From Haloterrigena turkmenica DSM 5511 (GTDB lineage Archaea; Halobacteriota; Halobacteria; Halobacteriales; Natrialbaceae), in the NCBI RefSeq assembly GCF_000025325.1, contig NC_013746.1, positions 1 to 64,000 on the forward strand: a DNA stretch of 64,000 nt. The letters are read 5' to 3'. The position numbers and the translations under genes are program-made. Below the pieces are notes generated by a model. It worked only from the letters and a program-made list of their open reading frames with translations, had not been told where the DNA came from and searched no databases. Positions 1 through 64,000 of the stretch are shown here, one piece after another (position 1 is the first letter of the stretch; each line of letters starts with the position of its first letter).

Positions 1-138
1 ACACTGCAAGACTTCGTCTTCGACGGTCAAATTGTTGAGCCCAATGCAACGATATACCGAGTAATTGGAAGTAGACGTAAGATTCGCTTAGCAGGGATCT
101 GGAATACTGTCGGCACTGACAGTCTTCACCGGCACTGA
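1..138 (+). CDS. C-terminal end of an unidentified protein, cut by the window edge
   Basis: An open frame enters from the left edge and stops with TGA at 136-138, giving 45 residues that begin TLQDFVFDGQ and end SLHRH. I do not recognise the family. The composition is plausible coding sequence, but with no start visible it could also be the tail of a relic. The next 140 bases hold no gene. Confidence 0.35.
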   Translation, partial: TLQDFVFDGQIVEPNATIYRVIGSRRKIRLAGIWNTVGTDSLHRH

Positions 139-280
139 GATATTACATTTCTCGTCACTGATCGCGATCGTTACACTGTTAATCAGCGACGGACAATCAC
201 ATCCTCATTCAGTTGACACTCCCACTGCGATTGAACGAAGGGGCTCAACGTCGGCTTCTAGCCGGCGTCTTCGGTCGTGT

Positions 281-511
281 TTAGTTTATAGCATTGTGCC
301 AGACAGCGAAGGCTTCGAGCCATGATTCTGCTGTTAACGGTTTTGCGTGGCTGAAGCAGTTTGAGAATGAAGAGGTACGTCGTTTTATCTCACGAAAGAC
401 ACATTCAGCAGTGTTCCGATTTCCATGTTTTTCGTATCGAAATCGGAGCCCAGATCGACGAAGTGCAGTCTGGAGATGTTTTGCTCCATCGACGGAAAAC
501 CAGTATCTTTG
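281..511 (-). pseudogene. C-terminal fragment of an IS6-group transposase
   Basis: The frame reads RYWFSVDGAKHL, then GNRNTAECVFREIKRRTS and ends with ESWLEAFAVWHNAIN. This is the end of the DDE domain of haloarchaeal IS6-group (ISH14/ISH15-like) transposases, including the segment around the catalytic Glu (CVFREIKRR). The N-terminal helix-turn-helix and the first two catalytic Asp residues are missing; upstream of about 511 the frame turns into unrelated sequence. No terminal inverted repeat was identified at either side. It is an IS relic, not a functional transposase. Confidence 0.7.
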
Positions 512-813
512 ACATCGTGTTTCTCGGTTCGAATCACAGTTTCGTCGGCGCAACGTGATTCGAATCCGCGTCAGTTGTGGGCTGTAGACCAGCTTTCTGT
601 ACCTAATCGTGAACGGCCTTACGCGATCGCTCGACACCGAACTTCTCGAGTTCTCGAATGGTATGCCAGTGCTCGGTCCGGTATCGGCACCCGGCGTAGC
701 ACTGCCCAAGACGAGTTGTCGGTAGACAGTAGCAGCGAATGCTCGTTCTTTTGACACGGGGGTAGAGTTAAGCCGGCCGGTATTGAATCATTCACACACG
801 GGTGATCCGATAG
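512..813. other. Gene-free stretch
   Basis: About 300 bases between the transposase relic and the 92-residue gene. I see no convincing coding frame, repeat or RNA gene here; short frames on both strands lack haloarchaeal composition. Confidence 0.4.
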
Positions 814-1092
814 ATGGCTATGGTCGACGACCCACGTCCTCCACTCCCCAACTGGGTGACGGACGCCTACACCGTCCTCGAGACCGATATCACGGAGAAC
901 GCGGCCGATAGCGGCCAAAGCGGGGTGCCAGCGATCAGCCGTGACCAGGCCGCCGACGTACTCTGTGCGGACGACGACCTGGCGCTCGAGCCCGATGATG
1001 CCGACTATGCCCTGAGACGGCTCCTCAATCGCGGCTATTTCTACGCGGTTGACAACGAACTCCGGCTCACCTCTCCACCCGGCGAAGACTGA
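814..1092 (+). CDS. Small winged-helix-like haloarchaeal protein (92 aa), paralogue of 37530-37808
   Basis: This is an acidic 92-residue protein starting MAMVDDPRPPLPNWVTDA. It aligns along its whole length with the protein at 37530-37808: both share DDPRPPL, W(V/I)TDAY, VPAI.R.QA and the final (L/I).RGY(F/L)Y motif. The C-terminal half has the helix-helix-strand look of a small winged helix, in which ALRRLLNRGYFYAVDNELRLT would be the wing. The length match and intact frame support a real gene. Function is unknown; a DNA-binding or adaptor role is inference. Nothing near it suggests an operon. Confidence 0.75.
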   Translation: MAMVDDPRPPLPNWVTDAYTVLETDITENAADSGQSGVPAISRDQAADVLCADDDLALEPDDADYALRRLLNRGYFYAVDNELRLTSPPGED

Positions 1093-1868
1093 CCGCGCTG
1101 CGGATTCAGGGCAGAATACACCTTGTTGCGAGCGCCTTGCTCCCGACAGTACGGCTTCTGGTTGTATCGCGGTCACTTCACGACTCCCCCTTCGAAAATT
1201 CTGCTCCTCACTCCCTGGATTACCATCTCAGTCTGTACCAGTATCACCTTGATCGTCGCTTCCAAACCGTTTCTTCACGAGCGGCCAGCTGGAATACACC
1301 AGCAAGAATGGGATGAGGACTACAGACCATCAGTTCATAAAACTGTGGCAACACCTCTTCAAAGTCAACCAGTTTCCGCCAATACCAGAACGCCACAATA
1401 AACTCGAGTCTCCCAGAAACCACTGCTAATAGTCCCAACACCAGCCTCTCCAGGTCTTGGATCGAGACCGGATGGCTCCTTCTGATGGAGGGTGGATGGA
1501 AGGTAGACCAAGAACGGCTGATGACTGGTTACGGCGTCAGTGGGCCTGAAATCACAGTATCCGATGATGAGCAAAACCGTGTTGATCGGAAACCGGTGGA
1601 ACTTCCGTTGGCGCCGTACGAAGATTGTGCGTACGTAGATAATCAGATCTCGAGTAGATACACCGGTTTGCAGGCTAATATAGGCTGACTTGGTCTTGTT
1701 GAATTTTCTGCTGTCCGAATGGAGGGGAGATTCATCGACTGATCTTGAAGACGTTTCTCTAGTCCTCGCTAGGTTCTTGAGGAAAATTGCATTAGGTGAG
1801 CATGAGATATACACTCATAATTGACGGGTGGTTAGTATTAACACGGGTGTCGGTGTTGCTGAAACCGA
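1093..1868. other. Gene-free stretch of 776 bases
   Basis: Open frames exist on both strands (for example 1244-1441 and 1365-1814 on the minus strand, 1485-1688 on the plus strand). They overlap each other, have no recognisable motifs and mostly lack the acidic bias of the neighbours. I take them as chance frames or very decayed genes. Confidence 0.35.
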
Positions 1869-2120
1869 ATGAGGGATCCTTCAGACGGATCATCACCAGA
1901 AATGGATAGTCTTACGCTTGATATCGTTGTAGCGGTTGCAGCCGCTCAGGATGAGGAGATTGAAGACCTTCCGCCGTTAGCACACCGTTTTGATCCGGTT
2001 GCCTTGGAACGTTTTGTTGAGAGTTCGACCATACCAACGTCCATTGTAGTTGAAGTGTACGGATGTGTCGTCGAAATTGATTCCAACGGTAACGTTGCAG
2101 CAACAGATGCCACCACCTGA
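1869..2120 (+). CDS. Stand-alone HalOD1 output-domain protein (83 aa)
   Basis: The core reads VVAVAAAQDEEIEDLPPLAHRFDPVALERF, followed by strands IVVEVYGCVVEIDSNGNV. This is the HalOD1 pattern: a helix, the LPPL turn, the DP.AL.. helix and two closing strands. HalOD1 domains are haloarchaeal signal-output modules usually fused to receiver or sensor domains; many genomes also have them as lone small proteins. The protein consists of this domain only. A second ATG at residue 12 (MDSLTLDIVV) is an alternative start. Related copies lie at 7740-8060, 45574-45867 and, broken, at 13465-13674. Confidence 0.85.
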   Translation: MRDPSDGSSPEMDSLTLDIVVAVAAAQDEEIEDLPPLAHRFDPVALERFVESSTIPTSIVVEVYGCVVEIDSNGNVAATDATT

Positions 2121-2246
2121 GCCATCTATCCGGATCCTTCGTTGAATGACGAAGCCAGTAGGATCGATTGAGACGAGATCGAGCGGCTCAGCGAGATTCT
2201 TGAGTGCCTCTACTTCGTTTCGCCCTGACTGGCAACCCTGCTGGAC

Positions 2247-2443
2247 TTGTCTCTTGTGACGTACCATCGCCCCTCCTTGGAGTCGATGGGCATGGTGATT
2301 CTCGGCCTCGGATATCCCTTGTACAGCGCGGTTCGCCAGTCCAGCGGGCAACGGACGGACCCCGCACTCGAGGAACTGAGAGCCGCCTCTGCCCCGGAGA
2401 CCTCACGGACGAGGAGTTCGAGGAGCGCCGCGAACGCTTGTAA
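2247..2443 (+). pseudogene. SHOCT-domain membrane protein remnant with a one-base frameshift
   Basis: One frame gives MVILGLGYPLYSAVRQS then DPALEELR; the next frame continues GDLTDEEFEERRERL and stops at 2441-2443. Joined, this is a membrane segment followed by a SHOCT-type C-terminal motif (E-L-R...GDLTDEEFE...L). The frame is lost at AGAGCCGCCTC around 2383; one extra C there would restore it. The N-terminal part of a typical SHOCT membrane protein is not visible upstream. Function of such proteins is unknown. Confidence 0.55.
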
Positions 2444-2697
2444 CGGGAGCGGTAGTACGCTGGTGGACACGTTCTGGGTCGGGCGCCGCCACTTCTGGCC
2501 GGTAGTGCCCCCGTTAGCGGTCGGATTCCGCTGGTCGGTACGAGCCTTTGCTGAACGTCACTGTTGTGTCGAGAAACCCTTCCCGAGCGGCCATCGCGGC
2601 GTATGATCCGTCGGTTCATCTGTATACCCCAATCGGAACAGATGCTGCGGAACACCATCGCCGATCGCTGCCAGATTCCCGCGCTCGTCCTGTTTTT

Positions 2698-2916
2698 CGG
2701 GAAGTTGCAGAATCTGACTCATCGGGTGTGGCAACGGAGTTAGCGCTGGCACACCTGTACCGTGGCGAGATCCACCGGATGAAGTTCTGGCATGAACGGC
2801 TCGACCGCACATCAAACTGGGCGGTACTCGTTATGAGTGGTGTACTTACATGGGGCTTTTCCGGCACTGATCGCCCGCATTACATCCTCTTGTTAGGAGT
2901 AGTAGCATTGGCTGTT
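2698..2916 (+). pseudogene. N-terminal fragment of a DUF2270 membrane protein
   Basis: Translation gives AHLYRGEIHRMKFWHERLDR, then TSNWAVLVMSGVLTWGFS and TDRPHYILLLGVVALAV. This is the start of the DUF2270 family: the (Y)RGE helix, W..RLDRT(T/S)NWAV, the first membrane helix and the SxxRPHY turn. The frame breaks off inside the second membrane helix at about 2916, where antisense sequence from the 841-residue regulator family begins. It is a truncated gene joined by recombination to an unrelated fragment. Confidence 0.7.
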
Positions 2917-3615
2917 GACTCGAGTAGTCGCGTCATCGTCGTTGCAGTCTCCGGGCGGCCGGCGTCGGTGACAGTGATCGGGACGGCGATCTCTGGTGCG
3001 TCTTCGAGAACGTCACCTGGCGATGAGAGCTGCGTCTCGAGCAGGTCCCGGATCCGATGGATGTCTGGGCTCCGGAGCACGACCGATCCGATCAACTCGC
3101 CATGTGGATCCGCAGCGTCGACCGTCGGTGAGAGCGACGGCTTACCGGCGTCGGTCTCGAGGAGATAACGGTAGGGAGCGAACACACCGTATTTCGATTG
3201 GATGAGTACCGATCGTGTGATTGACTCGGCAAGTCCCTCGAGGTCGGCACTCTCGCGGCCACTAGGGACGCGAACGTCACGAACGACATCGATCCAGTAG
3301 CGTCGAGTAGATGGATGAGAGAGCCCGCGAGACCGTGACTCGAGCGCATGATCTCGGCGCCGAGTGCAGATATGTCGTCGCCGGTGGCTCGAGAGGGCAG
3401 AGTCGTCAGCTCCTCGAGCGTCTCGCCTCACTTAGCGAGCGTTGTGCGGAGGATCTCGGGGTTGTTGAGAGCGGCCTCGGAGAGTCCACCAATGTTTCGA
3501 GCGCCACGAAGGATTGCAGGCGATTCATCGAGTGTGTCGACTATCTCTCTGAACTCACAGCCCGGATGTGGCATGAAATTCGGCTTGAGTTGCGAATGGG
3601 TGATCAGTCAGTACA
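2917..3615 (-). pseudogene. Middle-domain fragment (F1) of the 841-residue HTH protein family
   Basis: On the minus strand three frames together match the central part of the intact protein at 47371-49896: ESPAILRGARNIGGLSEAAL, then MRSSHGLAGSLIHLLDATG, then LIQSKYGVFAPYRYLLE, SLSPTVDAADPHGELIGSVV and DIHRIRDLLE. The counterpart residues are roughly 385-610. It has at least one internal stop after LRTTLAK and a frameshift near 3290. Both the N-terminal ATPase-like part and the C-terminal helix-turn-helix are missing. Its outer end (about 3570-3615) is nearly identical to the end of fragment F5 near 44,422. Confidence 0.8.
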
Positions 3616-3644
3616 GGTGATGGAGATATCGGTAGCAGTGATGA

Positions 3645-4067
3645 TTATTCAAGAGCTTGTTCCAAAGAAAACTCTTGAACAATTCTGATAAGATCGTCCG
3701 GTTCAAGTGGTTTCAAGACATAGCCATCTGCTCCGAGATCATCCGATTGTAGATCATGTAGCTCTGGTCCTGTCCCCGTCAGAACAATTACTGGGATTTG
3801 TTTTAGACGTTCGTCATTATTTAGCTTTGTTAGTATCTCTTCCCCGCTCTTCCGAGGAAAGTGCCAATCAAGAAAGATAATGTCCGGGTGAGGTGCATCA
3901 ACATAGCTGTCACGTTGATAGAGGAAGTCTAATGCCTCGTCACCATCAGTAGCAACAGAATAGGTGCCATAAAATCCGGCTTCCTTAAACATCTCCTTTG
4001 TGAGACGCACATCCCCTGGACTATTCTCAATTAAAAGAATTTCGCCCACATACTTAGGTTCGGCCAC
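3645..4067 (-). CDS. Single-domain response regulator (REC only, 140 aa)
   Basis: The whole protein is one receiver domain. The phospho-acceptor is Asp67 (IIFLDWHFP), the conserved Thr is Thr97 (IVLTGTG) and the Lys is Lys119 (YVLKPL). The acidic pocket near the N-terminus reads ENSPGD (Glu14-Asn15) in place of the usual Asp/Glu-Asp pair, the form common in the Rcp1-like REC subfamily. There is no output domain, so it presumably acts by phosphorelay or protein binding. It is transcribed divergently from a second REC-only gene at 4213. On its own strand an AT-rich TATTTATT element lies about 25-35 bases upstream of the start. Confidence 0.93.
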   Translation of the reverse strand: MAEPKYVGEILLIENSPGDVRLTKEMFKEAGFYGTYSVATDGDEALDFLYQRDSYVDAPHPDIIFLDWHFPRKSGEEILTKLNNDERLKQIPVIVLTGTGPELHDLQSDDLGADGYVLKPLEPDDLIRIVQEFSLEQALE

Positions 4068-4212
4068 TATTCTGTCACAGACTCAGCGACTAATAAATAT
4101 TCGTATTTCTAGTGTTATTGGCATCACTCTTCAGAATAAGATTACTGAACAAATTTGCAAACTTACCGTCCCCAGCCGAGCCACTTATCTTCACACACCA
4201 TCTGGTTCAATC
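4068..4212. promoter_or_regulatory. Divergent promoter region between two REC genes
   Basis: This 145-base AT-rich spacer separates two oppositely oriented receiver-domain genes. AATAAATATTC at about 4090-4100 reads on the minus strand as an archaeal TATA-like element for the 3645-4067 gene. A weaker CCACTTATC near 4189 could serve the plus-strand gene. Assignment is by sequence and spacing only. Confidence 0.4.
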
Positions 4213-4665
4213 ATGAACAACCGCCCTCAACCTCCAGATGAGGCGCAAATATTACTGGTCGAAGACAATCCCGGGGATGTGCGTCTCCTTGAAGAAGCCT
4301 TCCATGACGGTCAGATCAACAACCAACTCCATACTGTCACTGATGGCCAAGCAGCACTAGACTTCATTCACCGCAGAGACGAATACGAGGATGCGCCTCG
4401 TCCAGATGCCATCTTATTAGACCTCAACTTACCACGTGTGGATGGAGAAGATGTTCTTCACGAAATCAAACACCACCCAGAGCTGAAAGATGTTCCCCTC
4501 ATTATTCTGTCTGGTATGGACGGAGATATCGTTGAATCACGCGACCTTGACCATGATGCAGACGAGGATGCAGTCATCGAAAAACCGGTCGACCCCGACG
4601 AGTTTCTTGGCGTGATACGGGAGTTCGACGGCTTCAAACTGTCCGTCGTTCGTACTGGTCAGTAA
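4213..4665 (+). CDS. Single-domain response regulator (REC only, 150 aa)
   Basis: I chose the ATG at 4213 (MNNRPQPPDEAQILLVEDNP) because receiver homology begins right after it; the open frame extends further upstream through the promoter region. Glu17-Asp18 form the acidic pocket, Asp70 (AILLDLNLP) is the phospho-acceptor, Ser100 replaces the conserved Thr, and Lys124 (IEKPVD) completes the site. It is about 40% identical by eye to the divergent REC at 3645 and also lacks an output domain. The pair probably arose by duplication and may share or compete for one histidine kinase; no kinase lies in the window. Confidence 0.93.
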   Translation: MNNRPQPPDEAQILLVEDNPGDVRLLEEAFHDGQINNQLHTVTDGQAALDFIHRRDEYEDAPRPDAILLDLNLPRVDGEDVLHEIKHHPELKDVPLIILSGMDGDIVESRDLDHDADEDAVIEKPVDPDEFLGVIREFDGFKLSVVRTGQ

Positions 4666-4673
4666 GTCGTTGC

Positions 4674-5070
4674 CCTGTACTTACCGTTTGTCGGGTAGTC
4701 ACAGAAAGGGTATAGGAACGTTTCTCTGACACCCTGTGTTCCAGCGTATCACCGAAATGAACTCGAGTTCACTCATGAACTCCACAGCAATAGGGACTAT
4801 CAATTGTGAACTCCAGTTAGTGGGACCCTCCACGAGCGACACGGCGCCGGGTCGGTCAACATGAGATAGGTGGACTGTCAATCCTGGCGGCCAGCACGTC
4901 CTGAACTTCGGCGGCTTCCAGCCAAGTGGACTGTCTGTCCTGGCGACTAGATATCACTGAACTCGAGCAACAACAAGGGACCATCGTGCGTGTTCCAGAG
5001 GGTGTCAGTGACCGATCCGCATGACGTTATCTTCACCCAGTCTGGAGCGAACTATATGTTCACTACACTT
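4674..5070. repeat. R1 dispersed repeat, long copy with nested R2 block
   Basis: This copy starts CCTGTACTTACCG and ends near CTACACTT. It has the R1 left half (to about 4750), a nested block R2 (about 4757-4950), and the R1 right half. R2 is flanked by ATCACCGAA on the left and ATCACTGAA on the right, like a short target duplication. Near-copies lie at 5229-5384, 26557-26888 and 27262-27465. The element carries no convincing ORF. Inverted arms CTGACACCC and GGGTGTCAG lie within the R1 halves. Confidence 0.75.
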
Positions 5071-5228
5071 TCTGCTCTCCAGTCACAAGAGTGGGTACGG
5101 TCGGGAAATGGTTGTCAGAGGCACCTCCCACCGCATTATTCTTGATTTTACGAGCGGGTATAGAACTTTGGGTGTTTTTCACAGAATTTCCCAATTACTA
5201 TCGGAAAGAAAAAACGTGGTCTTGTCTT

Positions 5229-5384
5229 CCTGTATTTACCGTTTGCCGGGTAGTTACAGAGAGGGTATAGGAACTTTTCTATGACAGCCTGTGTTCCGGC
5301 ATATCACGGAACTCGAGCAACAACAAGTAACTGTCCATCTTACGTGTTCCAGAGGGTGTCAGTGACCGATCCGCATGACGTTCC
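5229..5384. repeat. R1 dispersed repeat, short copy without R2
   Basis: It begins CCTGTATTTACCGTTTGCCG and runs through GAACTCGAGCAACAACAAG to GATCCGCATGACGTTC. It lacks the nested R2 block and the last 60-70 bases of the other copies. It sits at the point where a minus-strand DUF7344-like reading frame (5389-5520) loses homology, so it probably marks an insertion or recombination point in that gene. Confidence 0.7.
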
Positions 5385-5388
5385 TAAT

Positions 5389-5520
5389 TGATTCCTCAAA
5401 CTTCGTACTATCTGGTGGAGTATCGAGTTCTTCTAGTGAATCAGGTTTCGGACTATCTTCTAACAAGGCGAATAACAGTTGCCGACGATGGACATTCGAT
5501 ACTACTTCGTATAGTTCATC
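5389..5520 (-). pseudogene. N-terminal fragment of a DUF7344-like regulator, broken at an R1 repeat
   Basis: The minus strand reads DELYEVVSNVHRRQLLFALLE, in line with the opening helix of haloarchaeal DUF7344 winged-helix regulators (compare LFEILEHRYRRYIIQRL at 35181). It then runs DSPKPDSLEELDTPP and enters the R1 repeat. No start codon is preserved in frame, and the rest of the domain is gone. The bases from 5521 to about 5798 contain no other gene that I can support. Confidence 0.5.
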
Positions 5521-5798
5521 ATGGACTTAACTCATGAAAATGACCAGTGGATATCCACACATAAAGTATTCCTCCCAGATTCATCCGAAAGAAACGTTTT
5601 GATTATCTGGGTGAATCAGCTTCTATTCAGTGTACATCTCTGTGTAACAACTATTTCAGGAACATCACGTCTGAAGAATGAAGTTTCAGTAGGGGCCAAA
5701 TCTGGTGTCTTCAGTGAGAATCTCCTCTGCGTCGGTGGGACGATGCGCTACCAGAACTCGGCTAACAGTGAGCTAAGCGATCATTCGGTGGAGCGGTC

Positions 5799-6776
5799 TC
5801 ACTGTCCCTTCCCGGGAACTTCGAGGGCAGCGGTGAGTCGCTGGAAGAATCCTTGCCGGTGGGTGTCGGCGCTCTCGACGGTCTCGTAGCTGGTCTCGAT
5901 TGCACCGTTCTCTCGGTAAGCGAGCAGCGTTAGTTCGGAGCCGTCAGCACGTGCCGCGACGCCCTCCTCGACGGCTCCCGAGGTCGTAACGACGACTGGA
6001 TGCGCATCGATCGAGTTCGCGAAGGCGCAGAACGCGTCGATGCGTTCTTCATCGGGCGTCTCGTGGATGCTCACGATCCGCCGCTCGTCCAGTAGATCGT
6101 CCTCGGCGAGGACGTGGACCGATCGAGACGCTCCGTCGTCAGTGACGGTCGCATCGATTTCCGTCTCGAAACGGCGGTCCGCTAACACCTCGGCGATTGT
6201 CTGCCGGGCGTCTTTTTGGCGATCGAGCCACTGCTCACCGTCAGCTGTGAGACGGTATCGATACAGTACTCGCTCGATCGCGTCCACCGGCGGGAACAGC
6301 GAGAAACACTCGCGACACCAGAGGCGTTCGTCGGGGATATCGAAGATCTCCGAACACTCCTCGCAAACATAACGGTCCGTCTCGTCTACGTCGGAGGATT
6401 CGAGATCCATCTCGCAGTCCGGACAGCGGTACCCATCCGCGGCGTCGAACTCCGTTTCGGGACCGGCGTATCCGCAGACGTGTTCGAGGACGGTTGTCTC
6501 GATGGCGTGTGCGCTCCCACATGCCGAACAGACGGTGGTGTACTGCAGGCCTTCGGTAGTACACTCTGGACAGACGTACACCTTCGAGACGAACTCGTTC
6601 GCCAACACGCCTCGGGTAGCGAAGTGCTCGAGGACGTCAGCCGGGTCATCGTCGACATCGTCGAGGAGTTGCGTTACGTTCGGGTAGCTGACGGTTCCCT
6701 CGGCAGAAATTTCGGGCTTGTACTCCCCATTTGGTATCAACTCGTCGATAATTCGAAGCTCCCCTGGTGAAACCAT
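5799..6776 (-). CDS. Cys-rich TackOD1-like signalling output protein (325 aa)
   Basis: The N-terminal 60 residues are helical (LDDVDDDPADVLEHFATRGV) and resemble a winged-helix module. They are followed by several paired-Cys units: YVCPECTTEG, VCSACGSAH, RCPDCEMD, VCEECSEIFD and WCRECFSLFPP. This series of zinc-ribbon-like knuckles matches my recollection of the TackOD1 output domain described for archaeal two-component proteins. The C-terminal 100 residues (RIVSIHETPDEERIDAFCAF) look like a separate alpha/beta domain. No receiver or sensor domain is present. A metal-stabilised, DNA- or protein-binding role is inference. The TackOD1 name needs a profile search. Confidence 0.7.
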   Translation of the reverse strand: MVSPGELRIIDELIPNGEYKPEISAEGTVSYPNVTQLLDDVDDDPADVLEHFATRGVLANEFVSKVYVCPECTTEGLQYTTVCSACGSAHAIETTVLEHVCGYAGPETEFDAADGYRCPDCEMDLESSDVDETDRYVCEECSEIFDIPDERLWCRECFSLFPPVDAIERVLYRYRLTADGEQWLDRQKDARQTIAEVLADRRFETEIDATVTDDGASRSVHVLAEDDLLDERRIVSIHETPDEERIDAFCAFANSIDAHPVVVTTSGAVEEGVAARADGSELTLLAYRENGAIETSYETVESADTHRQGFFQRLTAALEVPGKGQ

Positions 6777-6835
6777 AGCTCTCTACATACTGCAATTCCA
6801 ATCGCTGTATATCTTCCCCTAATTGACTACTGTTA

Positions 6836-7186
6836 TTATAGATGTTTGTTTGATATTTTGTCTCTCTTCTTCTCATAGCCGGAAGCCACCGCTTCAGCAG
6901 CATCGTAGATTTGAGTGATTGGGCTGTTATCGACGATTGCACTGAGCTCGTCCTTGAGGACCGGCTTCGCGGACAGGGCACACTCTTCTCGAAGGTTCGT
7001 TACCTGCATTGTGGACTCGAGTGCGTCTGTTTGAAAATCCGAATCCGCGATGACGAGGTGATCGCCGGTCGAGCGGGCAGTCGCTTCGATCAGCAAATCG
7101 CGAACGGCTATCCGGTCGCCATCGGTAAAGTGTTCGTCTTGCAGCCGAGTTGCCTCGAGCGCAACGACCTGACTTGGGAACAGCAC
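6836..7186 (-). pseudogene. PIN-domain toxin fragment lacking its N-terminus
   Basis: The segment DRIAVRDLLIEATARSTGDH followed by LVIADSDFQT matches the C-terminal half of PIN-domain (VapC-like) nucleases, where RD.LI.ATA and .D.DF carry the third and fourth acidic residues. The N-terminal strand with the first catalytic Asp is absent: the ATG at 7186 (MLFPSQVVALEA) enters mid-domain. The C-terminal tail (SAIVDNSPITQIYDAAEAVA) is helical. It is probably a truncated toxin, though a divergent shorter PIN protein cannot be excluded. Confidence 0.45.
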
Positions 7187-7261
7187 CGGGAGATCGCTGA
7201 GATACTCACCACTCGAGCGGTCAGTTCGATATCAAACCGTCAGTCTCGGTGGCGACGAAAA

Positions 7262-7372
7262 GAGGTATGACTCGCTGAATGAGCTGTGCGACTCCGATCG
7301 GGACCGACTCGAGGACGACGCCGGCGTCGGGGAGCAGATGACCGATGCGGTCCTCGAGCACAGAAGATGACC
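7262..7372 (+). pseudogene. Possible antitoxin C-terminal remnant
   Basis: A short plus-strand frame reads RYDSLNELCDSDRDRLEDDA then GVGEQMTDAVLEHRR and stops at 7370-7372. The composition is typical haloarchaeal coding sequence, and the ending resembles small acidic antitoxin-like proteins. No start codon is present in frame. It lies head-to-head with the PIN fragment on the other strand, so a broken toxin-antitoxin locus is possible but not shown. Confidence 0.3.
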
Positions 7373-7471
7373 ATCACCTGAGAGTAAGACCTTCTCGTTT
7401 AGGAGATAGCATCCCGTACGCCTTTTACCTCCTCGGCGCTTACTAGTAACTAACACAACACGTTTGGAAAA

Positions 7472-7693
7472 ATGGACTCAGATCAAAACCAACCGAACGA
7501 AGTTGAAATATCACTTGAAGAGAATGGGGAGTTGGAGCTTACAGCAATTGATATCGACTCGGAAGGTCTTCCCCTCAATTTCTCGGTCGAGGGCGTGATC
7601 CGAGATATTGATTCCAATGTCTTAGACGACATAAAAGAAAAAGAACTAAAACCAATCGCTGTTCGTCTTCGACTTCTTAGCGGCGACGAGTAA
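7472..7693 (+). CDS. Small acidic protein of unknown function (73 aa)
   Basis: This intact 73-residue protein starts MDSDQNQPNEVEISLEENG and alternates short charged strands (ELELTAIDIDSEGLPLNFSV) with a final LKPIAVRLRLLSGDE. No motif is recognised. The ATG lies about 20 bases after an AACACAACACG stretch with no clear Shine-Dalgarno, as is usual for leaderless haloarchaeal transcripts. It precedes a HalOD1 gene on the same strand by 46 bases, so the two could be co-transcribed. Confidence 0.6.
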   Translation: MDSDQNQPNEVEISLEENGELELTAIDIDSEGLPLNFSVEGVIRDIDSNVLDDIKEKELKPIAVRLRLLSGDE

Positions 7694-7739
7694 TAGCATT
7701 CCAAACAACAGGTCTATTTGTAGAAGCGCGTGGAAAGGA

Positions 7740-8060
7740 ATGCGCATGGAGACAAACGATCAACGTGCATCCCTTATACCAGATGGAGGACGAGTCTTTC
7801 AAACTGAGTACCACAATGAACCACCGGTTCGGGCAGTTGTACGCGCCCTTTCTATCCTCGAAAACAGGTCGATCGAGCACGTACCGCCTTTCTACGAGTA
7901 TGCTGATTCCGATGCGCTGAATCAGCTGATGGAAACGGCCCGTGATTCAGATCAGGAGATTAGTGTCGAAGTGACTGTTGAGGAGTACAATATTTCGGTC
8001 GAGAGCGACGGGACGATTGTAGTTAGCGATCCCACCGCTGATTCTGAACTCTCGGAGTAG
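7740..8060 (+). CDS. Stand-alone HalOD1 output-domain protein (106 aa)
   Basis: The core reads VRAVVRALSILENRSIEHVP then PFYEYADSDALNQLME, and closes with VEVTVEEYNISVESDGTIVV. This is a full HalOD1 domain with an N-terminal extension of about 25 residues containing EYHNEPPVRAV, the usual lead-in of these proteins. An internal ATG two codons later (METNDQRA) is an alternative start. It follows the 73-residue acidic gene closely on the same strand. Like the other HalOD1 proteins here it has no partner domain; its binding target is unknown. Confidence 0.87.
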   Translation: MRMETNDQRASLIPDGGRVFQTEYHNEPPVRAVVRALSILENRSIEHVPPFYEYADSDALNQLMETARDSDQEISVEVTVEEYNISVESDGTIVVSDPTADSELSE

Positions 8061-8171
8061 GCAGCGTCCAGCCGAAGATTGTGATAAACATCGGCAGCCT
8101 CTGCTGTAGGCGGGCAAACAGTGCGGAAGCAGATTCAGAATTTTCACTTGAAACGTGGAGGTTGTTTTCCC

Positions 8172-8465
8172 GTGACTAGCGATCAAGACCAGACCTCGGG
8201 CGGAGCCCGGACGTATACAGATGAACAGTTTCTCGAATGGATTCCCGAGGAACGCAGTCAGCACATAGCGACGTCTCTCATCAAACGGCGTGTAGAGTGT
8301 ACGTTCAACACCGTCAATCGCCGAGTGGCCGCACTTGCCGACGAGGAGGGAACCGACTGTGTAGACCTAGAGTCGAAGGAGGTAGTTAGCCCTGAGACTG
8401 TCGATGGGAGCAGTCGACCGATGTTTGGTTTCGGAAACGCACTGGCCGAAGTCCTCGAGGAATAG
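8172..8465 (+). CDS. Small hypothetical protein (97 aa) with GTG start
   Basis: I prefer the GTG at 8172 (VTSDQDQTSGGARTYTDEQF) to the ATG at 8121, because GGAGG at 8157-8161 sits ten bases upstream and the residues before it are basic and unlike the rest. The protein contains FLEWIPEERSQHIATSLIKR followed by VECTFNTVNRRVAALADEEG, which look like two helices of a small helix-turn-helix. I do not recognise a family. The SD makes a real, leadered gene likely. Confidence 0.6.
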   Translation: MTSDQDQTSGGARTYTDEQFLEWIPEERSQHIATSLIKRRVECTFNTVNRRVAALADEEGTDCVDLESKEVVSPETVDGSSRPMFGFGNALAEVLEE

Positions 8466-8603
8466 CCTGCTGTCCAGTCTGTAAAAACAACTACCCCATA
8501 GCACACCATGGGGTTATCAGAAAACGTCGAGAGAGCGGCTATCGCCCCACTCGAGAAACAAACACTTAGCCCATAGGGGAAGCCTCTTCCAATATCTGAA
8601 AGT

Positions 8604-9205
8604 ATGAGCACTAAGAAATCCGGTGGACAATACTCGGGGATATGCGGGGCCACGAACAACCGAGGGGAGCCGTGCAAACTCCCTGTCGGGAGGGAACGCC
8701 TGGTTCACAGAAAGGGCGCTGTAAGTTCCACGGTGGCTCGAGCACAAGATTGTCCGATATCTCGCACCTGGAGGACGACAACTTTGCCGAGGTCAATCCC
8801 GGCGGGGACGCTCCGATCGGTAACGACAACTCGGCCACGCACAACGGTTGGTCCGACCCGGACAAGTACTATGATCGGCTCGAGGGCAAGGCGAACGAGT
8901 ACGTCGATGAGCTGGCAGAGTCCTACATCAAAGAGTCCAAAGCCGACCTACCAGAGGACGAGAGACGGAAGAAGGCCCGCCGACTAGCGACGTATCATCT
9001 ACAGTGGGATAGTGCGGCGGCTGATACCCTCGAGCGTGGCGTTGTACTTGAAGAGGAGATCGAACACGAGGGAGAGACGTATATAATCTCGAAGATCAAC
9101 CCGGCTTTTGAAGCCGATAATCGGATCAACAGCAAGCAGATGAAGCTCATGCGGGAACTCCGGGTCTACAACTCTCCAGATGGACTCTCGTGGACCGAAC
9201 AATAG
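8604..9205 (+). pseudogene. Terminase-small-subunit-like HGG-motif protein with a one-base frameshift
   Basis: The frame from ATG 8604 gives SGICGATNNRGEPCKLPVG; the next frame continues GTPGSQKGRCKFHGG and then HNGWSDPDKYYDRLEGKANE, KSKADLPEDERRKKARRLA and VYNSPDGLSWTEQ to a stop at 9203-9205. Together this is the C-G-A-T...C-K...C-K-F-H-G-G family found in haloarchaeal proviruses, in which the Cys/His cluster precedes a helical terminase-small-subunit-like region. One extra G in GGGAGGG near 8690 would restore a protein of about 200 residues. It may be a true frameshift or a sequencing error; no other virus genes are nearby. Confidence 0.7.
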
Positions 9206-9294
9206 GAAGACAGTGATAACCTCCACCGAATCGCTAGACCATTCACCGATTGTTGGGTGATGTTTTATTCGGCTGGCAAGCGTTATGGTCCATG

Positions 9295-9438
9295 ATGCCC
9301 CGAACAATCGAACTCGACGACGACCTCGCCGAACGGATAGAGGGCCACCTCGAGGATGGCGAGACCATCGAGGAGTACATCGCGGAACTGGTCGCGATCT
9401 ACGAACAGGAAGGGAGGTTCCTGCAGGAAGGGGCGTAG
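9295..9438 (+). CDS. DUF7557-type small antitoxin-like protein (47 aa)
   Basis: The sequence MPRTIELDDDLAERIEGHLE then DGETIEEYIAELVAIYEQEG is a ribbon-helix-helix-like start plus a helix ending in E.EG.FL.EG, the signature of the haloarchaeal DUF7557 family. Homology begins at the second of two adjacent ATGs (9292 and 9295), so either may be used. Such proteins often sit beside toxins or IS elements. No partner toxin lies directly downstream. Confidence 0.75.
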   Translation: MPRTIELDDDLAERIEGHLEDGETIEEYIAELVAIYEQEGRFLQEGA

Positions 9439-10217
9439 GTCGGGGCTCTCGCGGGGGGCTGATCACCCAGTTGTGACTGTGGAGTTTGAGAACCAGGGCA
9501 GAACGACTCCCTGCTATATCTCTACCTTCTGTCCAGAATCATTTAAAGAGAAAATCCGGTTCCGGTGTCCTTTTCCCGATCCTACTGAAAGTCACAGTTG
9601 TCAGAGGCACGCTGGTCACTATCAGCGTATTCTCCCCTTGGCCGATCGGCCGGCTTTGTATATCCAGATTGTATAGATACAATTTCGAGGGCTAATTGCC
9701 CGAGTTTCGACTACCAATTGTAGAACGCCGGCGAGAACAACTCCCTGCGATAGCTCTATCTTATGACCAGAACCACTTAAGAACGACTGGGTCGAATCCA
9801 TCGCAGGAAATACCTCTATGCATTATTTGGGGCTTCTTACTGCTGTTCACGGAGACTAAACAGTATTAGGGTTTTTGAGAATGGGGGGGAGTGGTGACAC
9901 TCGCGGCCCTGTCGCAGATCAAGGTGCAACGCTGGGGGTGGCGCGTTGCACCGCAGAGGCTCATTCCTATCAGCGAGCCGCGAGTGTGGTAGATGCTACC
10001 ACACCCTGGCATATAAACTACTCTGAACTAACTCCCAGTTGTCTCATCAATTCTACTATTCGAGGATAGTAGTGACTAAGATTGGTACAACTCTCAAACT
10101 CGAGAACCCAAAAGACGACTTACTCACACTCGAGATCATGCGAGGAATGCGTTGGCACGGACGATCCGACACTACCGGGACCGACTCGAGGCACTCGATC
10201 TCCTCAAGCGTCTCATC
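9439..10217. repeat. Gene-free stretch containing a diverged direct repeat
   Basis: Two copies of a segment of about 50 bases lie at about 9499-9550 and 9733-9785. Both contain AGAAC(G/A)ACTCCCTGC and continue through CTCTA.CTT.TG(T/A)CCAGAA to CACTTAA-like ends. They are 234 bases apart in the same orientation. No gene is supported between or after them. Confidence 0.5.
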
Positions 10218-10327
10218 TGCTTCATCAAATTCCGTCGTATAGCACTCGCTGAGCAGGTCTGCGAGTATCATCCCAAACTAACTCCACGACCTGCTCGCTT
10301 CTCAAACCACGCTAACTAGACGGTGCC
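10218..10327 (-). mobile_element. Solo end of the IS6-group element found at 57908-58649
   Basis: The minus strand encodes MILADLLSECYTTEFDEA, the first 18 residues of the transposase at 57916-58593. The ATG-to-end distance is the same (56 bases), and the same terminal inverted repeat, GCTAACTAGACGGTGCC, sits at 10311-10327. Homology stops after FDEA. It is one end of an element whose remainder has been lost. Confidence 0.8.
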
Positions 10328-10847
10328 ACTTACAATCATGTGACAATATATCATACTGTCGGGGCAGTGCACGTTATCGGCCTCTGTCCCGACAACCGGC
10401 TGCTGAGATCGGCCGAAGCTCCCATTTCGCCATCTCTCAGGAGCCGGTTTTCTAGAAACCAGCCCGAAGGCTGATTGGAGAGAGGAGAAATCGGCTATCA
10501 TAGTGGTGTGACTGGTGAGGTTTGCGAGGGGATCTGATGGCTGGGATTAATGGCTGTACGTATTGGAGTTGGAGCCAACGCCGTCTCAAAATGGAGGAGT
10601 TGACCGATTCTGACACGCTGCGAGCGTGGGATGTATAGTGTCGCCGGGGGATCATTATTCCGGGGTACGCGGCAGAGATCGCTGAATTGCGTCAACTCCA
10701 GCGGGAATGGGAACGAGAAGACGAACCGTTGCGATAACAATGTCACGGATACCTTTCAGCTTGGAGAGCTGCCATTCCACAAGTTCGCGCGGAGTAATCA
10801 GCGGTAGCGGAGGAGGAGAACGGCTAACTACAGCCACAGGGTGATAG
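10328..10847. other. Gene-free stretch with a possible coding relic
   Basis: A plus-strand frame ends YAAEIAELRQLQREWEREDE and stops near 10738. It is preceded by a stop and has no start, so it looks like the helical tail of a lost gene. Nothing else is supportable. Confidence 0.3.
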
Positions 10848-11240
10848 CTACGCCAGATCCCATTCGGAGATGTAGTCGAGGAGAGCCTCCAGTCGCTTAT
10901 CTGGCCAGTAACGCAGTTCTTGGGAGCGTGCATCGTACTCAACAATCCCTGCATCGGTGAGTTTCGGGAGGTGGATATGATGGACCGTCATCTCGAGCTG
11001 ATCGCGTCCTGGCCGTGTGCCAGTTCGCTGGGCCTCTTGATCCATGAGATGGGTGATGAGTTCGGTGACGGTTGCGGTCTTCTCGGGATCATCGCGAAGG
11101 ACGTGCAGCATATCGCGGCGCTGATTCGATGCTAACAGCTCGAATACGGCGTCGACTGAGAGAGTAGCGCTGAGAACGTCGGATTCGGGTTCTTGCGGTT
11201 CTGGCTGGTCAGCGGTGTTGTTTCCGTCATTGTTTGCCAT
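10848..11240 (-). CDS. DUF7344-type winged-helix regulator (130 aa)
   Basis: After an acidic N-terminal tail of about 25 residues, the protein reads AVFELLASNQRRDMLHVLRD, then TVTELITHLMDQEAQ, and LEMTVHHIHLPKLTDAGIVE followed by YDARSQELRY. This is the standard DUF7344 winged helix: first helix with QRR, recognition helix with H.HLPKL..AG.(V/I)EYD, and wing. There is no effector domain. Related proteins occur at 13678, 23591, 27557 and 35181. A role as a small transcription factor is inferred from the family. Confidence 0.9.
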   Translation of the reverse strand: MANNDGNNTADQPEPQEPESDVLSATLSVDAVFELLASNQRRDMLHVLRDDPEKTATVTELITHLMDQEAQRTGTRPGRDQLEMTVHHIHLPKLTDAGIVEYDARSQELRYWPDKRLEALLDYISEWDLA

Positions 11241-11369
11241 TGTCTATCATTAGGGGGCGCTGACTATGTGAACATTTGGCAAGAAATGTCACGCAACTCG
11301 AGGATTGCTATTAGGTACTGCGTCTCTCAGTGACGCAGCTACTCTGACGCAAGTGCTGGTACTGCCTGG

Positions 11370-11543
11370 CTATTTGCGCTGTGACTCGAGTCGTGCGGTT
11401 GTTTCTATTGTCTTCTGAAGTTCAATGATCGATCGATCCAAGTTCAGCGGTTCGGGGAGTTGATCGGCTACGTTGTGGACGTCCCTGAGGAGCACTTTGA
11501 GTTGCTGTTCTGTAGGGTTCTCGACTGTGTCTGTGTCACTCAT
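11370..11543 (-). CDS. Small helical protein (57 aa), paralogue of the relic at 29841-30014
   Basis: Starting at MSDTDTVENPTEQQLKVLLR, it continues with VHNVADQLPEPLNLDRSIIE and ends in a second helix, LQKTIETTARLES. An ATG seven codons upstream exists, but the paralogue at 29841-30014 starts at the equivalent of this one (MSSDTNSSSS) and shares LPE.LN...(S/T)I.EL..TIET. The two predicted helices joined by a short turn resemble a small dimeric coiled coil. Function unknown. Confidence 0.65.
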   Translation of the reverse strand: MSDTDTVENPTEQQLKVLLRDVHNVADQLPEPLNLDRSIIELQKTIETTARLESQRK

Positions 11544-11644
11544 GGTGGCCTCCGGTACTCCCACACCATCCTGCTAACCATGAAACAGTGGTGTTGGCTA
11601 GCTAGAATTCGATGTCGACATCCGATTCAGATTTTGGGAGTTTA

Positions 11645-12300
11645 TTACGCAGGAGTAACACTCCTACCGCACCTCGAGAGACCGCTTCGTGTGCTTGGTA
11701 ATTCGAGACGATGAAGGGCCATCAAACTTACAACAGATTGCTGGTATTCGTTACTCGACGGGATACAGATCTCTGTCGTTGCCGACAGCTTTCGTCCGAT
11801 ATGGGACATCACAATCGGACACTCCCGTCGCCGTAACCGTTCCAACATCACCTCATGACATCCCGTACATAGTGTGACAAGGTTTGATATTCGGTGAGTC
11901 GACCGGGCTACTGCTCTCGGAACAATATGAGACACTTCGAGTTCCGTCATCCACTGCACTATTTCGCCCTTCGAGGGGAGTTCGGTCGGGTCGCCCATTG
12001 TTCCGCTCATGTCTCTCATTGTCTCTTCGTTCGCTTTTGGCCGCGCTTCGAGTTCGAAGTAGGTACGCAACTCGTCAGGATTCTCGACGAATGGAACGAT
12101 GCACTCACGCACGTACAGCAACACCTCGTGGAACGCTCGAGCGAGGTGTTCCAAGTGCCTGACTGTCACCTCGTGGCGTTGCTACTGTCTTCAGCAACGT
12201 CTCGGACGGCTTGCTCGAGGCGATCGGTAGTGTGGTGGGCAAGCTCATCGTAGAGGAGTCGGCGGGCAATCCGGTCCCACTCTGCGGCGTTCTCAGACAT
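11645..12300 (-). pseudogene. Conserved haloarchaeal protein broken by a frameshift, with an HNH-like tail
   Basis: The first frame starts MSENAAEWDRIARRLLYDEL at 12300 and stops after EDSSNATR. The next frame continues HLARAFHEVLLYVRECIVPF, YFELEARPKANEETMRDMSG, PTELPSKGEIVQWMTELEVS and runs directly into HIVPRAVARSTHRISNLVTL then CTGCHEVMLERL. The last part resembles the end of an HNH nuclease (H-I-V-P-R...N-L-V-T-L-C..CH), probably fused by recombination. One extra C near 12184 (GCCAC to GCCCAC) would join the first two parts. The gene follows the zinc-finger frame at 12301 without a gap. Confidence 0.55.
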
Positions 12301-12461
12301 CTAATCCGCTCCCGTCGCGGGTAGTCGCTTCGACACCGGCGCCGTGGAACAGTGCGGTCTGATCCGGCAGTTGCTACAAACGTGTAGCGTCCCGTTGTTG
12401 GCCGCAAAGACACGGTGATAGGCTTCCGTCATGTGGGCGTCGCAATTGTCACAGGGGGCAT
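12301..12461 (-). pseudogene. DUF7563-type zinc-ribbon protein, frameshifted at its third codon
   Basis: The body reads CDNCDAHMTEAYHRVFAANN then GTLHVCSNCR, the two-knuckle (CxxC...CxxC) pattern of haloarchaeal DUF7563 proteins. The only nearby ATG (12459-12461, ATGCCCCCTGTGAC) is out of frame by one base; six C residues instead of five would give MPPCDNCDAH. Upstream it touches the stop of another zinc-finger frame (12464-12672), and downstream it touches 12300. The three look like one operon. Confidence 0.55.
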
Positions 12462-12463
12462 GA

Positions 12464-12672
12464 TTAGTTGTCTTCGAACCGGTAGCCGTCCCGATGAGAG
12501 CCGTGTTCTCGGTCGATGTCTTCGAGCACTTCGCGGTCACAATCACGGCACCGGATATACTTCGTGCCGGTGAGATCGCCGTGCCTGTCGTATTTCGGAC
12601 GGGGTCTTCCCAGACGTCGGTCGTTTCACTAACTTCGCAATTGCCTTGAACCGTGGATTCGTATACAGACAT
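12464..12672 (-). pseudogene. Small zinc-finger protein with a one-base frameshift
   Basis: From ATG 12672 the frame reads MSVYESTVQGNCEVSETTDV and WEDP. The next frame gives RPKYDRHGDLTGTKYIRCRD then CDREVLEDIDREHGSHRDGY and stops with TAA at 12464-12466. Combined, it is a haloarchaeal small protein with a Cys-x2-Cys knuckle (RCRDC) and a basic, His-containing tail. One extra C in GACCCCGTCCG near 12600 restores the frame. The TAATCATG overlap with the next gene supports an operon. Confidence 0.55.
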
Positions 12673-12792
12673 GGGTTTGTTCTCTAGCTTTGAGACAACC
12701 CGGACTCGGGTGGTCCAAGCACCCGGGCTTCCTTCCATCCTACTCACTGAATCCGAGCGAGAAACGATCCAAAATCCAGAGTCCAACGACAA

Positions 12793-13429
12793 CCCCTACG
12801 TAGCCGTCTCTTGAGTTCGGTTTAAGATTGAGGACGAACTACCGGAGGACATCGAAATACTCCGTGAGCACCGACCGGATCTACTCGAGGAACTGCAGGA
12901 GGTAGTCTGCAAAGCTGATAATGATGGAGGACTTAGTAACAGCGACTGTCCGCGGTGTTGGGTAACGGCGTCGTGGAACGGGGAGCTGTGTAAGAATTTA
13001 GCTATACCGACGCTGGGCGTCTGTCATGAGTACATAGATCATATGTAGACGACGAGAGCGATACGGTCCAGCTTGCCGAAGAGGGGGAGTGGAAGTCCTA
13101 AACGCGGGGACCGATGAGTGTGAGATTCCAGAGAACGAAACGACTGCTCGACCGCTTATCTGCCACCGGAAGACAGGTGAGAGCGACAGAGAATATTGGT
13201 CAATTCTAGTGAATTCGTCCGTAAGAGTGGCTATACTCTGATTGAGAAACAAACACAAAGCTCACAAGGGCACTGTCTAGTTCCGCGCTTCTGATGTAGA
13301 ATGGTGTTTCAGCGCCTGTTGCAGCAATATCGTATGATACCGGATCATCACTTCTTCTGAGGCATTTGCTGAAGCAGTCGACTGTTCGCCGCTCGTGGAA
13401 CAGGATCTAGTTATATCAGATCACATATA
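12793..13429. other. Gene-free stretch with a coding relic and a lone IS end
   Basis: A plus-strand frame at about 12829-13044 contains DELPEDIEILREHRPDLLEE and CPRCWVTASW but has no start, and looks like a relic. GGCACTGTCTAGTT at 13269-13282 matches the left terminal repeat of the IS6 element at 57908, without adjoining transposase sequence. Nothing else is supportable. Confidence 0.4.
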
Positions 13430-13464
13430 GTGGTTTCACAACCGATTCCGTCACTTCGTCATCG

Positions 13465-13674
13465 TCCTGTCTTGCGGTTTTCCGTATCTAGACAGTGCTC
13501 TGCTAAGAGAAGTGCATCCAGCGCGTCTGAATCGGTTGCTTCTGTGAGAGGAGGAAGGTCCAAGGAAGAACAGTCTTCCAGAACAGCAATCACAGACCAG
13601 ACCCCCGCACTTGGGTTCTCATCAGCTCCCAGTGTGTATTGGTGCGTCGTTTATGAGTTGTCGGTATTATTCAT
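13465..13674 (-). pseudogene. Broken HalOD1 output-domain gene
   Basis: The frame from ATG 13674 reads MNNTDNS, hits a stop, then continues GVWSVIAVLEDCSSLDLPPL and ATDSDALDALLLAEH. That is the HalOD1 helix, LPPL turn and DSDAL helix (compare the gene at 7740). The closing beta strands are replaced by out-of-frame sequence. It begins four bases after the stop of the DUF7344 gene at 13678-14838, so the two probably formed a regulator/HalOD1 operon. Confidence 0.6.
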
Positions 13675-13677
13675 TTC

Positions 13678-14838
13678 TTAGAATGGGATTTGCTCGAGGA
13701 AATCTTCGCTCTGTGCATCGAGGTGGTCTAATCTGGAGCCAAGCATCTCCCGGACTAACATAACAAGCGCATTGTTCTCACCATTGCCGGTAATCGCGGT
13801 CTCAGTTTGAATCCCATGCTCGTTCTGCTTGCTGAGAGTGCCGAGCATGATGGCTTCTCGATCGGCAAACAGCAGACGGCCCACCTTTTCGCGTTCGGGA
13901 GGCATATTCATCCAGTCTCGCCGGGGTTCCCAGAGTGTCGCCTCGGGAAGTTCTTCGCGGACGCAATCGCGGATCGCCTTCGTTTGCGTCCCAATATACA
14001 CCTCAACACCACGATCGATGGCGTCTTGCAGACACTGCAGACACGTCTCTTCAATAAGGTCTTCGTCGGTATACATGAGAAACAGTTCTTCATCAGCATA
14101 ATTACAGAGCGCTCGACAGCGTTCGATCACATTAGCACGGCCGTCAATCCGCCAGATGTCTTGCGATGGCTCAGCAACTGAAAAAATTGCCCGCGGTGTC
14201 TCAGTGAGGGGAAGATTAAACCAGTCATTTTCTTCTAAGACAGGATGACTCCGATAGCTGACAGCGCCACTCCGAGCGTCGTATTCGATCAGCCCAGCCG
14301 TCACAAGTTTTGGGAGGTGAACGTGATGCAGGTCAGCACAGATGGCATCGATAGTCGCGGAATCAAGAGTCTCCTCCTTATCTACCTCATGGGCAGCAAG
14401 TTCCCTCGCGAGTGCAACACGCGACAATGGGTTGTCATAGTCAGTAAGGACAGAGAGCACGAGTCGCCGCCGCTTATACATGAGATTAGCGAGGACATCA
14501 TCCCACCCATTCCAGTCTGTTTCAATAACACGTGTGAACGTCGGATTCTGTAATACCGGATGATTGGATGTTATGACGGTTTCAGCCTCTCTTTCCCAGT
14601 TAATCAGACCCGCTGTCTCGAGAACCGGAAACTGGCTCTGTTTGAGATCAATCCGGCAGGTCTGCATTTCATCTTCAGTGACGTCTACTAGCCGCTTTTC
14701 TTGCTCTTCAGCGATGAGGTGGATCGCTACTTCTTCGTCGGAGACTGGTGCAGTCCGATTCTGGAGAAGATTAAGTACAGTGCGACGGCGCCTGTTGCTC
14801 AAGCACTGGAGGATCTCATTTATTTGTCTCTCTGACAT
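13678..14838 (-). CDS. Two-winged-helix DUF7344 regulator with a TrmB/PLD-like C-terminal domain (386 aa)
   Basis: I chose the ATG at 14838 (MSERQINEILQCLSNRRRRT), since DUF7344 homology starts there; the frame is open for 33 more codons upstream. The first DUF7344-like unit spans about residues 1-90 and the second about 115-215 (MYKRRRLVLSVLTDYDNPLS, then HHVHLPKLVTAGLIEYDARS). From about 245 onward comes an alpha/beta domain with ANVIERCRALCNYADEELFL, CLQDAIDRGVEVYIGTQTKA and GRLLFADREAIMLGTL. This resembles the phospholipase-D-like effector domain of TrmB-type regulators. It is likely a ligand-responsive transcription factor. A broken HalOD1 gene follows directly. Confidence 0.82.
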   Translation of the reverse strand: MSERQINEILQCLSNRRRRTVLNLLQNRTAPVSDEEVAIHLIAEEQEKRLVDVTEDEMQTCRIDLKQSQFPVLETAGLINWEREAETVITSNHPVLQNPTFTRVIETDWNGWDDVLANLMYKRRRLVLSVLTDYDNPLSRVALARELAAHEVDKEETLDSATIDAICADLHHVHLPKLVTAGLIEYDARSGAVSYRSHPVLEENDWFNLPLTETPRAIFSVAEPSQDIWRIDGRANVIERCRALCNYADEELFLMYTDEDLIEETCLQCLQDAIDRGVEVYIGTQTKAIRDCVREELPEATLWEPRRDWMNMPPEREKVGRLLFADREAIMLGTLSKQNEHGIQTETAITGNGENNALVMLVREMLGSRLDHLDAQSEDFLEQIPF

Positions 14839-14937
14839 CGTCTTTGGACTCTCGAAGAAGTGCCTCGTGATAAGACCTACGCCATTAATCACGGCGCGCT
14901 TTAAGTGTGATTTTAATATGCTAACGATATGAGACAA

Positions 14938-15094
14938 TGTCTAGTTATTATTTCGTCACTTCCTCAGCAGGAGTGCAGTCGTTGAGTGCCTGATTCGGCC
15001 GCTGTGTATTGTAATAATGGACAAAGGCGGTGAGTCAGCGTTGGGCGCTGGCTCGCCACCCCATCCACGTCTGGTGGAACTGATCGATCCTCAT
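14938..15094 (-). pseudogene. Tail of a second IS6-type transposase
   Basis: The minus strand reads MRIDQFHQTWMGWRASAQR, an in-frame TGA, then LTAFVHYYNTQRPNQALNDC and TPAEEVTK, ending at a TAA near 14948. This is the C-terminal end of a transposase of the same group as the one at 57916 (FVHYYNTQRPHQSLNGQTPAEV), but clearly a different element. The adjoining TGTCTAGTTATTA resembles a degenerate terminal repeat. Confidence 0.7.
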
Positions 15095-15139
15095 AGCTGC
15101 CGGCTGCGAGTTTCGTGGTGAGATCCTTGTTCGGCGCAG

Positions 15140-16522
15140 TCAGACGTTCTCGATAATTTCTGCAAGGTCGACCAGTTCGAGGTCGTCGCGTTCGGCGGCG
15201 GCCTCACGAACCGACTGCGTGAATCCGCTTCTGGCGAAGAGCACGTACTTCCGCTCCACGTCGCCACTGTTGGGTGCCCATCGAATTTCGTCGGCATGGT
15301 CTTCGAGCGACGCGAGTGCACCGTAGTCAAGTGGCGACGACGTGAACTTGCACTCGCCAGCGACCATCGTCCCATCGTCCGTCAGACCGACGACGTCGAC
15401 CTCGTGTTCCTTGTACCACCACCGACCGATGTCGACGAACGTCTCTGCGGGATACAGTTCGGGAAGTGCATCCTGACAGAGCCTCTCGAACTCTTGGCTC
15501 ACGAAGTCGGCCATCTCTGGTTCGATAACTGTCTCGTAGGCGTCGTCACTGAGGCGCTCGTATCGGTCTTCGTTGCCGTAGACGAACCGGAACCAGAACC
15601 GGAACAGAGGGTCGACGATCCGATATCTCCCCCGTCGTGACTTCGTCTTGTCTTCAGTGATCGGGACTTCACGCTCGACGAGACGAAGCCGTTCTAGCTT
15701 CTGGGCGTACGTCGAAATCTGCTTCCCATCGATGCCGACTGTCCCCGCAATCTCGTTCGCGGTCGTGTTCCCGGCGGCGATCGCTTTCAGGATGGCGAAG
15801 TACCGGTTGGGTTCGGTGAGTTCGGTACGCAGGACGTACTCGGGTTCGTTGTGGAGGAATCCCTGCTGGGAGAGAATCGAGCGCTGGATGACAGTTCCGA
15901 GATCGTGGTCCAGTTCGACGCCGTCGAGGTAGTACGGCGTCCCGCCGAACACGCCCCACGCGAACATCTGTTCCTCCGGGGTGTACGAGTCGGGGAAGAA
16001 CTCGCACGCAGCGTCGAAGTCGAGCTGTCGAAGGTCGATCTTCTCGGTGAACCGGCCGTACAGTGGGCTGTTCCCGAGGAGCGTCGCCTCCTCCATCATA
16101 CTGATCGACGAACCCACGAGTACGAGCGTCGCGGCCGTGTCCTGTATCTCCTGGTCCCACAGCCGCTGGATGACCGACGGGAGGCTCTCGTCTGCGTCGA
16201 TGAGGTACGGGAACTCGTCCAGTACGACGACTGTGTCCTGCTCGGCGAGGTAGCCCAGAAGCGACTCCCACTCCCCTTTGATGCGGTCGACGCTGGGAAA
16301 CGACTCCGACGCGACATCGACGAACTCGTCAAGTTGCACCTGCGACGTTGTCTCGGTCGCCTGGTAGAAGACGGCATCGTCGCGATCGGTCAGTGACTGC
16401 CGAACGAGTTCCGTCTTCCCGAGCCGGCGTCGGCCGAAGATGACGACCATGCCAGCCTCGTCGGACCCATAGCAGTCCCGAAACCGCGAGAGCTCGGTCT
16501 GTCGGTCTATGAATCGGTCCAT
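15140..16522 (-). CDS. Archaeal AAA ATPase with DUF234 nuclease-like C-terminal domain (460 aa)
   Basis: Homology begins at ATG 16522 (MDRFIDRQTELSRFRDCYGS); a TTG start 17 codons upstream is less likely. The Walker A is GRRRLGKT (residues 30-37) and the Walker B is VVVLDEFPYL (Asp102, Glu103). A winged helix with NTTANEIAGTVGIDGKQIST follows, then a tail with HEVDVVG and GECKF, the PD-(D/E)xK-type core of DUF234. Such proteins are common on archaeal mobile DNA; the nuclease-like domain suggests DNA processing or defence, but the substrate is unknown. It stands alone, with a perfect inverted repeat at 16580-16608 just upstream. Confidence 0.9.
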   Translation of the reverse strand: MDRFIDRQTELSRFRDCYGSDEAGMVVIFGRRRLGKTELVRQSLTDRDDAVFYQATETTSQVQLDEFVDVASESFPSVDRIKGEWESLLGYLAEQDTVVVLDEFPYLIDADESLPSVIQRLWDQEIQDTAATLVLVGSSISMMEEATLLGNSPLYGRFTEKIDLRQLDFDAACEFFPDSYTPEEQMFAWGVFGGTPYYLDGVELDHDLGTVIQRSILSQQGFLHNEPEYVLRTELTEPNRYFAILKAIAAGNTTANEIAGTVGIDGKQISTYAQKLERLRLVEREVPITEDKTKSRRGRYRIVDPLFRFWFRFVYGNEDRYERLSDDAYETVIEPEMADFVSQEFERLCQDALPELYPAETFVDIGRWWYKEHEVDVVGLTDDGTMVAGECKFTSSPLDYGALASLEDHADEIRWAPNSGDVERKYVLFARSGFTQSVREAAAERDDLELVDLAEIIENV

Positions 16523-16579
16523 ACTGTCCCATGATCGGACATCAGTATAAGCGTGCCGGATAACCAAACTCAAAATAGG

Positions 16580-16608
16580 CTAATTCAGAATTGGCTATTC
16601 TGAATTAG
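16580..16608. promoter_or_regulatory. Perfect 12-bp inverted repeat upstream of the ATPase gene
   Basis: CTAATTCAGAAT (16580-16591) and ATTCTGAATTAG (16597-16608) are exact reverse complements separated by TGGCT. The site lies about 58 bases before the ATG of the ATPase. It is AT-rich with no T-tract, so an operator for a dimeric regulator fits better than a terminator. The bound protein is unknown. Confidence 0.65.
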
Positions 16609-17292
16609 ACAACCAGATACGTTCGTCCTGCAAGCGGTTGGCGGGACGGTCGGTCGAGGGCTGCCGGCCGCTCGAGTGTCTCTCCACTCATTGCTGTCCC
16701 TCCAGCACTGGGGGTTGGTCATTGGACGCGACAGTAGTTGGTGAGGGTCAGAGAACAGTCGCTTTGAATGGGATGATGTCCACGAGTGACCGCTATGTGG
16801 CGGCCAGCCGTGAGTGGTTGATCCAGATTCGAGATCTGGATTCACCACATCTGAACGATAACTTCAGGAGTTAAAAGACATTTTCAACAGTTAGCAATAT
16901 AGGTGGAGTTTATTTGGATACACATGAAAGTGAGCACGGTCTTCTAGATTCGCGTTCTATCTGCTCGAGATGATCGGTCAGCGGCGGGCAGTACGCGCGC
17001 AGTGGCAATTCGTAGCCAGGGATCGACCGAGATAATCGAGCAGTCGCTAAGTAGATCACTGTACTAGAGAGGCGGGTCATGGATCAATCGCCCAACCATG
17101 ATTCGATGGCTCGCATCTCCCTTACTGCTGCAACGGTCAGTACTCTCCCTGTACTGAACGGCAACTACACGTGCGAACTGAACATGCAAACCAGTTCATT
17201 CAGATATCTGATTATCAGAGATAATCGTTTTACACCGTACCAACCGTTATCTAGCCACGGACTGTAAGTCTCTTCCCCTTCGCGGGAGTCCC
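16609..17292. other. Gene-free stretch
   Basis: About 680 bases with only short frames, such as 16638-16874 on the plus strand, whose end (SDRYVAASREWLIQIRDLDS) could be a relic. No motif, repeat or RNA gene is recognised. Confidence 0.35.
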
Positions 17293-17901
17293 ATGAACAT
17301 TCATACCAACAAACTGACCGTAGAGGCGTACGTCCGTCCAGACGGACTGGTTGAGCCGATCGACACCAAAATCGACGCATTACACCGACTCGACGCTGCG
17401 GATCATATCGACAACCTGGTGATACACGCGTGGCCGGCGGCAATCACGCTCACAGACCAACCGCCCTACAGCAACGCGATCGATGCATTTCAACAGATGG
17501 AAATGTGGGCCGGTGAACACGGGGGCAGCATCCAACCGCCGTTCAGCGTTCGGACTTCCACGTCCACCTTTACGAACGAAATAAAGACCACGCTCCGGAC
17601 ACCGATGATGTGTCTTGCGGTATACGTTGAAGAGCAATTGGCGAGCGTCTTCCCACACTCCCGGGGTGACGATCACCACGGAGTAATGGACGCGATTGCA
17701 GCCCTCAGAACGGACGACCTTGAGCTATTTCCGTATGTCCCTGATTCGGCTGCACCACCCCCGAGCCACTGTCCAGAATGCAGTACCCAACTGACAACCG
17801 TACAGGGAATCGGTGTATGTCAGTGTTGTGACCGAGTCGAAGTCGGCACTATGCCTCATCACGAGCGAAGTCAGCGGTCAGAGCGTAAGCTGCGACCGTG
17901 A
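17293..17901 (+). CDS. Haloarchaeal HTH-family protein with C-terminal zinc ribbon (202 aa)
   Basis: The first 150 residues match a haloarchaeal family usually annotated as HTH-domain protein: VEAYVRPDGLVEPIDTKIDA, LHRLDAADHIDNLVIHAW, then FQQMEMWAGEHGGSIQPPFS and the .TP.MCLAVYVE.. strand. The C-terminus carries a four-Cys zinc ribbon: HCPECSTQL (about 161-169), then GVCQCCDRVEVG. The protein is full-length for the family. Its role is unknown; a regulator or adaptor is the usual guess. No operon partner is evident. Confidence 0.82.
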   Translation: MNIHTNKLTVEAYVRPDGLVEPIDTKIDALHRLDAADHIDNLVIHAWPAAITLTDQPPYSNAIDAFQQMEMWAGEHGGSIQPPFSVRTSTSTFTNEIKTTLRTPMMCLAVYVEEQLASVFPHSRGDDHHGVMDAIAALRTDDLELFPYVPDSAAPPPSHCPECSTQLTTVQGIGVCQCCDRVEVGTMPHHERSQRSERKLRP

Positions 17902-18151
17902 GCTAAGAACACCCTTCCCCGGTGACAGGGTCGATCGGCTCGAGCATAAGGTGTAGCCTCCTGAGCCGCGTCTTGAGCGTCCGCCTGCAGGTGGTCGTAT
18001 ACCTGTACTGATCACCCTACTGTGTTGAAGAAAGAAGGAAGGCGGCATGCCGATTGGCTAGCAGTGGCTGCTCCTCTATGAAGGCTCAATAGGAGTGGAA
18101 CTGACCGAAATCGGCCTGATAGCCTCTGAGCTAATAGGACTGGTACACTAA
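17902..18151. repeat. Short repeat shared with the 3' flank of the 841-residue gene
   Basis: CTCGAGCATAAGGTGTAGCC and TCCTGAGCCGCGTCTT at about 17940-17976 recur with few changes at about 47317-47351, just past the end of the intact 841-residue gene. Here it stands alone, about 750 bases from fragment F2. The remainder of this gap contains nothing I can support. Confidence 0.5.
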
Positions 18152-18637
18152 TTAGATGACTTCACGGTCGAAAAATAGGCGCTCAAGGCTGTAGCGTCCA
18201 CTTCCATACAGAACGAGGACAAGGAAACCCGCGAGATAGAGCAAACCGAGTTCTCCTCCATTTTGAATTGGAACAATTCCCTCTGGAAGATGGGCAATGA
18301 ACTGAGCGACGACCATCTGCCCGGCCGCAATAAGTGCGACAAGCCGAGTGAGTAAGCCGACGACGATAAGGAGGCCACCGACTAGCTCAATAATACCAGC
18401 AGCACCGTACATGCTGATTAGTGGCGCAGTGCTTCCACTTCCATCGATACCTCCGAAAAGACCAAATAATTTCTGAGCACCATGCTGCACGAATAAGAGT
18501 CCGACAAGAACACGAAATGCAAAATAAATTTGTTCTTCATACGCTTTCACCCGGTGACCGAGTAGGGCAGACCTGCTATTTCCGGATTGATACTCCGAAG
18601 TCGAGTTTTGGTTGTCATGGGTAACGTCAGATGACAT
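18152..18637 (-). CDS. DoxX-family membrane protein (161 aa)
   Basis: After about 30 polar residues, the chain starts with FAFRVLVGLLFVQHGAQKLF, where the GxxF..HG..K motif of DoxX sits, followed by a Gly-rich loop. Three more hydrophobic helices follow: GIIELVGGLLIVVGLLTRLV, ALIAAGQMVVAQFIAH and LGLLYLAGFLVLVLYGSGRY. Four membrane segments and a length near 160 match the family. DoxX proteins are integral membrane proteins; some are quinone-interacting subunits or take part in thiol/oxidative stress, but the role of this stand-alone copy is unknown. Confidence 0.88.
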   Translation of the reverse strand: MSSDVTHDNQNSTSEYQSGNSRSALLGHRVKAYEEQIYFAFRVLVGLLFVQHGAQKLFGLFGGIDGSGSTAPLISMYGAAGIIELVGGLLIVVGLLTRLVALIAAGQMVVAQFIAHLPEGIVPIQNGGELGLLYLAGFLVLVLYGSGRYSLERLFFDREVI

Positions 18638-18730
18638 CGCCCGAATTTTTCACCCTTTTACATATATATTTCAGGTTTCCTTTATCCAACTAAGTTACGT
18701 TAGTGTGACCGGCCCCGCAGGAGTACCCGG

Positions 18731-18985
18731 CTAAGGATTCATCGCTGTTGGTCCAGTGATCGGCTGTTGGGAGACTGGTTGTCCCACAGCGATCGGCGTC
18801 TCGCGATTCGGTCGCTCAGTGCCAGTCAACTGTGCGGCCAGTCTGGCCCACGGCGCAACAGCAGGCTGATCCGCCAACGACCACGGATCGGACGGCCAAA
18901 AGAGGGTTCCGCCGATCGGGTCCTCAGAATCGCCGTATCGGTCCGGTGGAAGTATTGTCTCGAGTAAATAGCTAGCCGTTGCAAG
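18731..18985 (-). pseudogene. C-terminal fragment (F2) of the 841-residue HTH protein family
   Basis: It reads LLETILPPDRYGDSEDPIGG then TLFWPSDPWSLADQP and LAAQLTGTERPNRETPIAVG. This matches the last 90 residues of the protein at 47371-49896 (FLESILPPARYGDPDDPLGS...LFWPPDP). It diverges at the very end (SQQPITGPTAMNP against PLTQQALCA), so it comes from a different subfamily than fragments F3 and F4. The helix-turn-helix and everything before it are missing. Confidence 0.72.
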
Positions 18986-19086
18986 GACGGCCGCCACGAC
19001 TAATTCGAGCCAGAGATCTCTCTCAACTTCTATCCATACACTCCGATATTCGGTACTATTATTCGGACCTTGGAGAATACCTACCT

Positions 19087-19926
19087 ATGCGACGACGCGC
19101 GATGCTTGAAGGTGCCGGAACGGCACTCTCAGCTACGCTGGCTGGGTGCGGAGACCTTATCGAACCAATGGACGATGAAAGCGAAGAGAGCCCCAATCGA
19201 AACAATGTGACTGACGAGAACAACGAGGACGACACTGAAAACGAAACTGAACCGGCCAGCGAACCAAGTGACTTAGATGATGACGACTCCGGCAACGAGA
19301 GTGATGAATCCGTCAATCCGGCTACGCTGATAATCGACGACTTCGAGGACTACAATAGCGGCGGTCAGCTGGGTCCATGGACACGTGACGGAACCGGCAA
19401 TGCCAGAGTCTCCTCGAGCGCGGCCTTACACGAGGACTCGAGTCAGGGTATTCGGCAAAACGGCGACTCGAATATCCGTTCCTTCCCTGGTCAGGGGCTA
19501 CCGAACTATCCTGAAGACGGCCGCGTGGTTTCGGTACTTATGCGTCCTGACTCGAGCACCTCCCAGCCCTGGATCCTTCTCGGAATGGGGGACAACGTGT
19601 GGGCCACAGAAACCCCAGGGTGGCGGCTTATTGTTGACCCGAACGGTGGAATTCGGATTGCTCGAGAGACAGGGAATGATGTTGTAATTCTTGACAAGAA
19701 CACGAGACTCCCAAATTTGGTTGATAGAACTGTTGACTGTCAATTTGTTGCTGACAGTTCTAACGGGGTTGGATTCCGGATCAAAGACCTTGATGGTACC
19801 GTACTCGGCACCGTTAGCACAAGTGTGACGGATGGCATCGCGGACGAAATGAGTATTGGCTTTCGGTCGTCACAAGGCGTTGACTGGGATCGGCTGCGAT
19901 TCGTCGACGGCGAGAGTGACGGCTGA
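19087..19926 (+). CDS. Secreted Tat/lipobox protein with a lectin-like domain (279 aa)
   Basis: The start at 19087 gives MRRRAMLEGAGTALSATLAG followed by C: a twin-Arg signal with a lipobox (LAGC), so the protein is probably exported folded and lipid-anchored. A linker of about 60 Asp/Glu/Asn/Ser residues follows, typical for haloarchaeal surface proteins. The body (IIDDFEDYNSGGQLGPWTRD to SIGFRSSQGVDWDRLRFVDG) looks like a beta-rich concanavalin/LamG-type fold by its strand pattern and the DFED opening. The ligand is unknown. The ORF extends 36 codons upstream, but that part is not signal-like. Confidence 0.8.
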   Translation: MRRRAMLEGAGTALSATLAGCGDLIEPMDDESEESPNRNNVTDENNEDDTENETEPASEPSDLDDDDSGNESDESVNPATLIIDDFEDYNSGGQLGPWTRDGTGNARVSSSAALHEDSSQGIRQNGDSNIRSFPGQGLPNYPEDGRVVSVLMRPDSSTSQPWILLGMGDNVWATETPGWRLIVDPNGGIRIARETGNDVVILDKNTRLPNLVDRTVDCQFVADSSNGVGFRIKDLDGTVLGTVSTSVTDGIADEMSIGFRSSQGVDWDRLRFVDGESDG

Positions 19927-20009
19927 GCGACACAGCTCAACATTCACGATCGTCTCGAGTAACTTCACCAGCGGTCTCTTGGCACCGTCTAGTTAGCTTC
20001 TATCACCGG

Positions 20010-20783
20010 TTGACGCCGTCTCTTGCAAAATACTTCTGCGACCTCGTCGAGCACGGCCTCGACGAGGTCGCTGCCCCTGACACTGTTGATGTCGATATCG
20101 ACCGATTCAGGGACGTGATGATCGCTGATGGAACTGTTCTACGGTTGCACGAATTTCTTTCCGAGGAATACGAAGCCGGAAAGAGGAGCAGGCTGGAGCG
20201 AGGCTCCACCTGCTCTATAATGCCACTAAACAGACAATAGAACGGCTCGACGTGACTGACGAGAAAACGCACGACAGTACGTTGTTTAACACAGAATCGT
20301 GGCCCGAAGATTAGCTCGTTTTCTTCGACTGAGCCTACTTCAAGTACCGCCGCTTTGCGTTGATCGATGAGAACAACGGCTACTTCGTGAGTTGGCTGAA
20401 AGAGAGTGCAAATCCGGTCGTAACGGAGGAATTACGGGAATGGCGCGGCCGCGATATTCCCTTGGAAGGTGGGCAGGTCCACGATGTTGTGGATGATCTG
20501 CACCGCGAGTACATCGACGTGGAAGTCGAAGTAGCGTTCAACCGAAGACCGTACGCGGGCCGCAATCACGCGATACGAAGCGGTTCCGCGTCATTGGCGT
20601 CCTCCTTGCGGACGCCGACGACTACCACCCGTATATCACGAATCTCCCATGCGAAGAGTTTCTCCCGGCAGATCTAGCGGCACTTTATCGCTGTCGGTGG
20701 GAGGTTAAGTTGCTGTTCCGTGAGTTGAAGACGCAGTACGAACTGGACGAATTCGACACGAGCAACCCGGATATCGTCGGTAT
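20010..20783 (+). pseudogene. Decayed IS4-group (ISH8-like) transposase
   Basis: Several frames in order match one transposase: KYFCDLVEHGLDEVAAPDTV, IDRFRDVMIADGTVLRLHEF, RFALIDENNGYFVSWLKESA, then VLLADADDYHPYITNLPCEE and LYRCRWEVKLLFRELKTQYE. The last carries the Y-R-x-R-W-x-(V/I)-E...F-x-E-L-K signature of the IS4 group. There are stops (LVFFD*AYF) and frameshifts throughout, and the end is lost at about 20783. It is a non-functional relic. Confidence 0.8.
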
Positions 20784-20798
20784 AGACACTATCTCGAG

Positions 20799-21164
20799 TC
20801 AGTCGTCCGCTGCTTTCGGCTGTAACCACGGCCATGGATTCGCCGGCTCGCGCTCTTCCTGCTCTTCGCTGGCGGCAACGAGTGTCTGGTAGTGGCCTCG
20901 GCCGTGTCCCGATCCGAACGGGCGGTCATCGCCAGTACAGCACAAGCACGGCGACAACCCCCACACAAGCGCCATCTCGAGGGTCAACTCCTGCTCGCTG
21001 CTAGGAAAGTACGAGCAGTCTCTCGAGAGATGGAACGCCTTCTTCGTGGATCCGCCGCTGTCTTTCACGTAGGCGGTCGTCTCGTCTGGCAGGTCGTCGA
21101 CGTCGATCTCAGTCGGTGTCGATTCGAACTCGTGGTCGGCGGCTGTGGATTGCTGTCGGGGCAT
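20799..21164 (-). CDS. Cys-containing hypothetical protein (121 aa)
   Basis: An acidic N-terminus of 40 residues leads to AYVKDSGGSTKKAFHLSRDC then SYFPSSEQELTLEMALVWGL and SPCLCCTGDD. The layout (a His followed by Cys, then a Cys-x-Cys-Cys after a helix) resembles small haloarchaeal metal-site proteins. A relic of a similar protein may occur on the minus strand near 33,050 (GELTLEMA). The last 30 residues run into the end of the IS4 relic and may have been altered by it (NPWPWLQPKAADD). Function unknown. Confidence 0.6.
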   Translation of the reverse strand: MPRQQSTAADHEFESTPTEIDVDDLPDETTAYVKDSGGSTKKAFHLSRDCSYFPSSEQELTLEMALVWGLSPCLCCTGDDRPFGSGHGRGHYQTLVAASEEQEEREPANPWPWLQPKAADD

Positions 21165-21733
21165 AAGTGTGGACGAATCACTGGGGTTTTTGACCTCTGA
21201 TTGAGAATCCAGAGGCGTGGCCGGTCAGAGGACGGCCACAGAGACATCAGCCCGTCCGCCGCAGTCGAGACATCTGACACACCACCCACCTCTCGCTTTC
21301 ACACTTTCGCCGCAATCACCATCCGCTCGAAGAGCGGTTGGTATCGAGTAAAGACCTCACACATTATCCGAGGTATCTACCGTACCAGTTCTACCAGATT
21401 CGATTTATTAGCACTAAAACATCGCAGGCGGCGTCGGGCGCTATACGTTCGATCGGCGATCACTACGTGTGGGGACCACGAGTTGAGATAACCAGCGTGA
21501 ACCGTGGCACCAGAACCAACCCAATCTGATTTCACCACTTCGGATTAGACCAACCGAGGGGCTCGGAGTTCGATCGTCGCCTCATACTTGTAGTAAGTCC
21601 CCTCGGCCCAGACACTGCACATTCTCAAAATTCTCGACAAGGGGGAGAACCCTACTCACAGATCGAATTAAGGGCACGGTTAAATTCTCCGTAGATGGTG
21701 ATTACTGATTACGGGGACTATAGGGGATGGAAT
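21165..21733. other. Gene-free stretch
   Basis: About 570 bases with no supported gene. It contains the upstream region of both flanking genes: the minus-strand Cys protein and the plus-strand lipoprotein. Short frames (21201-21491, 21338-21529) lack motifs. Confidence 0.35.
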
Positions 21734-22315
21734 ATGGAACGACGAAAGATACTCCTCGGCAGTGGCACTGCGCTCGCAACCGTCTTGGCTGGCTGTGCCA
21801 GCAGTGAGGCTGATAGCCAGAAAAAGAAAGACGAGACAAAGACCAACAAGGAAAACGATCACAAGAAGGACGATACGGAAAAGAAGGACGATACAGAAAA
21901 CAATCACAAGAAGAAAGGGAAGAAGACGGATATTCCTGGCTTCGATCGTGATGCATTCGACATCGACAGTGACGTCATCCATGTCAAGAAAGTCATGTAC
22001 CGCAAGGGCAAATTTGACCTACGCGTGATGGTGACAACGACCGATCGGGATGTACTGGTCGAGGAGTTTCGAGCTCTCGCTCCTAGTCTCACTCGGGCAA
22101 TTCGTGATGCCGATGAATTCCTCACAGAAGTCAAGGAGATCAAACTCACAGTCCTTGACAAGCATAAAAATAGAGTGCTCGCTGTCTTCCTGGATGTCAA
22201 GTGGTTACGTAAACTTCTGAATGGTGATATTACAAACGACCAGTTCGGCGAGAGGATTCTCGATCTGATAGAGTCTGTAAACGGTGGTCCGCTGCTAAAT
22301 GCCGGTCAATCCTAG
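21734..22315 (+). CDS. Tat/lipobox lipoprotein with a Lys/Asp-rich linker (193 aa)
   Basis: The start at 21734 gives MERRKILLGSGTALATVLAG followed by C, a twin-Arg signal and lipobox close to that of the lipoprotein at 19087. A linker of about 45 residues is rich in Lys, Asp, Asn and Glu, with the KKDDTEKKDD unit repeated; the high Lys content is unusual for a haloarchaeon. The C-terminal domain (HVKKVMYRKGKFDLRVMVTT to ITNDQFGERILDLIESV) is alpha/beta with a long helix. I do not recognise the family with confidence; a DUF8159-like lipoprotein is a guess. Confidence 0.75.
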   Translation: MERRKILLGSGTALATVLAGCASSEADSQKKKDETKTNKENDHKKDDTEKKDDTENNHKKKGKKTDIPGFDRDAFDIDSDVIHVKKVMYRKGKFDLRVMVTTTDRDVLVEEFRALAPSLTRAIRDADEFLTEVKEIKLTVLDKHKNRVLAVFLDVKWLRKLLNGDITNDQFGERILDLIESVNGGPLLNAGQS

Positions 22316-22521
22316 ACTCCAGATTTTGTCGTCTTGAGCTACAGTCTCGAGGCATCAGTTCACCCTCCGAACCGACAGTCGTCACGGTGGCTCACGAAAT
22401 CCTTGCGCCCGGTGAGGATCTCCCGCCCACCGTTACGGCACGGTGGTACCGCTCTCCGGTCGGTTCCCGTACTTGTCGTACTCGGCGAACAGTCCCTTCC
22501 ACGAGTCCGGGCCGTCGTCCG

Positions 22522-22773
22522 TTACTTGTAGAGAACCTCTTTCGCCGTTTCCACATCAGGTACATTTGGGTAGTTTGACCATCCGTCCATCTTTTCTGTA
22601 CAACAATCTAAACAAAATAGGTGATAAGTATTATAATCTTGATGGTTTTCGCGTTCCAACCAGTATCCCTCAATTTCATCTCCGTCAATAAGTGTCTCAC
22701 ACTCAATACATTCCTTCGGTTTGCATGGCGGGTTTGGTTCGGGCCAATAGAGCCTCATACACTGACTGCTCAA
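22522..22773 (-). CDS. Cys-rich small protein (83 aa), possible zinc binder
   Basis: The protein reads MSSQCMRLYWPEPNPPCKPK then ECIECETLIDGDEIEGYWLE and HLFCLDCCTEKMDGWSNY. Two Cys pairs (CIEC and CLDC) frame a 30-residue segment, a likely zinc knuckle. The second Met (MRLYWPEP, 22758) is an alternative start. Its DNA is more AT-rich than the neighbours, suggesting recent transfer. Function unknown. The 200 bases downstream (22316-22521) hold no gene that I can support. Confidence 0.6.
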   Translation of the reverse strand: MSSQCMRLYWPEPNPPCKPKECIECETLIDGDEIEGYWLERENHQDYNTYHLFCLDCCTEKMDGWSNYPNVPDVETAKEVLYK

Positions 22774-23010
22774 TTGAGCGCCTAATAGTATTAATCCACC
22801 AACATTTAAATTACAGACTCTAATTAGATATGGTGGTGCAAATTTATCTGATCAATGTGCAGATCTACTGATCAGCTGATTTGTCACGAATCAGTTGGGA
22901 AAGAAGACGTGGGTTTGCTGCATCCATGCTCTCTATTCAGCAGGTTGTTTCTGACGCCTATCCGAGAGGTGGGTAGCTGCTCCGGTAGCGCCTTCGCCTG
23001 TATTGACCGC
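22774..23010. other. Gene-free stretch
   Basis: About 240 AT-rich bases upstream of the Cys-rich gene and at the end of the IS5 relic. No gene or clear terminal repeat is seen. Confidence 0.3.
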
Positions 23011-23424
23011 TCAGAGTGATCGGTCTACAGTATGAATGAGACAGGCGATGGTGAGTTCACGGAACTGTGTCCACCAGCGTCGTGAGCGGGCGAACGCGCC
23101 GTACTTTCGCTTGAGCGTGGAGTTGACAGTCTCGGATTGACTCCGCTGGCCGTAGAGATCAGCATCTAAGCGTGCGTTCCATGCTTTGTGGAGCGATGTG
23201 AACTCACGATACTTGAGCAATGGTCGAACCTCGTGTTGACGGGCAAGTCGTCTGATTTTCTGGTCGTCGTACCCTTTGTCACCGAGAAGAATGTCAATAT
23301 GCTCGGGATGGCGTTTGATCAACGACGGAGCGATCTGGCTATCGTGTGGATCCGGTTCGAGCGTAACAATGAGCGGTTCTTGGACTTGCATGACAGCCGA
23401 ATCCAAGAATTGCGCGCTCGTTGA
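23011..23424 (-). pseudogene. C-terminal half of an IS5-group transposase
   Basis: The frame reads VTLEPDPHDSQIAPSLIKRH, ILLGDKGYDDQKIRRLARQH, then DLYGQRSQSETVNSTLKRKY and FRELTIACLIHTVDRSL. This is the end of the DDE domain of haloarchaeal IS5 transposases, with the second catalytic Asp in DKGYD and the Glu in QSETVNS. The N-terminal half, including the first catalytic Asp, is missing. The sequence between 23425 and 23590 has no gene. Confidence 0.8.
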
Positions 23425-23590
23425 CTAGACACTACCCGACCGAGACTAGCTATTGACATTGAACAGATCTCAATCAACACACGTGATTACAGGATAATCA
23501 CGCGTGGAGTCAGCTGAACTGGAATTTAGTTATTATCGCCACACTCGAGGATGGGGACTCTCAAAGTCCGAATCGACACTTGTTGGCCAG

Positions 23591-24226
23591 TCAACTACGC
23601 AGGTGAGGCCGCTTAGTCTCACTCGCTGGCAGGACGTCGGCGAGGATCGAAACAGCACTGGTCAGCGCGAATAGACCCGTGATGAGCGTCACGAGGATCA
23701 GCCCAGGGGTCGCCAAAAGGCCACCCACAGTAGCTCCCAGCAGGCCCAGACTGATGCCGAGGGCTATGTGGTAATATCTGGGGAGGGCATCCTCACTGGA
23801 CGCGGACGCACGCGCTGGCTGCTCGCTTTCCCTCTGCAAAGGCTGTACCTCGAGATAGGGGCGGATCTCCTCAAGGCGATCACCAGGACGCACAATTCCG
23901 CGTGACTTCTCGTATTCGATGATCCCTTTCTTATCAAGTTTCGGAAGGTGTGACTGATAGAGGGGAATGTACACCCGCTGGCGCTGGGTCGACGTTAATT
24001 GCCTGACCGTGGTGTCGTGCTCTTGCGCTGCAATGTGCTCAGCGATATCGCGCATTCGAACAGCTCCTTCATCCTCGTGAGCCAGCAGATAGCGGATACT
24101 CTCTCGGCGGCGGTTCGTCTGGAGAAGATGAAAGATATCATCTTGGTCAAGTTCCTGTGACTTGTCAGACTGGGACTCGCTGGAGGGCGAACCCGATGAA
24201 CGGAGCGGGTAGTCTAATTCAGACAT
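23591..24226 (-). CDS. Membrane-anchored DUF7344 regulator (211 aa)
   Basis: Residues 28-115 form a DUF7344 winged helix: DIFHLLQTNRRRESIRYLLA, MRDIAEHIAAQEHDTTVRQL, and VYIPLYQSHLPKLDKKGIIE followed by YEKSRGIV. After a linker of about 30 residues come two hydrophobic helices, YHIALGISLGLLGATVGGLL and LILVTLITGLFALTSAVSIL. The architecture, a DNA-binding domain followed by a C-terminal membrane hairpin, is common for this family and suggests a membrane-tethered transcription factor. It is preceded by a long AT-rich intergenic region. Confidence 0.88.
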   Translation of the reverse strand: MSELDYPLRSSGSPSSESQSDKSQELDQDDIFHLLQTNRRRESIRYLLAHEDEGAVRMRDIAEHIAAQEHDTTVRQLTSTQRQRVYIPLYQSHLPKLDKKGIIEYEKSRGIVRPGDRLEEIRPYLEVQPLQRESEQPARASASSEDALPRYYHIALGISLGLLGATVGGLLATPGLILVTLITGLFALTSAVSILADVLPASETKRPHLRS

Positions 24227-24659
24227 AATTTTCTGAACGAATGGTTAGAGTATTCCGACATAAGTTTTATTGTTTTTCTAAAGACTAGATGACACTATGA
24301 TATAGTAAATTAATTAAACAACCACAGAAGATAGTATATAGTTCGAAGACATTGTGGAGAAGATATTTTGGCCTCAGAGAAATCCTGTATCCAGTGGTCT
24401 GTTGGGGTGGGGGGTTCCCTGTGTCAGAGAATGTGAGTAACGGGTAATAAACAGCATACCACGGAAATTTGGTTTATGTGATAATCCCTATTGTAGGTGT
24501 GTAGAGCTGAACAGTGAAATGTCAGATCAGTAATTCCAGATTGCTTTGATAAGACTGGGTCAACTATTTGTCTATTGCAGCAGGCGAAATGATCTAATTT
24601 CTTGTATACTCGGTGGTGTCAGCACCAGTACTAAATACTAGTGTACGGAGATAAATCGT
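24227..24659. other. AT-rich intergenic region
   Basis: This 433-base region separates two divergently transcribed genes. Its AT content is high. A TATA-like ACTAAATACTAG lies about 30 bases before the ATG at 24660. No gene is seen. Confidence 0.4.
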
Positions 24660-24917
24660 ATGCCCCAGGAAGGATCTGGTTTAGCTTCTGATCTGTCTAT
24701 TGAAGTGGACGAAAGATACGACCATGAGCGCCATGGTCACGTCGAAGCCACTGGCATCTGGCAAGGCGTGACCAGCGTTGATAGGGTACACAACACGGGT
24801 GAGGAACAGACAATCGTCATCCGCTATTCGCTTCTCACGACAGATGACCGGCGAGGGCCCCCGAATCTTGTCGATACTATCGACGGGTTTCTTGACGCGA
24901 TTGAGGCAAGTGACTGA
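24660..24917 (+). CDS. Small acidic protein of unknown function (85 aa)
   Basis: The protein starts MPQEGSGLASDLSIEVDERY and has a beta-rich centre (ATGIWQGVTSVDRVHNTGEE then QTIVIRYSLLTTDDRRGPPN) and a C-terminal helix (VDTIDGFLDAIEASD). The frame is intact with haloarchaeal composition. I do not recognise a named family. The TATA-like element about 30 bases upstream suggests a leaderless or near-leaderless transcript. Confidence 0.65.
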   Translation: MPQEGSGLASDLSIEVDERYDHERHGHVEATGIWQGVTSVDRVHNTGEEQTIVIRYSLLTTDDRRGPPNLVDTIDGFLDAIEASD

Positions 24918-25320
24918 CGCCGTTCGAAAGAGCCGCACTCTTATCCTCTTACGGAATTATTGGCCGCTGCCGTCCTACTAGATCTAATTTATTGGCGTGG
25001 GGACATCACAGCCGCTATCAGGGTCGTGTCGGGTAAGCGCCGCTCGCGGCACCAGATCACTATGGTTGAGTAGTACACGTAGAGGATGCCAAAGGGCCGG
25101 GGACAAATAGTGGTGGAACGAAGGTCCCCGGCGAGATAAGCTATACTCGCCTACCAGAATAAAGCACCTCTTGGTCTCCCTGCTTGCACCCTTGCACTTA
25201 AGGGCGAAAACACACTTGTAGATTCGACTCTCCGGTCGAAGACGGGGAAAAGAGAACTCGTCTAAAGTCGGTCCTTCTCTCGAAGGTGCTCCACAGTGCA
25301 GCTCGAGCAGAAGCGGTCGA
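24918..25320. other. Gene-free stretch
   Basis: About 400 bases with no supported gene; minus-strand frames here are shadows or relics. Confidence 0.3.
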
Positions 25321-25575
25321 TCACTCACCGTCTGTCTCCTTGCTGACGATGTCGATGGTCTCTTGGGCGGTCGAATTGATTTGTTCAAGCTGATCGAGAA
25401 TCGTCTCTGGTTCATCATGCCACGGGGCAAGGTAGAACGCTGACCTACTGGTATCCAACTCGAAGTACCGCCCAACGATGGAGCCGACCGCTTCGGCCTC
25501 GAGTTCACGCTTCGATCGCTCAGCCTTGTCGTCAGCACCACTGTGTACTCGTAGATCCGTTTTTCCACTCTCGAG
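25321..25575 (-). pseudogene. C-terminal relic of an ArdC/ImmA-like plasmid protein
   Basis: The minus strand reads ERSKRELEAEAVGSIVGRYF then ELDTSRSAFYLAPWHDEPET and QINSTAQETIDIVSKETDGE and stops at 25321-25323. The (E)AEAV..IVGRYF.LDTS.SAFYLA.W pattern matches the end of haloarchaeal ArdC-like proteins (ssDNA-binding plus ImmA-type peptidase), which occur on plasmids. The catalytic part is missing. The segment 25451-25607 recurs almost unchanged at 35776-35933. Confidence 0.6.
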
Positions 25576-25601
25576 CTGGTGATCTCAGATTTCCAACACG
25601 G

Positions 25602-25769
25602 ATGACTGACCGCGGCAAGCGTTTCACGATCGATGACGACGATGTCGTCGACGACGGGAGAATTGACCGCTATCGTCGGGCAGACACCCTCGGACGGCAG
25701 GCCCAGCGAGAGTATCGCGAACTTGAGCGGTTCGTCGAGTGGGCCGCCGGCGAACGCGGCAACGACTGA
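25602..25769 (+). CDS. Small plasmid-type protein (55 aa), paralogue of the relic at 47125-47324
   Basis: The frame runs from ATG 25602 to TGA 25767-25769: MTDRGKRFTIDDDDVVDDGR then IDRYRRADTLGRQAQREYRE and LERFVEWAAGERGND. The opening RGKRFTIDD.DVVD..RIDRYRRA is repeated at 47324 on the minus strand. The acidic start and helical, Arg/Glu-rich end suggest an antitoxin-like protein, but no partner follows here. At the other locus a 114-residue gene overlaps its end. Function unknown. Confidence 0.55.
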   Translation: MTDRGKRFTIDDDDVVDDGRIDRYRRADTLGRQAQREYRELERFVEWAAGERGND

Positions 25770-25894
25770 ACCGGGATCGTCCCTCACGACGCCGACCGAG
25801 AGCCGACCTGGTTGAATATATACTGACCTTCATGTAGTTGGCTACGAATCAGATTGGAAGCGTGCTTTTGCCCACTGGAAGCGTATAGAGGTCA

Positions 25895-26143
25895 ATGAAA
25901 CCACTACAACACAGAATGGGACCAGCCCGGAAACAACCAGTGTCCTCGGATATCGAAGAATTGAAACAAGATATTGAACAGGTCCAAGCCGAACAGCGCC
26001 GGTTACGAAACACGCTCAGCGGTCTCGCTCGAGAATCGGACCTCTCGGTTGGCTGTCTGTGTTGTCACTGTGAGGGAGCGTATATGCTACTCAAAGATGG
26101 TATCATGTCCTGTCCAGCGTGTTCAAACCGAACGTCAGTATGA
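25895..26143 (+). CDS. Small zinc-finger protein with coiled-coil N-terminus (82 aa)
   Basis: A coiled-coil-like segment (DIEELKQDIEQVQAEQRRLR) is followed by a four-Cys zinc ribbon: GCLCCHCEGAYMLLKDGIMS then CPACSNRTSV. The HCxxC...CPxC type is common among small haloarchaeal zinc-finger proteins. MGPARKQP at 25916 is an alternative start. A TATA-like AATATATACTG lies about 60-70 bases before the first ATG. Function unknown. Confidence 0.72.
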   Translation: MKPLQHRMGPARKQPVSSDIEELKQDIEQVQAEQRRLRNTLSGLARESDLSVGCLCCHCEGAYMLLKDGIMSCPACSNRTSV

Positions 26144-26289
26144 ATTCTCTACCGAACCCGCTCGAGCACAGCCTCGGCGCGCTGATCCTCGTCGGGTTCG
26201 CTATCCGTGAATAACATTTTCTCGCCCCGATGACAGAGCCCGCTGAGGCCAGCAGCTAACGGATGTTGGTCCCGAATCACAGCCGAAAG

Positions 26290-26520
26290 GGGGGTGCCAG
26301 CCAGTGGGACCGGCATCTGGGGTGCCGACGTGAGCGACACACGTTAATTCACTCGTCGTGATGCACTGCCCCGGGTGCCAACCGTCCCACGCACGACTAG
26401 GCTGCCGGTGTGATGAGACGGGGGGTGACCAATGTAAACAGTGCGAGAGCACCAGTGAGGTGCCAGTATCGACGCACCATCTGGGTGCCATCGTGACCGC
26501 ACTAGTTGGGTGCCGTCTTG
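26290..26520. repeat. Degenerate tandem repeat with GGGTGCC core and period of about 27 bases
   Basis: The core GGGTGCC (with variants GAGGTGCC and GGCTGCC) occurs at about 26293, 26320, 26374, 26402, 26457, 26484 and 26508. Intervals are about 27 or twice 27 bases. The segments between cores share only short matches such as CACCATCTGGGTGCC. The array has no matching spacer/repeat structure for CRISPR. It may be the relic of a repeat protein (on the minus strand each core reads as GTP or WHP-like) or a minisatellite. Confidence 0.45.
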
Positions 26521-26556
26521 TGCGAAACACCGCGGTTCCAGTAACAGCAGATCACG

Positions 26557-26888
26557 TGGACTTGAGTTCATTCATGAACTCGACAGCAGTAAGGGACTGT
26601 CACTTGCGAGCTCCAGTTCAGTGGGACCGTCCACGAGCAACACGGCGCCGTGTCAGCCAACACGCGACAGGGGGGGGACTGTCAATCCTGGCGGTCAGCA
26701 TGTCCTGGACTTCGGCTGCTTCCAGCCAAGTGGACTGTCAGCCCTGGTGACCAGCGGATCACCGAACTCGAGTAACAACAAGTGACTATCCATCGTGCGT
26801 GTTCCAGAGGGTGTCAGAGACCGATCCGCATGATGTTCTTTTCACCCACTCTGGAGCGAACTATCCGTTCACTACACTTGCGAACTGA
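26557..26888. repeat. R2 block plus right half of R1
   Basis: Positions 26560-26757 match the R2 block nested in the copy at 4757-4950, including GTGGGACC.TCCACGAGC, ACACGGCGCCG and CTTCCAGCCAAGTGGACTGT. The R1 right half follows, from GATCACCGAACTCGAG to CTACACTTGCGAACTGAA. The R1 left half is absent, so R2 here joins R1 on one side only. No ORF is shared between the copies. Confidence 0.75.
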
Positions 26889-27261
26889 ATCCTGACTTTA
26901 TTTTAAGAGGAGTTGAAGTTATCTACGAGAAATATTTGGTTTAGAGACGATACTGGTCAGTCTCCCTCGCTCATAACAACGAATCTTGCCCCCCGCAGAG
27001 ACACACATTACGTCCGGATATCCGGATCGCTCCATCCACGAGACGAAAGGCTGTCTGGGGTTTATTGCAGCTCTTACATTTCACTAGAAGACGTGTTATT
27101 TCACTTTGGTTCGGCATACCTACACTAGATAACACAGCTCCAATAGAAATAGATGTGAGATCAATTCACAGTTTCACATATATGTAGATCAGAACTACCT
27201 CACCCTCCAATCGGTTTATATAACTCAACTTTCGCCCGTCGTTGCGCGATAAGCGAGTTAC
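26889..27261. other. Gene-free stretch between two R1 copies
   Basis: About 370 fairly AT-rich bases lying between two R1-type repeats. No gene or motif is supported. Confidence 0.35.
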
Positions 27262-27465
27262 CTGTACTTACCGGTTATCGGGTGATCACAGAGAGGGTAT
27301 GGGAACCTTTCTCTGACACCCTGTGTTCCAGCGGATCACTGAACTCGAGCAACAACAAGTGACTGTCCATCTTGCGTATTCCAGAGGGCGTCAGAGACCG
27401 ATCCGCATGCCGTTCTTTTCACCCACTCTGGAGCGAACTATCCGTTCCCTACACTTGCGAACTGA
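27262..27465. repeat. R1 dispersed repeat, complete short copy
   Basis: This is the cleanest R1 copy: CCTGTACTTACCGG at the left, TTGCGAACTGA at the right, about 204 bases, without R2. Arms TCTCTGACACCCT (27310-27322) and AGGGCGTCAGAGA (27385-27397) pair at 12 of 13 positions. GCGGATC (27331-27337) and GATCCGC (27400-27406) pair perfectly but in crossing order, so a pseudoknot is possible. It ends 92 bases before the DUF7344 gene at 27557. Confidence 0.75.
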
Positions 27466-27556
27466 ACACACCATAAGAATGCAGTGGATATGTGCAAGCA
27501 TACCAATACGGTTAGACAGTACCGCTTTCACCCTTAGAGACATTATTTCAGATGTG

Positions 27557-27916
27557 ATGGATCAGATGGAGGCATTTCGTGTCCTCGCCAGCGCTGATCG
27601 TCAGTTGGTACTCCATGAGTTAGTAAAAAGGGATGGAACAACCTGTATAAAGGAACTCTCACGAGAGGTGGCTTCCCGGAGACATCAAATCCCTTCCCAA
27701 AAAATCAGCGATACAAAGGTTAAACGCGCCCATATCCGATTGGTTCATAGTTCTCTGTCACTGCTACAAGAGAAAGGAATAATCAACGTGAATTGGGAGG
27801 AGAATGAGGTTTCACTTGCCAGTAAACCAGAAGTCGAGCAACTGTTTGATGCTGCTGAAGAGTTAGAAAGTTGGCCTCCAGATGATTTACTGGAAGATCC
27901 ATCTCGTAGTACGTAA
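27557..27916 (+). CDS. DUF7344-type winged-helix regulator (119 aa)
   Basis: Homology begins at MDQMEAFRVLASADRQLVLH (ATG 27557); the frame is open upstream, but that part is R1 repeat. It continues with IKELSREVASRRHQIPSQKI, IRLVHSSLSLLQEKGIINVN and the wing WEENEVSLA, with a helical tail (VEQLFDAAEELESWPPDDLL). This is the DUF7344 layout, although the usual H.HLPKL is replaced by HSSLSLL. The R1 repeat lies in the promoter position. The haemoglobin gene follows a few bases downstream on the same strand. Confidence 0.8.
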   Translation: MDQMEAFRVLASADRQLVLHELVKRDGTTCIKELSREVASRRHQIPSQKISDTKVKRAHIRLVHSSLSLLQEKGIINVNWEENEVSLASKPEVEQLFDAAEELESWPPDDLLEDPSRST

Positions 27917-27954
27917 TTTAATATTCCGGTGATGAGCGACTTGGTGGCGAAGAC

Positions 27955-28281
27955 GTGATCACGGCTGTTGTCGACGAATTTTACGATCGTATCATGGCAG
28001 ACGAACAGGTCGCAGATTATTTCGACGATGGCGATATGCAGAAACAGCGCGCCCATCAGGCACAATTCATTAGCTCCGTCACCGGCGGCCCGGTCAAGTA
28101 TTCGGGCGGGGAGATGAAGACCATTCATGCAGATATGGGGATTACTCCCTCAGACTTCCAGGCAATCGCGACCCATTTCGACGGGGCACTCGTCGAATTC
28201 GACGTCAATGAAGATGATCGACAGGCAGTCCTCGAGGAGATTGCTAGTTCTCAGGAGGCGATTGTCACAGCAGCCGACTGA
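27955..28281 (+). CDS. Group-I-type truncated haemoglobin, N-terminus missing or with GTG start (108 aa)
   Basis: The sequence VVDEFYDRIMADEQVADYF, then RAHQAQFISSVTGGPVKYSG and MKTIHADMGITPSDF, matches truncated haemoglobins. Tyr10 corresponds to distal TyrB10, His34 to the E10 region and His58 to the proximal HisF8. The frame is open a few codons upstream of GTG 27955 (ERLGGEDVITAV) to a TAA at 27919, but without an ATG, so the first 10-15 residues of the family are lost or the GTG is used. Such proteins bind O2 or NO and can give nitrosative-stress protection. Its stop touches the stop of the convergent stress gene. Confidence 0.8.
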   Translation: MITAVVDEFYDRIMADEQVADYFDDGDMQKQRAHQAQFISSVTGGPVKYSGGEMKTIHADMGITPSDFQAIATHFDGALVEFDVNEDDRQAVLEEIASSQEAIVTAAD

Positions 28282-28755
28282 CTAGTGTGTCGTGACCGGT
28301 ATGCTGGTGGTATGAGCCACGGATTCAGATACATTCTGGTGAAACAGTGGAAGTTCAATTAATGAATTTTCTGCAATAATAATCTGATCGACAGCGTGAT
28401 TCTCTGCATAAGTGACGACTTCTTCCGTTTCATCGCCGGATCTCACGACAGATTCGATCGCTTTGTCATACCGTTCAGAGAGTTCATACGCTCGGGAGAA
28501 CACATTCTCTGCCCGTTTCTGCTGCGCCCGAGTGAACAAGTCCGGAGCAGGAAGAAGTTCTTCGCTTTGTTCACTTCCTAACTCCGGAATCACATATTCA
28601 CACGGGTCACGGTTTCTAAACGGATCGAATGGGCTCCGTGCGGTGGTCACGTGGATCACGGTGATCTTTGCGTTGGGATATTTCTGAAACGCATACTCTA
28701 GTATATCCGTCGACGGGGCCGTACGACTGATCACCACTAGTACGTGCCCACCCAT
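28282..28755 (-). CDS. Universal stress protein (UspA family, 157 aa)
   Basis: I chose ATG 28755 (MGGHVLVVISRTAPSTDILE) because the Usp fold starts there; the frame runs on upstream into a relic. The order is first strand and helix, then AKITVIHVT, a long insert with FRNRDPCEYVIPEL, and helix AENVFSRAYELSERY. The end reads YAENHAVDQIIIAENSLIEL...TSIPVTTH. The usual ATP-binding GxxGxxxxxxxxxG(S/T) motif is degenerate, so it may not bind nucleotide. Upstream on the same strand lies the tail of a TrkH-like transporter, a common neighbour of haloarchaeal Usp genes. Confidence 0.83.
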   Translation of the reverse strand: MGGHVLVVISRTAPSTDILEYAFQKYPNAKITVIHVTTARSPFDPFRNRDPCEYVIPELGSEQSEELLPAPDLFTRAQQKRAENVFSRAYELSERYDKAIESVVRSGDETEEVVTYAENHAVDQIIIAENSLIELPLFHQNVSESVAHTTSIPVTTH

Positions 28756-28905
28756 ATACGCGGCTTCGAGAAGAGAGTAGAAAACCATTTCCCAGCAACG
28801 GTCGCGATGGTCTCGTTCCGGACGTCGAAGTAAGGACGAGAGTGAGCAACTGTGTCGGCGCGGTCCCTCGGACACTATCGAACGAAAACGCCGACGCTGG
28901 AGACG

Positions 28906-28985
28906 TTACACCGATCCTCGGAACAGAATGAGAACGGGAATGATCGTTAGCCGGCCGACCCACATGTTGTACATCAACATAATCG
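28906..28985 (-). pseudogene. C-terminal relic of a TrkH-like potassium transporter
   Basis: The minus strand reads MLYNMWVGRLTIIPVLILFR followed by GSV and TAA at 28906-28908. The F/YNM.VGRL.I.PVL.LF ending is typical for TrkH/KtrB-type channels. All upstream parts are gone; the sequence breaks into an IS6 relic at about 28980. Together with the following Usp gene it marks a former Trk-Usp unit. The fragment is very short, so the family assignment is moderate. Confidence 0.5.
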
Positions 28986-29068
28986 AAAAGTGGTTTCACA
29001 CCTTCAAGATGCGAGTTGACCGCTTCCATAATTCGTGGGCCAGCCGAGGTGCTAAACTAAACAGTGCC
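28975..29068 (+). mobile_element. Internally deleted IS6-group element end
   Basis: The plus strand encodes NIIEKWFHTFKMRVDRFHNS (compare NLIETWFHTFKMRVDRFHNS in the element at 57908) and then jumps to GCCGAGGTGCTAAACTAAAC and AGTGCC, which is the reverse complement of that element's left terminal repeat. The C-terminal 30 codons between these parts are deleted. It lies between the TrkH relic and an unassigned membrane-protein relic. Confidence 0.75.
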
Positions 29069-29510
29069 GATAAAAGCAATCCACCATAGGCTGTATTTTA
29101 CGCTCGGTATATAAATGGCGAGGCGATCAGATCCGGATCACTCCAAATTAGTGGAATGATCTCCGGTTGTCACCCGGCCGATCAGCCGTTCGTAGAATAT
29201 GACGATCACGCTGCCAAAGATGGCGACCACGACGAGCGCCCACCACCAGAGATGTCTCGAGGAGACCTACAGAGCCGTCTAATAGATTCAGCCGTGCCAG
29301 GATGATTGAATTCCTCTGTTTGACTACCACTTGGATACCCCATCACAGAGAACTCTCAGAGTGCTCACAGACAAGATATGAGTATGAGAATTAGACCGCG
29401 AATCCGCCTCCGCTCCGCACAGAGCTATCCGGATTTTTGACGAAGATGTTGGTGTGTGATTACGGTATTGAGTATGAGCATACTTGCGACAGCCCCCTAC
29501 TCAGTCCCCT
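29069..29510. other. Gene-free stretch with a membrane-protein relic
   Basis: The minus strand reads WALVVVAIFGSVIVIFYERL then IGRVTTGDH and stops near 29142, so it looks like the last membrane helix of a lost transporter. The rest is without recognisable features. Confidence 0.35.
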
Positions 29511-29801
29511 TCATGATGATTCCGAATCAACCTCACAGATGACCTTTTTAAGTTTGATTTTATTCCCAACAAGTTTATTCATCTTATCTTCACTGAGTCC
29601 ACCAACACATCCTTCAACTCTGAAATCAATGGAATTGGTCGTTTCAGAAGGTACTACAGCCAAATCCCGAATCTCCAGATTGTCCAATTCGACTTCCACG
29701 TCTATGATGTAACGCCCCACTGTGATATAACCGATGGTTATTGCAGAATTGACCGAAACATGGCGTAACAGAGAGAAACGACTGAGTAGCCTTAGAATCA
29801 A
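29511..29801 (-). CDS. Hypothetical protein (96 aa)
   Basis: An intact frame reads MILRLLSRFSLLRHVSVNSA then ITIGYITVGRYIIDVEVELD and ends KLKKVICEVDSESS. The centre is beta-rich (LEIRDLAVVPSETTNSIDFR), and Lys is more frequent than in most neighbours. The basic first 15 residues suggest that the true start may be further in. No family recognised. It may be a recent import. Confidence 0.45.
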   Translation of the reverse strand: MILRLLSRFSLLRHVSVNSAITIGYITVGRYIIDVEVELDNLEIRDLAVVPSETTNSIDFRVEGCVGGLSEDKMNKLVGNKIKLKKVICEVDSESS

Positions 29802-29840
29802 GTGTACTCTGCGGCACCTACGCCGTCTTCGTCGTTAGTC

Positions 29841-30014
29841 TTACTCGCTCCGAGAATCGATCCGGTTGAGCGTCTCTATGGTCCGCTCGAGTTCACTAAT
29901 CGTCTGGTTCTGGTTCAGCTCTTCGGGGAGCTGCTCGGCCTCGGCTTAAACGTCAGTGAGCAGCTCTCGAAGTCGTGTCTGGCGGCTACTACTACTATTG
30001 GTATCACTGCTCAT
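29841..30014 (-). pseudogene. Paralogue of the 57-residue protein at 11370, with an internal stop
   Basis: From ATG 30014 the frame reads MSSDTNSSSSRQTRLRELLT DV, hits TAA, then continues AEAEQLPEELNQNQTISELE and RTIETLNRIDSRSE to a stop at 29841-29843. It aligns end to end with 11370-11543 (LPEPLNLDRSIIELQKTIET). A single substitution in the TAA codon would restore 57 residues. Confidence 0.65.
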
Positions 30015-30261
30015 GTCATCAAGTCCCACATCCCGTCATATAAACCCCTCCACTTCCGAATGATGCCGTCTCGATCCAATACAGTGGCCGAGAGTGTCTT
30101 CCCGATCGACGCCGGCTCTTACCAAACATTGGCCTTCGATCAATCCGCCGTGTTTGGTAAGACGACCGCAAAGCCCGGTACTCTCCGCTTGGACCCCTGC
30201 CTTCGCGTATCTAAACTGACCGGGATGCCAGCCGACGACTGACCTTGAAGAGTGACGACTG

Positions 30262-30378
30262 CTATATTGGAGAGTCTATCGTTGGGTGGCAGCCGCTACA
30301 GACCCAGTTGTCACCTCCGCTCGCTGTATTTTTCCATATCCGTTCGACCTCTTCACCGCATTTGTCACAGCGTGGCAT
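30262..30378 (-). CDS. Very small zinc-finger protein (38 aa)
   Basis: The frame from ATG 30378 to TAG 30262-30264 reads MPRCDKCGEEVERIWKNTAS then GGDNWVCSGCHPTIDSPI. Two CxxC knuckles 22 residues apart, with a Trp before the second, give a complete single zinc ribbon, like the many CPxCG-type micro-proteins of haloarchaea. It is shorter than most gene callers accept. Function unknown. Confidence 0.55.
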   Translation of the reverse strand: MPRCDKCGEEVERIWKNTASGGDNWVCSGCHPTIDSPI

Positions 30379-30945
30379 GGAGGGCATGCGCCAGGAGTCG
30401 TAATGAAGCTGGTGCCAGCGAAGTCGTGTTGTGCTCGAGAGAGTTTCCCACCGTTCTACTCATGAGTCCGTGTCGTGATCGTTCCTGCCGGGTGCGCCGA
30501 TTCTGATTCCAAGGAAATACTCCAGATAATCGACGAGCAGGGTATCCGTCTGATCACCGACGCCGCACAGTCCCCTAGTTGGACTCATTCGGATTCGGAT
30601 CCAGAGAGCAGACGTCTCTGAAAGTTCGGACCGTTCAGATAGGTCGGAGAAGTCGGATTCTGAATCCGAGAACCTGGCCTCGGACCTGATGCTATAGACA
30701 CTACTCGTCTAGTTCGCTTTCGTCAAGGACGCCCATTTGCTGGAGTTTGACCGGCGAAGCAAAGCGATTCGGTATTCATCACCACCGTCATTTCTGGAGG
30801 GGTTTCTGCGTTTGGGTGCGAAAATTGTTAACTCAGAGAACCAACCATAGTGCCTCCATCAGTTTTCTCGGGATTTGTAGTGGATTCACCCAAAAGGATA
30901 GTCACTTTGTGCCACACTTCTCAAGTATCAGGACTGATAATCCAA
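30379..30945. other. Gene-free stretch
   Basis: About 570 bases; a frame ending LQQMGVLDESELDE on the minus strand near 30,710 may be a relic. Nothing else is supported. Confidence 0.3.
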
Positions 30946-31101
30946 TTATTCAAGGGACTTTGCCCGGTTCTGAAACTCACCGCCACAGTTGGGACATTCG
31001 CCAGGGTGGGTTTCGGCCGTGACGATCTTCCCACACTGTAAACACTCGAACTCAGAGGCTATTTCCGCCGTATCGCCTTCGACATCTTGATCGTGAGGCA
31101 T
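30946..31101 (-). CDS. Rubrerythrin-like zinc-ribbon protein, DUF7129 type (51 aa)
   Basis: The start MPHDQDVEGDTAEIASEFEC (31101) is preferred to the upstream ATG because DUF7129 proteins are about 50 residues. The body, FECLQCGKIVTAETHPGECP then NCGGEFQNRAKSLE, is a one-ribbon fold like the rubredoxin-like end of rubrerythrin (ECxxCG...G.CP.CGG..NR). The family is widespread in haloarchaea and of unknown role. Confidence 0.85.
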   Translation of the reverse strand: MPHDQDVEGDTAEIASEFECLQCGKIVTAETHPGECPNCGGEFQNRAKSLE

Positions 31102-31245
31102 ACTCCCATCTTGTTGTGCCAGCCACAAGTACTCACTGTAGAACACCCCGTCCTATATCGGATGTTTAAGCCTTCAACTCGAGGCCGTTTCCTGACATTT
31201 GAGAACCATCCTCAGCCTCAATCAGCAAACAATACCTCTGGTTAG

Positions 31246-31440
31246 ATGATGAGGGTCACCGAGTTCCTCAATGGGGAGTCGCTAACTGGCAGACAAGCAG
31301 CCACCATTTTCTTCCTGTGGCTTGGCTTAGTGCTAGCAGCGGGTTTTGTACTGGTTTTCAATACCTCATATATCCTATATTCCAGTGATAATATATTCTG
31401 GCAATCAGAACCGGAAATAAACCAGCTCAGTCGAGTGTGA
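31246..31440 (+). CDS. Small single-pass membrane protein (64 aa)
   Basis: The protein has a short polar N-terminus (MMRVTEFLNGESLTGRQAAT), one hydrophobic helix (IFFLWLGLVLAAGFVLVF) and a polar C-terminus (NIFWQSEPEINQL). The next frame overlaps its stop, so the two may be translated together. No family recognised. Confidence 0.5.
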   Translation: MMRVTEFLNGESLTGRQAATIFFLWLGLVLAAGFVLVFNTSYILYSSDNIFWQSEPEINQLSRV

Positions 31441-31451
31441 ACATATCGCAG

Positions 31452-31724
31452 ATGTGCGAAATACCGAACATACTACGGGATTACGACCTCGATGCTACTG
31501 ACAAGATTGTCAGATCCCAATTACAAGATGAATACCTCAATCATCCGACCCGCGGACCGTATGTTAAGTCACGAGATCTATATAGAGGCATCAAACCCGA
31601 TATAGATGAGCGGTTCACGTTAGAGCTGTTCGGGATGTTCTGCGAAAGTCGTCCATACTTGGAAAAGTGGTCCCGAGGGTATAGTGGATCGTATCGTTAC
31701 CACATCATTGAGGAGGAATTATAG
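31452..31724 (+). CDS. Small winged-helix-like protein (90 aa)
   Basis: Starting at MCEIPNILRDYDLDATDKIV, or a GTG five codons earlier that overlaps the previous stop, it continues VKSRDLYRGIKPDIDERFTL and ends SRGYSGSYRYHIIEEEL. The arrangement of two helices, a third helix and a beta-hairpin end resembles a compact winged helix. No named family is recognised. Codon use is plausible. Confidence 0.5.
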   Translation: MCEIPNILRDYDLDATDKIVRSQLQDEYLNHPTRGPYVKSRDLYRGIKPDIDERFTLELFGMFCESRPYLEKWSRGYSGSYRYHIIEEEL

Positions 31725-32278
31725 ACTCAGATTGCACAGTATTCTCAGCCATAATTAACGAAAGCATATACGGTACCGACCACCTATATTCGTAGTAAGT
31801 ACGTCGTCAGACCCTCTCGTAGCAGGGCAGTGGTCTGGCTCTTTGAGGGAATCAGCGAGAGTTCCTGGAGTCGTACTTCGGTCGGTTCCACCTCCGTATC
31901 TGATGATCTCATGACAAGTGTGGCATACACCACAAGGACACGGCTGCCACGAGCGTGAGTCAGAATCACTCCGAATCGCGGGCAGTAATAGGACTAACCC
32001 ATCGTATAGTAAGAGCGAAGACCTAACGGCAGGGTGCAACTCCCAGCGTCGCCCTGAGCGTGTGACAACTCATCATCGGACGTACGGTATGGCCTGGGCA
32101 ACTAGGACCTGCATGGTAACGTGCAGGGGAGCATCAAGAGCGGTTTAAACTCTCTTTTGAGAGAGAATAATGGAATAGTATCTCACAGACAAATACTATA
32201 CTGAAATCATATATGGGGAACATATGTTCTCGATAGAGGACAGATAACAAATAGCATACTCGATAGAGAGTCTGTGAG
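31725..32278. other. Gene-free stretch
   Basis: About 550 bases. A minus-strand frame contains CPCGVCHTCHEIIRYGGGTD, possibly an HNH or zinc-finger relic, but it has no clear start. The last 100 bases are AT-rich and would hold the promoter of the PadR gene. Confidence 0.35.
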
Positions 32279-32551
32279 ATGGACGACCTCACCGGGTTCC
32301 AACGCGACCTCCTGTACGTAATTGCAGGTGCCGACCAGCCGTCCGGGCAGGATGTCAAAGATGAGATTGAGCAGTACTACAGTTCGGAGATCAATCACGG
32401 ACGGCTCTATCCCAATCTCGATACACTTGTCAACAAGGAACTGGTCGAGAGAGGGCAACTCGATCGTCGGACGAATTACTACGACATCAACGACCCCGGG
32501 CAAACTGCAATTGAGGAACGACGAGAGTGGGAATCCCAGTATGTGGATTAG
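32279..32551 (+). CDS. PadR-family transcriptional regulator (90 aa)
   Basis: MDDLTGFQRDLLYVIAGADQ then PSGQDVKDEIEQYYSSEINH and GRLYPNLDTLVNKELVERGQ is the PadR winged helix, with the G.LYP.L..L...LVE.G recognition helix and a wing (RRTNYYDIN). Length 90 is typical for the short haloarchaeal type without the C-terminal dimerisation helix. It is about 75% identical to the gene at 38036 and to the relic near 59574. Its stop overlaps the stop of the convergent DUF7979 gene by four bases. Confidence 0.93.
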   Translation: MDDLTGFQRDLLYVIAGADQPSGQDVKDEIEQYYSSEINHGRLYPNLDTLVNKELVERGQLDRRTNYYDINDPGQTAIEERREWESQYVD

Positions 32552-32757
32552 CTAATAGAGACCTCGTAGTAGTCAGTGTACTTCACGAGGTCATACCCTT
32601 CGAGCCCATCCACAATTGTACTATCAACAGAGATGTCGATGTTTTCGGTGAGGATCGGGAACTCTTCCTTCGCGTCTTCGCCCAGTTCGTCGTAGTGGCA
32701 AACTCGGGAATCAGAGGGGACATTTTCAACCGGTTCGAGTGTGACGTTCTGACTCAC
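32548..32757 (-). CDS. DUF7979-type small protein (69 aa)
   Basis: MSQNVTLEPVENVPSDSRVC followed by HYDELGEDAKEEFPILTENI and VDGLEGYDLVKYTDYYEVSI is nearly identical to the protein at 59368-59577 (eight or fewer changes). The C.Y.EL...AK.EFP.L and (Y)DLVKYT.YYEVS motifs are those of the haloarchaeal DUF7979 family. It converges on a PadR gene with overlapping ends at both loci, so the pair moves as a module. Function unknown. Confidence 0.85.
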   Translation of the reverse strand: MSQNVTLEPVENVPSDSRVCHYDELGEDAKEEFPILTENIDISVDSTIVDGLEGYDLVKYTDYYEVSIS

Positions 32758-32783
32758 GATACGTCATACCAATCGCAGCGTCT

Positions 32784-32996
32784 TCAATATTTTTGCGATG
32801 ATAATCTATGACCGTCAATCTGAAACGGATTTTGGGGCTGGTAGATTGACAATCGTCTACGACGATATTCGCGGAGCTTGTGCCACTCGTAGTCGGAGGA
32901 AGCCTCATCAAGTAGATCGGGGTTGATATCGAAGACCTCAGCGACTTTCGTGTGGTCGGTTGTGAATTCGAGCGACTCATAGACGGCAACTGTCAA
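32784..32996 (-). CDS. Hypothetical protein (70 aa), part of the duplicated module
   Basis: The frame reads MTVAVYESLEFTTDHTKVAE then VFDINPDLLDEASSDYEWHK and LREYRRRRLSIYQPQNPFQI. Its 3' half is within the inverted duplication shared with about 59270-59345, where the frame is not preserved. It may be a decayed end of a longer gene. Low confidence. Confidence 0.35.
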   Translation of the reverse strand: MTVAVYESLEFTTDHTKVAEVFDINPDLLDEASSDYEWHKLREYRRRRLSIYQPQNPFQIDGHRLSSQKY

Positions 32997-33242
32997 TTGG
33001 CTCCGATCGCTCTACTCCTCTGTGACGGCGCAGGCATGGGCTTGGCCTCAGCCATCTCAAGGGTCAGCTCACCGATCTGGCAGGCGTCCGTCATCGCTAC
33101 TCGAGAGCGTTGCAGCGACCACGAGGTTCCCGTAATCCTTGAGGTCAACGTACTGCGACCAGAGCGTCTATTGCAGGTGGAGTTTGTCCCTCACCCGGTG
33201 GAACTGTAGCTGGGTGACACACGCCATCCTGTCACTGTCCGA
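32997..33242. other. Gene relics, no intact gene
   Basis: The minus strand contains SQYVDLKDYGNLVVAATLSS and GELTLEMA, the latter resembling part of the protein at 20799-21164 (QELTLEMA). Stops interrupt both. Confidence 0.3.
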
Positions 33243-33461
33243 TCACAGAACACATGCCTGCTTGTGGTCTTTCTCCTGGAACACTTGTGCGACCAGCCCG
33301 TTCGTCGAGGATCCGTGCATCCCCTCGTTGAGCCTGGCGGAGATCATCTGGATTAGGTCCGGCTCTCGGTGTCGTCGTACGTAGATCCCGTCGTGCAACG
33401 CGATGATCCGGTCGTTGATCCAGTCTTCTCCGGAACTTCCGTCGACGAGTGTCCCTAGCAC
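33243..33461 (-). CDS. Hypothetical protein fragment (72 aa)
   Basis: The frame reads MLGTLVDGSSGEDWINDRII then ALHDGIYVRRHREPDLIQMI and SARLNEGMHGSSTNGLVAQV. Composition is coding-like. No homologous family is recalled, and the first residues may belong to a longer lost protein. Confidence 0.35.
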   Translation of the reverse strand: MLGTLVDGSSGEDWINDRIIALHDGIYVRRHREPDLIQMISARLNEGMHGSSTNGLVAQVFQEKDHKQACVL

Positions 33462-33627
33462 TTGAGTGTTCTACCGCACCACAATGCCCCAAGGAGCCGG
33501 TTTTGAATCCATTAATTCGCATAATAGGAAACAGCTTAACTCTATTTACTGTACCTGAGACACTGTCTTACTATAGTTGATTCTTATTATAGGAACCTTT
33601 TTCACAATCTGTCTTGTACCCTCCGGT

Positions 33628-33993
33628 ATGCCAGGTGAAAATTCCGTCGGTCGTAAGCCACGCGTGACTGACGAAGAGATCATTGACGTCTTCCAGAGTG
33701 CCGAAACTCCGGTCTTGACGACTACAATGGCGGCCGACAAGCTGCCAATTGGGAAACGAGGGTTACTCAACCGACTCAAGAGTCTCGAAGAGGAAGGATT
33801 GCTCGAGAGTATGGAGGTCGGTCCTCGAGGGAGAGTCTGGTGGGTCCCTGAAGGTGTCGAGACAGACGAAACGGACTATCTCAAGAGTTTCGGAAAGTAT
33901 GAGGGCACCAATATTGCTGAGAGCGTAGAAGCTGTTGGGGAGCGATTTGATCGCGATATGAGGGAGGACCGCGATGAACTGTTTAGACAGTAG
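33628..33993 (+). CDS. VapB-like antitoxin with winged-helix DNA-binding domain (121 aa)
   Basis: I chose ATG 33628 (MPGENSVGRKPRVTDEEIID), as the 17 codons before it are hydrophobic and out of character. Residues 12-70 form a winged helix: VFQSAETPVLTTTMAADKLP then IGKRGLLNRLKSLEEEGLLE and the wing RGRVWWV. The C-terminal tail (YLKSFGKYEGTNIAESVEAV) is likely the toxin-binding part. The last 20 bases overlap the start of the PIN toxin gene, the classical order for an autoregulated toxin-antitoxin operon. Confidence 0.85.
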   Translation: MPGENSVGRKPRVTDEEIIDVFQSAETPVLTTTMAADKLPIGKRGLLNRLKSLEEEGLLESMEVGPRGRVWWVPEGVETDETDYLKSFGKYEGTNIAESVEAVGERFDRDMREDRDELFRQ

Positions 33994-34366
33994 CTTTGTC
34001 ATTGACTATTGGAAGGGGGAAAAGTTCGCAAAAGACTTTCTCGAAAGCACTACTGAACCAATCGGTATTCCCACAGTTGCGCTTTTCGAACTCTATGTAG
34101 GAGCGCTCCTTTCCGACTCACCAGCAGAGGACATTGCAAGCGTAAGGGATGATCTTGATTGGGTCGAACCACTCGCATTTGATGACATGGTTGCGGCTCA
34201 TGCTGCGCGGATTGAAGCGACCCTCCGGAATCAAGGAGAGCCGATCAACATGATGGATGTTCTCATTGCAGCTACTGCTCGAAAGTGTAATGCGAGAGTC
34301 ATCGCTACAGACTCTGACTTTGAGCGTGTTCCTGATTTAGATGTCTACAATCCGCAAGGGGGATGA
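33974..34366 (+). CDS. VapC-type PIN-domain toxin (130 aa)
   Basis: All PIN acidic residues are present: Asp5 (MNCLDSSFVID), Glu39 (ALFELYVG), Asp95 (NMMDVLIAATA) and Asp113/Asp115 (VIATDSDFERV). Length and spacing match VapC ribonucleases, which cleave tRNA or rRNA when their antitoxin is lost. It starts within the end of the antitoxin gene (20-base overlap), so the two are translationally coupled. It ends just before recombined fragments of other genes; its own frame is intact. Confidence 0.92.
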   Translation: MNCLDSSFVIDYWKGEKFAKDFLESTTEPIGIPTVALFELYVGALLSDSPAEDIASVRDDLDWVEPLAFDDMVAAHAARIEATLRNQGEPINMMDVLIAATARKCNARVIATDSDFERVPDLDVYNPQGG

Positions 34367-34499
34367 GCTCACCCACCAGTATGGGTGAGGTAAATCGCCT
34401 CATCGATCCAGAGTTACTCGTCGAGGTCGAGGCAGTTGCGATTCTCCTGGAGTAAATCCTAGTCTGTACGTACCGCTCTGTCTTGAGTCGTTTTGCTAT

Positions 34500-34878
34500 C
34501 TGGGAGTTGATTACGGTGCTGCCCGCTCGGTCGGCGAGGTCACGCTGTGACAGGCGGTTTTCGGCTGTGAGAAGCGTCTGAACGAGTTGGCCAACTGTCG
34601 GTGGGAGATCGACGAGCAACTGCTCGGGGTCGAGCGTTCCCAATGCATAGCGGAGTTCGTCCAGCCGGAGTTCTCGGCTGTCGTCTTCGCTAGCGAGTTG
34701 CTGGAGTGCGTGGGCAGCAGCGTATGGTGAGCTGACTACCGCCTAGAGGAGGGAGATGCTGTCTCGAGTCGGTCGGAGGTTCGTGGCCTGCAGGATCCGC
34801 GTCGCAGCCATCGCGTAGCCCGTTCGATCGACCGACGAGAGGGAGATGTGGACAGCGAATTCGGAGCGTCCTCAGCGA
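34500..34878 (-). pseudogene. Fragment (F3) of the 841-residue HTH protein family
   Basis: The minus strand matches about residues 565-695 of the protein at 47371-49896: VHISLSSVDRTGYAMAATRI, LRPTRDSISLL (then a stop), LRYALGTLDPEQLLVDLPPT and LLTAENRLSQRDLADRAG. There it switches to unrelated sequence (STVINSQIAKRLKTE). Compared with the intact gene it has one C fewer in GCTCC(C)GAATTC, which breaks the frame. Upstream it is joined to a flavoprotein fragment at about 34878. The bases 34367-34499 on its other side hold only a short plus-strand frame (MGEVNRLIDPELLVEVEAVA). Confidence 0.82.
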
Positions 34879-35085
34879 CTGCTGCTGGCCTTTGAGTACG
34901 ACACCAGGTTCGACGCGAGCAGTCTTCACATCCGGATCGACGCGAACCGATTTCATCGGCGACAGGTCGATCATGAGGGCATCATCCTCGACGGCCCTGC
35001 CCGCAATGTTGTGTCCACCGCCTTTCACCGAGATAGGGTAACCGTATTCTTTCGCGAACGCCACTGCGCTGTAGTACGGTGATAG
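34879..35085 (-). pseudogene. FAD-binding (PCMH-type) oxidoreductase fragment
   Basis: The sequence AFAKEYGYPISVKGGGHNIA then GRAVEDDALMIDLSPMKSVR and KTARVEPGVVLKG is part of the FAD-binding type-4 domain of berberine-bridge-like oxidoreductases; the GGGHN(I/P)AG loop binds the FAD. Both the start and the substrate domain are absent. The fragment passes directly into fragment F3 of the 841-residue family. Confidence 0.78.
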
Positions 35086-35180
35086 CCACTCATATTGTCA
35101 CTCAGATAATTACATTAAATTATTCTCTACTTGAGATGGCTTGCCAAGGGTGGAAAAGACTGTAACGCCTCTATTAGTGT

Positions 35181-35561
35181 ATGGATGATGCTTCGTTGGA
35201 GAACCCTGCTGATCGTATTACTGTCGGTGGGTCAGATGTCGATCGCTTGTTCGAGATACTTGAGCACCGGTATCGCCGCTACATTATCCAGCGACTCCGG
35301 ACGACCGATCAGCCAGTGACGGAGGAGCAGTTAGCAATGGAAATTGCGGCGCGGGAACGAGAGGTACCGGTCCAGACGATTACGCTTCAGACAGCGGATT
35401 ACATCCGTACCGTGCTCCATCACACTCATCTGCCGAAAATGGTGGATGAGTCCATTATAACCTATGATACGGACACTGGGAAGATCTCACTAACAAATCA
35501 GATAATAGATCTCGAGCCGGTGTTAGCCGCAGTGAGCGACGGTCTCGCTGGCGCTGAGTGA
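35181..35561 (+). CDS. DUF7344-type winged-helix regulator (126 aa)
   Basis: The protein reads VDRLFEILEHRYRRYIIQRL, then VTEEQLAMEIAAREREVPVQ and VLHHTHLPKMVDESIITYDT, which is the DUF7344 winged helix with the H.HLPKM..E.I..YD recognition region and a wing. It is a single-domain form with an acidic N-terminus of about 15 residues. It has no obvious operon partner; relics follow it downstream. Confidence 0.88.
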   Translation: MDDASLENPADRITVGGSDVDRLFEILEHRYRRYIIQRLRTTDQPVTEEQLAMEIAAREREVPVQTITLQTADYIRTVLHHTHLPKMVDESIITYDTDTGKISLTNQIIDLEPVLAAVSDGLAGAE

Positions 35562-36040
35562 ACTCGAGATGCCATTACGACTGCTGATCTCACGGATAGA
35601 ACCGGCGTTCCTCGAGGCCATCGATAGCACTGAACAGCTACGTCGGGAGATGAAGAACCGAGATAGCTTCAAACCTCCTTCGTAGGGGGGGTATATAGGT
35701 GATGTTGACGCGTTCCCCCTGCAGATCATGTTCCTGTGGCACAATAAATCGCTATGCACGAGTCGCACTCGAGTGATATCCAACTCGAAGTACCGCCCAA
35801 CGATGGAGCCGACCGCTTCGGCCTCGAGTTCACGCTTCGATCGCTCAGCCTTGTCGTCGGCACCACTGTGTACTTGTAGATCCGTTTACCCCACTCTCGA
35901 GCTGGTGACCTCAGATTCCCAACACGGACGACTGGAAGACGATGACGGCGCTGTCTCCCCGCCCTAACGGACGGGGCTTAGCGCCTCCAATTCAAATAAA
36001 GGAACCGTGGTACCATCGACTGTTCAGGCGCGAGAGGGTG
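35562..36040. repeat. Relics, including a copy of the ArdC-tail segment, and a GC hairpin
   Basis: 35776-35933 repeats 25451-25607 with only a few changes (from GATATCCAACTCGAAGTACC to CCCAACACGGACGACTG), so it carries part of the ArdC-like tail on the minus strand. Just downstream, CCCCGCCCTAACGGACGGGG (35956-35975) can form a short hairpin like those near the ends of some IS200/IS605-type elements. CTGTTCAGGCGCG at about 36020 begins the 3' flank that fragment F4 shares with the intact 841-residue gene. Confidence 0.6.
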
Positions 36041-36748
36041 TCACGCGCAAAGCGCTTGCTGCGTGAGCGGTGGACCCATCTGTACGGCTCGGTTGTTCTC
36101 GGTCGATTCTGTCGCTGTGAGCGCCGCTGCCAGCTGTAGCCACAGACCGACTCTGGGATGATCGAGTAATCGTACTGGATCTGGTGGCCAGAACAGTACA
36201 CTTCCTATCGGGTCGTCGGGGTCGCCATACCGATCTGGGGGAAGAAATATTTCGAGGAGTGCGTCAGCTGCATCACGTAGCGTCTGGTTCTCCTCGAGGC
36301 CGGTCGGAACAACGGGCTCGCGACGTTCGGTGGCCGTTCGGAACGACAACGCCAGTCGATACCCGCTCTCGTCGACGCGAATGAGATCGAGCGCCTCGAG
36401 TCGGTCGCGATAGTTTCGGATCGTCCGTGCCGAAACATCCGCTCGGTCGGCAAGTTCGCACTGTGAGATTCGGCTCTCGGTGGTGAGAAGCGTGTGGATG
36501 ATTCGACCAACGGCCGGTGGGAGGTCAGCGAGTAACTGCTCGGGCTCGAGCGTGCCTTGCGGGACTCCGTCCCGTGTGGCCGACTCATCGGGCAGCGAAT
36601 CACGCTCGAGAACGACGACCTCGTCGAATCCGTCAGCGAGGACGCGCGCGGCACAGAGCCCAGCCATACTCCCCCCAAGAACGACTGCCCGGTGGCCAAC
36701 ATCGGTGACGCGGTCACGTTTGAATCGGTCCACGTTTGCCAGCGTCAT
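36041..36748 (-). CDS. In-frame chimera (F4): FAD-binding start fused to the HTH tail of the 841-residue family (235 aa)
   Basis: Residues 1-65 (MTLANVDRFKRDRVTDVGHR then AVVLGGSMAGLCAARVLADG) are the Rossmann start of a haloarchaeal FAD-dependent oxidoreductase with the GxxxG(L)xxA dinucleotide motif. From about residue 66 (TLEPEQLLADLPPAVGRIIH) it matches the last 175 residues of the protein at 47371-49896, including the helix-turn-helix (SQCELADRADVSARTIRNYR) and the conserved end PPLTQQALCA. The frame is open throughout, with no frameshift at the junction. It could be expressed as a new flavin-site/DNA-binding hybrid or be a silent recombination product. Confidence 0.75.
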   Translation of the reverse strand: MTLANVDRFKRDRVTDVGHRAVVLGGSMAGLCAARVLADGFDEVVVLERDSLPDESATRDGVPQGTLEPEQLLADLPPAVGRIIHTLLTTESRISQCELADRADVSARTIRNYRDRLEALDLIRVDESGYRLALSFRTATERREPVVPTGLEENQTLRDAADALLEIFLPPDRYGDPDDPIGSVLFWPPDPVRLLDHPRVGLWLQLAAALTATESTENNRAVQMGPPLTQQALCA

Positions 36749-37133
36749 ATCGATCGTTCACTGTGCTCCAAAAATAACTTTTCAGCTATCACTTGTCGAA
36801 ATATTACGATTATATTTGATTTTGCGGAAATACACACGATGGACTGTCATTTTACGCTTCTCACTCCCTGGCATTTTCCACTCCACTCAACACCATCTTA
36901 TCGATGACTCCAGCAGGAGACAAAATGAGTTATTGTCCGTATCTTTGGATCTGTATCGTCTGCTAGCTTGACTCAAGCACCCCTCCATCAAAGAAGAAGT
37001 GCTGCGGGACGTCGCTACAACCGCATGAACCGTAAGCGACCGCATGAGCTATTCAGACTAAGGAGCGGCACTCGAAGCCGGAGGTTGTTTCGTCGCTTGT
37101 AGGATTATGTAGGTTGTTAACGTACCTTGTGAT
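36749..37133. other. Gene-free stretch
   Basis: About 385 AT-rich bases upstream of the chimera and of the next plus-strand gene. No gene is supported. Confidence 0.35.
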
Positions 37134-37517
37134 ATGAGTACGGATGAGCTGTCCTCAATCGGGCTCCTCGAACGAGACACAGAGAATCCGGCTGTCGGAA
37201 TGTTCCCGCCGACCGCATCGTCGACCGCATTCGATGCCGTAACCCGTGGTGATCTCATTTACTGGGGAGAATGGGTGAAGCGGGACGCGCTCGTCGTTAC
37301 AAGGTACCGATCCGCCTACGACAGTGATGCGCGTTTCACAGAGCTGGGCCAATCGATGCTCGCCAGTGACGGCACGACGACGTTACCACCGCCCGTTGTA
37401 GATCGCATCGAACAGTGGGCAACAAAGGAAATCCATTTTGTCCGGGATGAGTCGGTACCAATGGTCTGCTTGCTCATGACAGATGACACGTTGCAGGAGC
37501 TGAGTAGGGAAGAGTAG
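37134..37517 (+). CDS. Hypothetical haloarchaeal protein (127 aa)
   Basis: An intact frame starts MSTDELSSIGLLERDTENPA and contains AVTRGDLIYWGEWVKRDALV then RIEQWATKEIHFVRDESVPM. The centre looks alpha/beta, and the C-terminus has a helix ending SREE. I do not recognise a named family. It converges with the 92-residue gene at 37530, 12 bases away. Confidence 0.68.
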   Translation: MSTDELSSIGLLERDTENPAVGMFPPTASSTAFDAVTRGDLIYWGEWVKRDALVVTRYRSAYDSDARFTELGQSMLASDGTTTLPPPVVDRIEQWATKEIHFVRDESVPMVCLLMTDDTLQELSREE

Positions 37518-37529
37518 AGCGGGAACTCG

Positions 37530-37808
37530 TTACCGATCTTCAGCGGGAGTCGTCACCCGAAGCTCGGTATCAACTTGGTAGAGGTATCCGCGATCGATCA
37601 GTCGTTTAATTGCGTGCTCAGTGTCCGCTCGTTCAAGTTCCAGTGTCTCGGATGCACACAGCAGATCGACTGCTTGGCCACGCCTGATCGCCGGAACCTG
37701 GCCGTGACAGGTCCTGCTATTGGAATCGATGATGTGGGTCGAAAGCACGGCGTACGCGTCTGTAATCCACTCGGAAAGCGGCGGACGGGGATCATCGGCC
37801 AGAGACAT
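37530..37808 (-). CDS. Small winged-helix-like protein (92 aa), paralogue of 814-1092
   Basis: MSLADDPRPPLSEWITDAYA then VPAIRRGQAVDLLCASETLE and AIKRLIDRGYLYQVDTELRV aligns without gaps in the conserved parts with the protein at 814-1092, and the two have exactly the same length. The C-terminal LIDRGYLYQVD wing again suggests a winged helix. The N-terminal DDPRPPL..W.TDAY motif could be a partner-binding segment. Function unknown. Conservation between two distant loci indicates selection. Confidence 0.78.
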   Translation of the reverse strand: MSLADDPRPPLSEWITDAYAVLSTHIIDSNSRTCHGQVPAIRRGQAVDLLCASETLELERADTEHAIKRLIDRGYLYQVDTELRVTTPAEDR

Positions 37809-38035
37809 GACTCAGTTCACCTGTATGTATACTCCTCAATACTGTGCAGTTTAAATGTATGCCGTGAGTTCAGTCTCCGCGCGATTAGCAACTGTTCAAT
37901 CTATGGTAAGGAGATTAATCGATCTCAGTCAATTGTGGTCAAGAAAGATCAGTACGATATAGTTTTATATTATAGTAGCATCCAATATATTGTGGGAAAG
38001 GTATCAAATATAGATTCGTTGGATACTCTCATGAG

Positions 38036-38311
38036 ATGCACGACCTCACCGGCTTCCAACGCGACCTCCTGTACGTAATTGCAGGCGCCGACCAGCCGTC
38101 TGGTCAAAACGTCAAAGACGAAGTTGAGAAATACTACAGTTCGGAGATCAATCACGGCCGGTTGTATCCCAACCTCGACACGCTTGTCGATAAGGAGTTT
38201 GTTGAGAAGGGGGAACTTGATCAGCGAACGAATTACTATGCTATCACCGGCGCAGGTAAGGAAAGAATCCAGGAGCGGCGAGAGTGGGAGGACCAGTATA
38301 TTGATATTTAA
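38036..38311 (+). CDS. PadR-family transcriptional regulator (91 aa)
   Basis: MHDLTGFQRDLLYVIAGADQ then PSGQNVKDEVEKYYSSEINH and GRLYPNLDTLVDKEFVEKGE differs from the PadR at 32279 mainly in the last 25 residues. The winged helix is complete. Unlike the other copies it has no DUF7979 gene behind it. The region before the start is very AT-rich (TATAGTTTTATATTATAG near 37960), consistent with a strong TATA-containing promoter. PadR proteins are usually repressors of adjacent genes; the 101-residue gene at 38402 is the obvious candidate. Confidence 0.92.
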   Translation: MHDLTGFQRDLLYVIAGADQPSGQNVKDEVEKYYSSEINHGRLYPNLDTLVDKEFVEKGELDQRTNYYAITGAGKERIQERREWEDQYIDI

Positions 38312-38401
38312 TTGAATTATATTCGTTTGAGACGTACATTCTCTGGAACCTACTATTTGGCCGACAGAAAGCTTATGATAGCAGGCTTGCGTCCTCATAC
38401 C

Positions 38402-38707
38402 ATGCTAGCTGAGAACAATCTTCCAAATCTCGTTACAATCATTGGGCGCGGAGTGCCATCAAACTATGAAATTACTGTCGACGGCGATATCGAACTGGTC
38501 GGCGCTGACCCGCTCGAGGAGGCAACGATCGTCTCAGAGAAGGCCGCTGAGGGAGCGATCGAGACTGGCGTCCACCGATTCCGGTTCTCCGGTCAGATGG
38601 CGAACGTCCACGTCGTTGACTGGAACAGCGTCCCTGCGCCCGAGTCACCGAGCACACCAGAGGTTCATATCGACTACGTCATTCCCGGTCGGAGAGGCAG
38701 CAACTAG
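38402..38707 (+). CDS. Small haloarchaeal protein with GVPSNYE motif (101 aa)
   Basis: The start at 38402 (MLAENNLPNLVTIIGRGVPS) is preferred; the frame is open back to 38312. The middle, NYEITVDGDIELVGADPLEE then IETGVHRFRFSGQMANVHV, matches a small haloarchaeal beta-sandwich-like family (.G.PS.YE.TVDGDIE) of unknown role. It lies 90 bases after the PadR gene on the same strand and may be its target or operon partner. Confidence 0.7.
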   Translation: MLAENNLPNLVTIIGRGVPSNYEITVDGDIELVGADPLEEATIVSEKAAEGAIETGVHRFRFSGQMANVHVVDWNSVPAPESPSTPEVHIDYVIPGRRGSN

Positions 38708-38940
38708 CGACACAGTCACCTCTTTTCCCTCATCCGAGGGGTCATAAAACACCGATAGCAGATGGTATGACGCGTTACACACAGGTGAGTTAGGTAATGG
38801 AGCAACAACCAATAAACTTGATTACTACAAAAAACTGTATACTAAATACAGAGCGTGTATTTCTTATTGAGACCAGTAGCTGAGGCACTCTTACGGCTTA
38901 CAAGTCGATCCAGCCAACCTACAACCCAAGTGAAAATGTA
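38708..38940. other. Gene-free stretch
   Basis: About 230 bases; holds the out-of-frame end of the aldehyde dehydrogenase fragment and no other feature. Confidence 0.3.
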
Positions 38941-39165
38941 GCCGCCGAAGGGTGTCTGCGGGTACGAGCCGGAGTACTGATTGACCATTACGCTGCCGGC
39001 CTCAATTTCGTTCGCAACGCGGTAGCCACGTCCGAGATCGTTCGTCCAGACCGTCGCGTAGAGGCCAAACTCAGTGTCGTTGGCCCGCCGAATCGTCTCC
39101 CGTTCGTCCAAAAACTCGTAGAGGGCAATGACCGGACCGAATACCTCCTCTCGGGATTGGATAGA
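38941..39165 (-). pseudogene. Aldehyde dehydrogenase C-terminal fragment
   Basis: The minus strand reads SREEVFGPVIALYEFLDERE then TIRRANDTEFGLYATVWTND and IEAGSVMVNQYSGSYPQTPF followed by GGY. This is the C-terminal part of the NAD-dependent aldehyde dehydrogenase fold, with the E-(E)-x-F-G-P-V motif and the (G)xVxVN...P.GG(Y) oligomerisation end. The catalytic Cys region and N-terminus are missing, and the last 30 residues are replaced by unrelated sequence. It is a fragment. Confidence 0.85.
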
Positions 39166-39171
39166 GGCTCG

Positions 39172-39414
39172 TCACTTGCTATCTTGATCAGACTCTCGGG
39201 GATCTTCAACCAGTTCGTACAACCCTATGTCATAGAGGTTGTACGCGTGGTTGTGCTTCCATGCTCGGGCGGGGTTGAACTCGAGACACTCCCACCTCGT
39301 CTCAGTGTCCCCGCTACTCACCGTCACCCGGTGACTGACGCTCCCGTCCGCTCCGAGGAGTACCCTGTCCCAGACGGCGCCAACTAATTCTGGCTCCGTC
39401 TCGATGTCGGACAT
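39172..39414 (-). CDS. Small hypothetical protein (80 aa)
   Basis: The protein starts MSDIETEPELVGAVWDRVLL (39414) and continues GADGSVSHRVTVSSGDTETR then WECLEFNPARAWKHNHAYNL and ELVEDPRESDQDSK. The frame is intact, with good composition and an acidic end. The RVTV...WECLEFNPAR core suggests a small beta domain. No family is assigned. It ends a few bases from the broken dehydrogenase. Confidence 0.6.
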   Translation of the reverse strand: MSDIETEPELVGAVWDRVLLGADGSVSHRVTVSSGDTETRWECLEFNPARAWKHNHAYNLYDIGLYELVEDPRESDQDSK

Positions 39415-39680
39415 TCCGCCCGTAGACAAGCACGGAGACACCACCGCTTCCGCTAAACAAGGCCATCTGGCTTTTATCAGCCGGTCGAGAGAATGGCAAA
39501 GCAGATACTTTGATCTAGGACCAATAGCCTCAACCTATCCATCTTCGAGGAGAGAATCCCACCCTTCACAGCAGTTGAGAACGTTCTGGATAACATCAAG
39601 TCGAGCAATTACGAGCGATTTTCAATTAGAGGAAGTCGGGGAACCAAATATTGAAATGAAGCGGTAGACTTTGTTGACGT
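39415..39680. other. Upstream region of the DAO gene
   Basis: About 265 bases with no gene. It must contain the promoters of both the plus-strand DAO gene and the minus-strand hypothetical. Confidence 0.35.
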
Positions 39681-40883
39681 ATGCCTGGACAGGATACGTT
39701 GCCCACTGAGTCCGATATTGTCATCATTGGTGGTGGCATCATGGGCACCAGCACGGCATTTTTCCTCTCTAAAGAAACCGACCTTGACATCACGCTTATT
39801 GAGAAGAACAAAATCGGGACAGGGTCGACTGGTGATTCTTCGGCGATTCTCCGTCACCACTACGGCGACCAGGAGATCTACAGCAAGATGGCATGGTGGA
39901 GCCATCAGTTCTACCGTAACTTCGATGACGAAACTGGCGAAGTGATTGCTCATGAAGAAAATCCCATGGTCCGGTTTGCAAACGAAGATACACCGGGTGG
40001 CACGTACGCTGAAGCCGGATACGACGTCCTCTTTAGTCTAGATATCCCCGTATCGTGGTATGAGGGTGATGAGCTCCTCGAGCAGTACCCTATGATTTCT
40101 GGGGTGGAAAACTATGATTTCGGGATTTCTGATGACGAGGCAGCGTACTCTGATGGGGCTGATGCTGCGAACGGATTCGACCGTGCGGCGCGGCGCAACG
40201 GTGCGACCGTAATCACCGGGACCGGTGTTGAATCGATCACAACTGACGAGGGAAGTGTTGTCGGTGTTGAAACTGAAGATGGGGATATTGCCTGCGAGAA
40301 GGTCGTGGTAGCGGCCGGGCCTTGGACGCCGCGGCTCGGCGAGACCGTGGACGTAGATATCCCGATTGCGGTAACACGCGAGCAGGTCCTCATTCTTGAT
40401 CCGCCGGAAGATTACAAACGCGATTATCCCTCACTGGTCCCCACGACAGCACTTCCAGGCGGTGAGTGGTATATCCGCCCTGACTTTGGTGATGGTATTC
40501 TGGTTGCTACGCATCATACTGACGAGGAGGTAGACCCCGACCGATACGACAAAACGCCCGACGAGGAGATAATTCTTGAGCTGACCGAGGAGCTCGGCGA
40601 GATGATTCCCGAACTCCGCGATGCAGGAATACAGGGTCAATATTGTGGAGTCTACTCGACGACACCTGACCACGACTTCATCTTGGACGAGGTCGGTCCA
40701 GACGGCTGTTACTTCGCCTGCGGATTCTCCGGACACGGCTTCAAACAAGCGCCTGCCGTGGGCAAAATTATGACCGACCTGATCACAACAGGGTCTACGT
40801 CGTTAATCGATGGCAGTTTCTTCTCCTACGACCGTTTTGAGAAGTCGGCAGCCGGTCATGGCGAAGTAGCGGATAACGTGTAG
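39681..40883 (+). CDS. DAO-family FAD-dependent amine oxidoreductase (400 aa)
   Basis: The N-terminus SDIVIIGGGIMGTSTAFFLS is the GxGxxG FAD site, followed by an acidic end of the second strand (ITLIEKNKIGTGSTGDSSAI) and the R-H-H/Y flavin-contact loop. Near the C-terminus, CGVYSTTPDHDFILDEVGPD then CYFACGFSGHGFKQAPAVGK is the (P)D...G.GF(S)GHG.K.AP..G signature of sarcosine/glycine/dimethylglycine oxidase-like enzymes. It would oxidise a secondary or tertiary amine in the cytoplasm. A small gene and a solute symporter follow, suggesting uptake and oxidation of the same substrate; which amine is not shown. Confidence 0.92.
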   Translation: MPGQDTLPTESDIVIIGGGIMGTSTAFFLSKETDLDITLIEKNKIGTGSTGDSSAILRHHYGDQEIYSKMAWWSHQFYRNFDDETGEVIAHEENPMVRFANEDTPGGTYAEAGYDVLFSLDIPVSWYEGDELLEQYPMISGVENYDFGISDDEAAYSDGADAANGFDRAARRNGATVITGTGVESITTDEGSVVGVETEDGDIACEKVVVAAGPWTPRLGETVDVDIPIAVTREQVLILDPPEDYKRDYPSLVPTTALPGGEWYIRPDFGDGILVATHHTDEEVDPDRYDKTPDEEIILELTEELGEMIPELRDAGIQGQYCGVYSTTPDHDFILDEVGPDGCYFACGFSGHGFKQAPAVGKIMTDLITTGSTSLIDGSFFSYDRFEKSAAGHGEVADNV

Positions 40884-40901
40884 CACTGTTCACCTATTCA
40901 T

Positions 40902-41429
40902 ATGCGAGACGTAGACGTAATTTGCCCGAATGGGTCTCTCGATGCTGTCTTAGCTCAACACGGGCTATCTGCCGACCGAAACACAGTCCGCGTGCTTGGG
41001 TTTCCAAAGCACCTGTTCGAATTCGACATCGAAATCAACCGGAGGATCTTTGAGAGCAGGGACGTGTCGATGTCTGTGACTGTAGATCTGCTCACTGCGA
41101 CGTGCCGGAAAAACGACGTTTATCCGGAGATAGAGTCTCGGTCAGTCTCAGCGACCTCCCTCTTAAACCCAAGATTGGATCAGGAAACGGCTGCGGATAC
41201 AGCGTACTCCTTCGTTCGTCGCAAGATCAATCGCCAGTATAATTCGTTCAGCACGCCGCATATTCAGATTCTGCGCGACGAGACGGCATTCAAACTATTC
41301 TGGATTGTCCCCGTTTCGTCATCGGAGAACGTCCACGTGATCGATACGATCACACACCAATTGACGGCACAAGACGTTGCACTAGACAGTGTCACAGAGG
41401 AATCTACTGCCGAATCGCTTGACAGGTGA
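40902..41429 (+). CDS. Hypothetical protein downstream of the DAO gene (175 aa)
   Basis: The protein starts MRDVDVICPNGSLDAVLAQH only 18 bases after the DAO stop and is probably co-transcribed with it. It contains VRVLGFPKHLFEFDIEINRR and LFWIVPVSSSENVHVIDTIT, and its alternating strands and helices suggest an alpha/beta fold. It has no catalytic motif that I recognise. It converges with the symporter, five bases apart. Context suggests a role linked to the amine pathway; this is inference. Confidence 0.65.
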   Translation: MRDVDVICPNGSLDAVLAQHGLSADRNTVRVLGFPKHLFEFDIEINRRIFESRDVSMSVTVDLLTATCRKNDVYPEIESRSVSATSLLNPRLDQETAADTAYSFVRRKINRQYNSFSTPHIQILRDETAFKLFWIVPVSSSENVHVIDTITHQLTAQDVALDSVTEESTAESLDR

Positions 41430-41434
41430 GGGGG

Positions 41435-43069
41435 TTAGCTGTCGGCCGGAGAGAGATCATCCAGCTGCCGGTCTGCAAGATAGGTTGTTGCAATCTCTTC
41501 TTCTGTTACCGCCGTCAGCTGCGGCGAATGCTGGTTCGAGGCTGCCTGCGCGGCTTCTTGTCGTTCACGGACGAGGTCGATTTCGTCTTGCAGCGGCTTC
41601 GAGATTTCGCGGAGTTCCCGTTGGATTTCTTCTTCACCGCGCTTTGGCGGACCGGAGAGATAGCTACCGATGATGACCGCCAGCATGCTGAGCGTGAATG
41701 CTGGCAGGAGTTCATAGACGTCGAAGATCATGCCCGGCCCCCCGGACGCTTGATTCCAGATGATGGTTGTGACTAGTCCAGTGAACATCCCCGCGAGTAC
41801 ACCCGGCCCTGTTGTTTTCTTCCAATATATCGACATAGCGAGCACGGGACCGATGCTCGCGCCGAGGCCCGCCCAGGCAAACAGGATTGTCGTGTGCACT
41901 GATCCTGGTGTAACCCAAGCCCAGGTAGCGGCCAGGAGGCCAATGGCGAGAACAGACATACGGTTTACGAGGAGAATCTGTCGGTCGCTCGCGTCTTGAT
42001 TGAGAATCCCACTATATACGTCTTCGCCAAACGCGCTGGCAGCGACAAGGAGCTGCGAGTCGGCGGTACTCATAATCGCTGCTACGCCGCCCGCAAGGAG
42101 GAAGCCGGCGAGCCACGGCGGGAGCGTTTCGAGAATCATCATCGGCGCGACGAGATCCTGGTTCTCAATTCCAGGGAGCATCACTACCGCGCCGAGTGAG
42201 ATGATCGGGATGCCGATTAGCGCAATCAACATGAATACGACGGCGACGATCATGGCGTAGCCAGCTTTGGACGGACGTTCCATTCCCATGTATCGGACGA
42301 CGCCGTGCGGTTGGCCGAGCCCGCCCAAGGCGATGACAGCGATTGTCGAGAAGATGAGGAACTCATATGGCGACCGGCCACCGGTAAACGAGGTCATGTT
42401 GTCGCTGGCAGCGTTGTTGAACTGGGTCATCAGCTCATTCGGACCGCCAATAACCACCAATACTGCGATTGGGACAATGATGGCGAACGCGGTCATCAGC
42501 AGGGCTTGGAGTACATCAGTGTAAGCCGACGCGGTGAATCCGCCCATCACGGTGTAGATGACAACGACGCTAAGTGCAATCACGAACCCAAGCTCGTAGG
42601 AGAGTTCGAAGCCGACAGAGATTGCGCTGGCGGCAGCAAGTAATTGGCCTGCGATGTAGCCAGCCATGAATACGCCGATGATGAGCGTGCTCGTGATGCG
42701 GATGAGGTGACTGGTATCCCCGTACCGGGCGGACAGGAATCCGGGGACGGTCAGCGACTTCAAGACGCGTGAATAGCGGCCGATACGTTTCGCCAGTATC
42801 CCCCAGGTCACGATTCCAAGCGGAATCTGCCAGACCATCCACCACAGCGACGAGATACCGTTCGCATAGACAAGTGCCGGGAAGCCGACCACCAACCATC
42901 CGCTCCACAGGCTAGCCTGTTCGCTTAACGCGCCAGTGAACAGATTCAGTTTCCGGCCGCCGAGGAGGTAGTCTGGGACCGTTTCGGTGAGACGTCCACC
43001 GTACGCGCCGATGACGAGGAGTGCGACAAGATACAGGATGAACTCGATGTAGATGATGGTCTCAACCAT
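41435..43069 (-). CDS. Sodium:solute symporter, SSS family (544 aa)
   Basis: I prefer MVETIIYIEFILYLVALLVI (43069), since it overlaps the stop of the small upstream gene (ATGGTTGA); an ATG 11 codons earlier also exists. The 13-helix SSS pattern is clear, with DYLLGGRKLNLFTGALSEQA (the first broken helix, sodium-site region), GFTASAYTDVLQALLMTAFA and AGFLLAGGVAAIMSTADSQL (the conserved A-x-x-S-T-(A/S)-D-S-x-L sodium site). Family members import proline, pantothenate, sugars or betaine-like solutes. Pairing with a DAO enzyme points to an amino acid or betaine. The C-terminal 60 residues are a polar, helical cytoplasmic tail. Confidence 0.93.
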   Translation of the reverse strand: MVETIIYIEFILYLVALLVIGAYGGRLTETVPDYLLGGRKLNLFTGALSEQASLWSGWLVVGFPALVYANGISSLWWMVWQIPLGIVTWGILAKRIGRYSRVLKSLTVPGFLSARYGDTSHLIRITSTLIIGVFMAGYIAGQLLAAASAISVGFELSYELGFVIALSVVVIYTVMGGFTASAYTDVLQALLMTAFAIIVPIAVLVVIGGPNELMTQFNNAASDNMTSFTGGRSPYEFLIFSTIAVIALGGLGQPHGVVRYMGMERPSKAGYAMIVAVVFMLIALIGIPIISLGAVVMLPGIENQDLVAPMMILETLPPWLAGFLLAGGVAAIMSTADSQLLVAASAFGEDVYSGILNQDASDRQILLVNRMSVLAIGLLAATWAWVTPGSVHTTILFAWAGLGASIGPVLAMSIYWKKTTGPGVLAGMFTGLVTTIIWNQASGGPGMIFDVYELLPAFTLSMLAVIIGSYLSGPPKRGEEEIQRELREISKPLQDEIDLVRERQEAAQAASNQHSPQLTAVTEEEIATTYLADRQLDDLSPADS

Positions 43070-43223
43070 GATCGGCACCCCGTTCGGTACTGGATTCGTC
43101 ATGTGCGTTTCCGAGAATCGCCTCGTCGGATTCGTGGAAATAACGGACGTACAGTAGCGCGATTCCGAGCCATACTAGAATGTTTCCTCCATAGAAAAAG
43201 AGGAGTTCAACCCACGTCAGCAT
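43062..43223 (-). CDS. Small single-pass partner of the symporter (53 aa)
   Basis: The start MLTWVELLFFYGGNILVWLG (43223) is chosen because an earlier ATG would add only polar residues. One hydrophobic helix (LLFFYGGNILVWLGIALLYV) is followed by an acidic tail (RYFHESDEAILGNAHDESST). Its stop overlaps the symporter start, so the two are translationally coupled. Tiny membrane proteins directly before SSS symporters are known as symporter accessory proteins in other prokaryotes; that this one has that role is inference from position and form. Confidence 0.75.
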   Translation of the reverse strand: MLTWVELLFFYGGNILVWLGIALLYVRYFHESDEAILGNAHDESSTERGADHG

Positions 43224-43472
43224 GATTGATGGTCTCTTTTCGACTAGCAAATAAGTAGTGGTTCATTGCAAGACACAGCTACCGTCAGTAAACACAAATG
43301 CTTTATACAGACAGAAGAGGACGAATACCAACGGTTCACACATCTCGACCGAATCAGTCGGTCGGAAGGAGAACTCATCAACTTATTTGATAATTGATCA
43401 TTGCGCCAGTACTATTCACCAATACTTAGACGGATTTTCTCTGGTTCGTTGATTAAGTCTTTCAGCGCCCGC
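43224..43472. other. Upstream region of the symporter operon
   Basis: About 250 AT-rich bases without a gene. A TATA-like ACTACTTATTTGC (minus strand, about 43244-43257) lies about 25-30 bases before the ATG at 43223. Confidence 0.4.
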
Positions 43473-44170
43473 CGAGGGGCAGAGGTGCTCGCCGACGGCA
43501 CTAAGGTCCGCGCTCGCGAGGCGGTCATCGCGAACCTGACGCCGACAGTGTTGTACGACCGGCTCGTCAACGACACTGCACTCCCCCAGTCGTTCCGGGA
43601 GACGGTCGACCGCTACGAGTACGGTCCAGGGGCGATGATGATCCATCTCGCGCTCAATGATCTTCCAGACTGGGACGCTGACCCGGAGCTGTCGGAGTTT
43701 ACATACGTCCACATCGCGCCGGGTGTCGATGACTTGGCAGAGACGTACACCGCCACCCAGAACGGGTACCTACCCGAATCGCCGATGCTCGTCGTCGGAC
43801 AGACGACTGGGGTGGACGAGTCCCGAACGCCTGACGACGGGCACATCCTCTGGGTCCAGATGCGGGCGCTCCCGTCAGAGATCGAGGGCGACGCCGACGA
43901 GATCGAGGCAACCGACTGGGAGGCAGCTGCCGAGCTGATGGCCGATCGCATCCTCGACAAACTCGAGATGTACGCGCCTGGGATTCGGGACTCGATTCGC
44001 GATTGGGATGTGCACTCGCCCGTGGACCTCGAAGCAACCAACCCGAACCTCGTCGGCGGCGATAGTGTCGCCAGGAGTCACCACCTTCGACAGAACTTCT
44101 TGTGGCGGCCATTCCCCGGCTGGTCGAGGTACGGCACGCCTGTCGAGGACCTCTACGTCTGCGGATGTGA
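43473..44170 (+). pseudogene. Phytoene-dehydrogenase-like FAD oxidoreductase fragment
   Basis: The frame reads GAEVLADGTKVRAREAVIAN then PDWDADPELSEFTYVHIAPG, WRPFPGWSRYGTPVEDLYVC and ends abruptly CGCDGRE. This matches the C-terminal half of the carotenoid-desaturase-like (PYROXD2-type) oxidoreductases, where LY.CGA..HPGGG... should follow. The FAD-binding N-terminus is absent and the terminal FAD-contact motif is cut at about 44170 by sequence of the 841-residue family (F5). The ORF is open from 43401, but that first part is unrelated. Confidence 0.82.
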
Positions 44171-44422
44171 CGGTAGGGAGTGAACACACCGTATTTCAAT
44201 TGGATGAGTACCGATCGAGTGATTGACTCGGCGAGCCCCTCGAGGTCGGTGTTGTGCGGTGGGTCTCGGAGTCGTTGAGAGCAGCCTTGGAGAGTCCACC
44301 GATTTTCGAGCGCCACGAAGGATCGCAGGCGGTTCATCGAGTGCGCCGACTACCTCTCTGAACTCACAGCGCGGATGTAGCATGAAATCCGGCTTGAGTT
44401 GCGAATGGGTGATTAGTCAGTA
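44171..44422 (-). pseudogene. Fragment (F5) of the 841-residue HTH protein family
   Basis: The minus strand reads CEFREVVGALDEPPAILRGA and, after a deletion, LEGLAESITRSVLIQLKYG (compare ESPAILRGARNIGGL and LEGLAESITRSVLIQSKYG in F1). It therefore joins two parts of the central domain with about 100 residues missing between them. The outer end (GCATGAAATCCGGCTTGAGT) repeats 3571-3615. The other end is joined to the flavoprotein fragment. Not functional. Confidence 0.75.
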
Positions 44423-44495
44423 CAGACGAAGGCGTTACCGGAGCGACTATCTAATTCTCTGGCATCTGCCAATAGAAGCGCGCTGAATACAGAGG

Positions 44496-45308
44496 ATGGG
44501 GGTTGTGTCGCTCGCCCAAAAAGCCGTCGTTGGTCCGCCAGCTCCGGCCTACCGTCCCGGAGAAGAAGGCTACGCTGACTGGGTGATTCTTGCCGTTCAG
44601 GGGTTGAAGGAGTATCTCGGCCATCCGTACCGGAAGCTGATGGACGTCCTCCGCGAGATGCCGAGAGTGACGAAATCACTCGGATTGACGCCTGAAACGG
44701 TCCCACACTTCTCGGCCGTATGTATACGAAAGCAGGCGATTCCGATGAAGCAGTGGCATGCGATCCTCAATCAGTCCGTTGAGATGTATGATCTCGGTAA
44801 TGTGCAGGCGATCGACGCAACCGGTGTCGATCGCGTCCAGGCCAGCCAGCACTACGCAAAACGGACGGACTACACGTTCGAGGCGGTGAAGACGACGCTG
44901 CTCATTGATTGTGAAACCAGTGCGATTCTCGATATACACTGTTCGATGAAACAACCGCACAATACGCAAGTCGGCTGGCAGGTGTTAGTGCGGAATCTCG
45001 ACGATTTGGCGACTGTCGCTGCCGATAAGGGCTACGACTGGGAGGTGCTTCGCACGAGGTTGCGTGCAGAAAGTATCACGCCGCTGATTCCGCAGCGAGA
45101 TCCTGGGATACGGGGGTGGGCGAGAAACTTGCTCATCAAGGATCGGGCGTATCACCAGCGCTCGAACGCTGAATCCGTATTTTTCGAACTCCGACGTAGA
45201 TACGGCGATACGCTCTAGTCGAGAACCTGGTTCGGGCAATTCCGTGAACTTGGCATGAAATCCGCGGTCCGCAACATCGAACGCGCCATCGAGGACTCAC
45301 AGCCGTGA
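44496..45308 (+). pseudogene. IS5-group transposase with an in-frame stop near its end
   Basis: The frame covers most of a transposase: YADWVILAVQGLKEYLGHPY, VQAIDATGVDRVQASQHYAK (first catalytic Asp), VAADKGYDWEVLRTRLRAES (second Asp), and SNAESVFFELRRRYGDTL (catalytic Glu). A TAG at 45216-45218 interrupts it; the same frame then continues SRTWFGQFRELGMKSAVRNI then ERAIEDSQP to a TGA at 45306-45308. Homologues usually have a sense codon there, so this copy is inactive unless read through. It is unrelated in detail to the IS5 relic at 23011. Terminal repeats were not located. Confidence 0.82.
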
Positions 45309-45409
45309 AATCACGCGTTCAAACAAGGCCCAGAGGATGTATTCATCAGTGCGGTCGCTCACGAAGGAATCGTTAGGTAGGTGTACGTATTGATACCTGA
45401 AATCTACAG

Positions 45410-45577
45410 TCAGTCGATTTGCCAGATTTGCACCTCCCAATCTGGATACTGATCAGTCGTCGATCGAATCGTCAGACTTCCTTCTATCTCGACGCCGTTT
45501 GTATGTGCTTCCTCTAAGACCTCTTCTAAAGCGGAACGAAGCGGTTCGACGTCAGTAATTGTCTCTTCTTCTCTCAT
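45410..45577 (-). CDS. Small acidic protein overlapping the end of a HalOD1 gene (55 aa)
   Basis: The frame from ATG 45577 to TGA 45410-45412 reads MREEETITDVEPLRSALEEV then LEEAHTNGVEIEGSLTIRST and TDQYPDWEVQIWQID. The ATG overlaps the HalOD1 stop (GTATGA), so it is translationally coupled. The helix (LRSALEEVLEEAHTNG) followed by two beta strands could be a small partner of the HalOD1 domain. It is too short for many gene finders. Family unknown. Confidence 0.65.
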   Translation of the reverse strand: MREEETITDVEPLRSALEEVLEEAHTNGVEIEGSLTIRSTTDQYPDWEVQIWQID

Positions 45578-45867
45578 ACCCCAGATGAACCATTCTCCGC
45601 TGGTTCTTCAGAGACGTGAACGTAGTTCCCAGTCACTGTTATGCAGTAGGTCATGTAGGTGAACTCTATGGAGATCTCATCACGATCCCCACTGTGTCTA
45701 CCGGAATGAAAGAGGCGATTCAACGCATCGGGATCAACGTATTCGTAGAGCGGGTCCAGCTCTATCGGATCGCAAGTACCCATCTCCGAAACGATGGAGA
45801 CAATCGTTTGGCTCACTGGCTCCTTCTCACTGTCTGCAACGTCAACCGAGAGTTCTCTGCTAGCCAT
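45574..45867 (-). CDS. Stand-alone HalOD1 output-domain protein (97 aa)
   Basis: The core reads VSQTIVSIVSEMGTCDPIEL then DPLYEYVDPDALNRLFHSGR and ISIEFTYMTYCITVTGNYVH, a complete HalOD1 domain with the D.L.PLY.YVDPDAL motif and the C.(V/I)TV..N strand. It has a 20-residue acidic start and a Ser/Glu-rich end. It overlaps the 55-residue gene downstream and is followed on the same strand after that by IS sequence. The bat-type regulator at 45947 lies upstream, same strand, 79 bases away. Confidence 0.9.
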   Translation of the reverse strand: MASRELSVDVADSEKEPVSQTIVSIVSEMGTCDPIELDPLYEYVDPDALNRLFHSGRHSGDRDEISIEFTYMTYCITVTGNYVHVSEEPAENGSSGV

Positions 45868-45946
45868 CTACGTTCTACTAAGTTCTATATTCACATGACT
45901 ACCCCTCAGTCAGTACCTTCGGTTTTAAATGGGGGTCACCTCTAGA

Positions 45947-46615
45947 CTACGATTCGTCGTCGCTTCCGTCACGGTTTGAACGAACCGTCTGGTCGATGAG
46001 CGTATCCAACGCTCGCCGCATCCGGCGTCCGAGCGCAGATGAGGACACCTCCATACCCTCAGCTAACTCTTCGAGTGTGACGTTTCGTGGTTGATTGAAG
46101 TACCCTCGTTTGTGCGCTCGAATGAGCACCTCTCGCTGTCCAGGGGTCAATCCGAACTGTTCGGAAGGGTCGTCGGGTTTTTCCCGATATAACTGCTGTA
46201 ACTGAAATGATATACCCCGCTCTTGACAAGCTTCATGGTAGGCTGTTATCGCTTCACGGGATGGGAAGCGGGGGATAAGATTTGCCCCGTCACTCGTTAT
46301 TATCACGCGGATAGCCATGATATTTTGCTCTAACGCAATTGGGTAGAGATATTTCTTTTCTCTTCCCTTCAAAAATATAAGCTGGTACAATCGTTTCTCG
46401 TGGAGATCGCTGAGGCGCTGGTAGCCTGCAATTGTCGAATCAGTAGTGAGTGCAGTTTCGAACGAGTCGAAATCATCACCCCATGCCCATACTGTCAGTC
46501 GTGGTTCACCAGAAACCGTGCGGAACTCTTCCTGCTGAAGTTTCATGTCCGGCACTGCTTCAAAGGTCTCATGGAGATACAGAAGTCCAAGTTTTACTCG
46601 TCCAACGAGTGCCAT
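45947..46615 (-). CDS. Bat-type HTH-10 regulator (222 aa)
   Basis: The C-terminal 65 residues, SEQFGLTPGQREVLIRAHKR then GYFNQPRNVTLEELAEGMEV and SSSALGRRMRRALDTLIDQT, are the bacterio-opsin-activator HTH-10 domain (LT..Q.E.L..A...GYF..PR..TL.ELA...). The N-terminal 150 residues (FRTVSGEPRLTVWAWGDDFD, RLYQLIFLKGREKKYLYPIA) form the family's own sensor-like domain without a known ligand. It is full-length and probably regulates nearby genes, for example the HalOD1 pair downstream. Confidence 0.9.
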   Translation of the reverse strand: MALVGRVKLGLLYLHETFEAVPDMKLQQEEFRTVSGEPRLTVWAWGDDFDSFETALTTDSTIAGYQRLSDLHEKRLYQLIFLKGREKKYLYPIALEQNIMAIRVIITSDGANLIPRFPSREAITAYHEACQERGISFQLQQLYREKPDDPSEQFGLTPGQREVLIRAHKRGYFNQPRNVTLEELAEGMEVSSSALGRRMRRALDTLIDQTVRSNRDGSDDES

Positions 46616-46783
46616 TATCGCACATTCATGGTTTTCCTAGTTCTATGTTCGGATCTGGAAACATACAGAAGGGTGATTCGAAAAATAAGGATTAGATACT
46701 CTCTTTCCACGACACTGCTATGGTCAATCTGCAGACCTACCCAACGGTTCCTTCGTGAGCGATCGCGCCGATGAATACAATCT

Positions 46784-47128
46784 CTATACAGGACACCGAA
46801 GACGCGGGAGTCCCAGAGCTGATACACGCACTGTATTCAGCACGACTCGTCGAAAATTATCTGAACTGGTAGGTTCCTCAGAGGTCACCCCGCATGTGTA
46901 GTGAGCGTGTGCTGCACGCTGAAATACATCTGAAGAATAGGATTGTAACAGAGCCGTCTCAAGGAGTGTCTCATGCAGTTCGTCGACGAGAATCTGCTTG
47001 CCATCAACGGCGCCACGTTCTGGGTGATACCTCTGATCACCGTACTCTAGGTCGGGAACCAGATCGTCGACATCGAGAGCTCGGTCGAACTCAGGGACGT
47101 CCTGTGGATCGGGCTCGTCTGGCGTCAT
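46784..47128 (-). CDS. Hypothetical plasmid-type protein (114 aa)
   Basis: From ATG 47128 it reads MTPDEPDPQDVPEFDRALDV then DDLVPDLEYGDQRYHPERGA and VDGKQILVDELHETLLETAL. Its ATG overlaps the stop of the preceding RGKRFTIDD-type frame (CGATGA), so the two formed a coupled pair. The N-terminus is acidic and proline-rich; the middle is helical. The last 30 residues (VVLNTVRVSALGLPRLRCPV) look less natural and may have been added by a frameshift. Function unknown. Confidence 0.5.
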   Translation of the reverse strand: MTPDEPDPQDVPEFDRALDVDDLVPDLEYGDQRYHPERGAVDGKQILVDELHETLLETALLQSYSSDVFQRAAHAHYTCGVTSEEPTSSDNFRRVVLNTVRVSALGLPRLRCPV

Positions 47129-47324
47129 CGGTCGAGCACCTCGACGTCGAGATTCGCACCAGCTGGACCAGCGACCGCTTTCGCACACTCGAGTTCGCGG
47201 CCTCTCGCTGGGCCTGCCGTTCGAGAGCGACTGCCCGACGATAGCGGTCGATTCTCTCGCCGTCGACGACATCGTTGTCATCAATCGTGAACCGCTTGCC
47301 ACGGTGGTCAAACTGCTCGAGCAT
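47125..47324 (-). pseudogene. Paralogue of the 55-residue protein at 25602, frameshifted
   Basis: From ATG 47324 the frame reads MLEQFDHRGKRFTIDDNDVV then DGERIDRYRRAVALERQAQR, matching the protein at 25602-25769. It shifts frame at GAGAGGCCGCGAAC and continues RELECAKAVAGPAGANLDVE then VLDR to a TGA that overlaps the next gene. It shows that this small gene normally sits before a second gene. Confidence 0.55.
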
Positions 47325-47370
47325 TAAGGTGTAGCCTTCTGAGCCGCGTCTGTTCAGGCGCGAGAGGGTG

Positions 47371-49896
47371 TCAAGCGCAAAGCGCTTGCTGCGTGAGCGG
47401 TGGGCCCATCCGTACGGTTCGATTGCTTCTAGTCGATCCTGTCGCTGTCAGCGCAGCTGCGAGTCGCAGCCACGAGCCAACTCGGTGGTGATCGAGTAAT
47501 CGCGACGGATCCGGTGGCCAGAACAGTACGCTGCCAAGTGGGTCGTCGGGATCACCGTATCGCGCTGGCGGGAGGATTGACTCGAGAAAGGCGTCGGCGG
47601 CGTCGAGAAGCGTCTGATTCTCCTTGAGAACGATCGGGACGACTGGATCACGGCGTTCGGTACTGGTTTGGAACGACAGCACTAGACGATATCCAGTCTC
47701 GTCAACACGAATGAGATCGAGTGCCTCAAGGTGATCGCGATAGTTCCGAATGGTCCGTGCTGAGACGCCTGCCCGGTCGGCGAGGTCACGCTGTGACAGG
47801 CGGTTTTCGGCTGTGAGAAGCGTCTGAACGATTCGGCCAACTGTCGGTGGGAGAGCGGAGAGCAACTGCTCGGGATCGAGTGTTCCTAACGCATAGCGGA
47901 GTTCGTCGAGCCGGAGCTCTCGGCTGTCGTCTTCGGTGGCGAGTTGCTGGAGTGCTCGAGCAGTGGCGTACGGTGAGTTGGTCACTGCGTGAAGCAGCGA
48001 GACAGCGTCTCGAGTCGGTCGGAGGTTCTTGTCTTGCAGGATCCGCGTCGCAGCCACCGTGTAGCCTGTTCGATCGACCGTCGAGAGGGAGACGTGGATA
48101 GCGAATTCGGGAGCGTCATCAACGACCGCTGCTGGCCTCTCGAGTGCCTCCTCCAGAGATTGGTGAAGACGATGGACATCCTCACCACGAACGACGACAG
48201 AGCCGATGAGCGTCCCTAACGGGTTATCTGCATCAACAGTCGGGGAGAGTGCAGTGTGACGCTTTTCCTCACGAGACTCGAACAGTTGGCGGTAGGAGGC
48301 GAACGCACCGTATTTCGACTGAATTGCCGTCGAAATGCTGATCGAGGTTGCGAGTTCCGTGAGCGAGTTCGTGTCGAGTCCAGACGGGACTCGAAGTTCG
48401 CGAGTGATGTCGATCTCGAGAGCATCGAAGAGATGCACGATCGAGCCGGCAAGGCCGTGAGCGGAGCGCATAATCTCGCTACGGAAGCGGTCGCGATCCT
48501 CGTACTCGCCGGCTGCGAGTTTCGCGGTGAGATCCTCGAGGTCAGTCCCCCACTCGATGAACGCTTCACGGAGTGCCTTGGGATCCTCAAGTGCTTCATC
48601 GGAGAGTGCACCGATACAGCGAGCGTCTCGCAAGATTGCCGGTGGATCCTCCAGCGACTCGAGACGACTGTCAGTGAGCACTCGGTTGAGCAATTGCGGC
48701 GAGGCTAACGCTGTCGCAAGACTCACCACATACTGCAGGGGCCCACTTGCCCGAACCGCGACCACGGCTTCCTCGCGATCAGCGTCGAAACTCACGTATC
48801 GAGTATGGTCAGGACCGTCCGTATGGTCCTCAAACGGGGCCTCAACAAGGGTGACCCCGCCGTCCTCTCCACAGCCAGCAGCGGCGGCATGCCCCGGACG
48901 GTCGAGGTAGGCCGTTCGGTAGGGGTTGCTGTCCTCTCCGCCGTCATGCCCCTCCCCTCGTGCGTGCGGGGTTACACGGCACTGTTGGGAGGATGTTCCG
49001 GTGTCGCTCACGGCCTCGGTCAGTTCCTGTTGCCGACCGTGTTGGGCGTCGAGCGTGGCGAGTAGCTGTCGACCGGCCTCGAGCAACTCGACAGTCCGAT
49101 CATCGGCAGGGCCGAACTCAGCGACCAGTCCAAGCTCAGTGAGCGAGTTCGTCTCGGAGACCAAGAGCTGGGAGATCCGACTGCGATCGACGTCATGCAT
49201 CGCCCGCAGCGCGTGCCGAGAGAGTGTCTGAGCGGGTTCGTCGGCGAGTTGCCGAAGGAGTTCGACCTTTCGGCCATCAGGATCCAGCGCCTCGAGGGCG
49301 TCGTCGACGCGGTCCCCAGCAGGATGGTGTGTCTCTCGCCATTCGCTCACGCCGGGGAGGTCTTCGCGGTGGTGCTGGGCAAGCCAGTGCTGGGTCCGTC
49401 CGGTTGCGATGATACGGACATCGAAGCCCGTTGCGAGGATGGCGAGTAGGCGACAGATTGGCTCTCGTTTCCGTCGAGGGGTGTTCTCAAATTCGCGGTC
49501 GATGGTGACTGCAAGCGTCGATGGCTGGTCGTCAGGAAGGTGGTCGGTGAAGAATTGAGCGGTCGCGAACAGGTCCTCGAGACTCGCATGACCTTGCCCG
49601 AGCGTTGGCACGAGATCGGCGGCAAGCCGCCACGCATCGCGACGGTTCCCGCGGGCGACCTCGAGGATTCTGGAGCGCAACCAGTAGGGGACGTTCTGCT
49701 CCTCGAGGGCGTCATAGCAGTCCGGGACGGTGCGGCCGTCGGCAAACCGGCGCACGGCACGGATGAACAGCTCTCGGATCGACTGCTGGGCGAACAGCTG
49801 GTCCCACAGCTCCGAGACAGGATCGGTGTCGATCTCGAGGGTGGCCTGTGGGGACAGCGGCGGCTGCTGGGTCGGTGTGAGTCCCGCGTCGGTCAC
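47371..49896 (-). CDS. Large multidomain HTH protein, intact copy of the dispersed family (F6, 841 aa)
   Basis: This is the only full-length member of a family present six times in the window. Residues about 30-220 are helical and contain STLAVTIDREFENTPRRKRE then LLAILATGFDVRIIATGRTQ, which resembles the Walker-B side of a P-loop ATPase, but no Walker A is visible. A first winged helix follows (DGRKVELLRQLADEPAQTLS). The central part (about 385-610) is a conserved alpha/beta domain (HGLAGSIVHLFDALEIDITR, AIQSKYGAFASYRQLFESRE). A second helix-turn-helix at about 683-725 (RLSQRDLADRAGVSARTIRN) precedes a C-terminal domain ending PPLTQQALCA. It may be a DNA-binding regulator of plasmid functions. 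It closes a three-gene unit with 50042 and 50407. Confidence 0.8.
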   Translation of the reverse strand: MTDAGLTPTQQPPLSPQATLEIDTDPVSELWDQLFAQQSIRELFIRAVRRFADGRTVPDCYDALEEQNVPYWLRSRILEVARGNRRDAWRLAADLVPTLGQGHASLEDLFATAQFFTDHLPDDQPSTLAVTIDREFENTPRRKREPICRLLAILATGFDVRIIATGRTQHWLAQHHREDLPGVSEWRETHHPAGDRVDDALEALDPDGRKVELLRQLADEPAQTLSRHALRAMHDVDRSRISQLLVSETNSLTELGLVAEFGPADDRTVELLEAGRQLLATLDAQHGRQQELTEAVSDTGTSSQQCRVTPHARGEGHDGGEDSNPYRTAYLDRPGHAAAAGCGEDGGVTLVEAPFEDHTDGPDHTRYVSFDADREEAVVAVRASGPLQYVVSLATALASPQLLNRVLTDSRLESLEDPPAILRDARCIGALSDEALEDPKALREAFIEWGTDLEDLTAKLAAGEYEDRDRFRSEIMRSAHGLAGSIVHLFDALEIDITRELRVPSGLDTNSLTELATSISISTAIQSKYGAFASYRQLFESREEKRHTALSPTVDADNPLGTLIGSVVVRGEDVHRLHQSLEEALERPAAVVDDAPEFAIHVSLSTVDRTGYTVAATRILQDKNLRPTRDAVSLLHAVTNSPYATARALQQLATEDDSRELRLDELRYALGTLDPEQLLSALPPTVGRIVQTLLTAENRLSQRDLADRAGVSARTIRNYRDHLEALDLIRVDETGYRLVLSFQTSTERRDPVVPIVLKENQTLLDAADAFLESILPPARYGDPDDPLGSVLFWPPDPSRLLDHHRVGSWLRLAAALTATGSTRSNRTVRMGPPLTQQALCA

Positions 49897-50041
49897 GGTG
49901 GACTCTCCTCGAGTGGGAGCTGGGGGCGTGCTGACTGGCGAGTGGAGTGGCGTGCCATCGAGTCCTAGAGTCGAGTGCAGAGAGTGCGGACAGCTGAGCG
50001 CAGTGGCTCACCGGCTGTCGGCGTGAGTGCGTGTTAGCGGC

Positions 50042-50410
50042 TCACCGATCCGGGATGGGGATCGCCTCTGATTCGGCGGCCCTGTTGGAGGGTGGACTCG
50101 AATCCTGGATTTCGGGCTCGAGAGCGACGACTCGTGTCTGCTGGGTTGGCAGATCAGCGCGGGTGCCGAGCCTGCACTCGGCGAGGAGTTCCGTACAGCC
50201 ACGTGTTGGCTCTGTGATGGTGTCGGGACTGCAGGCCACGCAGTAGGGTCGATAGATCGCCCAGCGGTCGGTGTCGGCTGGGCGGGAGGCAAGGACGGTC
50301 ACGCGGTCGCCTTCGTACAGTCGGTACTCACAGTGTTGGCACGTGGTGGTGTCGTGGGGACCGACCGGGAACCCCTCGAGGAGTTGGGTAGGGGTGGTGA
50401 CGACCTTCAT
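50042..50410 (-). CDS. Zinc-finger-like protein of the three-gene unit (122 aa)
   Basis: MKVVTTPTQLLEGFPVGPHD leads to TTCQHCEYRLYEGDRVTVLA and YRPYCVACSPDTITEPTRGC, so Cys24/Cys27 and Cys57/Cys60 form a split zinc knuckle. The C-terminal 50 residues are polar. The gene overlaps the 50407 gene by four bases (ATGA), which suggests translational coupling, and lies 145 bases before the 841-residue gene on the same strand. A metal-stabilised adaptor is the simplest reading; function is unknown. Confidence 0.72.
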   Translation of the reverse strand: MKVVTTPTQLLEGFPVGPHDTTTCQHCEYRLYEGDRVTVLASRPADTDRWAIYRPYCVACSPDTITEPTRGCTELLAECRLGTRADLPTQQTRVVALEPEIQDSSPPSNRAAESEAIPIPDR

Positions 50411-50721
50411 TGGTCGTCACCCTCGAGTGCGTCGAGGAATGAGTTCGTGAGACTCGAGTAGAGGTGTTGAGTTGTAAAGCCGCGTTCGGCGGTGACGTAC
50501 TCGATCCAGTCGTTGATGCACTGGTCGACCGCCTCGAGGTCGTAGCGGTAGGTACGGTCGCTGTTGTGGATGACGTGGATGGTCTCGTCGGTGGTTCGGT
50601 AGACGTGGTGTGCGTCTTCGGTGTCGATGCCAACGAGAATGTAGTCTGGTCGGGGGTCAGTGCGACTGCGAGCCGAAACCGTTTCGGTTGTGCGTGGTTG
50701 AATTGACATTGGTCTTGCCAC
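50407..50721 (-). CDS. First gene of the three-gene unit, hypothetical (104 aa)
   Basis: MARPMSIQPRTTETVSARSR then DYILVGIDTEDAHHVYRTTD and YDLEAVDQCINDWIEYVTAE followed by RGFTTQHLYSSLTNSFLDAL. An alpha/beta core (VGIDTEDAHHVYRTTDETIH) is followed by two helices. MSIQPRTTE four codons later is an alternative start. It overlaps the next gene by four bases. The order small alpha/beta protein, zinc-knuckle protein, 841-residue HTH protein looks like a conserved plasmid operon. Its biochemical role is unknown. Confidence 0.7.
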   Translation of the reverse strand: MARPMSIQPRTTETVSARSRTDPRPDYILVGIDTEDAHHVYRTTDETIHVIHNSDRTYRYDLEAVDQCINDWIEYVTAERGFTTQHLYSSLTNSFLDALEGDDQ

Positions 50722-50875
50722 AAGACCGAGGTCGGCTGTTGGCGCAGCCGGCCATGATTTTCCCTGGCAACCCTCGGTCTCTATTCTGTGTTATTTCGGC
50801 AACTCTATTAAACATATTGGTCGTAGGTTGTTACCCATAGGTTTTTGTCGATTGCCGCCCACTTATCAGGCACTA

Positions 50876-51106
50876 ATGAGTAGAGCAACTCAACCTATGG
50901 ATGCAGACAACATGCGAGATGCTGACTGGGCAATTGTAGACGTGCTTCGTGAAGGGAGAGCGAATGCGCCATTAATTGCTGAAGAGACGGGATATTCCTC
51001 GCAATATATTCGCGAGCGTCTTGGGCGGTTGAAGCAGGATAATATCGTTAAGCCGCTTGGTCACGGAATATATGAGGTTGTTCCTGAAGAGTTGCCAGAT
51101 GAATAA
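50876..51106 (+). CDS. Small winged-helix DNA-binding protein (76 aa)
   Basis: The start MSRATQPMDADNMRDADWAI (50876) is preferred to 50828, whose first 16 residues are unlike the family. The body WAIVDVLREGRANAPLIAEE then TGYSSQYIRERLGRLKQDNI and VKPLGHGIYEVV is a compact MarR/Lrp-type winged helix, with the recognition helix SSQYIRERLGRL and wing LGHGIYEV. It lies divergent to the three-gene unit, about 155 bases from its first gene, so it could regulate that unit or the membrane genes downstream. Confidence 0.85.
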   Translation: MSRATQPMDADNMRDADWAIVDVLREGRANAPLIAEETGYSSQYIRERLGRLKQDNIVKPLGHGIYEVVPEELPDE

Positions 51107-51914
51107 TTCACTGAAGAGACGCTTATGAGGCGAATTTGCCCCTAACGCAGCGCCAGACCGGGTCGCAAACACGACGACGTGATTGCCAATCACAGCGGCT
51201 TACGTAGATAAGGCAGCAACGGCAGCCGTGAAAGGACATCTCTCAATAACAAGCAACCTTGAGACCGGTATTAGGTACCTTTAATCTGGTTGCTTCACGG
51301 TCACGGACAAACTTCGCTACGAACCGTACACTGACCTCGACGACAAGTCAGACACGCACAACCACATTAGCCGACATCATGATCTCGGCGAGTTAGAGTT
51401 CGTCCCGGTTGTAGCCCTCAATCCGATTGCGATCTTGAGTTCGACACAGGATCAGTACTTCACAACTCGTCTACGCTGAGTCGGTCTAAAGTCTGACTTC
51501 TCTTATTGATCGGAGTGATCGATGTAGTTCACTCCGGAGATCGACGAGGAGCTGTCGCTGTCGGCGGCGGTCAGCCGCCGACGCGACGGCGTTGCCACTC
51601 TCTACACAGACTTGCTCGGTCAGTAACTACCGGTGGAACCGGTCGTCAGGAGGCCGGTTCGCGGGGACGGCCCGACGCACTGCGAGGGCCGCTCACGCCA
51701 GTTCGGAGTCGTCCATCGGAACGAGTACGTGATCGGGACTGTCCATACCGATCCCTACGAGCGACTGGACCTTCAGTCGTTTCATAGAGTCTCCGTTCCT
51801 GTCCGAACCCTTCTCGGTCCTCGGTCAGTCGGTCCGTCTCGTCGGTACGCGGCGATTCCAGGGCGAGCAGCGGCCGCGCTCACACTTTTCCGCCGCTGGA
51901 TTGATGTCGATACC
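51107..51914. other. Gene-free stretch with a relic
   Basis: About 800 bases. The plus strand at about 51310-51478 reads KLRYEPYTDLDDKSDTHNHI then GELEFVPVVALNPIAILSST and stops near 51478; there is no start, so it is a relic of an unidentified gene. The open frame before 51915 (from 51633) has Arg-rich, non-haloarchaeal composition and is not counted as coding. Confidence 0.35.
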
Positions 51915-52982
51915 ATGACTACGGACACAAATGCGACCGATCGTGACGAGGGCGAACGGATCGACGCGGCGGTGAGCCGGAGCGATCTCGTCCACGAGCG
52001 GCTCCGCGAGTCGCCGGTCGAACGGTGGCTCCTGCTCGACGGGAACCGATACATCATCACGGCGCTATTCTCGCTGGTCGTCTTCATCGCGTGTGCGAGC
52101 ATCGGCTTCGCCGGATACATCCCAGTCACTGATCCCGCCACCGCGACCACGCTCGTCGCGGCGATCGTCGGCGGGACTCTTCCGTTCATCACGATCGTGC
52201 TCGCGATCAACCAGCTGGTGCTTTCGCAGGAACTGGGCTGGCCCGGCGATCTCTCTGACCGGTTCGAGAAAATGGTGACCTACCGGCAGGAGGTCGAATC
52301 GTTGACGGAAACATCGGTCAGTCCGGCGGCCCCCGCCGACTTCCTTCAGCTGCTCGTCGACACCGTTATCGATCGAACCGCGCGACTGGACCTGGCCACC
52401 GGCCGGCTGGCCGATCCTGACCGCGCTGTCGTCAGGGGATTCGTCGAAGCGGTCGAATCCGAGGGCGAACTCGTCTCGGCGTCACTTGAGGGGGCGGACT
52501 TTGGGACCTTCGACGCGCTGTCGGCGGTACTCGGCCACTTTAACGGGGCGCACCTGTACGCGGCCCGGCAGATCCGTGCCCATTACGCCGACGACCTCTC
52601 GGCCGACGACCTCGAGGTCTTCGACTCGCTCGTCGAGTTACTCGGGCAGCTCGCGATCGCTCGTCAGACGTTCAAGACGCTGTACATGCAGTACGAACTC
52701 GCACACCTCTCGAAGGTTTTGCTGGTTGTCGGCTTCCCAACGCTGCTGGGCGGTGGGATTTTCATGATGACGTATCCGACGATTATCGAGACCGTCGGGA
52801 CGCCATCAATGCTCGTTCTCATCGTCAGTGGCGTCGTCACCTTCGTCTTCCTTCCGTTTACCGTCCTACTGGTCTACACGTTCCGAATCGCCTCGATCGC
52901 GTCGCGAACTGCCGACTTCGGCCCGTTCGTGCCGCGCGTCGACTTCGAGGAGGCGGTGACCCTCGAGGACGAAGGTGAGTAA
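51915..52982 (+). CDS. Four-helix membrane protein, paralogue of 53679-54590 (355 aa)
   Basis: I chose ATG 51915 (MTTDTNATDRDEGERIDAAV), as the residues before it are out of character. Two helices near the N-terminus (YIITALFSLVVFIACASIGF; ATTLVAAIVGGTLPFITIVL, the latter with the motif AINQLVLSQELG.PGDL) and two near the C-terminus (VLLVVGFPTLLGGGIFMMTY; MLVLIVSGVVTFVFLPFTVL) enclose a cytoplasmic-looking helical domain of about 150 residues (RIDRT...VFDSLVELLGQLAIARQTFK). The AINQ.(V/I)LSQEL motif is shared with the protein at 53679. No enzymatic motif. Function unknown. Confidence 0.82.
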   Translation: MTTDTNATDRDEGERIDAAVSRSDLVHERLRESPVERWLLLDGNRYIITALFSLVVFIACASIGFAGYIPVTDPATATTLVAAIVGGTLPFITIVLAINQLVLSQELGWPGDLSDRFEKMVTYRQEVESLTETSVSPAAPADFLQLLVDTVIDRTARLDLATGRLADPDRAVVRGFVEAVESEGELVSASLEGADFGTFDALSAVLGHFNGAHLYAARQIRAHYADDLSADDLEVFDSLVELLGQLAIARQTFKTLYMQYELAHLSKVLLVVGFPTLLGGGIFMMTYPTIIETVGTPSMLVLIVSGVVTFVFLPFTVLLVYTFRIASIASRTADFGPFVPRVDFEEAVTLEDEGE

Positions 52983-53084
52983 CACATTAAGTCACACAGG
53001 AGCAGTTGCGGGAATCAGTGCTGATACTGGTGGTAGATAGAGAGTCGCTGGACTCTGTACGCATGGCCCGACGGCCGTGGGAAC

Positions 53085-53495
53085 GTGCTCACGCGCGAGT
53101 ACGAGGACCTGTTCACGGTCGTCACCGAGCGCAGCGACAACGGAACCGGTCGCCTTCGAGTTGGAACAGCCGCTTACGTCGACGACTGTGAGGGTTGGCA
53201 GTTCCACGGCGCGAACGGCATCTACGCCGATATCCCGTTCGAAGAGCGGGAGTTGACCGACGCCGAACGCGCCTACTGTGACGAGCACCCGATGTACCGC
53301 GATACCGAGAGCGTCGTCGAATTCGACCTACCAACTCCCGAGGCGCTCCGGGCGGCGATCGTCGACCAGGACCTCGAACGCTTTGGCTGTCTCGAGGCGA
53401 TCATCGAAGACGCCGACCGCCGACACGACGTACTCACTGGGTTGCAGGAACGGATCGCCAGCGAACACGTGCGATCGAACCAGCATTATCAGTAG
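53085..53495 (+). CDS. Small acidic hypothetical protein, start unclear (136 aa)
   Basis: The best frame starts with GTG 53085 (VLTREYEDLFTVVTERSDNG), but the preceding in-frame residues (RWTLYAWPDGRGN) look like part of the same protein, ending at a TAG upstream. So the N-terminus may be truncated. The body contains WQFHGANGIYADIPFEEREL, ERAYCDEHPMYRDTESVVEF and LEAIIEDADRRHDVLTGLQE. I do not recognise a family. It lies between the two paralogous membrane-protein genes. Confidence 0.6.
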   Translation: MLTREYEDLFTVVTERSDNGTGRLRVGTAAYVDDCEGWQFHGANGIYADIPFEERELTDAERAYCDEHPMYRDTESVVEFDLPTPEALRAAIVDQDLERFGCLEAIIEDADRRHDVLTGLQERIASEHVRSNQHYQ

Positions 53496-53678
53496 ATAGT
53501 AGCGCGGTTTCTTTATTCAGTCTCGAACCTGAAACTGAATCGGGCGATTCGGTAACTACGTGTGCTTACTGATCGAAACCCGTGCTGTTAACCAACTAAT
53601 GTATTCTTTCTTGGTAAGCGTGATACAACCAACTCGCCCTCCCGTACAGCGACGAAATCGATCCTAATCGCATTGTTG

Positions 53679-54590
53679 CTATGTCATGAAGGGTGTGATC
53701 GATGCGATATTCTGGGCCACTGTTGCTACCCGGAGAATAAACGCTATCAGGAGCGCAAGAGGGATGAGACTAACCACAACCGTCAGGAGGGTGAAAACGA
53801 ATATCGTTGGCAGAGGGGCAGCCACCGTGGGAAAGGTAGCGAGCTGGATGAGTAACGCGACTGGGAGAGAAATAGCCAGCACACCAACGTACAGGAGCGA
53901 GCGAGAGAGCTTCGCGAGTTCTTCTTTTATGAATGTGGTCGTAAAGTACTGTCGAGCGATGTCGAGATTCTTCAAATCCGCGCTCAAGGAATCGAGCGTG
54001 GAGAGCAGCTGTTCATGCTCATCCCCCTCGTAATCCGACTCGAGCTGATGGCATTCATGAATGTGGGTCGCGTATTCGATGCCAAGGAGGGGAACGATCA
54101 CCGAAGAGAGCTTATCCGGTCCTGTCCCGAGCTCCTCGCTAATCTGGGCACATTCCTCCGGTAGCTCATCGATAAGGTGGGTATCCAGTTCACTGCTCGA
54201 GTCGGGGAGAAGTTCCGCGAGCGAACCGGCGCGTTCTTGGGTCTGCTGAAGGAGCTGTTGCAGGAAGTCAGCTGGATCAGTCGGTGGTGCCGGCTGGTCA
54301 AGTGCTGTCTGCCGATAGTCGTCTGATTGGTCAATCTCGTCTCGGAGCGACCCCGGTGACTCCAGTTCCTGGGAGAGAATCACTTGGTTGATCGCGACCA
54401 CGAGGGTGATGAGCGTGATATTCCCTCCGATCAACGCGCTCGCGATATAGATCACCGGCGTGAGATTGCGGATGGTGAACCGGGAGAAAAGAGGGATAAG
54501 CACCACCACAGCCATGGTGAAGAGTATCCCAGTGGCGACGCGGAACCGACCCCCTGAGAGGAGCAGCCATCGACTGAATCGGTCGTCCAT
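53679..54590 (-). CDS. Four-helix membrane protein, paralogue of 51915-52982 (303 aa)
   Basis: I prefer MDDRFSRWLLLSGGRFRVAT (54590), as it aligns with VERWLLLDGNRYIITA in the paralogue. The layout is the same: two N-terminal helices (ATGILFTMAVVVLIPLF; ITLITLVVAINQVILSQELE), a helical central domain (ADFLQQLLQQTQERAGSLAE, LDSLSADLKNLDIARQYFTT) and two C-terminal helices (SLLYVGVLAISLPVALLIQL; TIFVFTLLTVVVSLIPLALL). Identity is low overall but high in the AINQ.(V/I)LSQELE.PG motif and in ADFLQ.L. The two genes converge around the hypothetical at 53085. Function unknown. Confidence 0.82.
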   Translation of the reverse strand: MDDRFSRWLLLSGGRFRVATGILFTMAVVVLIPLFSRFTIRNLTPVIYIASALIGGNITLITLVVAINQVILSQELESPGSLRDEIDQSDDYRQTALDQPAPPTDPADFLQQLLQQTQERAGSLAELLPDSSSELDTHLIDELPEECAQISEELGTGPDKLSSVIVPLLGIEYATHIHECHQLESDYEGDEHEQLLSTLDSLSADLKNLDIARQYFTTTFIKEELAKLSRSLLYVGVLAISLPVALLIQLATFPTVAAPLPTIFVFTLLTVVVSLIPLALLIAFILRVATVAQNIASITPFMT

Positions 54591-54875
54591 TCGTTGATTG
54601 GTGCTTTGCCGGTCAGCCCGAAAATGTGTGGTGCCTCTCTCCACTTTCTCACTGTATCAGGATTTGATGTTCCGGTTATGAACGATCTTTGTGTTTCTAC
54701 TGAACGGCAACTACTTTTCCTGTACTTACCGCTGGTTCACGATCTCCTGTCCGACTCTGTCTGATTTCTCGGACAGTCTTTTCAGGTAAGTTCTCTCTGA
54801 AAGGCACGGTAACGCTATGTACGTATTGCGTGTCCATAGATACCTGACCGGCACCCAGTTAGGTAATCGAGAGCC
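54591..54875. other. Intergenic region
   Basis: About 285 bases between the paralogous membrane protein and the phosphatase. CCTGTACTTACCG at about 54719 matches the first 13 bases of repeat R1, but nothing else of R1 follows. No gene. Confidence 0.35.
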
Positions 54876-55784
54876 TTACCGATCCAGGAGTTTCTCACCG
54901 GCTAGTGGGGCGACAACAGCACCACCAACTGCGATTGCGGAACCAGAAAACGTGACCATCAGTGGTGGTTCGAGAGCGTACAAGAGTGTAAAGAAACCGC
55001 CCGCGAGTCCAAGGACAGCGAACCCAGCACCGACCACCCACCGGTTCGACGGATGGGCTGGCGTTGAATCAGCGATGCCACGCCAGACGAGCCATGCGCC
55101 AACGGTGCTTCCGAGCACGGCCACGCTCTCAAAAGAAACTCCCTGTAATAACCCCAGCGCCGCGATGGCGACGGCAACGAGCAACACTCGACCGGGAACG
55201 GTGCCGCGGTCGGTGATCGCGTAGAGAACACCCAATATCACCAGCCCAAGGCCAGCCCCGACCACAACATCTACGAGGTAATGAACTCCCAGAACAAGCC
55301 TCGAGAGCGAGATGATACCGGCGACAGCGCCCGCGACTCCGAGCCACAGATATGATAGTTTGTTCTCTACGACGACGAGCGCGAATCCACCCCATACCAT
55401 CGTCGTCCCGAGGGCGTGACCACTCGGAAATCCCGGTCCGTCCCCTGTCGAAGTACTCGCGAACGCCGGCTGGAAGAGAGATGGTATCCACTCGACGACG
55501 GGCGGCTCACCTGCCCCTGCCGGACGAGGGAGCAGGAAGAACTGTTTGAGTACCCCGATGAGGGCAACATACGTGAGCAGGAGTCCAAGGACAAACAGGG
55601 CACGCCGTCGATCGACCCCCCACCGCGGAAACTTATCCCCGGCGACATAAAGTACGCCGCCTCCCAGAAAAAGGAACCACACGTCACCGAGTTGTGTCAG
55701 CAGTGCGAAAAGAACGAGAATCGGGTCCTGCGCTGATCCATGAAGCGCCTCGGTGATCCCAATACCGCGGTCCTCCGTAAGCAT
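54876..55784 (-). CDS. PAP2-family membrane phosphatase (302 aa)
   Basis: All three phosphatase motifs are visible: KQFFLLPRP (K-x6-RP, about 80-88), FPSGHALGT (PSGH, about 117-125) and SRLVLGVHYLVDV (SR-x5-H-x3-D, about 160-172). The enzyme should have its site on the outer face and hydrolyse lipid phosphates such as isoprenyl or phosphatidyl phosphates. About ten hydrophobic helices are present; the last 120 residues add extra helices beyond the catalytic core, as in other haloarchaeal members. It stands alone. Confidence 0.92.
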   Translation of the reverse strand: MLTEDRGIGITEALHGSAQDPILVLFALLTQLGDVWFLFLGGGVLYVAGDKFPRWGVDRRRALFVLGLLLTYVALIGVLKQFFLLPRPAGAGEPPVVEWIPSLFQPAFASTSTGDGPGFPSGHALGTTMVWGGFALVVVENKLSYLWLGVAGAVAGIISLSRLVLGVHYLVDVVVGAGLGLVILGVLYAITDRGTVPGRVLLVAVAIAALGLLQGVSFESVAVLGSTVGAWLVWRGIADSTPAHPSNRWVVGAGFAVLGLAGGFFTLLYALEPPLMVTFSGSAIAVGGAVVAPLAGEKLLDR

Positions 55785-56285
55785 CCTTGTTCGGTAGATT
55801 GTTGGCTTCCGTGCCGTTATAGCCTCGGCCTGTACTGACCACTGCAGATCTTACATCTGTCTCTTACTGAAGGATTTAACAGGCCCTCCACATTCAGCCT
55901 CGAGGCCCTGCTCAGGGCTTGCTCTGAGCCCAATCGTCGAGTTCAGATAGGCCTGGATCATAGGGCTAACAACCACCCTGGTTAGACCGCCCAGCGGCCA
56001 GATTCGGCCGACGTAGTTGGCGTATTCGATCTGACTGCCCATGCTGAATGCATCCTCTGAATTCCTTGCTGGTAACGCTCTCTTCTGTACTTAGCAGTAG
56101 GGATCTATACCTGCCTCTCACTATACGCACCATGTATCGCCGTTTTTGAAGCCATGAGTCGTTGCTGTTGGTCGTGATCGTTGACCGCAATTAGGTCGTC
56201 CTCAAGGTCAAGTTCTATATCGGCCACAAATTAGCGTTCAATCATTTCAGGTTCGAATATATTGATGGCTGATTCGTAGGCGAGA
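55785..56285. other. Gene-free stretch
   Basis: About 500 bases between the phosphatase and the integrase. A minus-strand frame (55851-56042) reads IEYANYVGRIWPLGGLTRVV but has no recognised family and may be a relic. No tRNA gene or attachment-site repeat was found next to the integrase. Confidence 0.35.
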
Positions 56286-57428
56286 TCAGTCGCGGACTTC
56301 GTCGATACTGTTGGAGACGTCTTTCATTTGAAGGTCCGTATACGCCTCGTGCGTGGTTTCGATCGACTTGTGGCGTAACGCCTCTTGGGCCTTTTCAGAC
56401 ATGCCGTTGGCGTATAGGTCGCGTCCAAGCGCCCGTCGTGCGCCGTGGAGTGTGAGATAGTCGTAGTCGCCGTCGGGGTCGATGTTCGCCTCTTTCGTGA
56501 GTCGTTTCAACAGTCGGCGGACGCCCTCTTTCGAGATCGACGGCGGCGGGACCTCATGTTCACGGTGCAGGCGGTCGAGAACTGCGGTCTTGCCCTCGTC
56601 ACCCCCTCCCTTGAGTGCCGCGTTCACCCGTTCCTCGCCGAGTTTCTTGATCAACGCGTCCTCTTTCGAGCCGTAGTGGCCAGTCGGGAAGACAGGCCAC
56701 TCGTCAGTCGGCGGCTCGAGGTAGTCATACCATCGCTCGAGGACATTGTGGACACTGTCAGGGAACGGCGCCTCTTCGTACTCGCGAGATTTTCCGTACA
56801 CTTCGATGAGTCGCTGTTCGAAATCGACGTCCGACCACCGGAGGCCGGGCCGTTTGTCGTCTTTCGGGTCGGCGAACAGTTCGGCCCCGCGAGCGCCGGT
56901 TCCACCGAGCATGACCACGATCGCCCGGTCTCGCAGCGCCGCTTTCGGATCGGTGCGGATCGTTCCCTCGAGTGCCATGTCGACGCGCTTGGTTGCGTAG
57001 GCCTCGAGTTGCTGTCGGTCGTCCTCAGACCAGTATTGTGTTTTGCGCTTCCCGTCGTCCTCGGGGAGCGGGTCCATCGCCGTGTTCGTATTCGCCGGGT
57101 TCTGCTCGAGGTGCTGTTCACGGACACACCAGGAGAGGAACGCCCGCACATAGGCGAAGTACGCGTTCGCCGTCGACGCCGCGAGGTTTTCGTCGATCAT
57201 GACGCGGTCGTAGAGGTGTTCACTGTAGCTGCGAATATCCTGGTCGGCCAACTCGCCGACGCAACCGACGCCGCGCTCGTCCTTGCAGTGATCGGCAAAC
57301 GACTCGAGTGGCGAACGCATCGTCGTCTCCGAGCCGTCGGCTTTGATCTTGTATCGCAAGTAGTCCTCAACCGCTTCGTGGACGGTCGTGCCCTCGGGGG
57401 TAGGTCGTCTCTCGCTGGGAGTAGACAT
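56286..57428 (-). CDS. Tyrosine recombinase / integrase, XerC/D-type (380 aa)
   Basis: The N-terminal SAM-like DNA-binding domain spans about 15-120 (VHEAVEDYLRYKIKADGSET, ANAYFAYVRAFLSWCVREQH). The catalytic domain carries the first Arg in MLGGTGARGAELFADP, the HxxR box in LTLHGARRALGRDLYANG, the second His in EALRHKSIETT and the nucleophile Tyr in THEAYTDLQMK. Length and the HKS..TTH.AY end are typical of haloarchaeal plasmid and provirus integrases. A broken second copy of the same type lies 1.2 kb away at 58652. It probably acted on this or an adjoining island. Confidence 0.93.
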   Translation of the reverse strand: MSTPSERRPTPEGTTVHEAVEDYLRYKIKADGSETTMRSPLESFADHCKDERGVGCVGELADQDIRSYSEHLYDRVMIDENLAASTANAYFAYVRAFLSWCVREQHLEQNPANTNTAMDPLPEDDGKRKTQYWSEDDRQQLEAYATKRVDMALEGTIRTDPKAALRDRAIVVMLGGTGARGAELFADPKDDKRPGLRWSDVDFEQRLIEVYGKSREYEEAPFPDSVHNVLERWYDYLEPPTDEWPVFPTGHYGSKEDALIKKLGEERVNAALKGGGDEGKTAVLDRLHREHEVPPPSISKEGVRRLLKRLTKEANIDPDGDYDYLTLHGARRALGRDLYANGMSEKAQEALRHKSIETTHEAYTDLQMKDVSNSIDEVRD

Positions 57429-57680
57429 TCGTATGTGGGGTACAGTATCGACCCTAGTAAAGTCCCTTGGTTAAACTGGTATTTAGACAAGTGCACCCAC
57501 TAAGCCCTGTATCCGCCATTCGTTCCCACCTCGATCCCTCTATCCCTAATTTCGGATTTTATATATCCTATGTCGCTATACCAAAATCCAGCTTCTATCG
57601 CTAGACCCTATTCTTCTGGAAACAAGCGTCTGACGCGTTCTAGAAACCGTACGCAAAATGGTGGAGTATGTACACTCTGA
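57429..57680. other. Upstream region of the integrase
   Basis: About 250 bases without a gene. AT-rich segments near 57550-57580 (TTTTATATATCC) could be promoter elements for the minus-strand integrase, though they lie more than 100 bases from its start. Confidence 0.3.
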
Positions 57681-57869
57681 TCAAGGGGTAGTCTCGAACT
57701 CGTCGGCCGAGAGGATCGTGGCCGACTCGCCGTTCTCGAGTTCGGATAGCCGAATTAGAGCGTGAGCCTCACAGTAGTATGTGTGCTGGCGGCCAGAGTC
57801 TTGAAACAAGATGCTCAGACGCTGGGTTGCGACCTTCGTACAGTTTCTTTGCCGCCATTCGCAGCGCAT
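57681..57869 (-). CDS. Small Cys/His protein (62 aa)
   Basis: MRCEWRQRNCTKVATQRLSI then LFQDSGRQHTYYCEAHALIR and LSELENGESATILSADEFET. Two Cys at the start (CEWRQRNC) and the pair C-x-x-H (YCEAH) make a likely single zinc site; this pattern recurs in small haloarchaeal proteins near integrases. It lies between the integrase and the IS element, same strand. Function unknown. Confidence 0.7.
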   Translation of the reverse strand: MRCEWRQRNCTKVATQRLSILFQDSGRQHTYYCEAHALIRLSELENGESATILSADEFETTP

Positions 57870-57907
57870 TACCGTTCTATTTAGGACTTAGAGGTGTATA
57901 ACTGTCG

Positions 57908-58649
57908 GGCACTGTCTAGTTTAGCACCTCGGCTGGCGTTTGTCCGTTGAGTGACTGGTGCGGTCGTTGTGTGTTATAATAGTGTACGAACTGTTCAAGC
58001 CACTCTCTGACGCTCGCCCGACTGCCCACCCACGAATTATGGAAGCGGTCAACTCGCATCTTGAAGGTGTGAAACCACGTTTCGATTAAGTTTCGATCAA
58101 CGTAGTCGAGCTGACCGCTCAATCCTAATCGGGAGAGGGCAGTCAGATAGCCGTAGCCATCGACGAGAAACATGGTGTCGGAGAGATTGTGTTTCTCGGT
58201 CAATCGATGCAGGAACGCAGCGGCTGGATCGGTGCCTCGTCGTCCGAACACTGCGACATCGAGAACAAGCCTAGTGTCTACGTCTATTGCAGCGTACACC
58301 CAAGACCAGTCGCCGTTAATCTTGACAGCGGTTTCATCAATGGCGACCCGCGACGGCTGCGCCGTCGGCGGGTCTGACACGCTGTCAGCCAGCCGATGTA
58401 CCCAGTGCCAGATTGCTTGATGAGAGCGTTTGACGCCGATCAAGCGAAGAATCGCTTGTGTCTCTCGAAGCGAACAACCGGTCACGTGAAGGCGGACGGC
58501 GAACACCCTGACGGGCGTCGCCGTCCGCTCACGCTCCCAAGCTTCATCAAATTCCGTCGCATAGCACTCGCTGAGCAGGTCTGCGAGCATCATCCCAAAC
58601 TAACTCCACGACCTGCTCGCTTCTCAAACCACGCTAACTAGACGGTGCC
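57908..58649 (-). mobile_element. IS6-group insertion sequence, complete (about 742 bp)
   Basis: Terminal inverted repeats are GGCACTGTCTAGTTTAGC (57908-57925) and, at the other end, GCTAACTAGACGGTGCC (58633-58649), matching except for two positions. One transposase gene fills the interior. The flanks (AACTGTCG and GATTGATG) do not show a target duplication, so the element may have mediated a deletion or replaced sequence: its right end touches the tail of a second integrase. Partial copies lie at 10218-10327 and 28975-29068, and a lone end at 13269. Confidence 0.9.
57916..58593 (-). CDS. IS6-group transposase (225 aa)
   Basis: MMLADLLSECYATEFDEAWE starts the protein. A helix-turn-helix (GCSLRETQAILRLIGVKRSH) follows, then the DDE core with Asp in RVAIDETAVKINGDWSWVYA, Asp in MFLVDGYGYLTALSRLG and Glu in RNLIETWFHTFKMRVDRFHN. 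The end FVHYYNTQRPHQSLNGQTPA is conserved in the group. The frame is complete and the terminal repeats are present, so the element could still be active. IS6 transposases move by a replicative route. Confidence 0.93.
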   Translation of the reverse strand: MMLADLLSECYATEFDEAWERERTATPVRVFAVRLHVTGCSLRETQAILRLIGVKRSHQAIWHWVHRLADSVSDPPTAQPSRVAIDETAVKINGDWSWVYAAIDVDTRLVLDVAVFGRRGTDPAAAFLHRLTEKHNLSDTMFLVDGYGYLTALSRLGLSGQLDYVDRNLIETWFHTFKMRVDRFHNSWVGSRASVREWLEQFVHYYNTQRPHQSLNGQTPAEVLN

Positions 58650-58651
58650 GA

Positions 58652-58879
58652 TTGATGAAACACCTCACGAAGGAGGTAGGTATCGAACCAGACGGTGATT
58701 ACGACTATCACACACACCACGGCGCACGACGGGCACTCGGTCGCGATCTGTACGCCAACGGACTCTCGGAGAAGGCCCAAGAAGCGCTGCGTCACTAGTC
58801 GATTGAAACCACACACGAAGCCTACTCAGATGCCAAGATGAAGGAGGTCTCTGACAGTATTGACGCAGTTCGAGATTGA
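58652..58879 (+). pseudogene. C-terminal remnant of a second integrase
   Basis: The plus strand reads LMKHLTKEVGIEPDGDYDYH then THHGARRALGRDLYANGLSE and KAQEALRH, then TAG (58796-58798), and continues SIETTHEAYSDAKMKEVSDS to a TGA at 58877-58879. It aligns with the last 75 residues of the integrase at 56286, keeping HxxR and the nucleophile Tyr. The stop replaces the Lys of HKS (AAG to TAG). Everything before LMKHL was cut at the IS6 end. Confidence 0.85.
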
Positions 58880-59016
58880 TCTGGCCCCAAGGACATAAAT
58901 AATTCCATATATAATTCTATTTGAACTCTTTATCTAGTAATATATTATTCTATATATAGGTATTTAAACACTCGCCTGCCCCAAGAGTATGTGACAGATG
59001 GTGGCTGACGCTCAGT
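58880..59016. other. AT-rich intergenic spacer
   Basis: Contains repeated TATATA-like runs (TTCCATATATAATTC, ATTCTATATATAGG). No gene. Confidence 0.35.
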
Positions 59017-59250
59017 CGTAGATGTTCCGTCAATGGCCAACTTTCGAACAAACAGCACCTCAGGGTCTTCCTCTCGACGCCACTCAACGATAGCCCGATA
59101 GTCGCCTACTCAAAGTGGATCGTGTGGTGAGCCGCTTAGTCGTTTGAGATAATGGCTGAGTTTCCAGACAATGTCGTCGAACTTCGAAACGATTCGCTCA
59201 GCGGTCTCTCTCGAGGGATTCCAACGTATCTCCAGATAGGCGTTCTACCA
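59017..59250 (-). pseudogene. Decayed RelE-type toxin
   Basis: The minus strand reads LEIRWNPSRETAERIVSKFD then DIVWKLSHYLKRLSGSPHDP L, a TGA, VGDYRAIVEWRREEDPEVLF VRK and, in the next frame, VGH, a TGA and RNIYD. This is the RelE/ParE fold (L.G....L.VGDYRAI.....E.....V..VGHR..(I/V)Y). Both stops are where CGA (Arg) would be expected, so each is a C-to-T change, and one base is lost before VGH. No antitoxin gene remains. Confidence 0.65.
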
Positions 59251-59367
59251 GACTATTATATCGTCGTAATGATTGTCAATCTACCAGCCCCAAAATCGGT
59301 TTCAGATTGACGGTCATAGATTATCATGGAAAAAATATTGAAGACGCTGCGATTGGTATGACGTATC

Positions 59368-59577
59368 ATGAGTCAGAACGTGACACTCAAACCGGTTGAA
59401 AATGTTCCCTCTGATTCCCGAATTTGCCACTACGACGAACTAGGCGAAGACGCGAAGGAAGAATTCCCGATCCTCACCGAAAACACCGACGCCTCTGTCG
59501 ATAGTACAATTATGGATGGGTTCGAAGGGTACGACCTCGTAAAGTATACTGACTACTACGAGGTCTCCATTAGCTAA
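59368..59577 (+). CDS. DUF7979-type small protein (69 aa), second copy
   Basis: MSQNVTLKPVENVPSDSRIC then HYDELGEDAKEEFPILTENT and MDGFEGYDLVKYTDYYEVSI is a near-copy of the protein at 32548-32757. About 100 bases of its upstream region also match the other locus (ATAGATTATC, CAAT..TACCAGCCCCAAAATC), in inverted orientation relative to the window. It overlaps the stop of a broken PadR frame on the other strand, just as the first copy overlaps an intact PadR. Confidence 0.85.
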   Translation: MSQNVTLKPVENVPSDSRICHYDELGEDAKEEFPILTENTDASVDSTIMDGFEGYDLVKYTDYYEVSIS

Positions 59578-59700
59578 TCCATATACTGGGATTCCCACTC
59601 TTGTCGTTCCTCAATTGCAGTTTGCCAGGGTCGTTGATGTCGTAGTAATTCGTCTGGCGATCGAGTTGCTCTTTCTCGACCAGTTCCTTAGGGTCGTTAT
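59574..59700 (-). pseudogene. PadR regulator C-terminal remnant
   Basis: The minus strand gives ELVEKEQLDRQTNYYDINDP then GK and, after a one-base shift, AIEERQEWESQYMD and TAG at 59574-59576. This is the end of the PadR at 32279 (ELVERGQLDRRTNYYDINDP). The winged helix is missing. The DUF7979 partner is intact, so the regulator was lost and the partner kept. Confidence 0.7.
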
Positions 59701-60067
59701 CGGCTCGGCGATCGCCGTTGACTGACCGTCGGTGAGCTGTTGATCGGCCCAAGTGACGGTTACAAGTCCATGATTGGTCTTTGAATTGTGAGAGAAACGA
59801 GGCCGGCCAAGCGATACTGAGAGTAGTCCAAATGGCCGTTGAGCATGGTTCGTGTGAGAGCAGTAAGATACCCCATGCCACCGACGAGAGACTCCAAAAA
59901 CGGTACGTCCGAAGAACCTGCTACGTCAATCTGGAGTTCAGCCTCAATCTAGCAGTGCCCTGCTTCACGGAGTTTCAGATAGATGAACTTGAGCTCGTTT
60001 TATAACTGACGAGTATACAAAAGGATAGGAAATATTATTATACTGTATTTGAAATGGGGTGTATACA
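59701..60067. other. Gene-free stretch
   Basis: About 365 bases; the last 60 are AT-rich (AAATATTATTATACTGTATT) and likely carry the promoter of the HTH gene at 60068. Confidence 0.35.
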
Positions 60068-60334
60068 ATGGGTACGTCAGAATCACTGCATCAGAAAACT
60101 ACTCAAAACGGGTCATGGGACGACATCCGCGACCTGCCACCGAGCGCCAAACTCGTCGCAAAAGTCCTTGAGTACAACGATACAATGACCCAGCAACAGA
60201 TTGCCGACGAAACGCTTCTGCCAGCCCGGACGGTTCGCTACGCCCTGAATCGGCTCGACGATGAGAACGTCGTCAATTCTCGAGTTTCGTTCTCGGACGC
60301 CCGCAAGCGCCTATACAGGCTTGATATCGAGTAA
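60068..60334 (+). CDS. Small MarR/winged-helix regulator (88 aa)
   Basis: I use ATG 60068 (MGTSESLHQKTTQNGSWDDI). The winged helix is LPPSAKLVAKVLEYNDTMTQ then QQIADETLLPARTVRYALNR and LDDENVVNSRVSFSDARKRL. The phrase PPSAK.V.KVLEYN..(M/L)TQ.QIA.ET.LP.RTVRYAL.RL is typical of short haloarchaeal MarR-like regulators. It is complete and has its own AT-rich promoter. Targets unknown. Confidence 0.9.
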   Translation: MGTSESLHQKTTQNGSWDDIRDLPPSAKLVAKVLEYNDTMTQQQIADETLLPARTVRYALNRLDDENVVNSRVSFSDARKRLYRLDIE

Positions 60335-60950
60335 CACCGCTGTTCTTCGCTGTCTTCTGTAGTTGTACGTGAATGGCGTCTCAAATATCTGTGGAGGATT
60401 TATTCTCACTGAGAACCTGTATAGTGGACGCTACAGCCTTGAGTACCTATTCCCGTCAGCGTATGCGCCGACGAGAACCTCGTAACTGTCTTCAGACGCC
60501 GCTTCGGCGTTTGGAGCGATCTAGATCGACTTCCTCATCAATCCTGTTGACGAGGAAATTAAGGAGCTGGTCCTCGTGGATTGAATCGTCTGCTTGCTCG
60601 GTACTATGCGCACCTTATGCAAGCAGACTCTTCAACTAACCAGCTTCGTGAAGTGCTGAGACTGGTTAGAGACAGTTCCACCGCAGAACGTGTGTACCCG
60701 CTTCTGCGTGTTCTTCCCGGACGGCTACCAGACTGCCCTACGGAACATCATCGATATGATGGCCGCGCTCGGTGCCTGGCGAGTCTGGACCGGGAGCGCA
60801 GCCGCGTGCGGCTCCTACGGCCATCACGAACGCCGCGAAGTCCACTACCTCTGGCCAGACCATCCGGTCGAGGAGCTGCTCCGCGACTGGCTCAGTGGTC
60901 CTGTAGGAGCTTTTGCACCGGATGGTGGCCGAACCGGAGACATTCGAATC
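60335..60950. other. Gene-free stretch before pckA
   Basis: About 615 bases. A plus-strand frame at about 60690-60950 reads DGYQTALRNIIDMMAALGAW then GSYGHHERREVHYLWPDHPV and EELLRDWLSGPVGAFAPDGG. Its composition is coding-like, but it has no clear start and runs antisense into pckA, so it is probably a gene relic. ACGCCGCTTCGGCGT near 60,493 can form a small hairpin. Confidence 0.4.
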
Positions 60951-62465
60951 TCAGTATGTTGCGTCCACGATGTCATCGTCGAGGGCGTCGAACTGATCGA
61001 GATACGAGCGCCGCTCGGTGCGAAGCGACGCTTGAGCGTCCTCAAAGTCTTCGACGTGGTCAGTGATTACATACTGGTCGATATCGATACCGGGAACCGA
61101 CGTCGGAACCGTGAGGTCAAGCACGTCGTCATCAACCCACTCGATGGTCCCGCGTGCGACACCGTCGAGAATCGCGACTGTTTCCTCGACGCCAACATCG
61201 ACGGGATCGTCGGTGCCGACCACGCCCGTGTTGATCACGTAGCACTCGACGTCGAGATTGGCGATGAGGTCCCGGAACCGGTTACCCTCCTCACCCTCCG
61301 GGCCGATAATAAAGGGGTTGGTACCGACGACACGAATCGACTCGCCGATCCGTGAGGGATCACCCGCGCTCGTCTCCACGGACTCTCCAAGCATGAACGT
61401 GACCGCCGCCTGGGCGTCCGTGAGTTTCGCGATCGGCGGCATAAGGGGGTTTCGGGTGATGAAGAACACTTGGTCGACACCAAGCAGGTCGACATCGTCA
61501 GACGCACTTCCGAGGTGGTCACGGCGAATTACGGCCCGCGCGTTCTGGCCGTACTGTGGGTCGTCGAAGTGGACGGCTCCGTCCTCATCGACGGCTACAT
61601 TCTCGAGAACTGCACTTTCGTCGGTTGCTGCGTCGTGAAGTTCAGGCTGCTCGTCGGCCTCTAGGCCGAGCGTTTTGATGTATAGTCCACCGCCCTCGCT
61701 ACCCGCGACTGTCCCCGAAGGGAGGAGTGCACAGACATCGTCTTGGATCATCTTTGCGTTCTCAGGGTCCTCAAGCCAGAGACCGTGGCTCGTGAGCGTC
61801 GATTTCCCGGTCCCGGAGAGGCCGAGAAAAAGCTGGCCAACATCCTGCAGTCCGTCAGCGTCGTCGATAGTAACGCGCTTACTACCGGCGTGGAGACCGA
61901 GCCCACCCTGTTGTTTAGCGCGGAGCATGAACAACCGGAGGAACGACTTTTTCGCCTCACCGGTGTAGTCGCTCCCCAGTACCGTCGTGACACCGGCCTC
62001 TGGGAGCACGCGAACCTTCGGTTCTGACGTCGCCTCCGGTATCTGTACGGTCACGAAGTCAGGGTCTGTCCCAGTAGCGGGTTCGAGGAGCTTTGCCCAC
62101 GCCAGCGCGATGCGGCTGTACTCCCGCGGGAGAAACAACCGGCAGACGTACGACGACTCGGAATGCCGGCCGACGACGCGGTCAATACAAACGACATCGT
62201 TGTCGGGGTTTTGGATCCACTCGAAGCCGCACTCGAAGACGCGGAAATCCTCGTCGCCGAAGCTGTCATCGACAGCGTTCTTCGTTTGGTCGGTACTCCG
62301 TGAGCGGTATTCGCTGACGTACGCAGGGGCGCCATAGTCCGTCGTCGTCTCTAGATGCGAGGAGTACTCTCGAAGCACTGCCAACGACGGATTGTACGTA
62401 ATGTGGTCAGCCTTCACTGGGTCAGGATAGTCCGTGATTGTGGGTCTATCGTAAGAGGATCCCAT
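60951..62465 (-). CDS. pckA: Phosphoenolpyruvate carboxykinase (ATP) (504 aa)
   Basis: The enzyme converts oxaloacetate and ATP to phosphoenolpyruvate, ADP and CO2, the first step of gluconeogenesis. The kinase-1a P-loop is GLSGTGKST (215-223), the kinase-2 metal site is MIQDDV (239-244), and the upstream substrate region TGEAKKSFLRLFMLRAKQQG then GLGLHAGSKRV is conserved. NPLMPPIAKLTDAQAAVTFM and YVINTGVVGTDDPVDVGVEE complete the C-terminal domain. Length 504 is close to the usual 520-540. It stands alone with a TATA-like TTTATTAAC upstream. It is a chromosomal-type metabolic gene, unlike the accessory DNA before it. Confidence 0.95.
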   Translation of the reverse strand: MGSSYDRPTITDYPDPVKADHITYNPSLAVLREYSSHLETTTDYGAPAYVSEYRSRSTDQTKNAVDDSFGDEDFRVFECGFEWIQNPDNDVVCIDRVVGRHSESSYVCRLFLPREYSRIALAWAKLLEPATGTDPDFVTVQIPEATSEPKVRVLPEAGVTTVLGSDYTGEAKKSFLRLFMLRAKQQGGLGLHAGSKRVTIDDADGLQDVGQLFLGLSGTGKSTLTSHGLWLEDPENAKMIQDDVCALLPSGTVAGSEGGGLYIKTLGLEADEQPELHDAATDESAVLENVAVDEDGAVHFDDPQYGQNARAVIRRDHLGSASDDVDLLGVDQVFFITRNPLMPPIAKLTDAQAAVTFMLGESVETSAGDPSRIGESIRVVGTNPFIIGPEGEEGNRFRDLIANLDVECYVINTGVVGTDDPVDVGVEETVAILDGVARGTIEWVDDDVLDLTVPTSVPGIDIDQYVITDHVEDFEDAQASLRTERRSYLDQFDALDDDIVDATY

Positions 62466-62760
62466 GCTACGGCACTGTAGGAAAAAGGTTAATAAATTTG
62501 TGGTCTATGATTTCATTTGCACTCGCGATATTTTCGTAGACCACCGTAAGAGAAACATGGCGTTACGAGATATGTTACATCTTTTTCAGACATCTGAAGG
62601 TAAGTGTTCTGAGGACGCTGTCAATGTCGTGTTTCTCGCGTAATTCCGTGAATACACCGGAAGGCGTCTGTTATCATTGTCCACGTCCTCCTGCCGTCGG
62701 CTTCACCATAGAGAATTGGATCTTATGTTGGGGAGAATATTAGATAAATGCAATTATATT
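62466..62760. promoter_or_regulatory. pckA promoter region and spacer to pdxS
   Basis: On the minus strand, AAATTTATTAACC (about 62488-62500) lies 25-35 bases before the pckA ATG (62465) and fits an archaeal TATA box. The remaining 250 bases between pckA and the end of pdxS contain no gene. Confidence 0.45.
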
Positions 62761-63663
62761 TCATATCCCTCGGTCTTGGAAATATTCTTCTTCTGGGAGA
62801 TCTATGTTCGCATCACCTTTCATCCCCTTGCCAAGGTTCTTCGAAATCTTGGTGAGCTGTTCAGGGTCGTTCCAGTGATTCGTTGCCTCGACGACCGCCT
62901 TAGCCATCGCGGACGGGTTCTCCGCACCGAAGATACCGCTGCCAACGAAAATTCCATCGCATTCGTGGTACATCATGAGCGCGGCGTCGGCTGGTGTCGC
63001 GATGCCACCTGCCGCGAAATTCACGACCGGCAGTCGACCACGGTCGGCGGTCTCGTGGACTAGTTCCATAGGCGCCTCAATCTCACGGGCGTAGGCTTCA
63101 CGCTCTTCGTGGGTCATTCCTTCCAATTTGCGGATCGAACCCTTAATCTGGCGCTGATGGTGAACGGCCTGGTTGACGTTACCAGTGCCTGCTTCGCCCT
63201 TAGTGCGAATCATCGCCGCGCCCTCCTCGATGCGCCGGAGCGCCTCACCGAGGTTGCGCGCGCCACAGACAAACGGCACCGTAAAGTCGCGCTTGTCGAT
63301 ATGGTAGGCGTCATCAGCGGGAGTGAGTACCTCGCTCTCGTCAACCATGTCCACACCAACGGCCTCGAGGATCTGGGCTTCCTTTCTGTGGCCGATACGA
63401 GCCTTGCCCATCACTGGAATCGATACTTCGTTGACGATCTCTTCAACGTCTGCGGGGTCAGCCATCCGGGCAACACCGCCACGTTTGCGGATGTCTGCCG
63501 GTACTGCTTCTAGTGCCATGACAGCGACCGCACCAGCGTCCTCGGCGATCCGAGCCTGCTCTGGATTGATGACATCCATAATGACACCGCCTTTTTGCAT
63601 CTGTGCAAAGCCACGTTTGATGAGGTCAGTTCCATATTGGAGACTCTCCAAGTCACTTGCCAT
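62761..63663 (-). CDS. pdxS: Pyridoxal 5'-phosphate synthase, synthase subunit PdxS (300 aa)
   Basis: PdxS makes pyridoxal 5'-phosphate from ribose 5-phosphate, glyceraldehyde 3-phosphate and ammonia supplied by the glutaminase PdxT. The (beta/alpha)8 signature is complete: [20 protein letters not shown] (Asp30), [11 protein letters not shown] (Lys87, Schiff base) and [20 protein letters not shown] (Lys155, second Lys), with [20 protein letters not shown] and [12 protein letters not shown] forming phosphate sites. Length 300 is normal. pdxT is not in the window. A TATA-like stretch precedes the gene. Confidence 0.97.
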
Positions 63664-63689
63664 TTGCTTCTTCTAATGTATAGATAGAT

Positions 63690-63720
63690 GCTCCATATAC
63701 TTTTTTTGTATATAGGTTCG
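63690..63720 (-). promoter_or_regulatory. pdxS TATA-like promoter element
   Basis: The minus strand reads CGAACCTATATACAAAAAAA and then GTATATGG, 25-55 bases before the pdxS ATG. Either TATA-like run could be the box; the run nearer the gene leaves room for a leader of only a few bases. Confidence 0.45.
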
Positions 63721-63839
63721 AAAATCAAACCTGGAAGAACTACCTCCGAAGGCCGAATGAATCGACTTGGAGTATTCTTCTCAACTACCAGCTATCTACT
63801 ACTTGCACTGCTTAATTGAACAGCATTCTCAGAAAAACC

Positions 63840-63983
63840 GTGTGTACTGATACCATTCCCACTACATTCGACCTAGTCGTCGTGAACACCGATGATGAGG
63901 TTGTGGTGATTGATCTTCGTACGGACGTGTGGAACGATATCCACAAAAATTTATTTTGTTTTACTCACTTCTCTGGTGAGTAG
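63840..63983 (+). CDS. Possible small protein (47 aa), uncertain
   Basis: A GTG-initiated frame reads VCTDTIPTTFDLVVVNTDDE then VVVIDLRTDVWNDIHKNLFC and stops with TAG at 63981-63983. The first 35 residues have plausible acidic composition, the end does not. No family or upstream signal supports it strongly. Confidence 0.25.
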   Translation: MCTDTIPTTFDLVVVNTDDEVVVIDLRTDVWNDIHKNLFCFTHFSGE

Positions 63984-64000
63984 AGCTAACAATAACCGTT

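Follow-up and report, generated by a model that had tools for sequence, protein, structure and literature searches.

The 64-kb window analysed here (bases 1-64000 of the 181-kb contig C4, in a genome of 5.44 Mb and 7 contigs) carries one intact gene for the plasmid replication protein RepH together with five truncated copies, all on the minus strand. With a probability of roughly two in three, we contend that the intact gene belongs to a RepH cassette lying near an AT-rich presumptive origin and that the fragments are dead repH genes of other plasmids, which were fused with the replicon by crossover and subsequently deleted from their 5' side. Haloarchaea distribute their genomes over many large plasmids, and how these arose is a matter of debate.

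The replication protein and its three-gene cassette

The intact gene (47371-49896, minus strand, GTG start) encodes 841 amino acids, of which residues 2-831 match phrog_17376, annotated as 'replication protein' (E 2e-120). Named RepH relatives occur in the haloviruses ChaoS9, phiH and phiCh1 and on the plasmids pNRC100 and pNG300 (Haloarcula marismortui), in addition to a large ORF of pHV2. Identities obtained by tblastn were 36% for ChaoS9 RepH, 31% for phiH, 32% for the 'replication protein H' of pNG300, 30% for pHV2 and 25% for pNRC100 RepH, and the records with a RepH match comprised 61 plasmids and 10 viruses. These matches identify the protein as RepH, which serves pNRC100, pHV2-type plasmids and phiH/ChaoS9-type viruses as replication protein and is presumably the initiator of a haloarchaeal plasmid family. 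The initial annotation had regarded the function of the unit as undescribed, which no longer holds given that the unit carries RepH, and the identification provides a function for a gene family often annotated as 'hypothetical' or 'HTH protein'. An initiator of the Orc1/Cdc6 type was rejected, as neither an AAA+ domain nor a TIGR02928 match was detected in Pfam or NCBIfam; a separate Orc1/Cdc6 gene is located on the same contig (C4:97685-98788).

The only part of the protein recognised by Pfam is a helix-turn-helix (HTH) near residues 690-730. An AlphaFold2 model built with 23 sequences (mean pLDDT 83, pTM 0.61) appears, from our reading of the predicted secondary structure, to contain two winged helices at about residues 205-271 and 684-738. 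The top viral match of the predicted fold in Foldseek was ChaoS9 RepH (E 3e-53), and the best PDB matches, among those listed, were MarR/ArsR winged helices with E of 0.08 or more. A fold search with the N-terminal part found no solved relative and matched winged helices only. The P-loop-like part proposed at the outset was not confirmed, since the Walker A motif GxxxxGK[S/T] was not found in the 841-residue sequence and no P-loop match appeared among the PDB fold-search matches listed; a P-loop NTPase was therefore discarded.

Two small genes precede repH on the same strand. Gene 2 (50042-50410, minus strand) encodes a Cys-rich protein of 122 amino acids with CxxC pairs and immediately precedes repH in about ten relatives from the close subfamily, and gene 1 (50407-50721, minus strand; 104 amino acids) overlaps gene 2, is kept in the same relatives and has a single copy in this genome. 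Conservation indicates that the true start of gene 1 is likely the ATG at 50709. The ten or so distinct relatives with both genes upstream of repH belong to Natronococcus, Haloterrigena and neighbours, and the three genes are contiguous in nearly all of them. DNA homology to close relatives spans 47378-50784, from the repH stop codon to approximately 60 bp upstream of gene 1, and mostly ends at both limits, with one relative extending it to 51284. Genes 1 and 2 were not found beside the more distant RepH genes of pHV2, pNRC100 and ChaoS9. Given this confinement to close relatives, the three-gene cassette (47371-50784) is a subfamily trait and, as far as comparative evidence goes, serves replication in a single RepH subfamily. 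The check whether the three genes are always adjacent thus gave a positive answer for nearly every close relative examined but not for distant RepH genes.

The GC content falls to 46-51% over 50.7-51.5 kb, compared with 60-68% over the genes, which makes this stretch a candidate origin region. It sits 5' of the three-gene cassette and not directly 5' of repH. A search upstream of the cassette revealed neither iterons nor other repeats beyond short pairs attributable to chance. An alignment of 7 relatives revealed a conserved inverted repeat, AGACCGAGG...CCTCGGTCT (50723-50780, minus strand), just upstream of gene 1, which forms the 5' limit of the cassette common to intact copies and is a candidate regulatory or origin element. 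A conserved RNA or DNA hairpin is not claimed here (consensus fold -13.8 kcal/mol, arms kept in 5 of the 7 relatives), as covariation was weak, with two-sided change in 3 of 18 pairs. A divergently transcribed gene (50882-51106, plus strand) encodes a winged-helix protein of 74 amino acids (Pfam HTH_24, E 2e-5) that is kept with the cassette in two relatives, G005C2 and G092C28.

Repeated DNA also flanks the cassette. A block directly downstream of the intact repH (46891-47351) recurs with 86% identity at C4:102165-102623, and parts of it are found at 17929-17973 and 25609-25727; the homology junction at about 47347-47351 suggests that the resident repH has exchanged its 3' flank. On the other side, 193 bp upstream of and into a 449-amino-acid gene at 51633 (51499-51691) are 99.5% identical to C4:152458-152650, by which measure this repeat is a very recent duplication.

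Comparison with known systems places this arrangement among several related ones. The RepH of pNRC100/pNRC200 of Halobacterium is likewise a large protein, homologous over residues 100-729, and the pNRC100 minimal replicon depends for autonomous replication on repH and on an AT-rich stretch located 5' of the gene (Ng and DasSarma, 1993, as summarised in PMC1906834). The region upstream of repH in pNRC100 can be interrupted and partly deleted (PMC1447603). The Halobacterium protein differs, however, in being only 25% identical to the window protein, and genes 1 and 2 were not found upstream of its gene. In the 6.4-kb plasmid pHV2 of Haloferax volcanii, the homologous ORF (WP_010889896; 30% over residues 77-762) is annotated as hypothetical, although low homology of Hvo_D0003 to repH was noted earlier (PMC3528665); unlike the present contig, pHV2 is a small stand-alone plasmid without the three-gene cassette. 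The haloviral proteins of ChaoS9, phiH1 and phiCh1 are 28-36% identical to the window protein, and in ChaoS9 repH is likewise preceded by small genes and by one for a zinc finger, with a MarR gene adjoining, but these are viral genomes, and no homologues of genes 1 and 2 were detected among their upstream genes.

Remnants in the window and across the Natrialbaceae

The report of six occurrences in 64 kb, five of them fragmentary, was upheld. Fragments were located by tblastn with the 841-residue protein, except for the 44.2-kb piece, which is too short for tblastn with this query and was placed by DNA matches. The first remnant (2847-3541, minus strand) covers residues 412-644 and is frameshifted with one or more stops; tblastn aligned 2919-3541 with residues 412-621 (47%, E 3e-42). 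The second (18758-18988, minus strand) covers residues 763-839, and tblastn aligned 18752-18988 with residues 763-841 (48%, E 1e-15). The third (34512-34868, minus strand) covers residues 595-713 with one stop, and its tblastn match at 34521-34862 has 83% identity over residues 597-710 (E 5e-47). The fourth (36044-36559, minus strand) covers residues 670-841 and reaches the stop codon, with 79% identity over residues 671-841 at 36044-36556 (E 7e-79). The fifth (44163-44431, minus strand) corresponds to about residues 413-500 and was recognised by DNA matches to the G093C1 and G005C2 copies; its parts at 44163-44249 and 44251-44344 match repH genes from a related subfamily, located on other replicons, with 85-92% identity (E 4e-26 to 2e-55), and 44251-44441 is 88% identical to the window's own copy at 2.9-3.6 kb. 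As the 34.5- and 36-kb pieces share residues 670-713, and the 2.9- and 44.2-kb pieces share residues 413-500, they must represent separate copies and not a single broken gene. The 34.5- and 36-kb fragments group with the window's own RepH subfamily, whereas those at 2.9, 18.7 and 44.2 kb group with a second subfamily, represented by a G093 copy that is itself 55% identical to the window protein; the earlier proposal of at least two subfamilies was thus correct.

It had also been stated that no transposase or terminal repeats accompany the fragments. A DDE-transposase ORF (44496-45218, Pfam DDE_Tnp_1) in fact starts 65 bp from the 44.2-kb fragment and a phage-integrase-family gene lies at 56286-57428, but neither bounds the set. 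A transposable element was rejected, since the cassette has no transposase, the 5' ends of the fragments vary and homology of intact copies stops at the repH stop codon. A 743-bp element at 57908-58649, probably a small insertion element, recurs at C4:88331-89072 and C2:301350-302092 and splits a repH remnant at C4:134.7-136.2 kb (91-97% identity). The window further contains plasmid-borne metabolic genes for a sodium:solute symporter (41435-43102), an ATP-type phosphoenolpyruvate carboxykinase (60951-62465) and a PdxS-like protein of the SOR/SNZ family (62761-63663).

The genome as a whole yielded 25 repH matches, including 2 intact copies (on C4 and on the 71-kb contig C6) and about 17 remnants, the latter on C2, C3 and C4 and none on C1, the largest contig. 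Among 125 Natrialbaceae genomes, 44 gave a repH match and 81 had no detectable copy; many of the positive genomes hold one copy and a subset holds large numbers of remnants. The refuting condition that most genomes hold only single stable copies is consequently half true, in that most have none or one, but not for the remnant-rich subset. Ten remnant-rich genomes were searched in depth, and for most others a limited number of candidates was scored. After merging collinear pieces and adding the 44.2-kb copy from its DNA matches, the Natrialbaceae catalogue contains at least 126 copies (21 full-span and 105 fragments). An order-wide search with the RepH profile scored three candidates per genome, which makes fragment counts outside the Natrialbaceae unusable, and many of its low matches are to the HTH only. 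The distribution of intact copies and remnants supports the idea that the gene is repeatedly gained and lost. It is not strictly plasmid-borne, because RepH is chromosomal in some cases (Natrinema gelatinilyticum NZ_CP100756, single-contig genome G119). In G119, two intact repH genes with equal scores lie 61 kb apart in direct orientation (C1:521650-524160 and 582392-584902), possibly reflecting a recent duplication or an integration bounded by repH.

Truncation of the copies is strongly polar. Among the Natrialbaceae copies scored, 59 fragments keep only the C-terminal end and 3 only the N-terminal end, and whereas the N-terminus of RepH is covered by about 2 copies, coverage climbs to about 60 at the C-terminal end. 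The first 400 residues show conservation equal to or above that of the remainder when the closest intact relatives are compared (in one example 92, 83, 97 and 91% for the first four blocks of one hundred vs 87, 83 and 66% for the last three), and a profile search of the fragment flanks for the N-terminal part found almost nothing; the loss of 5' sequence is therefore real and not an artefact of detection. The positions of the 5' ends vary, so that a fixed break point was discarded. No remnants of genes 1 and 2 were found beside repH fragments in this genome. At C4:134.6 kb, 40 bp of gene 2 are joined directly to repH codon 588, a structure that identifies this remnant as an internal deletion of the same cassette.

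The copies are also co-oriented. Among the Natrialbaceae copies scored, neighbouring repH genes share a strand in 65 of 70 pairs (31 of 32 at spacings of 5-60 kb), compared with 51-55% of ordinary ORF pairs in the same regions, and direct orientation was found for 43 of 48 repH pairs vs 25 of 38 (66%) for other repeated DNA; as these pairs are non-independent, coming from the same genus and including remnants inherited from a common ancestor, such as the 36-kb piece here and its 93% identical counterpart at 282.6 kb in G005, no probability is attached to the bias. Co-orientation fits the earlier suggestion of homologous recombination between plasmids.

Source of the remnants and competing explanations

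The fragments derive from several donors. For each of the four window fragments tested, the closest relative is a copy other than the resident repH; these best partners lie on other replicons or belong to other species (77-93% DNA identity). The nearest copies of the 34.5-kb fragment are at G000 C3:190 kb (90%) and an intact G003 gene (90%), and the 36-kb fragment is 93% identical to a G005 C2 remnant. For two remnants on C3, the 3' flank matches the sequence that follows repH genes in a relative.

These affinities make it improbable that the fragments are decayed duplicates of the resident gene, produced within the replicon by segmental or tandem duplication. Such an origin would fit copies in the same orientation on the same replicon, and a 2.3-kb duplicated block is indeed common to C2:284 kb and C3:149 kb (94%), but the fragments have their nearest relatives elsewhere, two subfamilies are present and 3' flanks match foreign repH genes. 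There is next to no prospect that the resemblance merely reflects chance similarity among HTH-containing proteins. HTH motifs alone do give weak order-wide matches (E about 1e-5 to 1e-9); the fragments, however, reach 47-83% identity at the protein level (E as low as 7e-79), for the most part in regions other than the HTH, and are 77-93% identical in DNA to other repH copies, so the objection that they might align no better than unrelated families did not hold. We give little credence to the view that C-terminal pieces are retained as working truncated proteins, acting as a winged-helix repressor, an incompatibility factor or a decoy against other RepH plasmids. Most pieces do retain residues 684-738, the predicted winged helix, and long open pieces without stops or indels exist (C3:149839-150810, C2:237450-238616 and C4:36044-36559); the share of differences at third codon positions is 0.63-0.65 in some fragments, compared with 0.64-0.71 in intact pairs. 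Many pieces nevertheless carry stops, frameshifts or an inserted element, the winged helix is missing from those at 2.9, 18.7 and 44.2 kb, and the third-position share in other fragments is 0.50-0.57, as decay predicts.

A further possibility is dedicated recombination at a site or boundary at the repH 3' end, with every arriving element displacing a 3' fragment in the manner of integrases that act at the ends of genes. The site TTAACCAAC-N22/25-GTTGGTTAA, with perfect arms and a variable interior, occurs in Natronococcus about 45-100 nt past the repH stops of several copies and follows most C-terminal copies in a 40-kb Natronococcus array, and the nearest remnant lies downstream of an intact or near-intact repH, within about 10 kb, in G000 C4, G086 C30, G041 C45 and G093 C1. 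Doubt is cast on this explanation, which we regard as a poor candidate, by the absence of the site from the window and from the 3' flanks of most repH copies in this genome, by its frequency in genomes without RepH, by 5' break points that vary, unlike a fixed att site, and by the short upstream side of some of the four supporting contigs. As an explanation of the window array, the site was rejected, because the window contains none. It was found in 85 of 125 Natrialbaceae genomes, with up to 26 per genome, and gave no matches in shuffled or reversed controls of the genomes listed. Sites are mostly off the largest contig and also occur in many viral contigs; locations include G086 C30, G092 C28, G093 C1 and, in this genome, C3:143660 and C3:170275, and ChaoS9 carries three (33055, 45387 and 52588), there also just after orc1. 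An ORF of at least 90 amino acids contains 19 of the 112 distinct sites, and the sites often closely follow the 3' ends of genes, with 36 of 73 flanking 3' ends lying within 60 bp. Recombination, partition or replication are the options for its role.

A proposed route of plasmid fusion and megaplasmid assembly

The favoured explanation, fusion by crossover followed by 5' deletion, would proceed as follows. A second RepH plasmid would enter the cell and be incompatible with the resident RepH plasmid, and a single crossover within the common repH sequence would fuse both circles, leaving direct repeats and hence two copies in the same orientation. Because two RepH origins on one molecule would be disfavoured, a deletion would remove the origin of the redundant copy together with genes 1 and 2 and the 5' half of its repH; this would also lock the fusion since the long direct repeat is gone, and the 3' remnant would then decay. 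Repeated rounds could build co-oriented, 3'-anchored arrays of remnants around one intact repH. Arrays may also surround no intact repH, on replicons now probably served by Orc1/Cdc6 origins; C2, C3, C4, C5 and C6 each carry Orc1/Cdc6 genes. No junction at which an entire donor plasmid is fused in between two repH copies was observed.

Related processes have been reported for another origin type. In Haloarcula hispanica, an incompatible origin plasmid ends up integrated (PMC3936714), and the gain and disruption of origins in haloarchaeal replicons is an accepted idea (PMC4441112). The orc/cdc6 origins of Haloarcula (PMC4441112) resemble the present case in that replicons acquire foreign origins that are later disrupted, but there single copies are disrupted, whereas RepH leaves many remnants with fixed orientation and 5' loss. 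The repH gene family itself is already known; truncated, oriented, 3'-anchored arrays of repH remnants appear to be undescribed, as no description was found in the open-access literature.

It can be speculated, as a rather unlikely extension, that RepH replicons absorb one another by a directional process that centres on the 3' region of repH and in Natronococcus may use the undescribed inverted repeat TTAACCAAC-N22/25-GTTGGTTAA, which is widespread on haloarchaeal plasmids and viruses, each fusion silencing one origin and leaving an oriented 3' tag; megaplasmids would then hold a readable record of the plasmids they have swallowed. Orc1/Cdc6 genes in six of the remnant-rich genomes are represented by many full-length copies and few fragments, and this difference from RepH suggests that initiator types differ in how far several per molecule are tolerated. 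If the remnants are indeed scars of plasmid fusion, they would provide a countable and orientable record of megaplasmid assembly.
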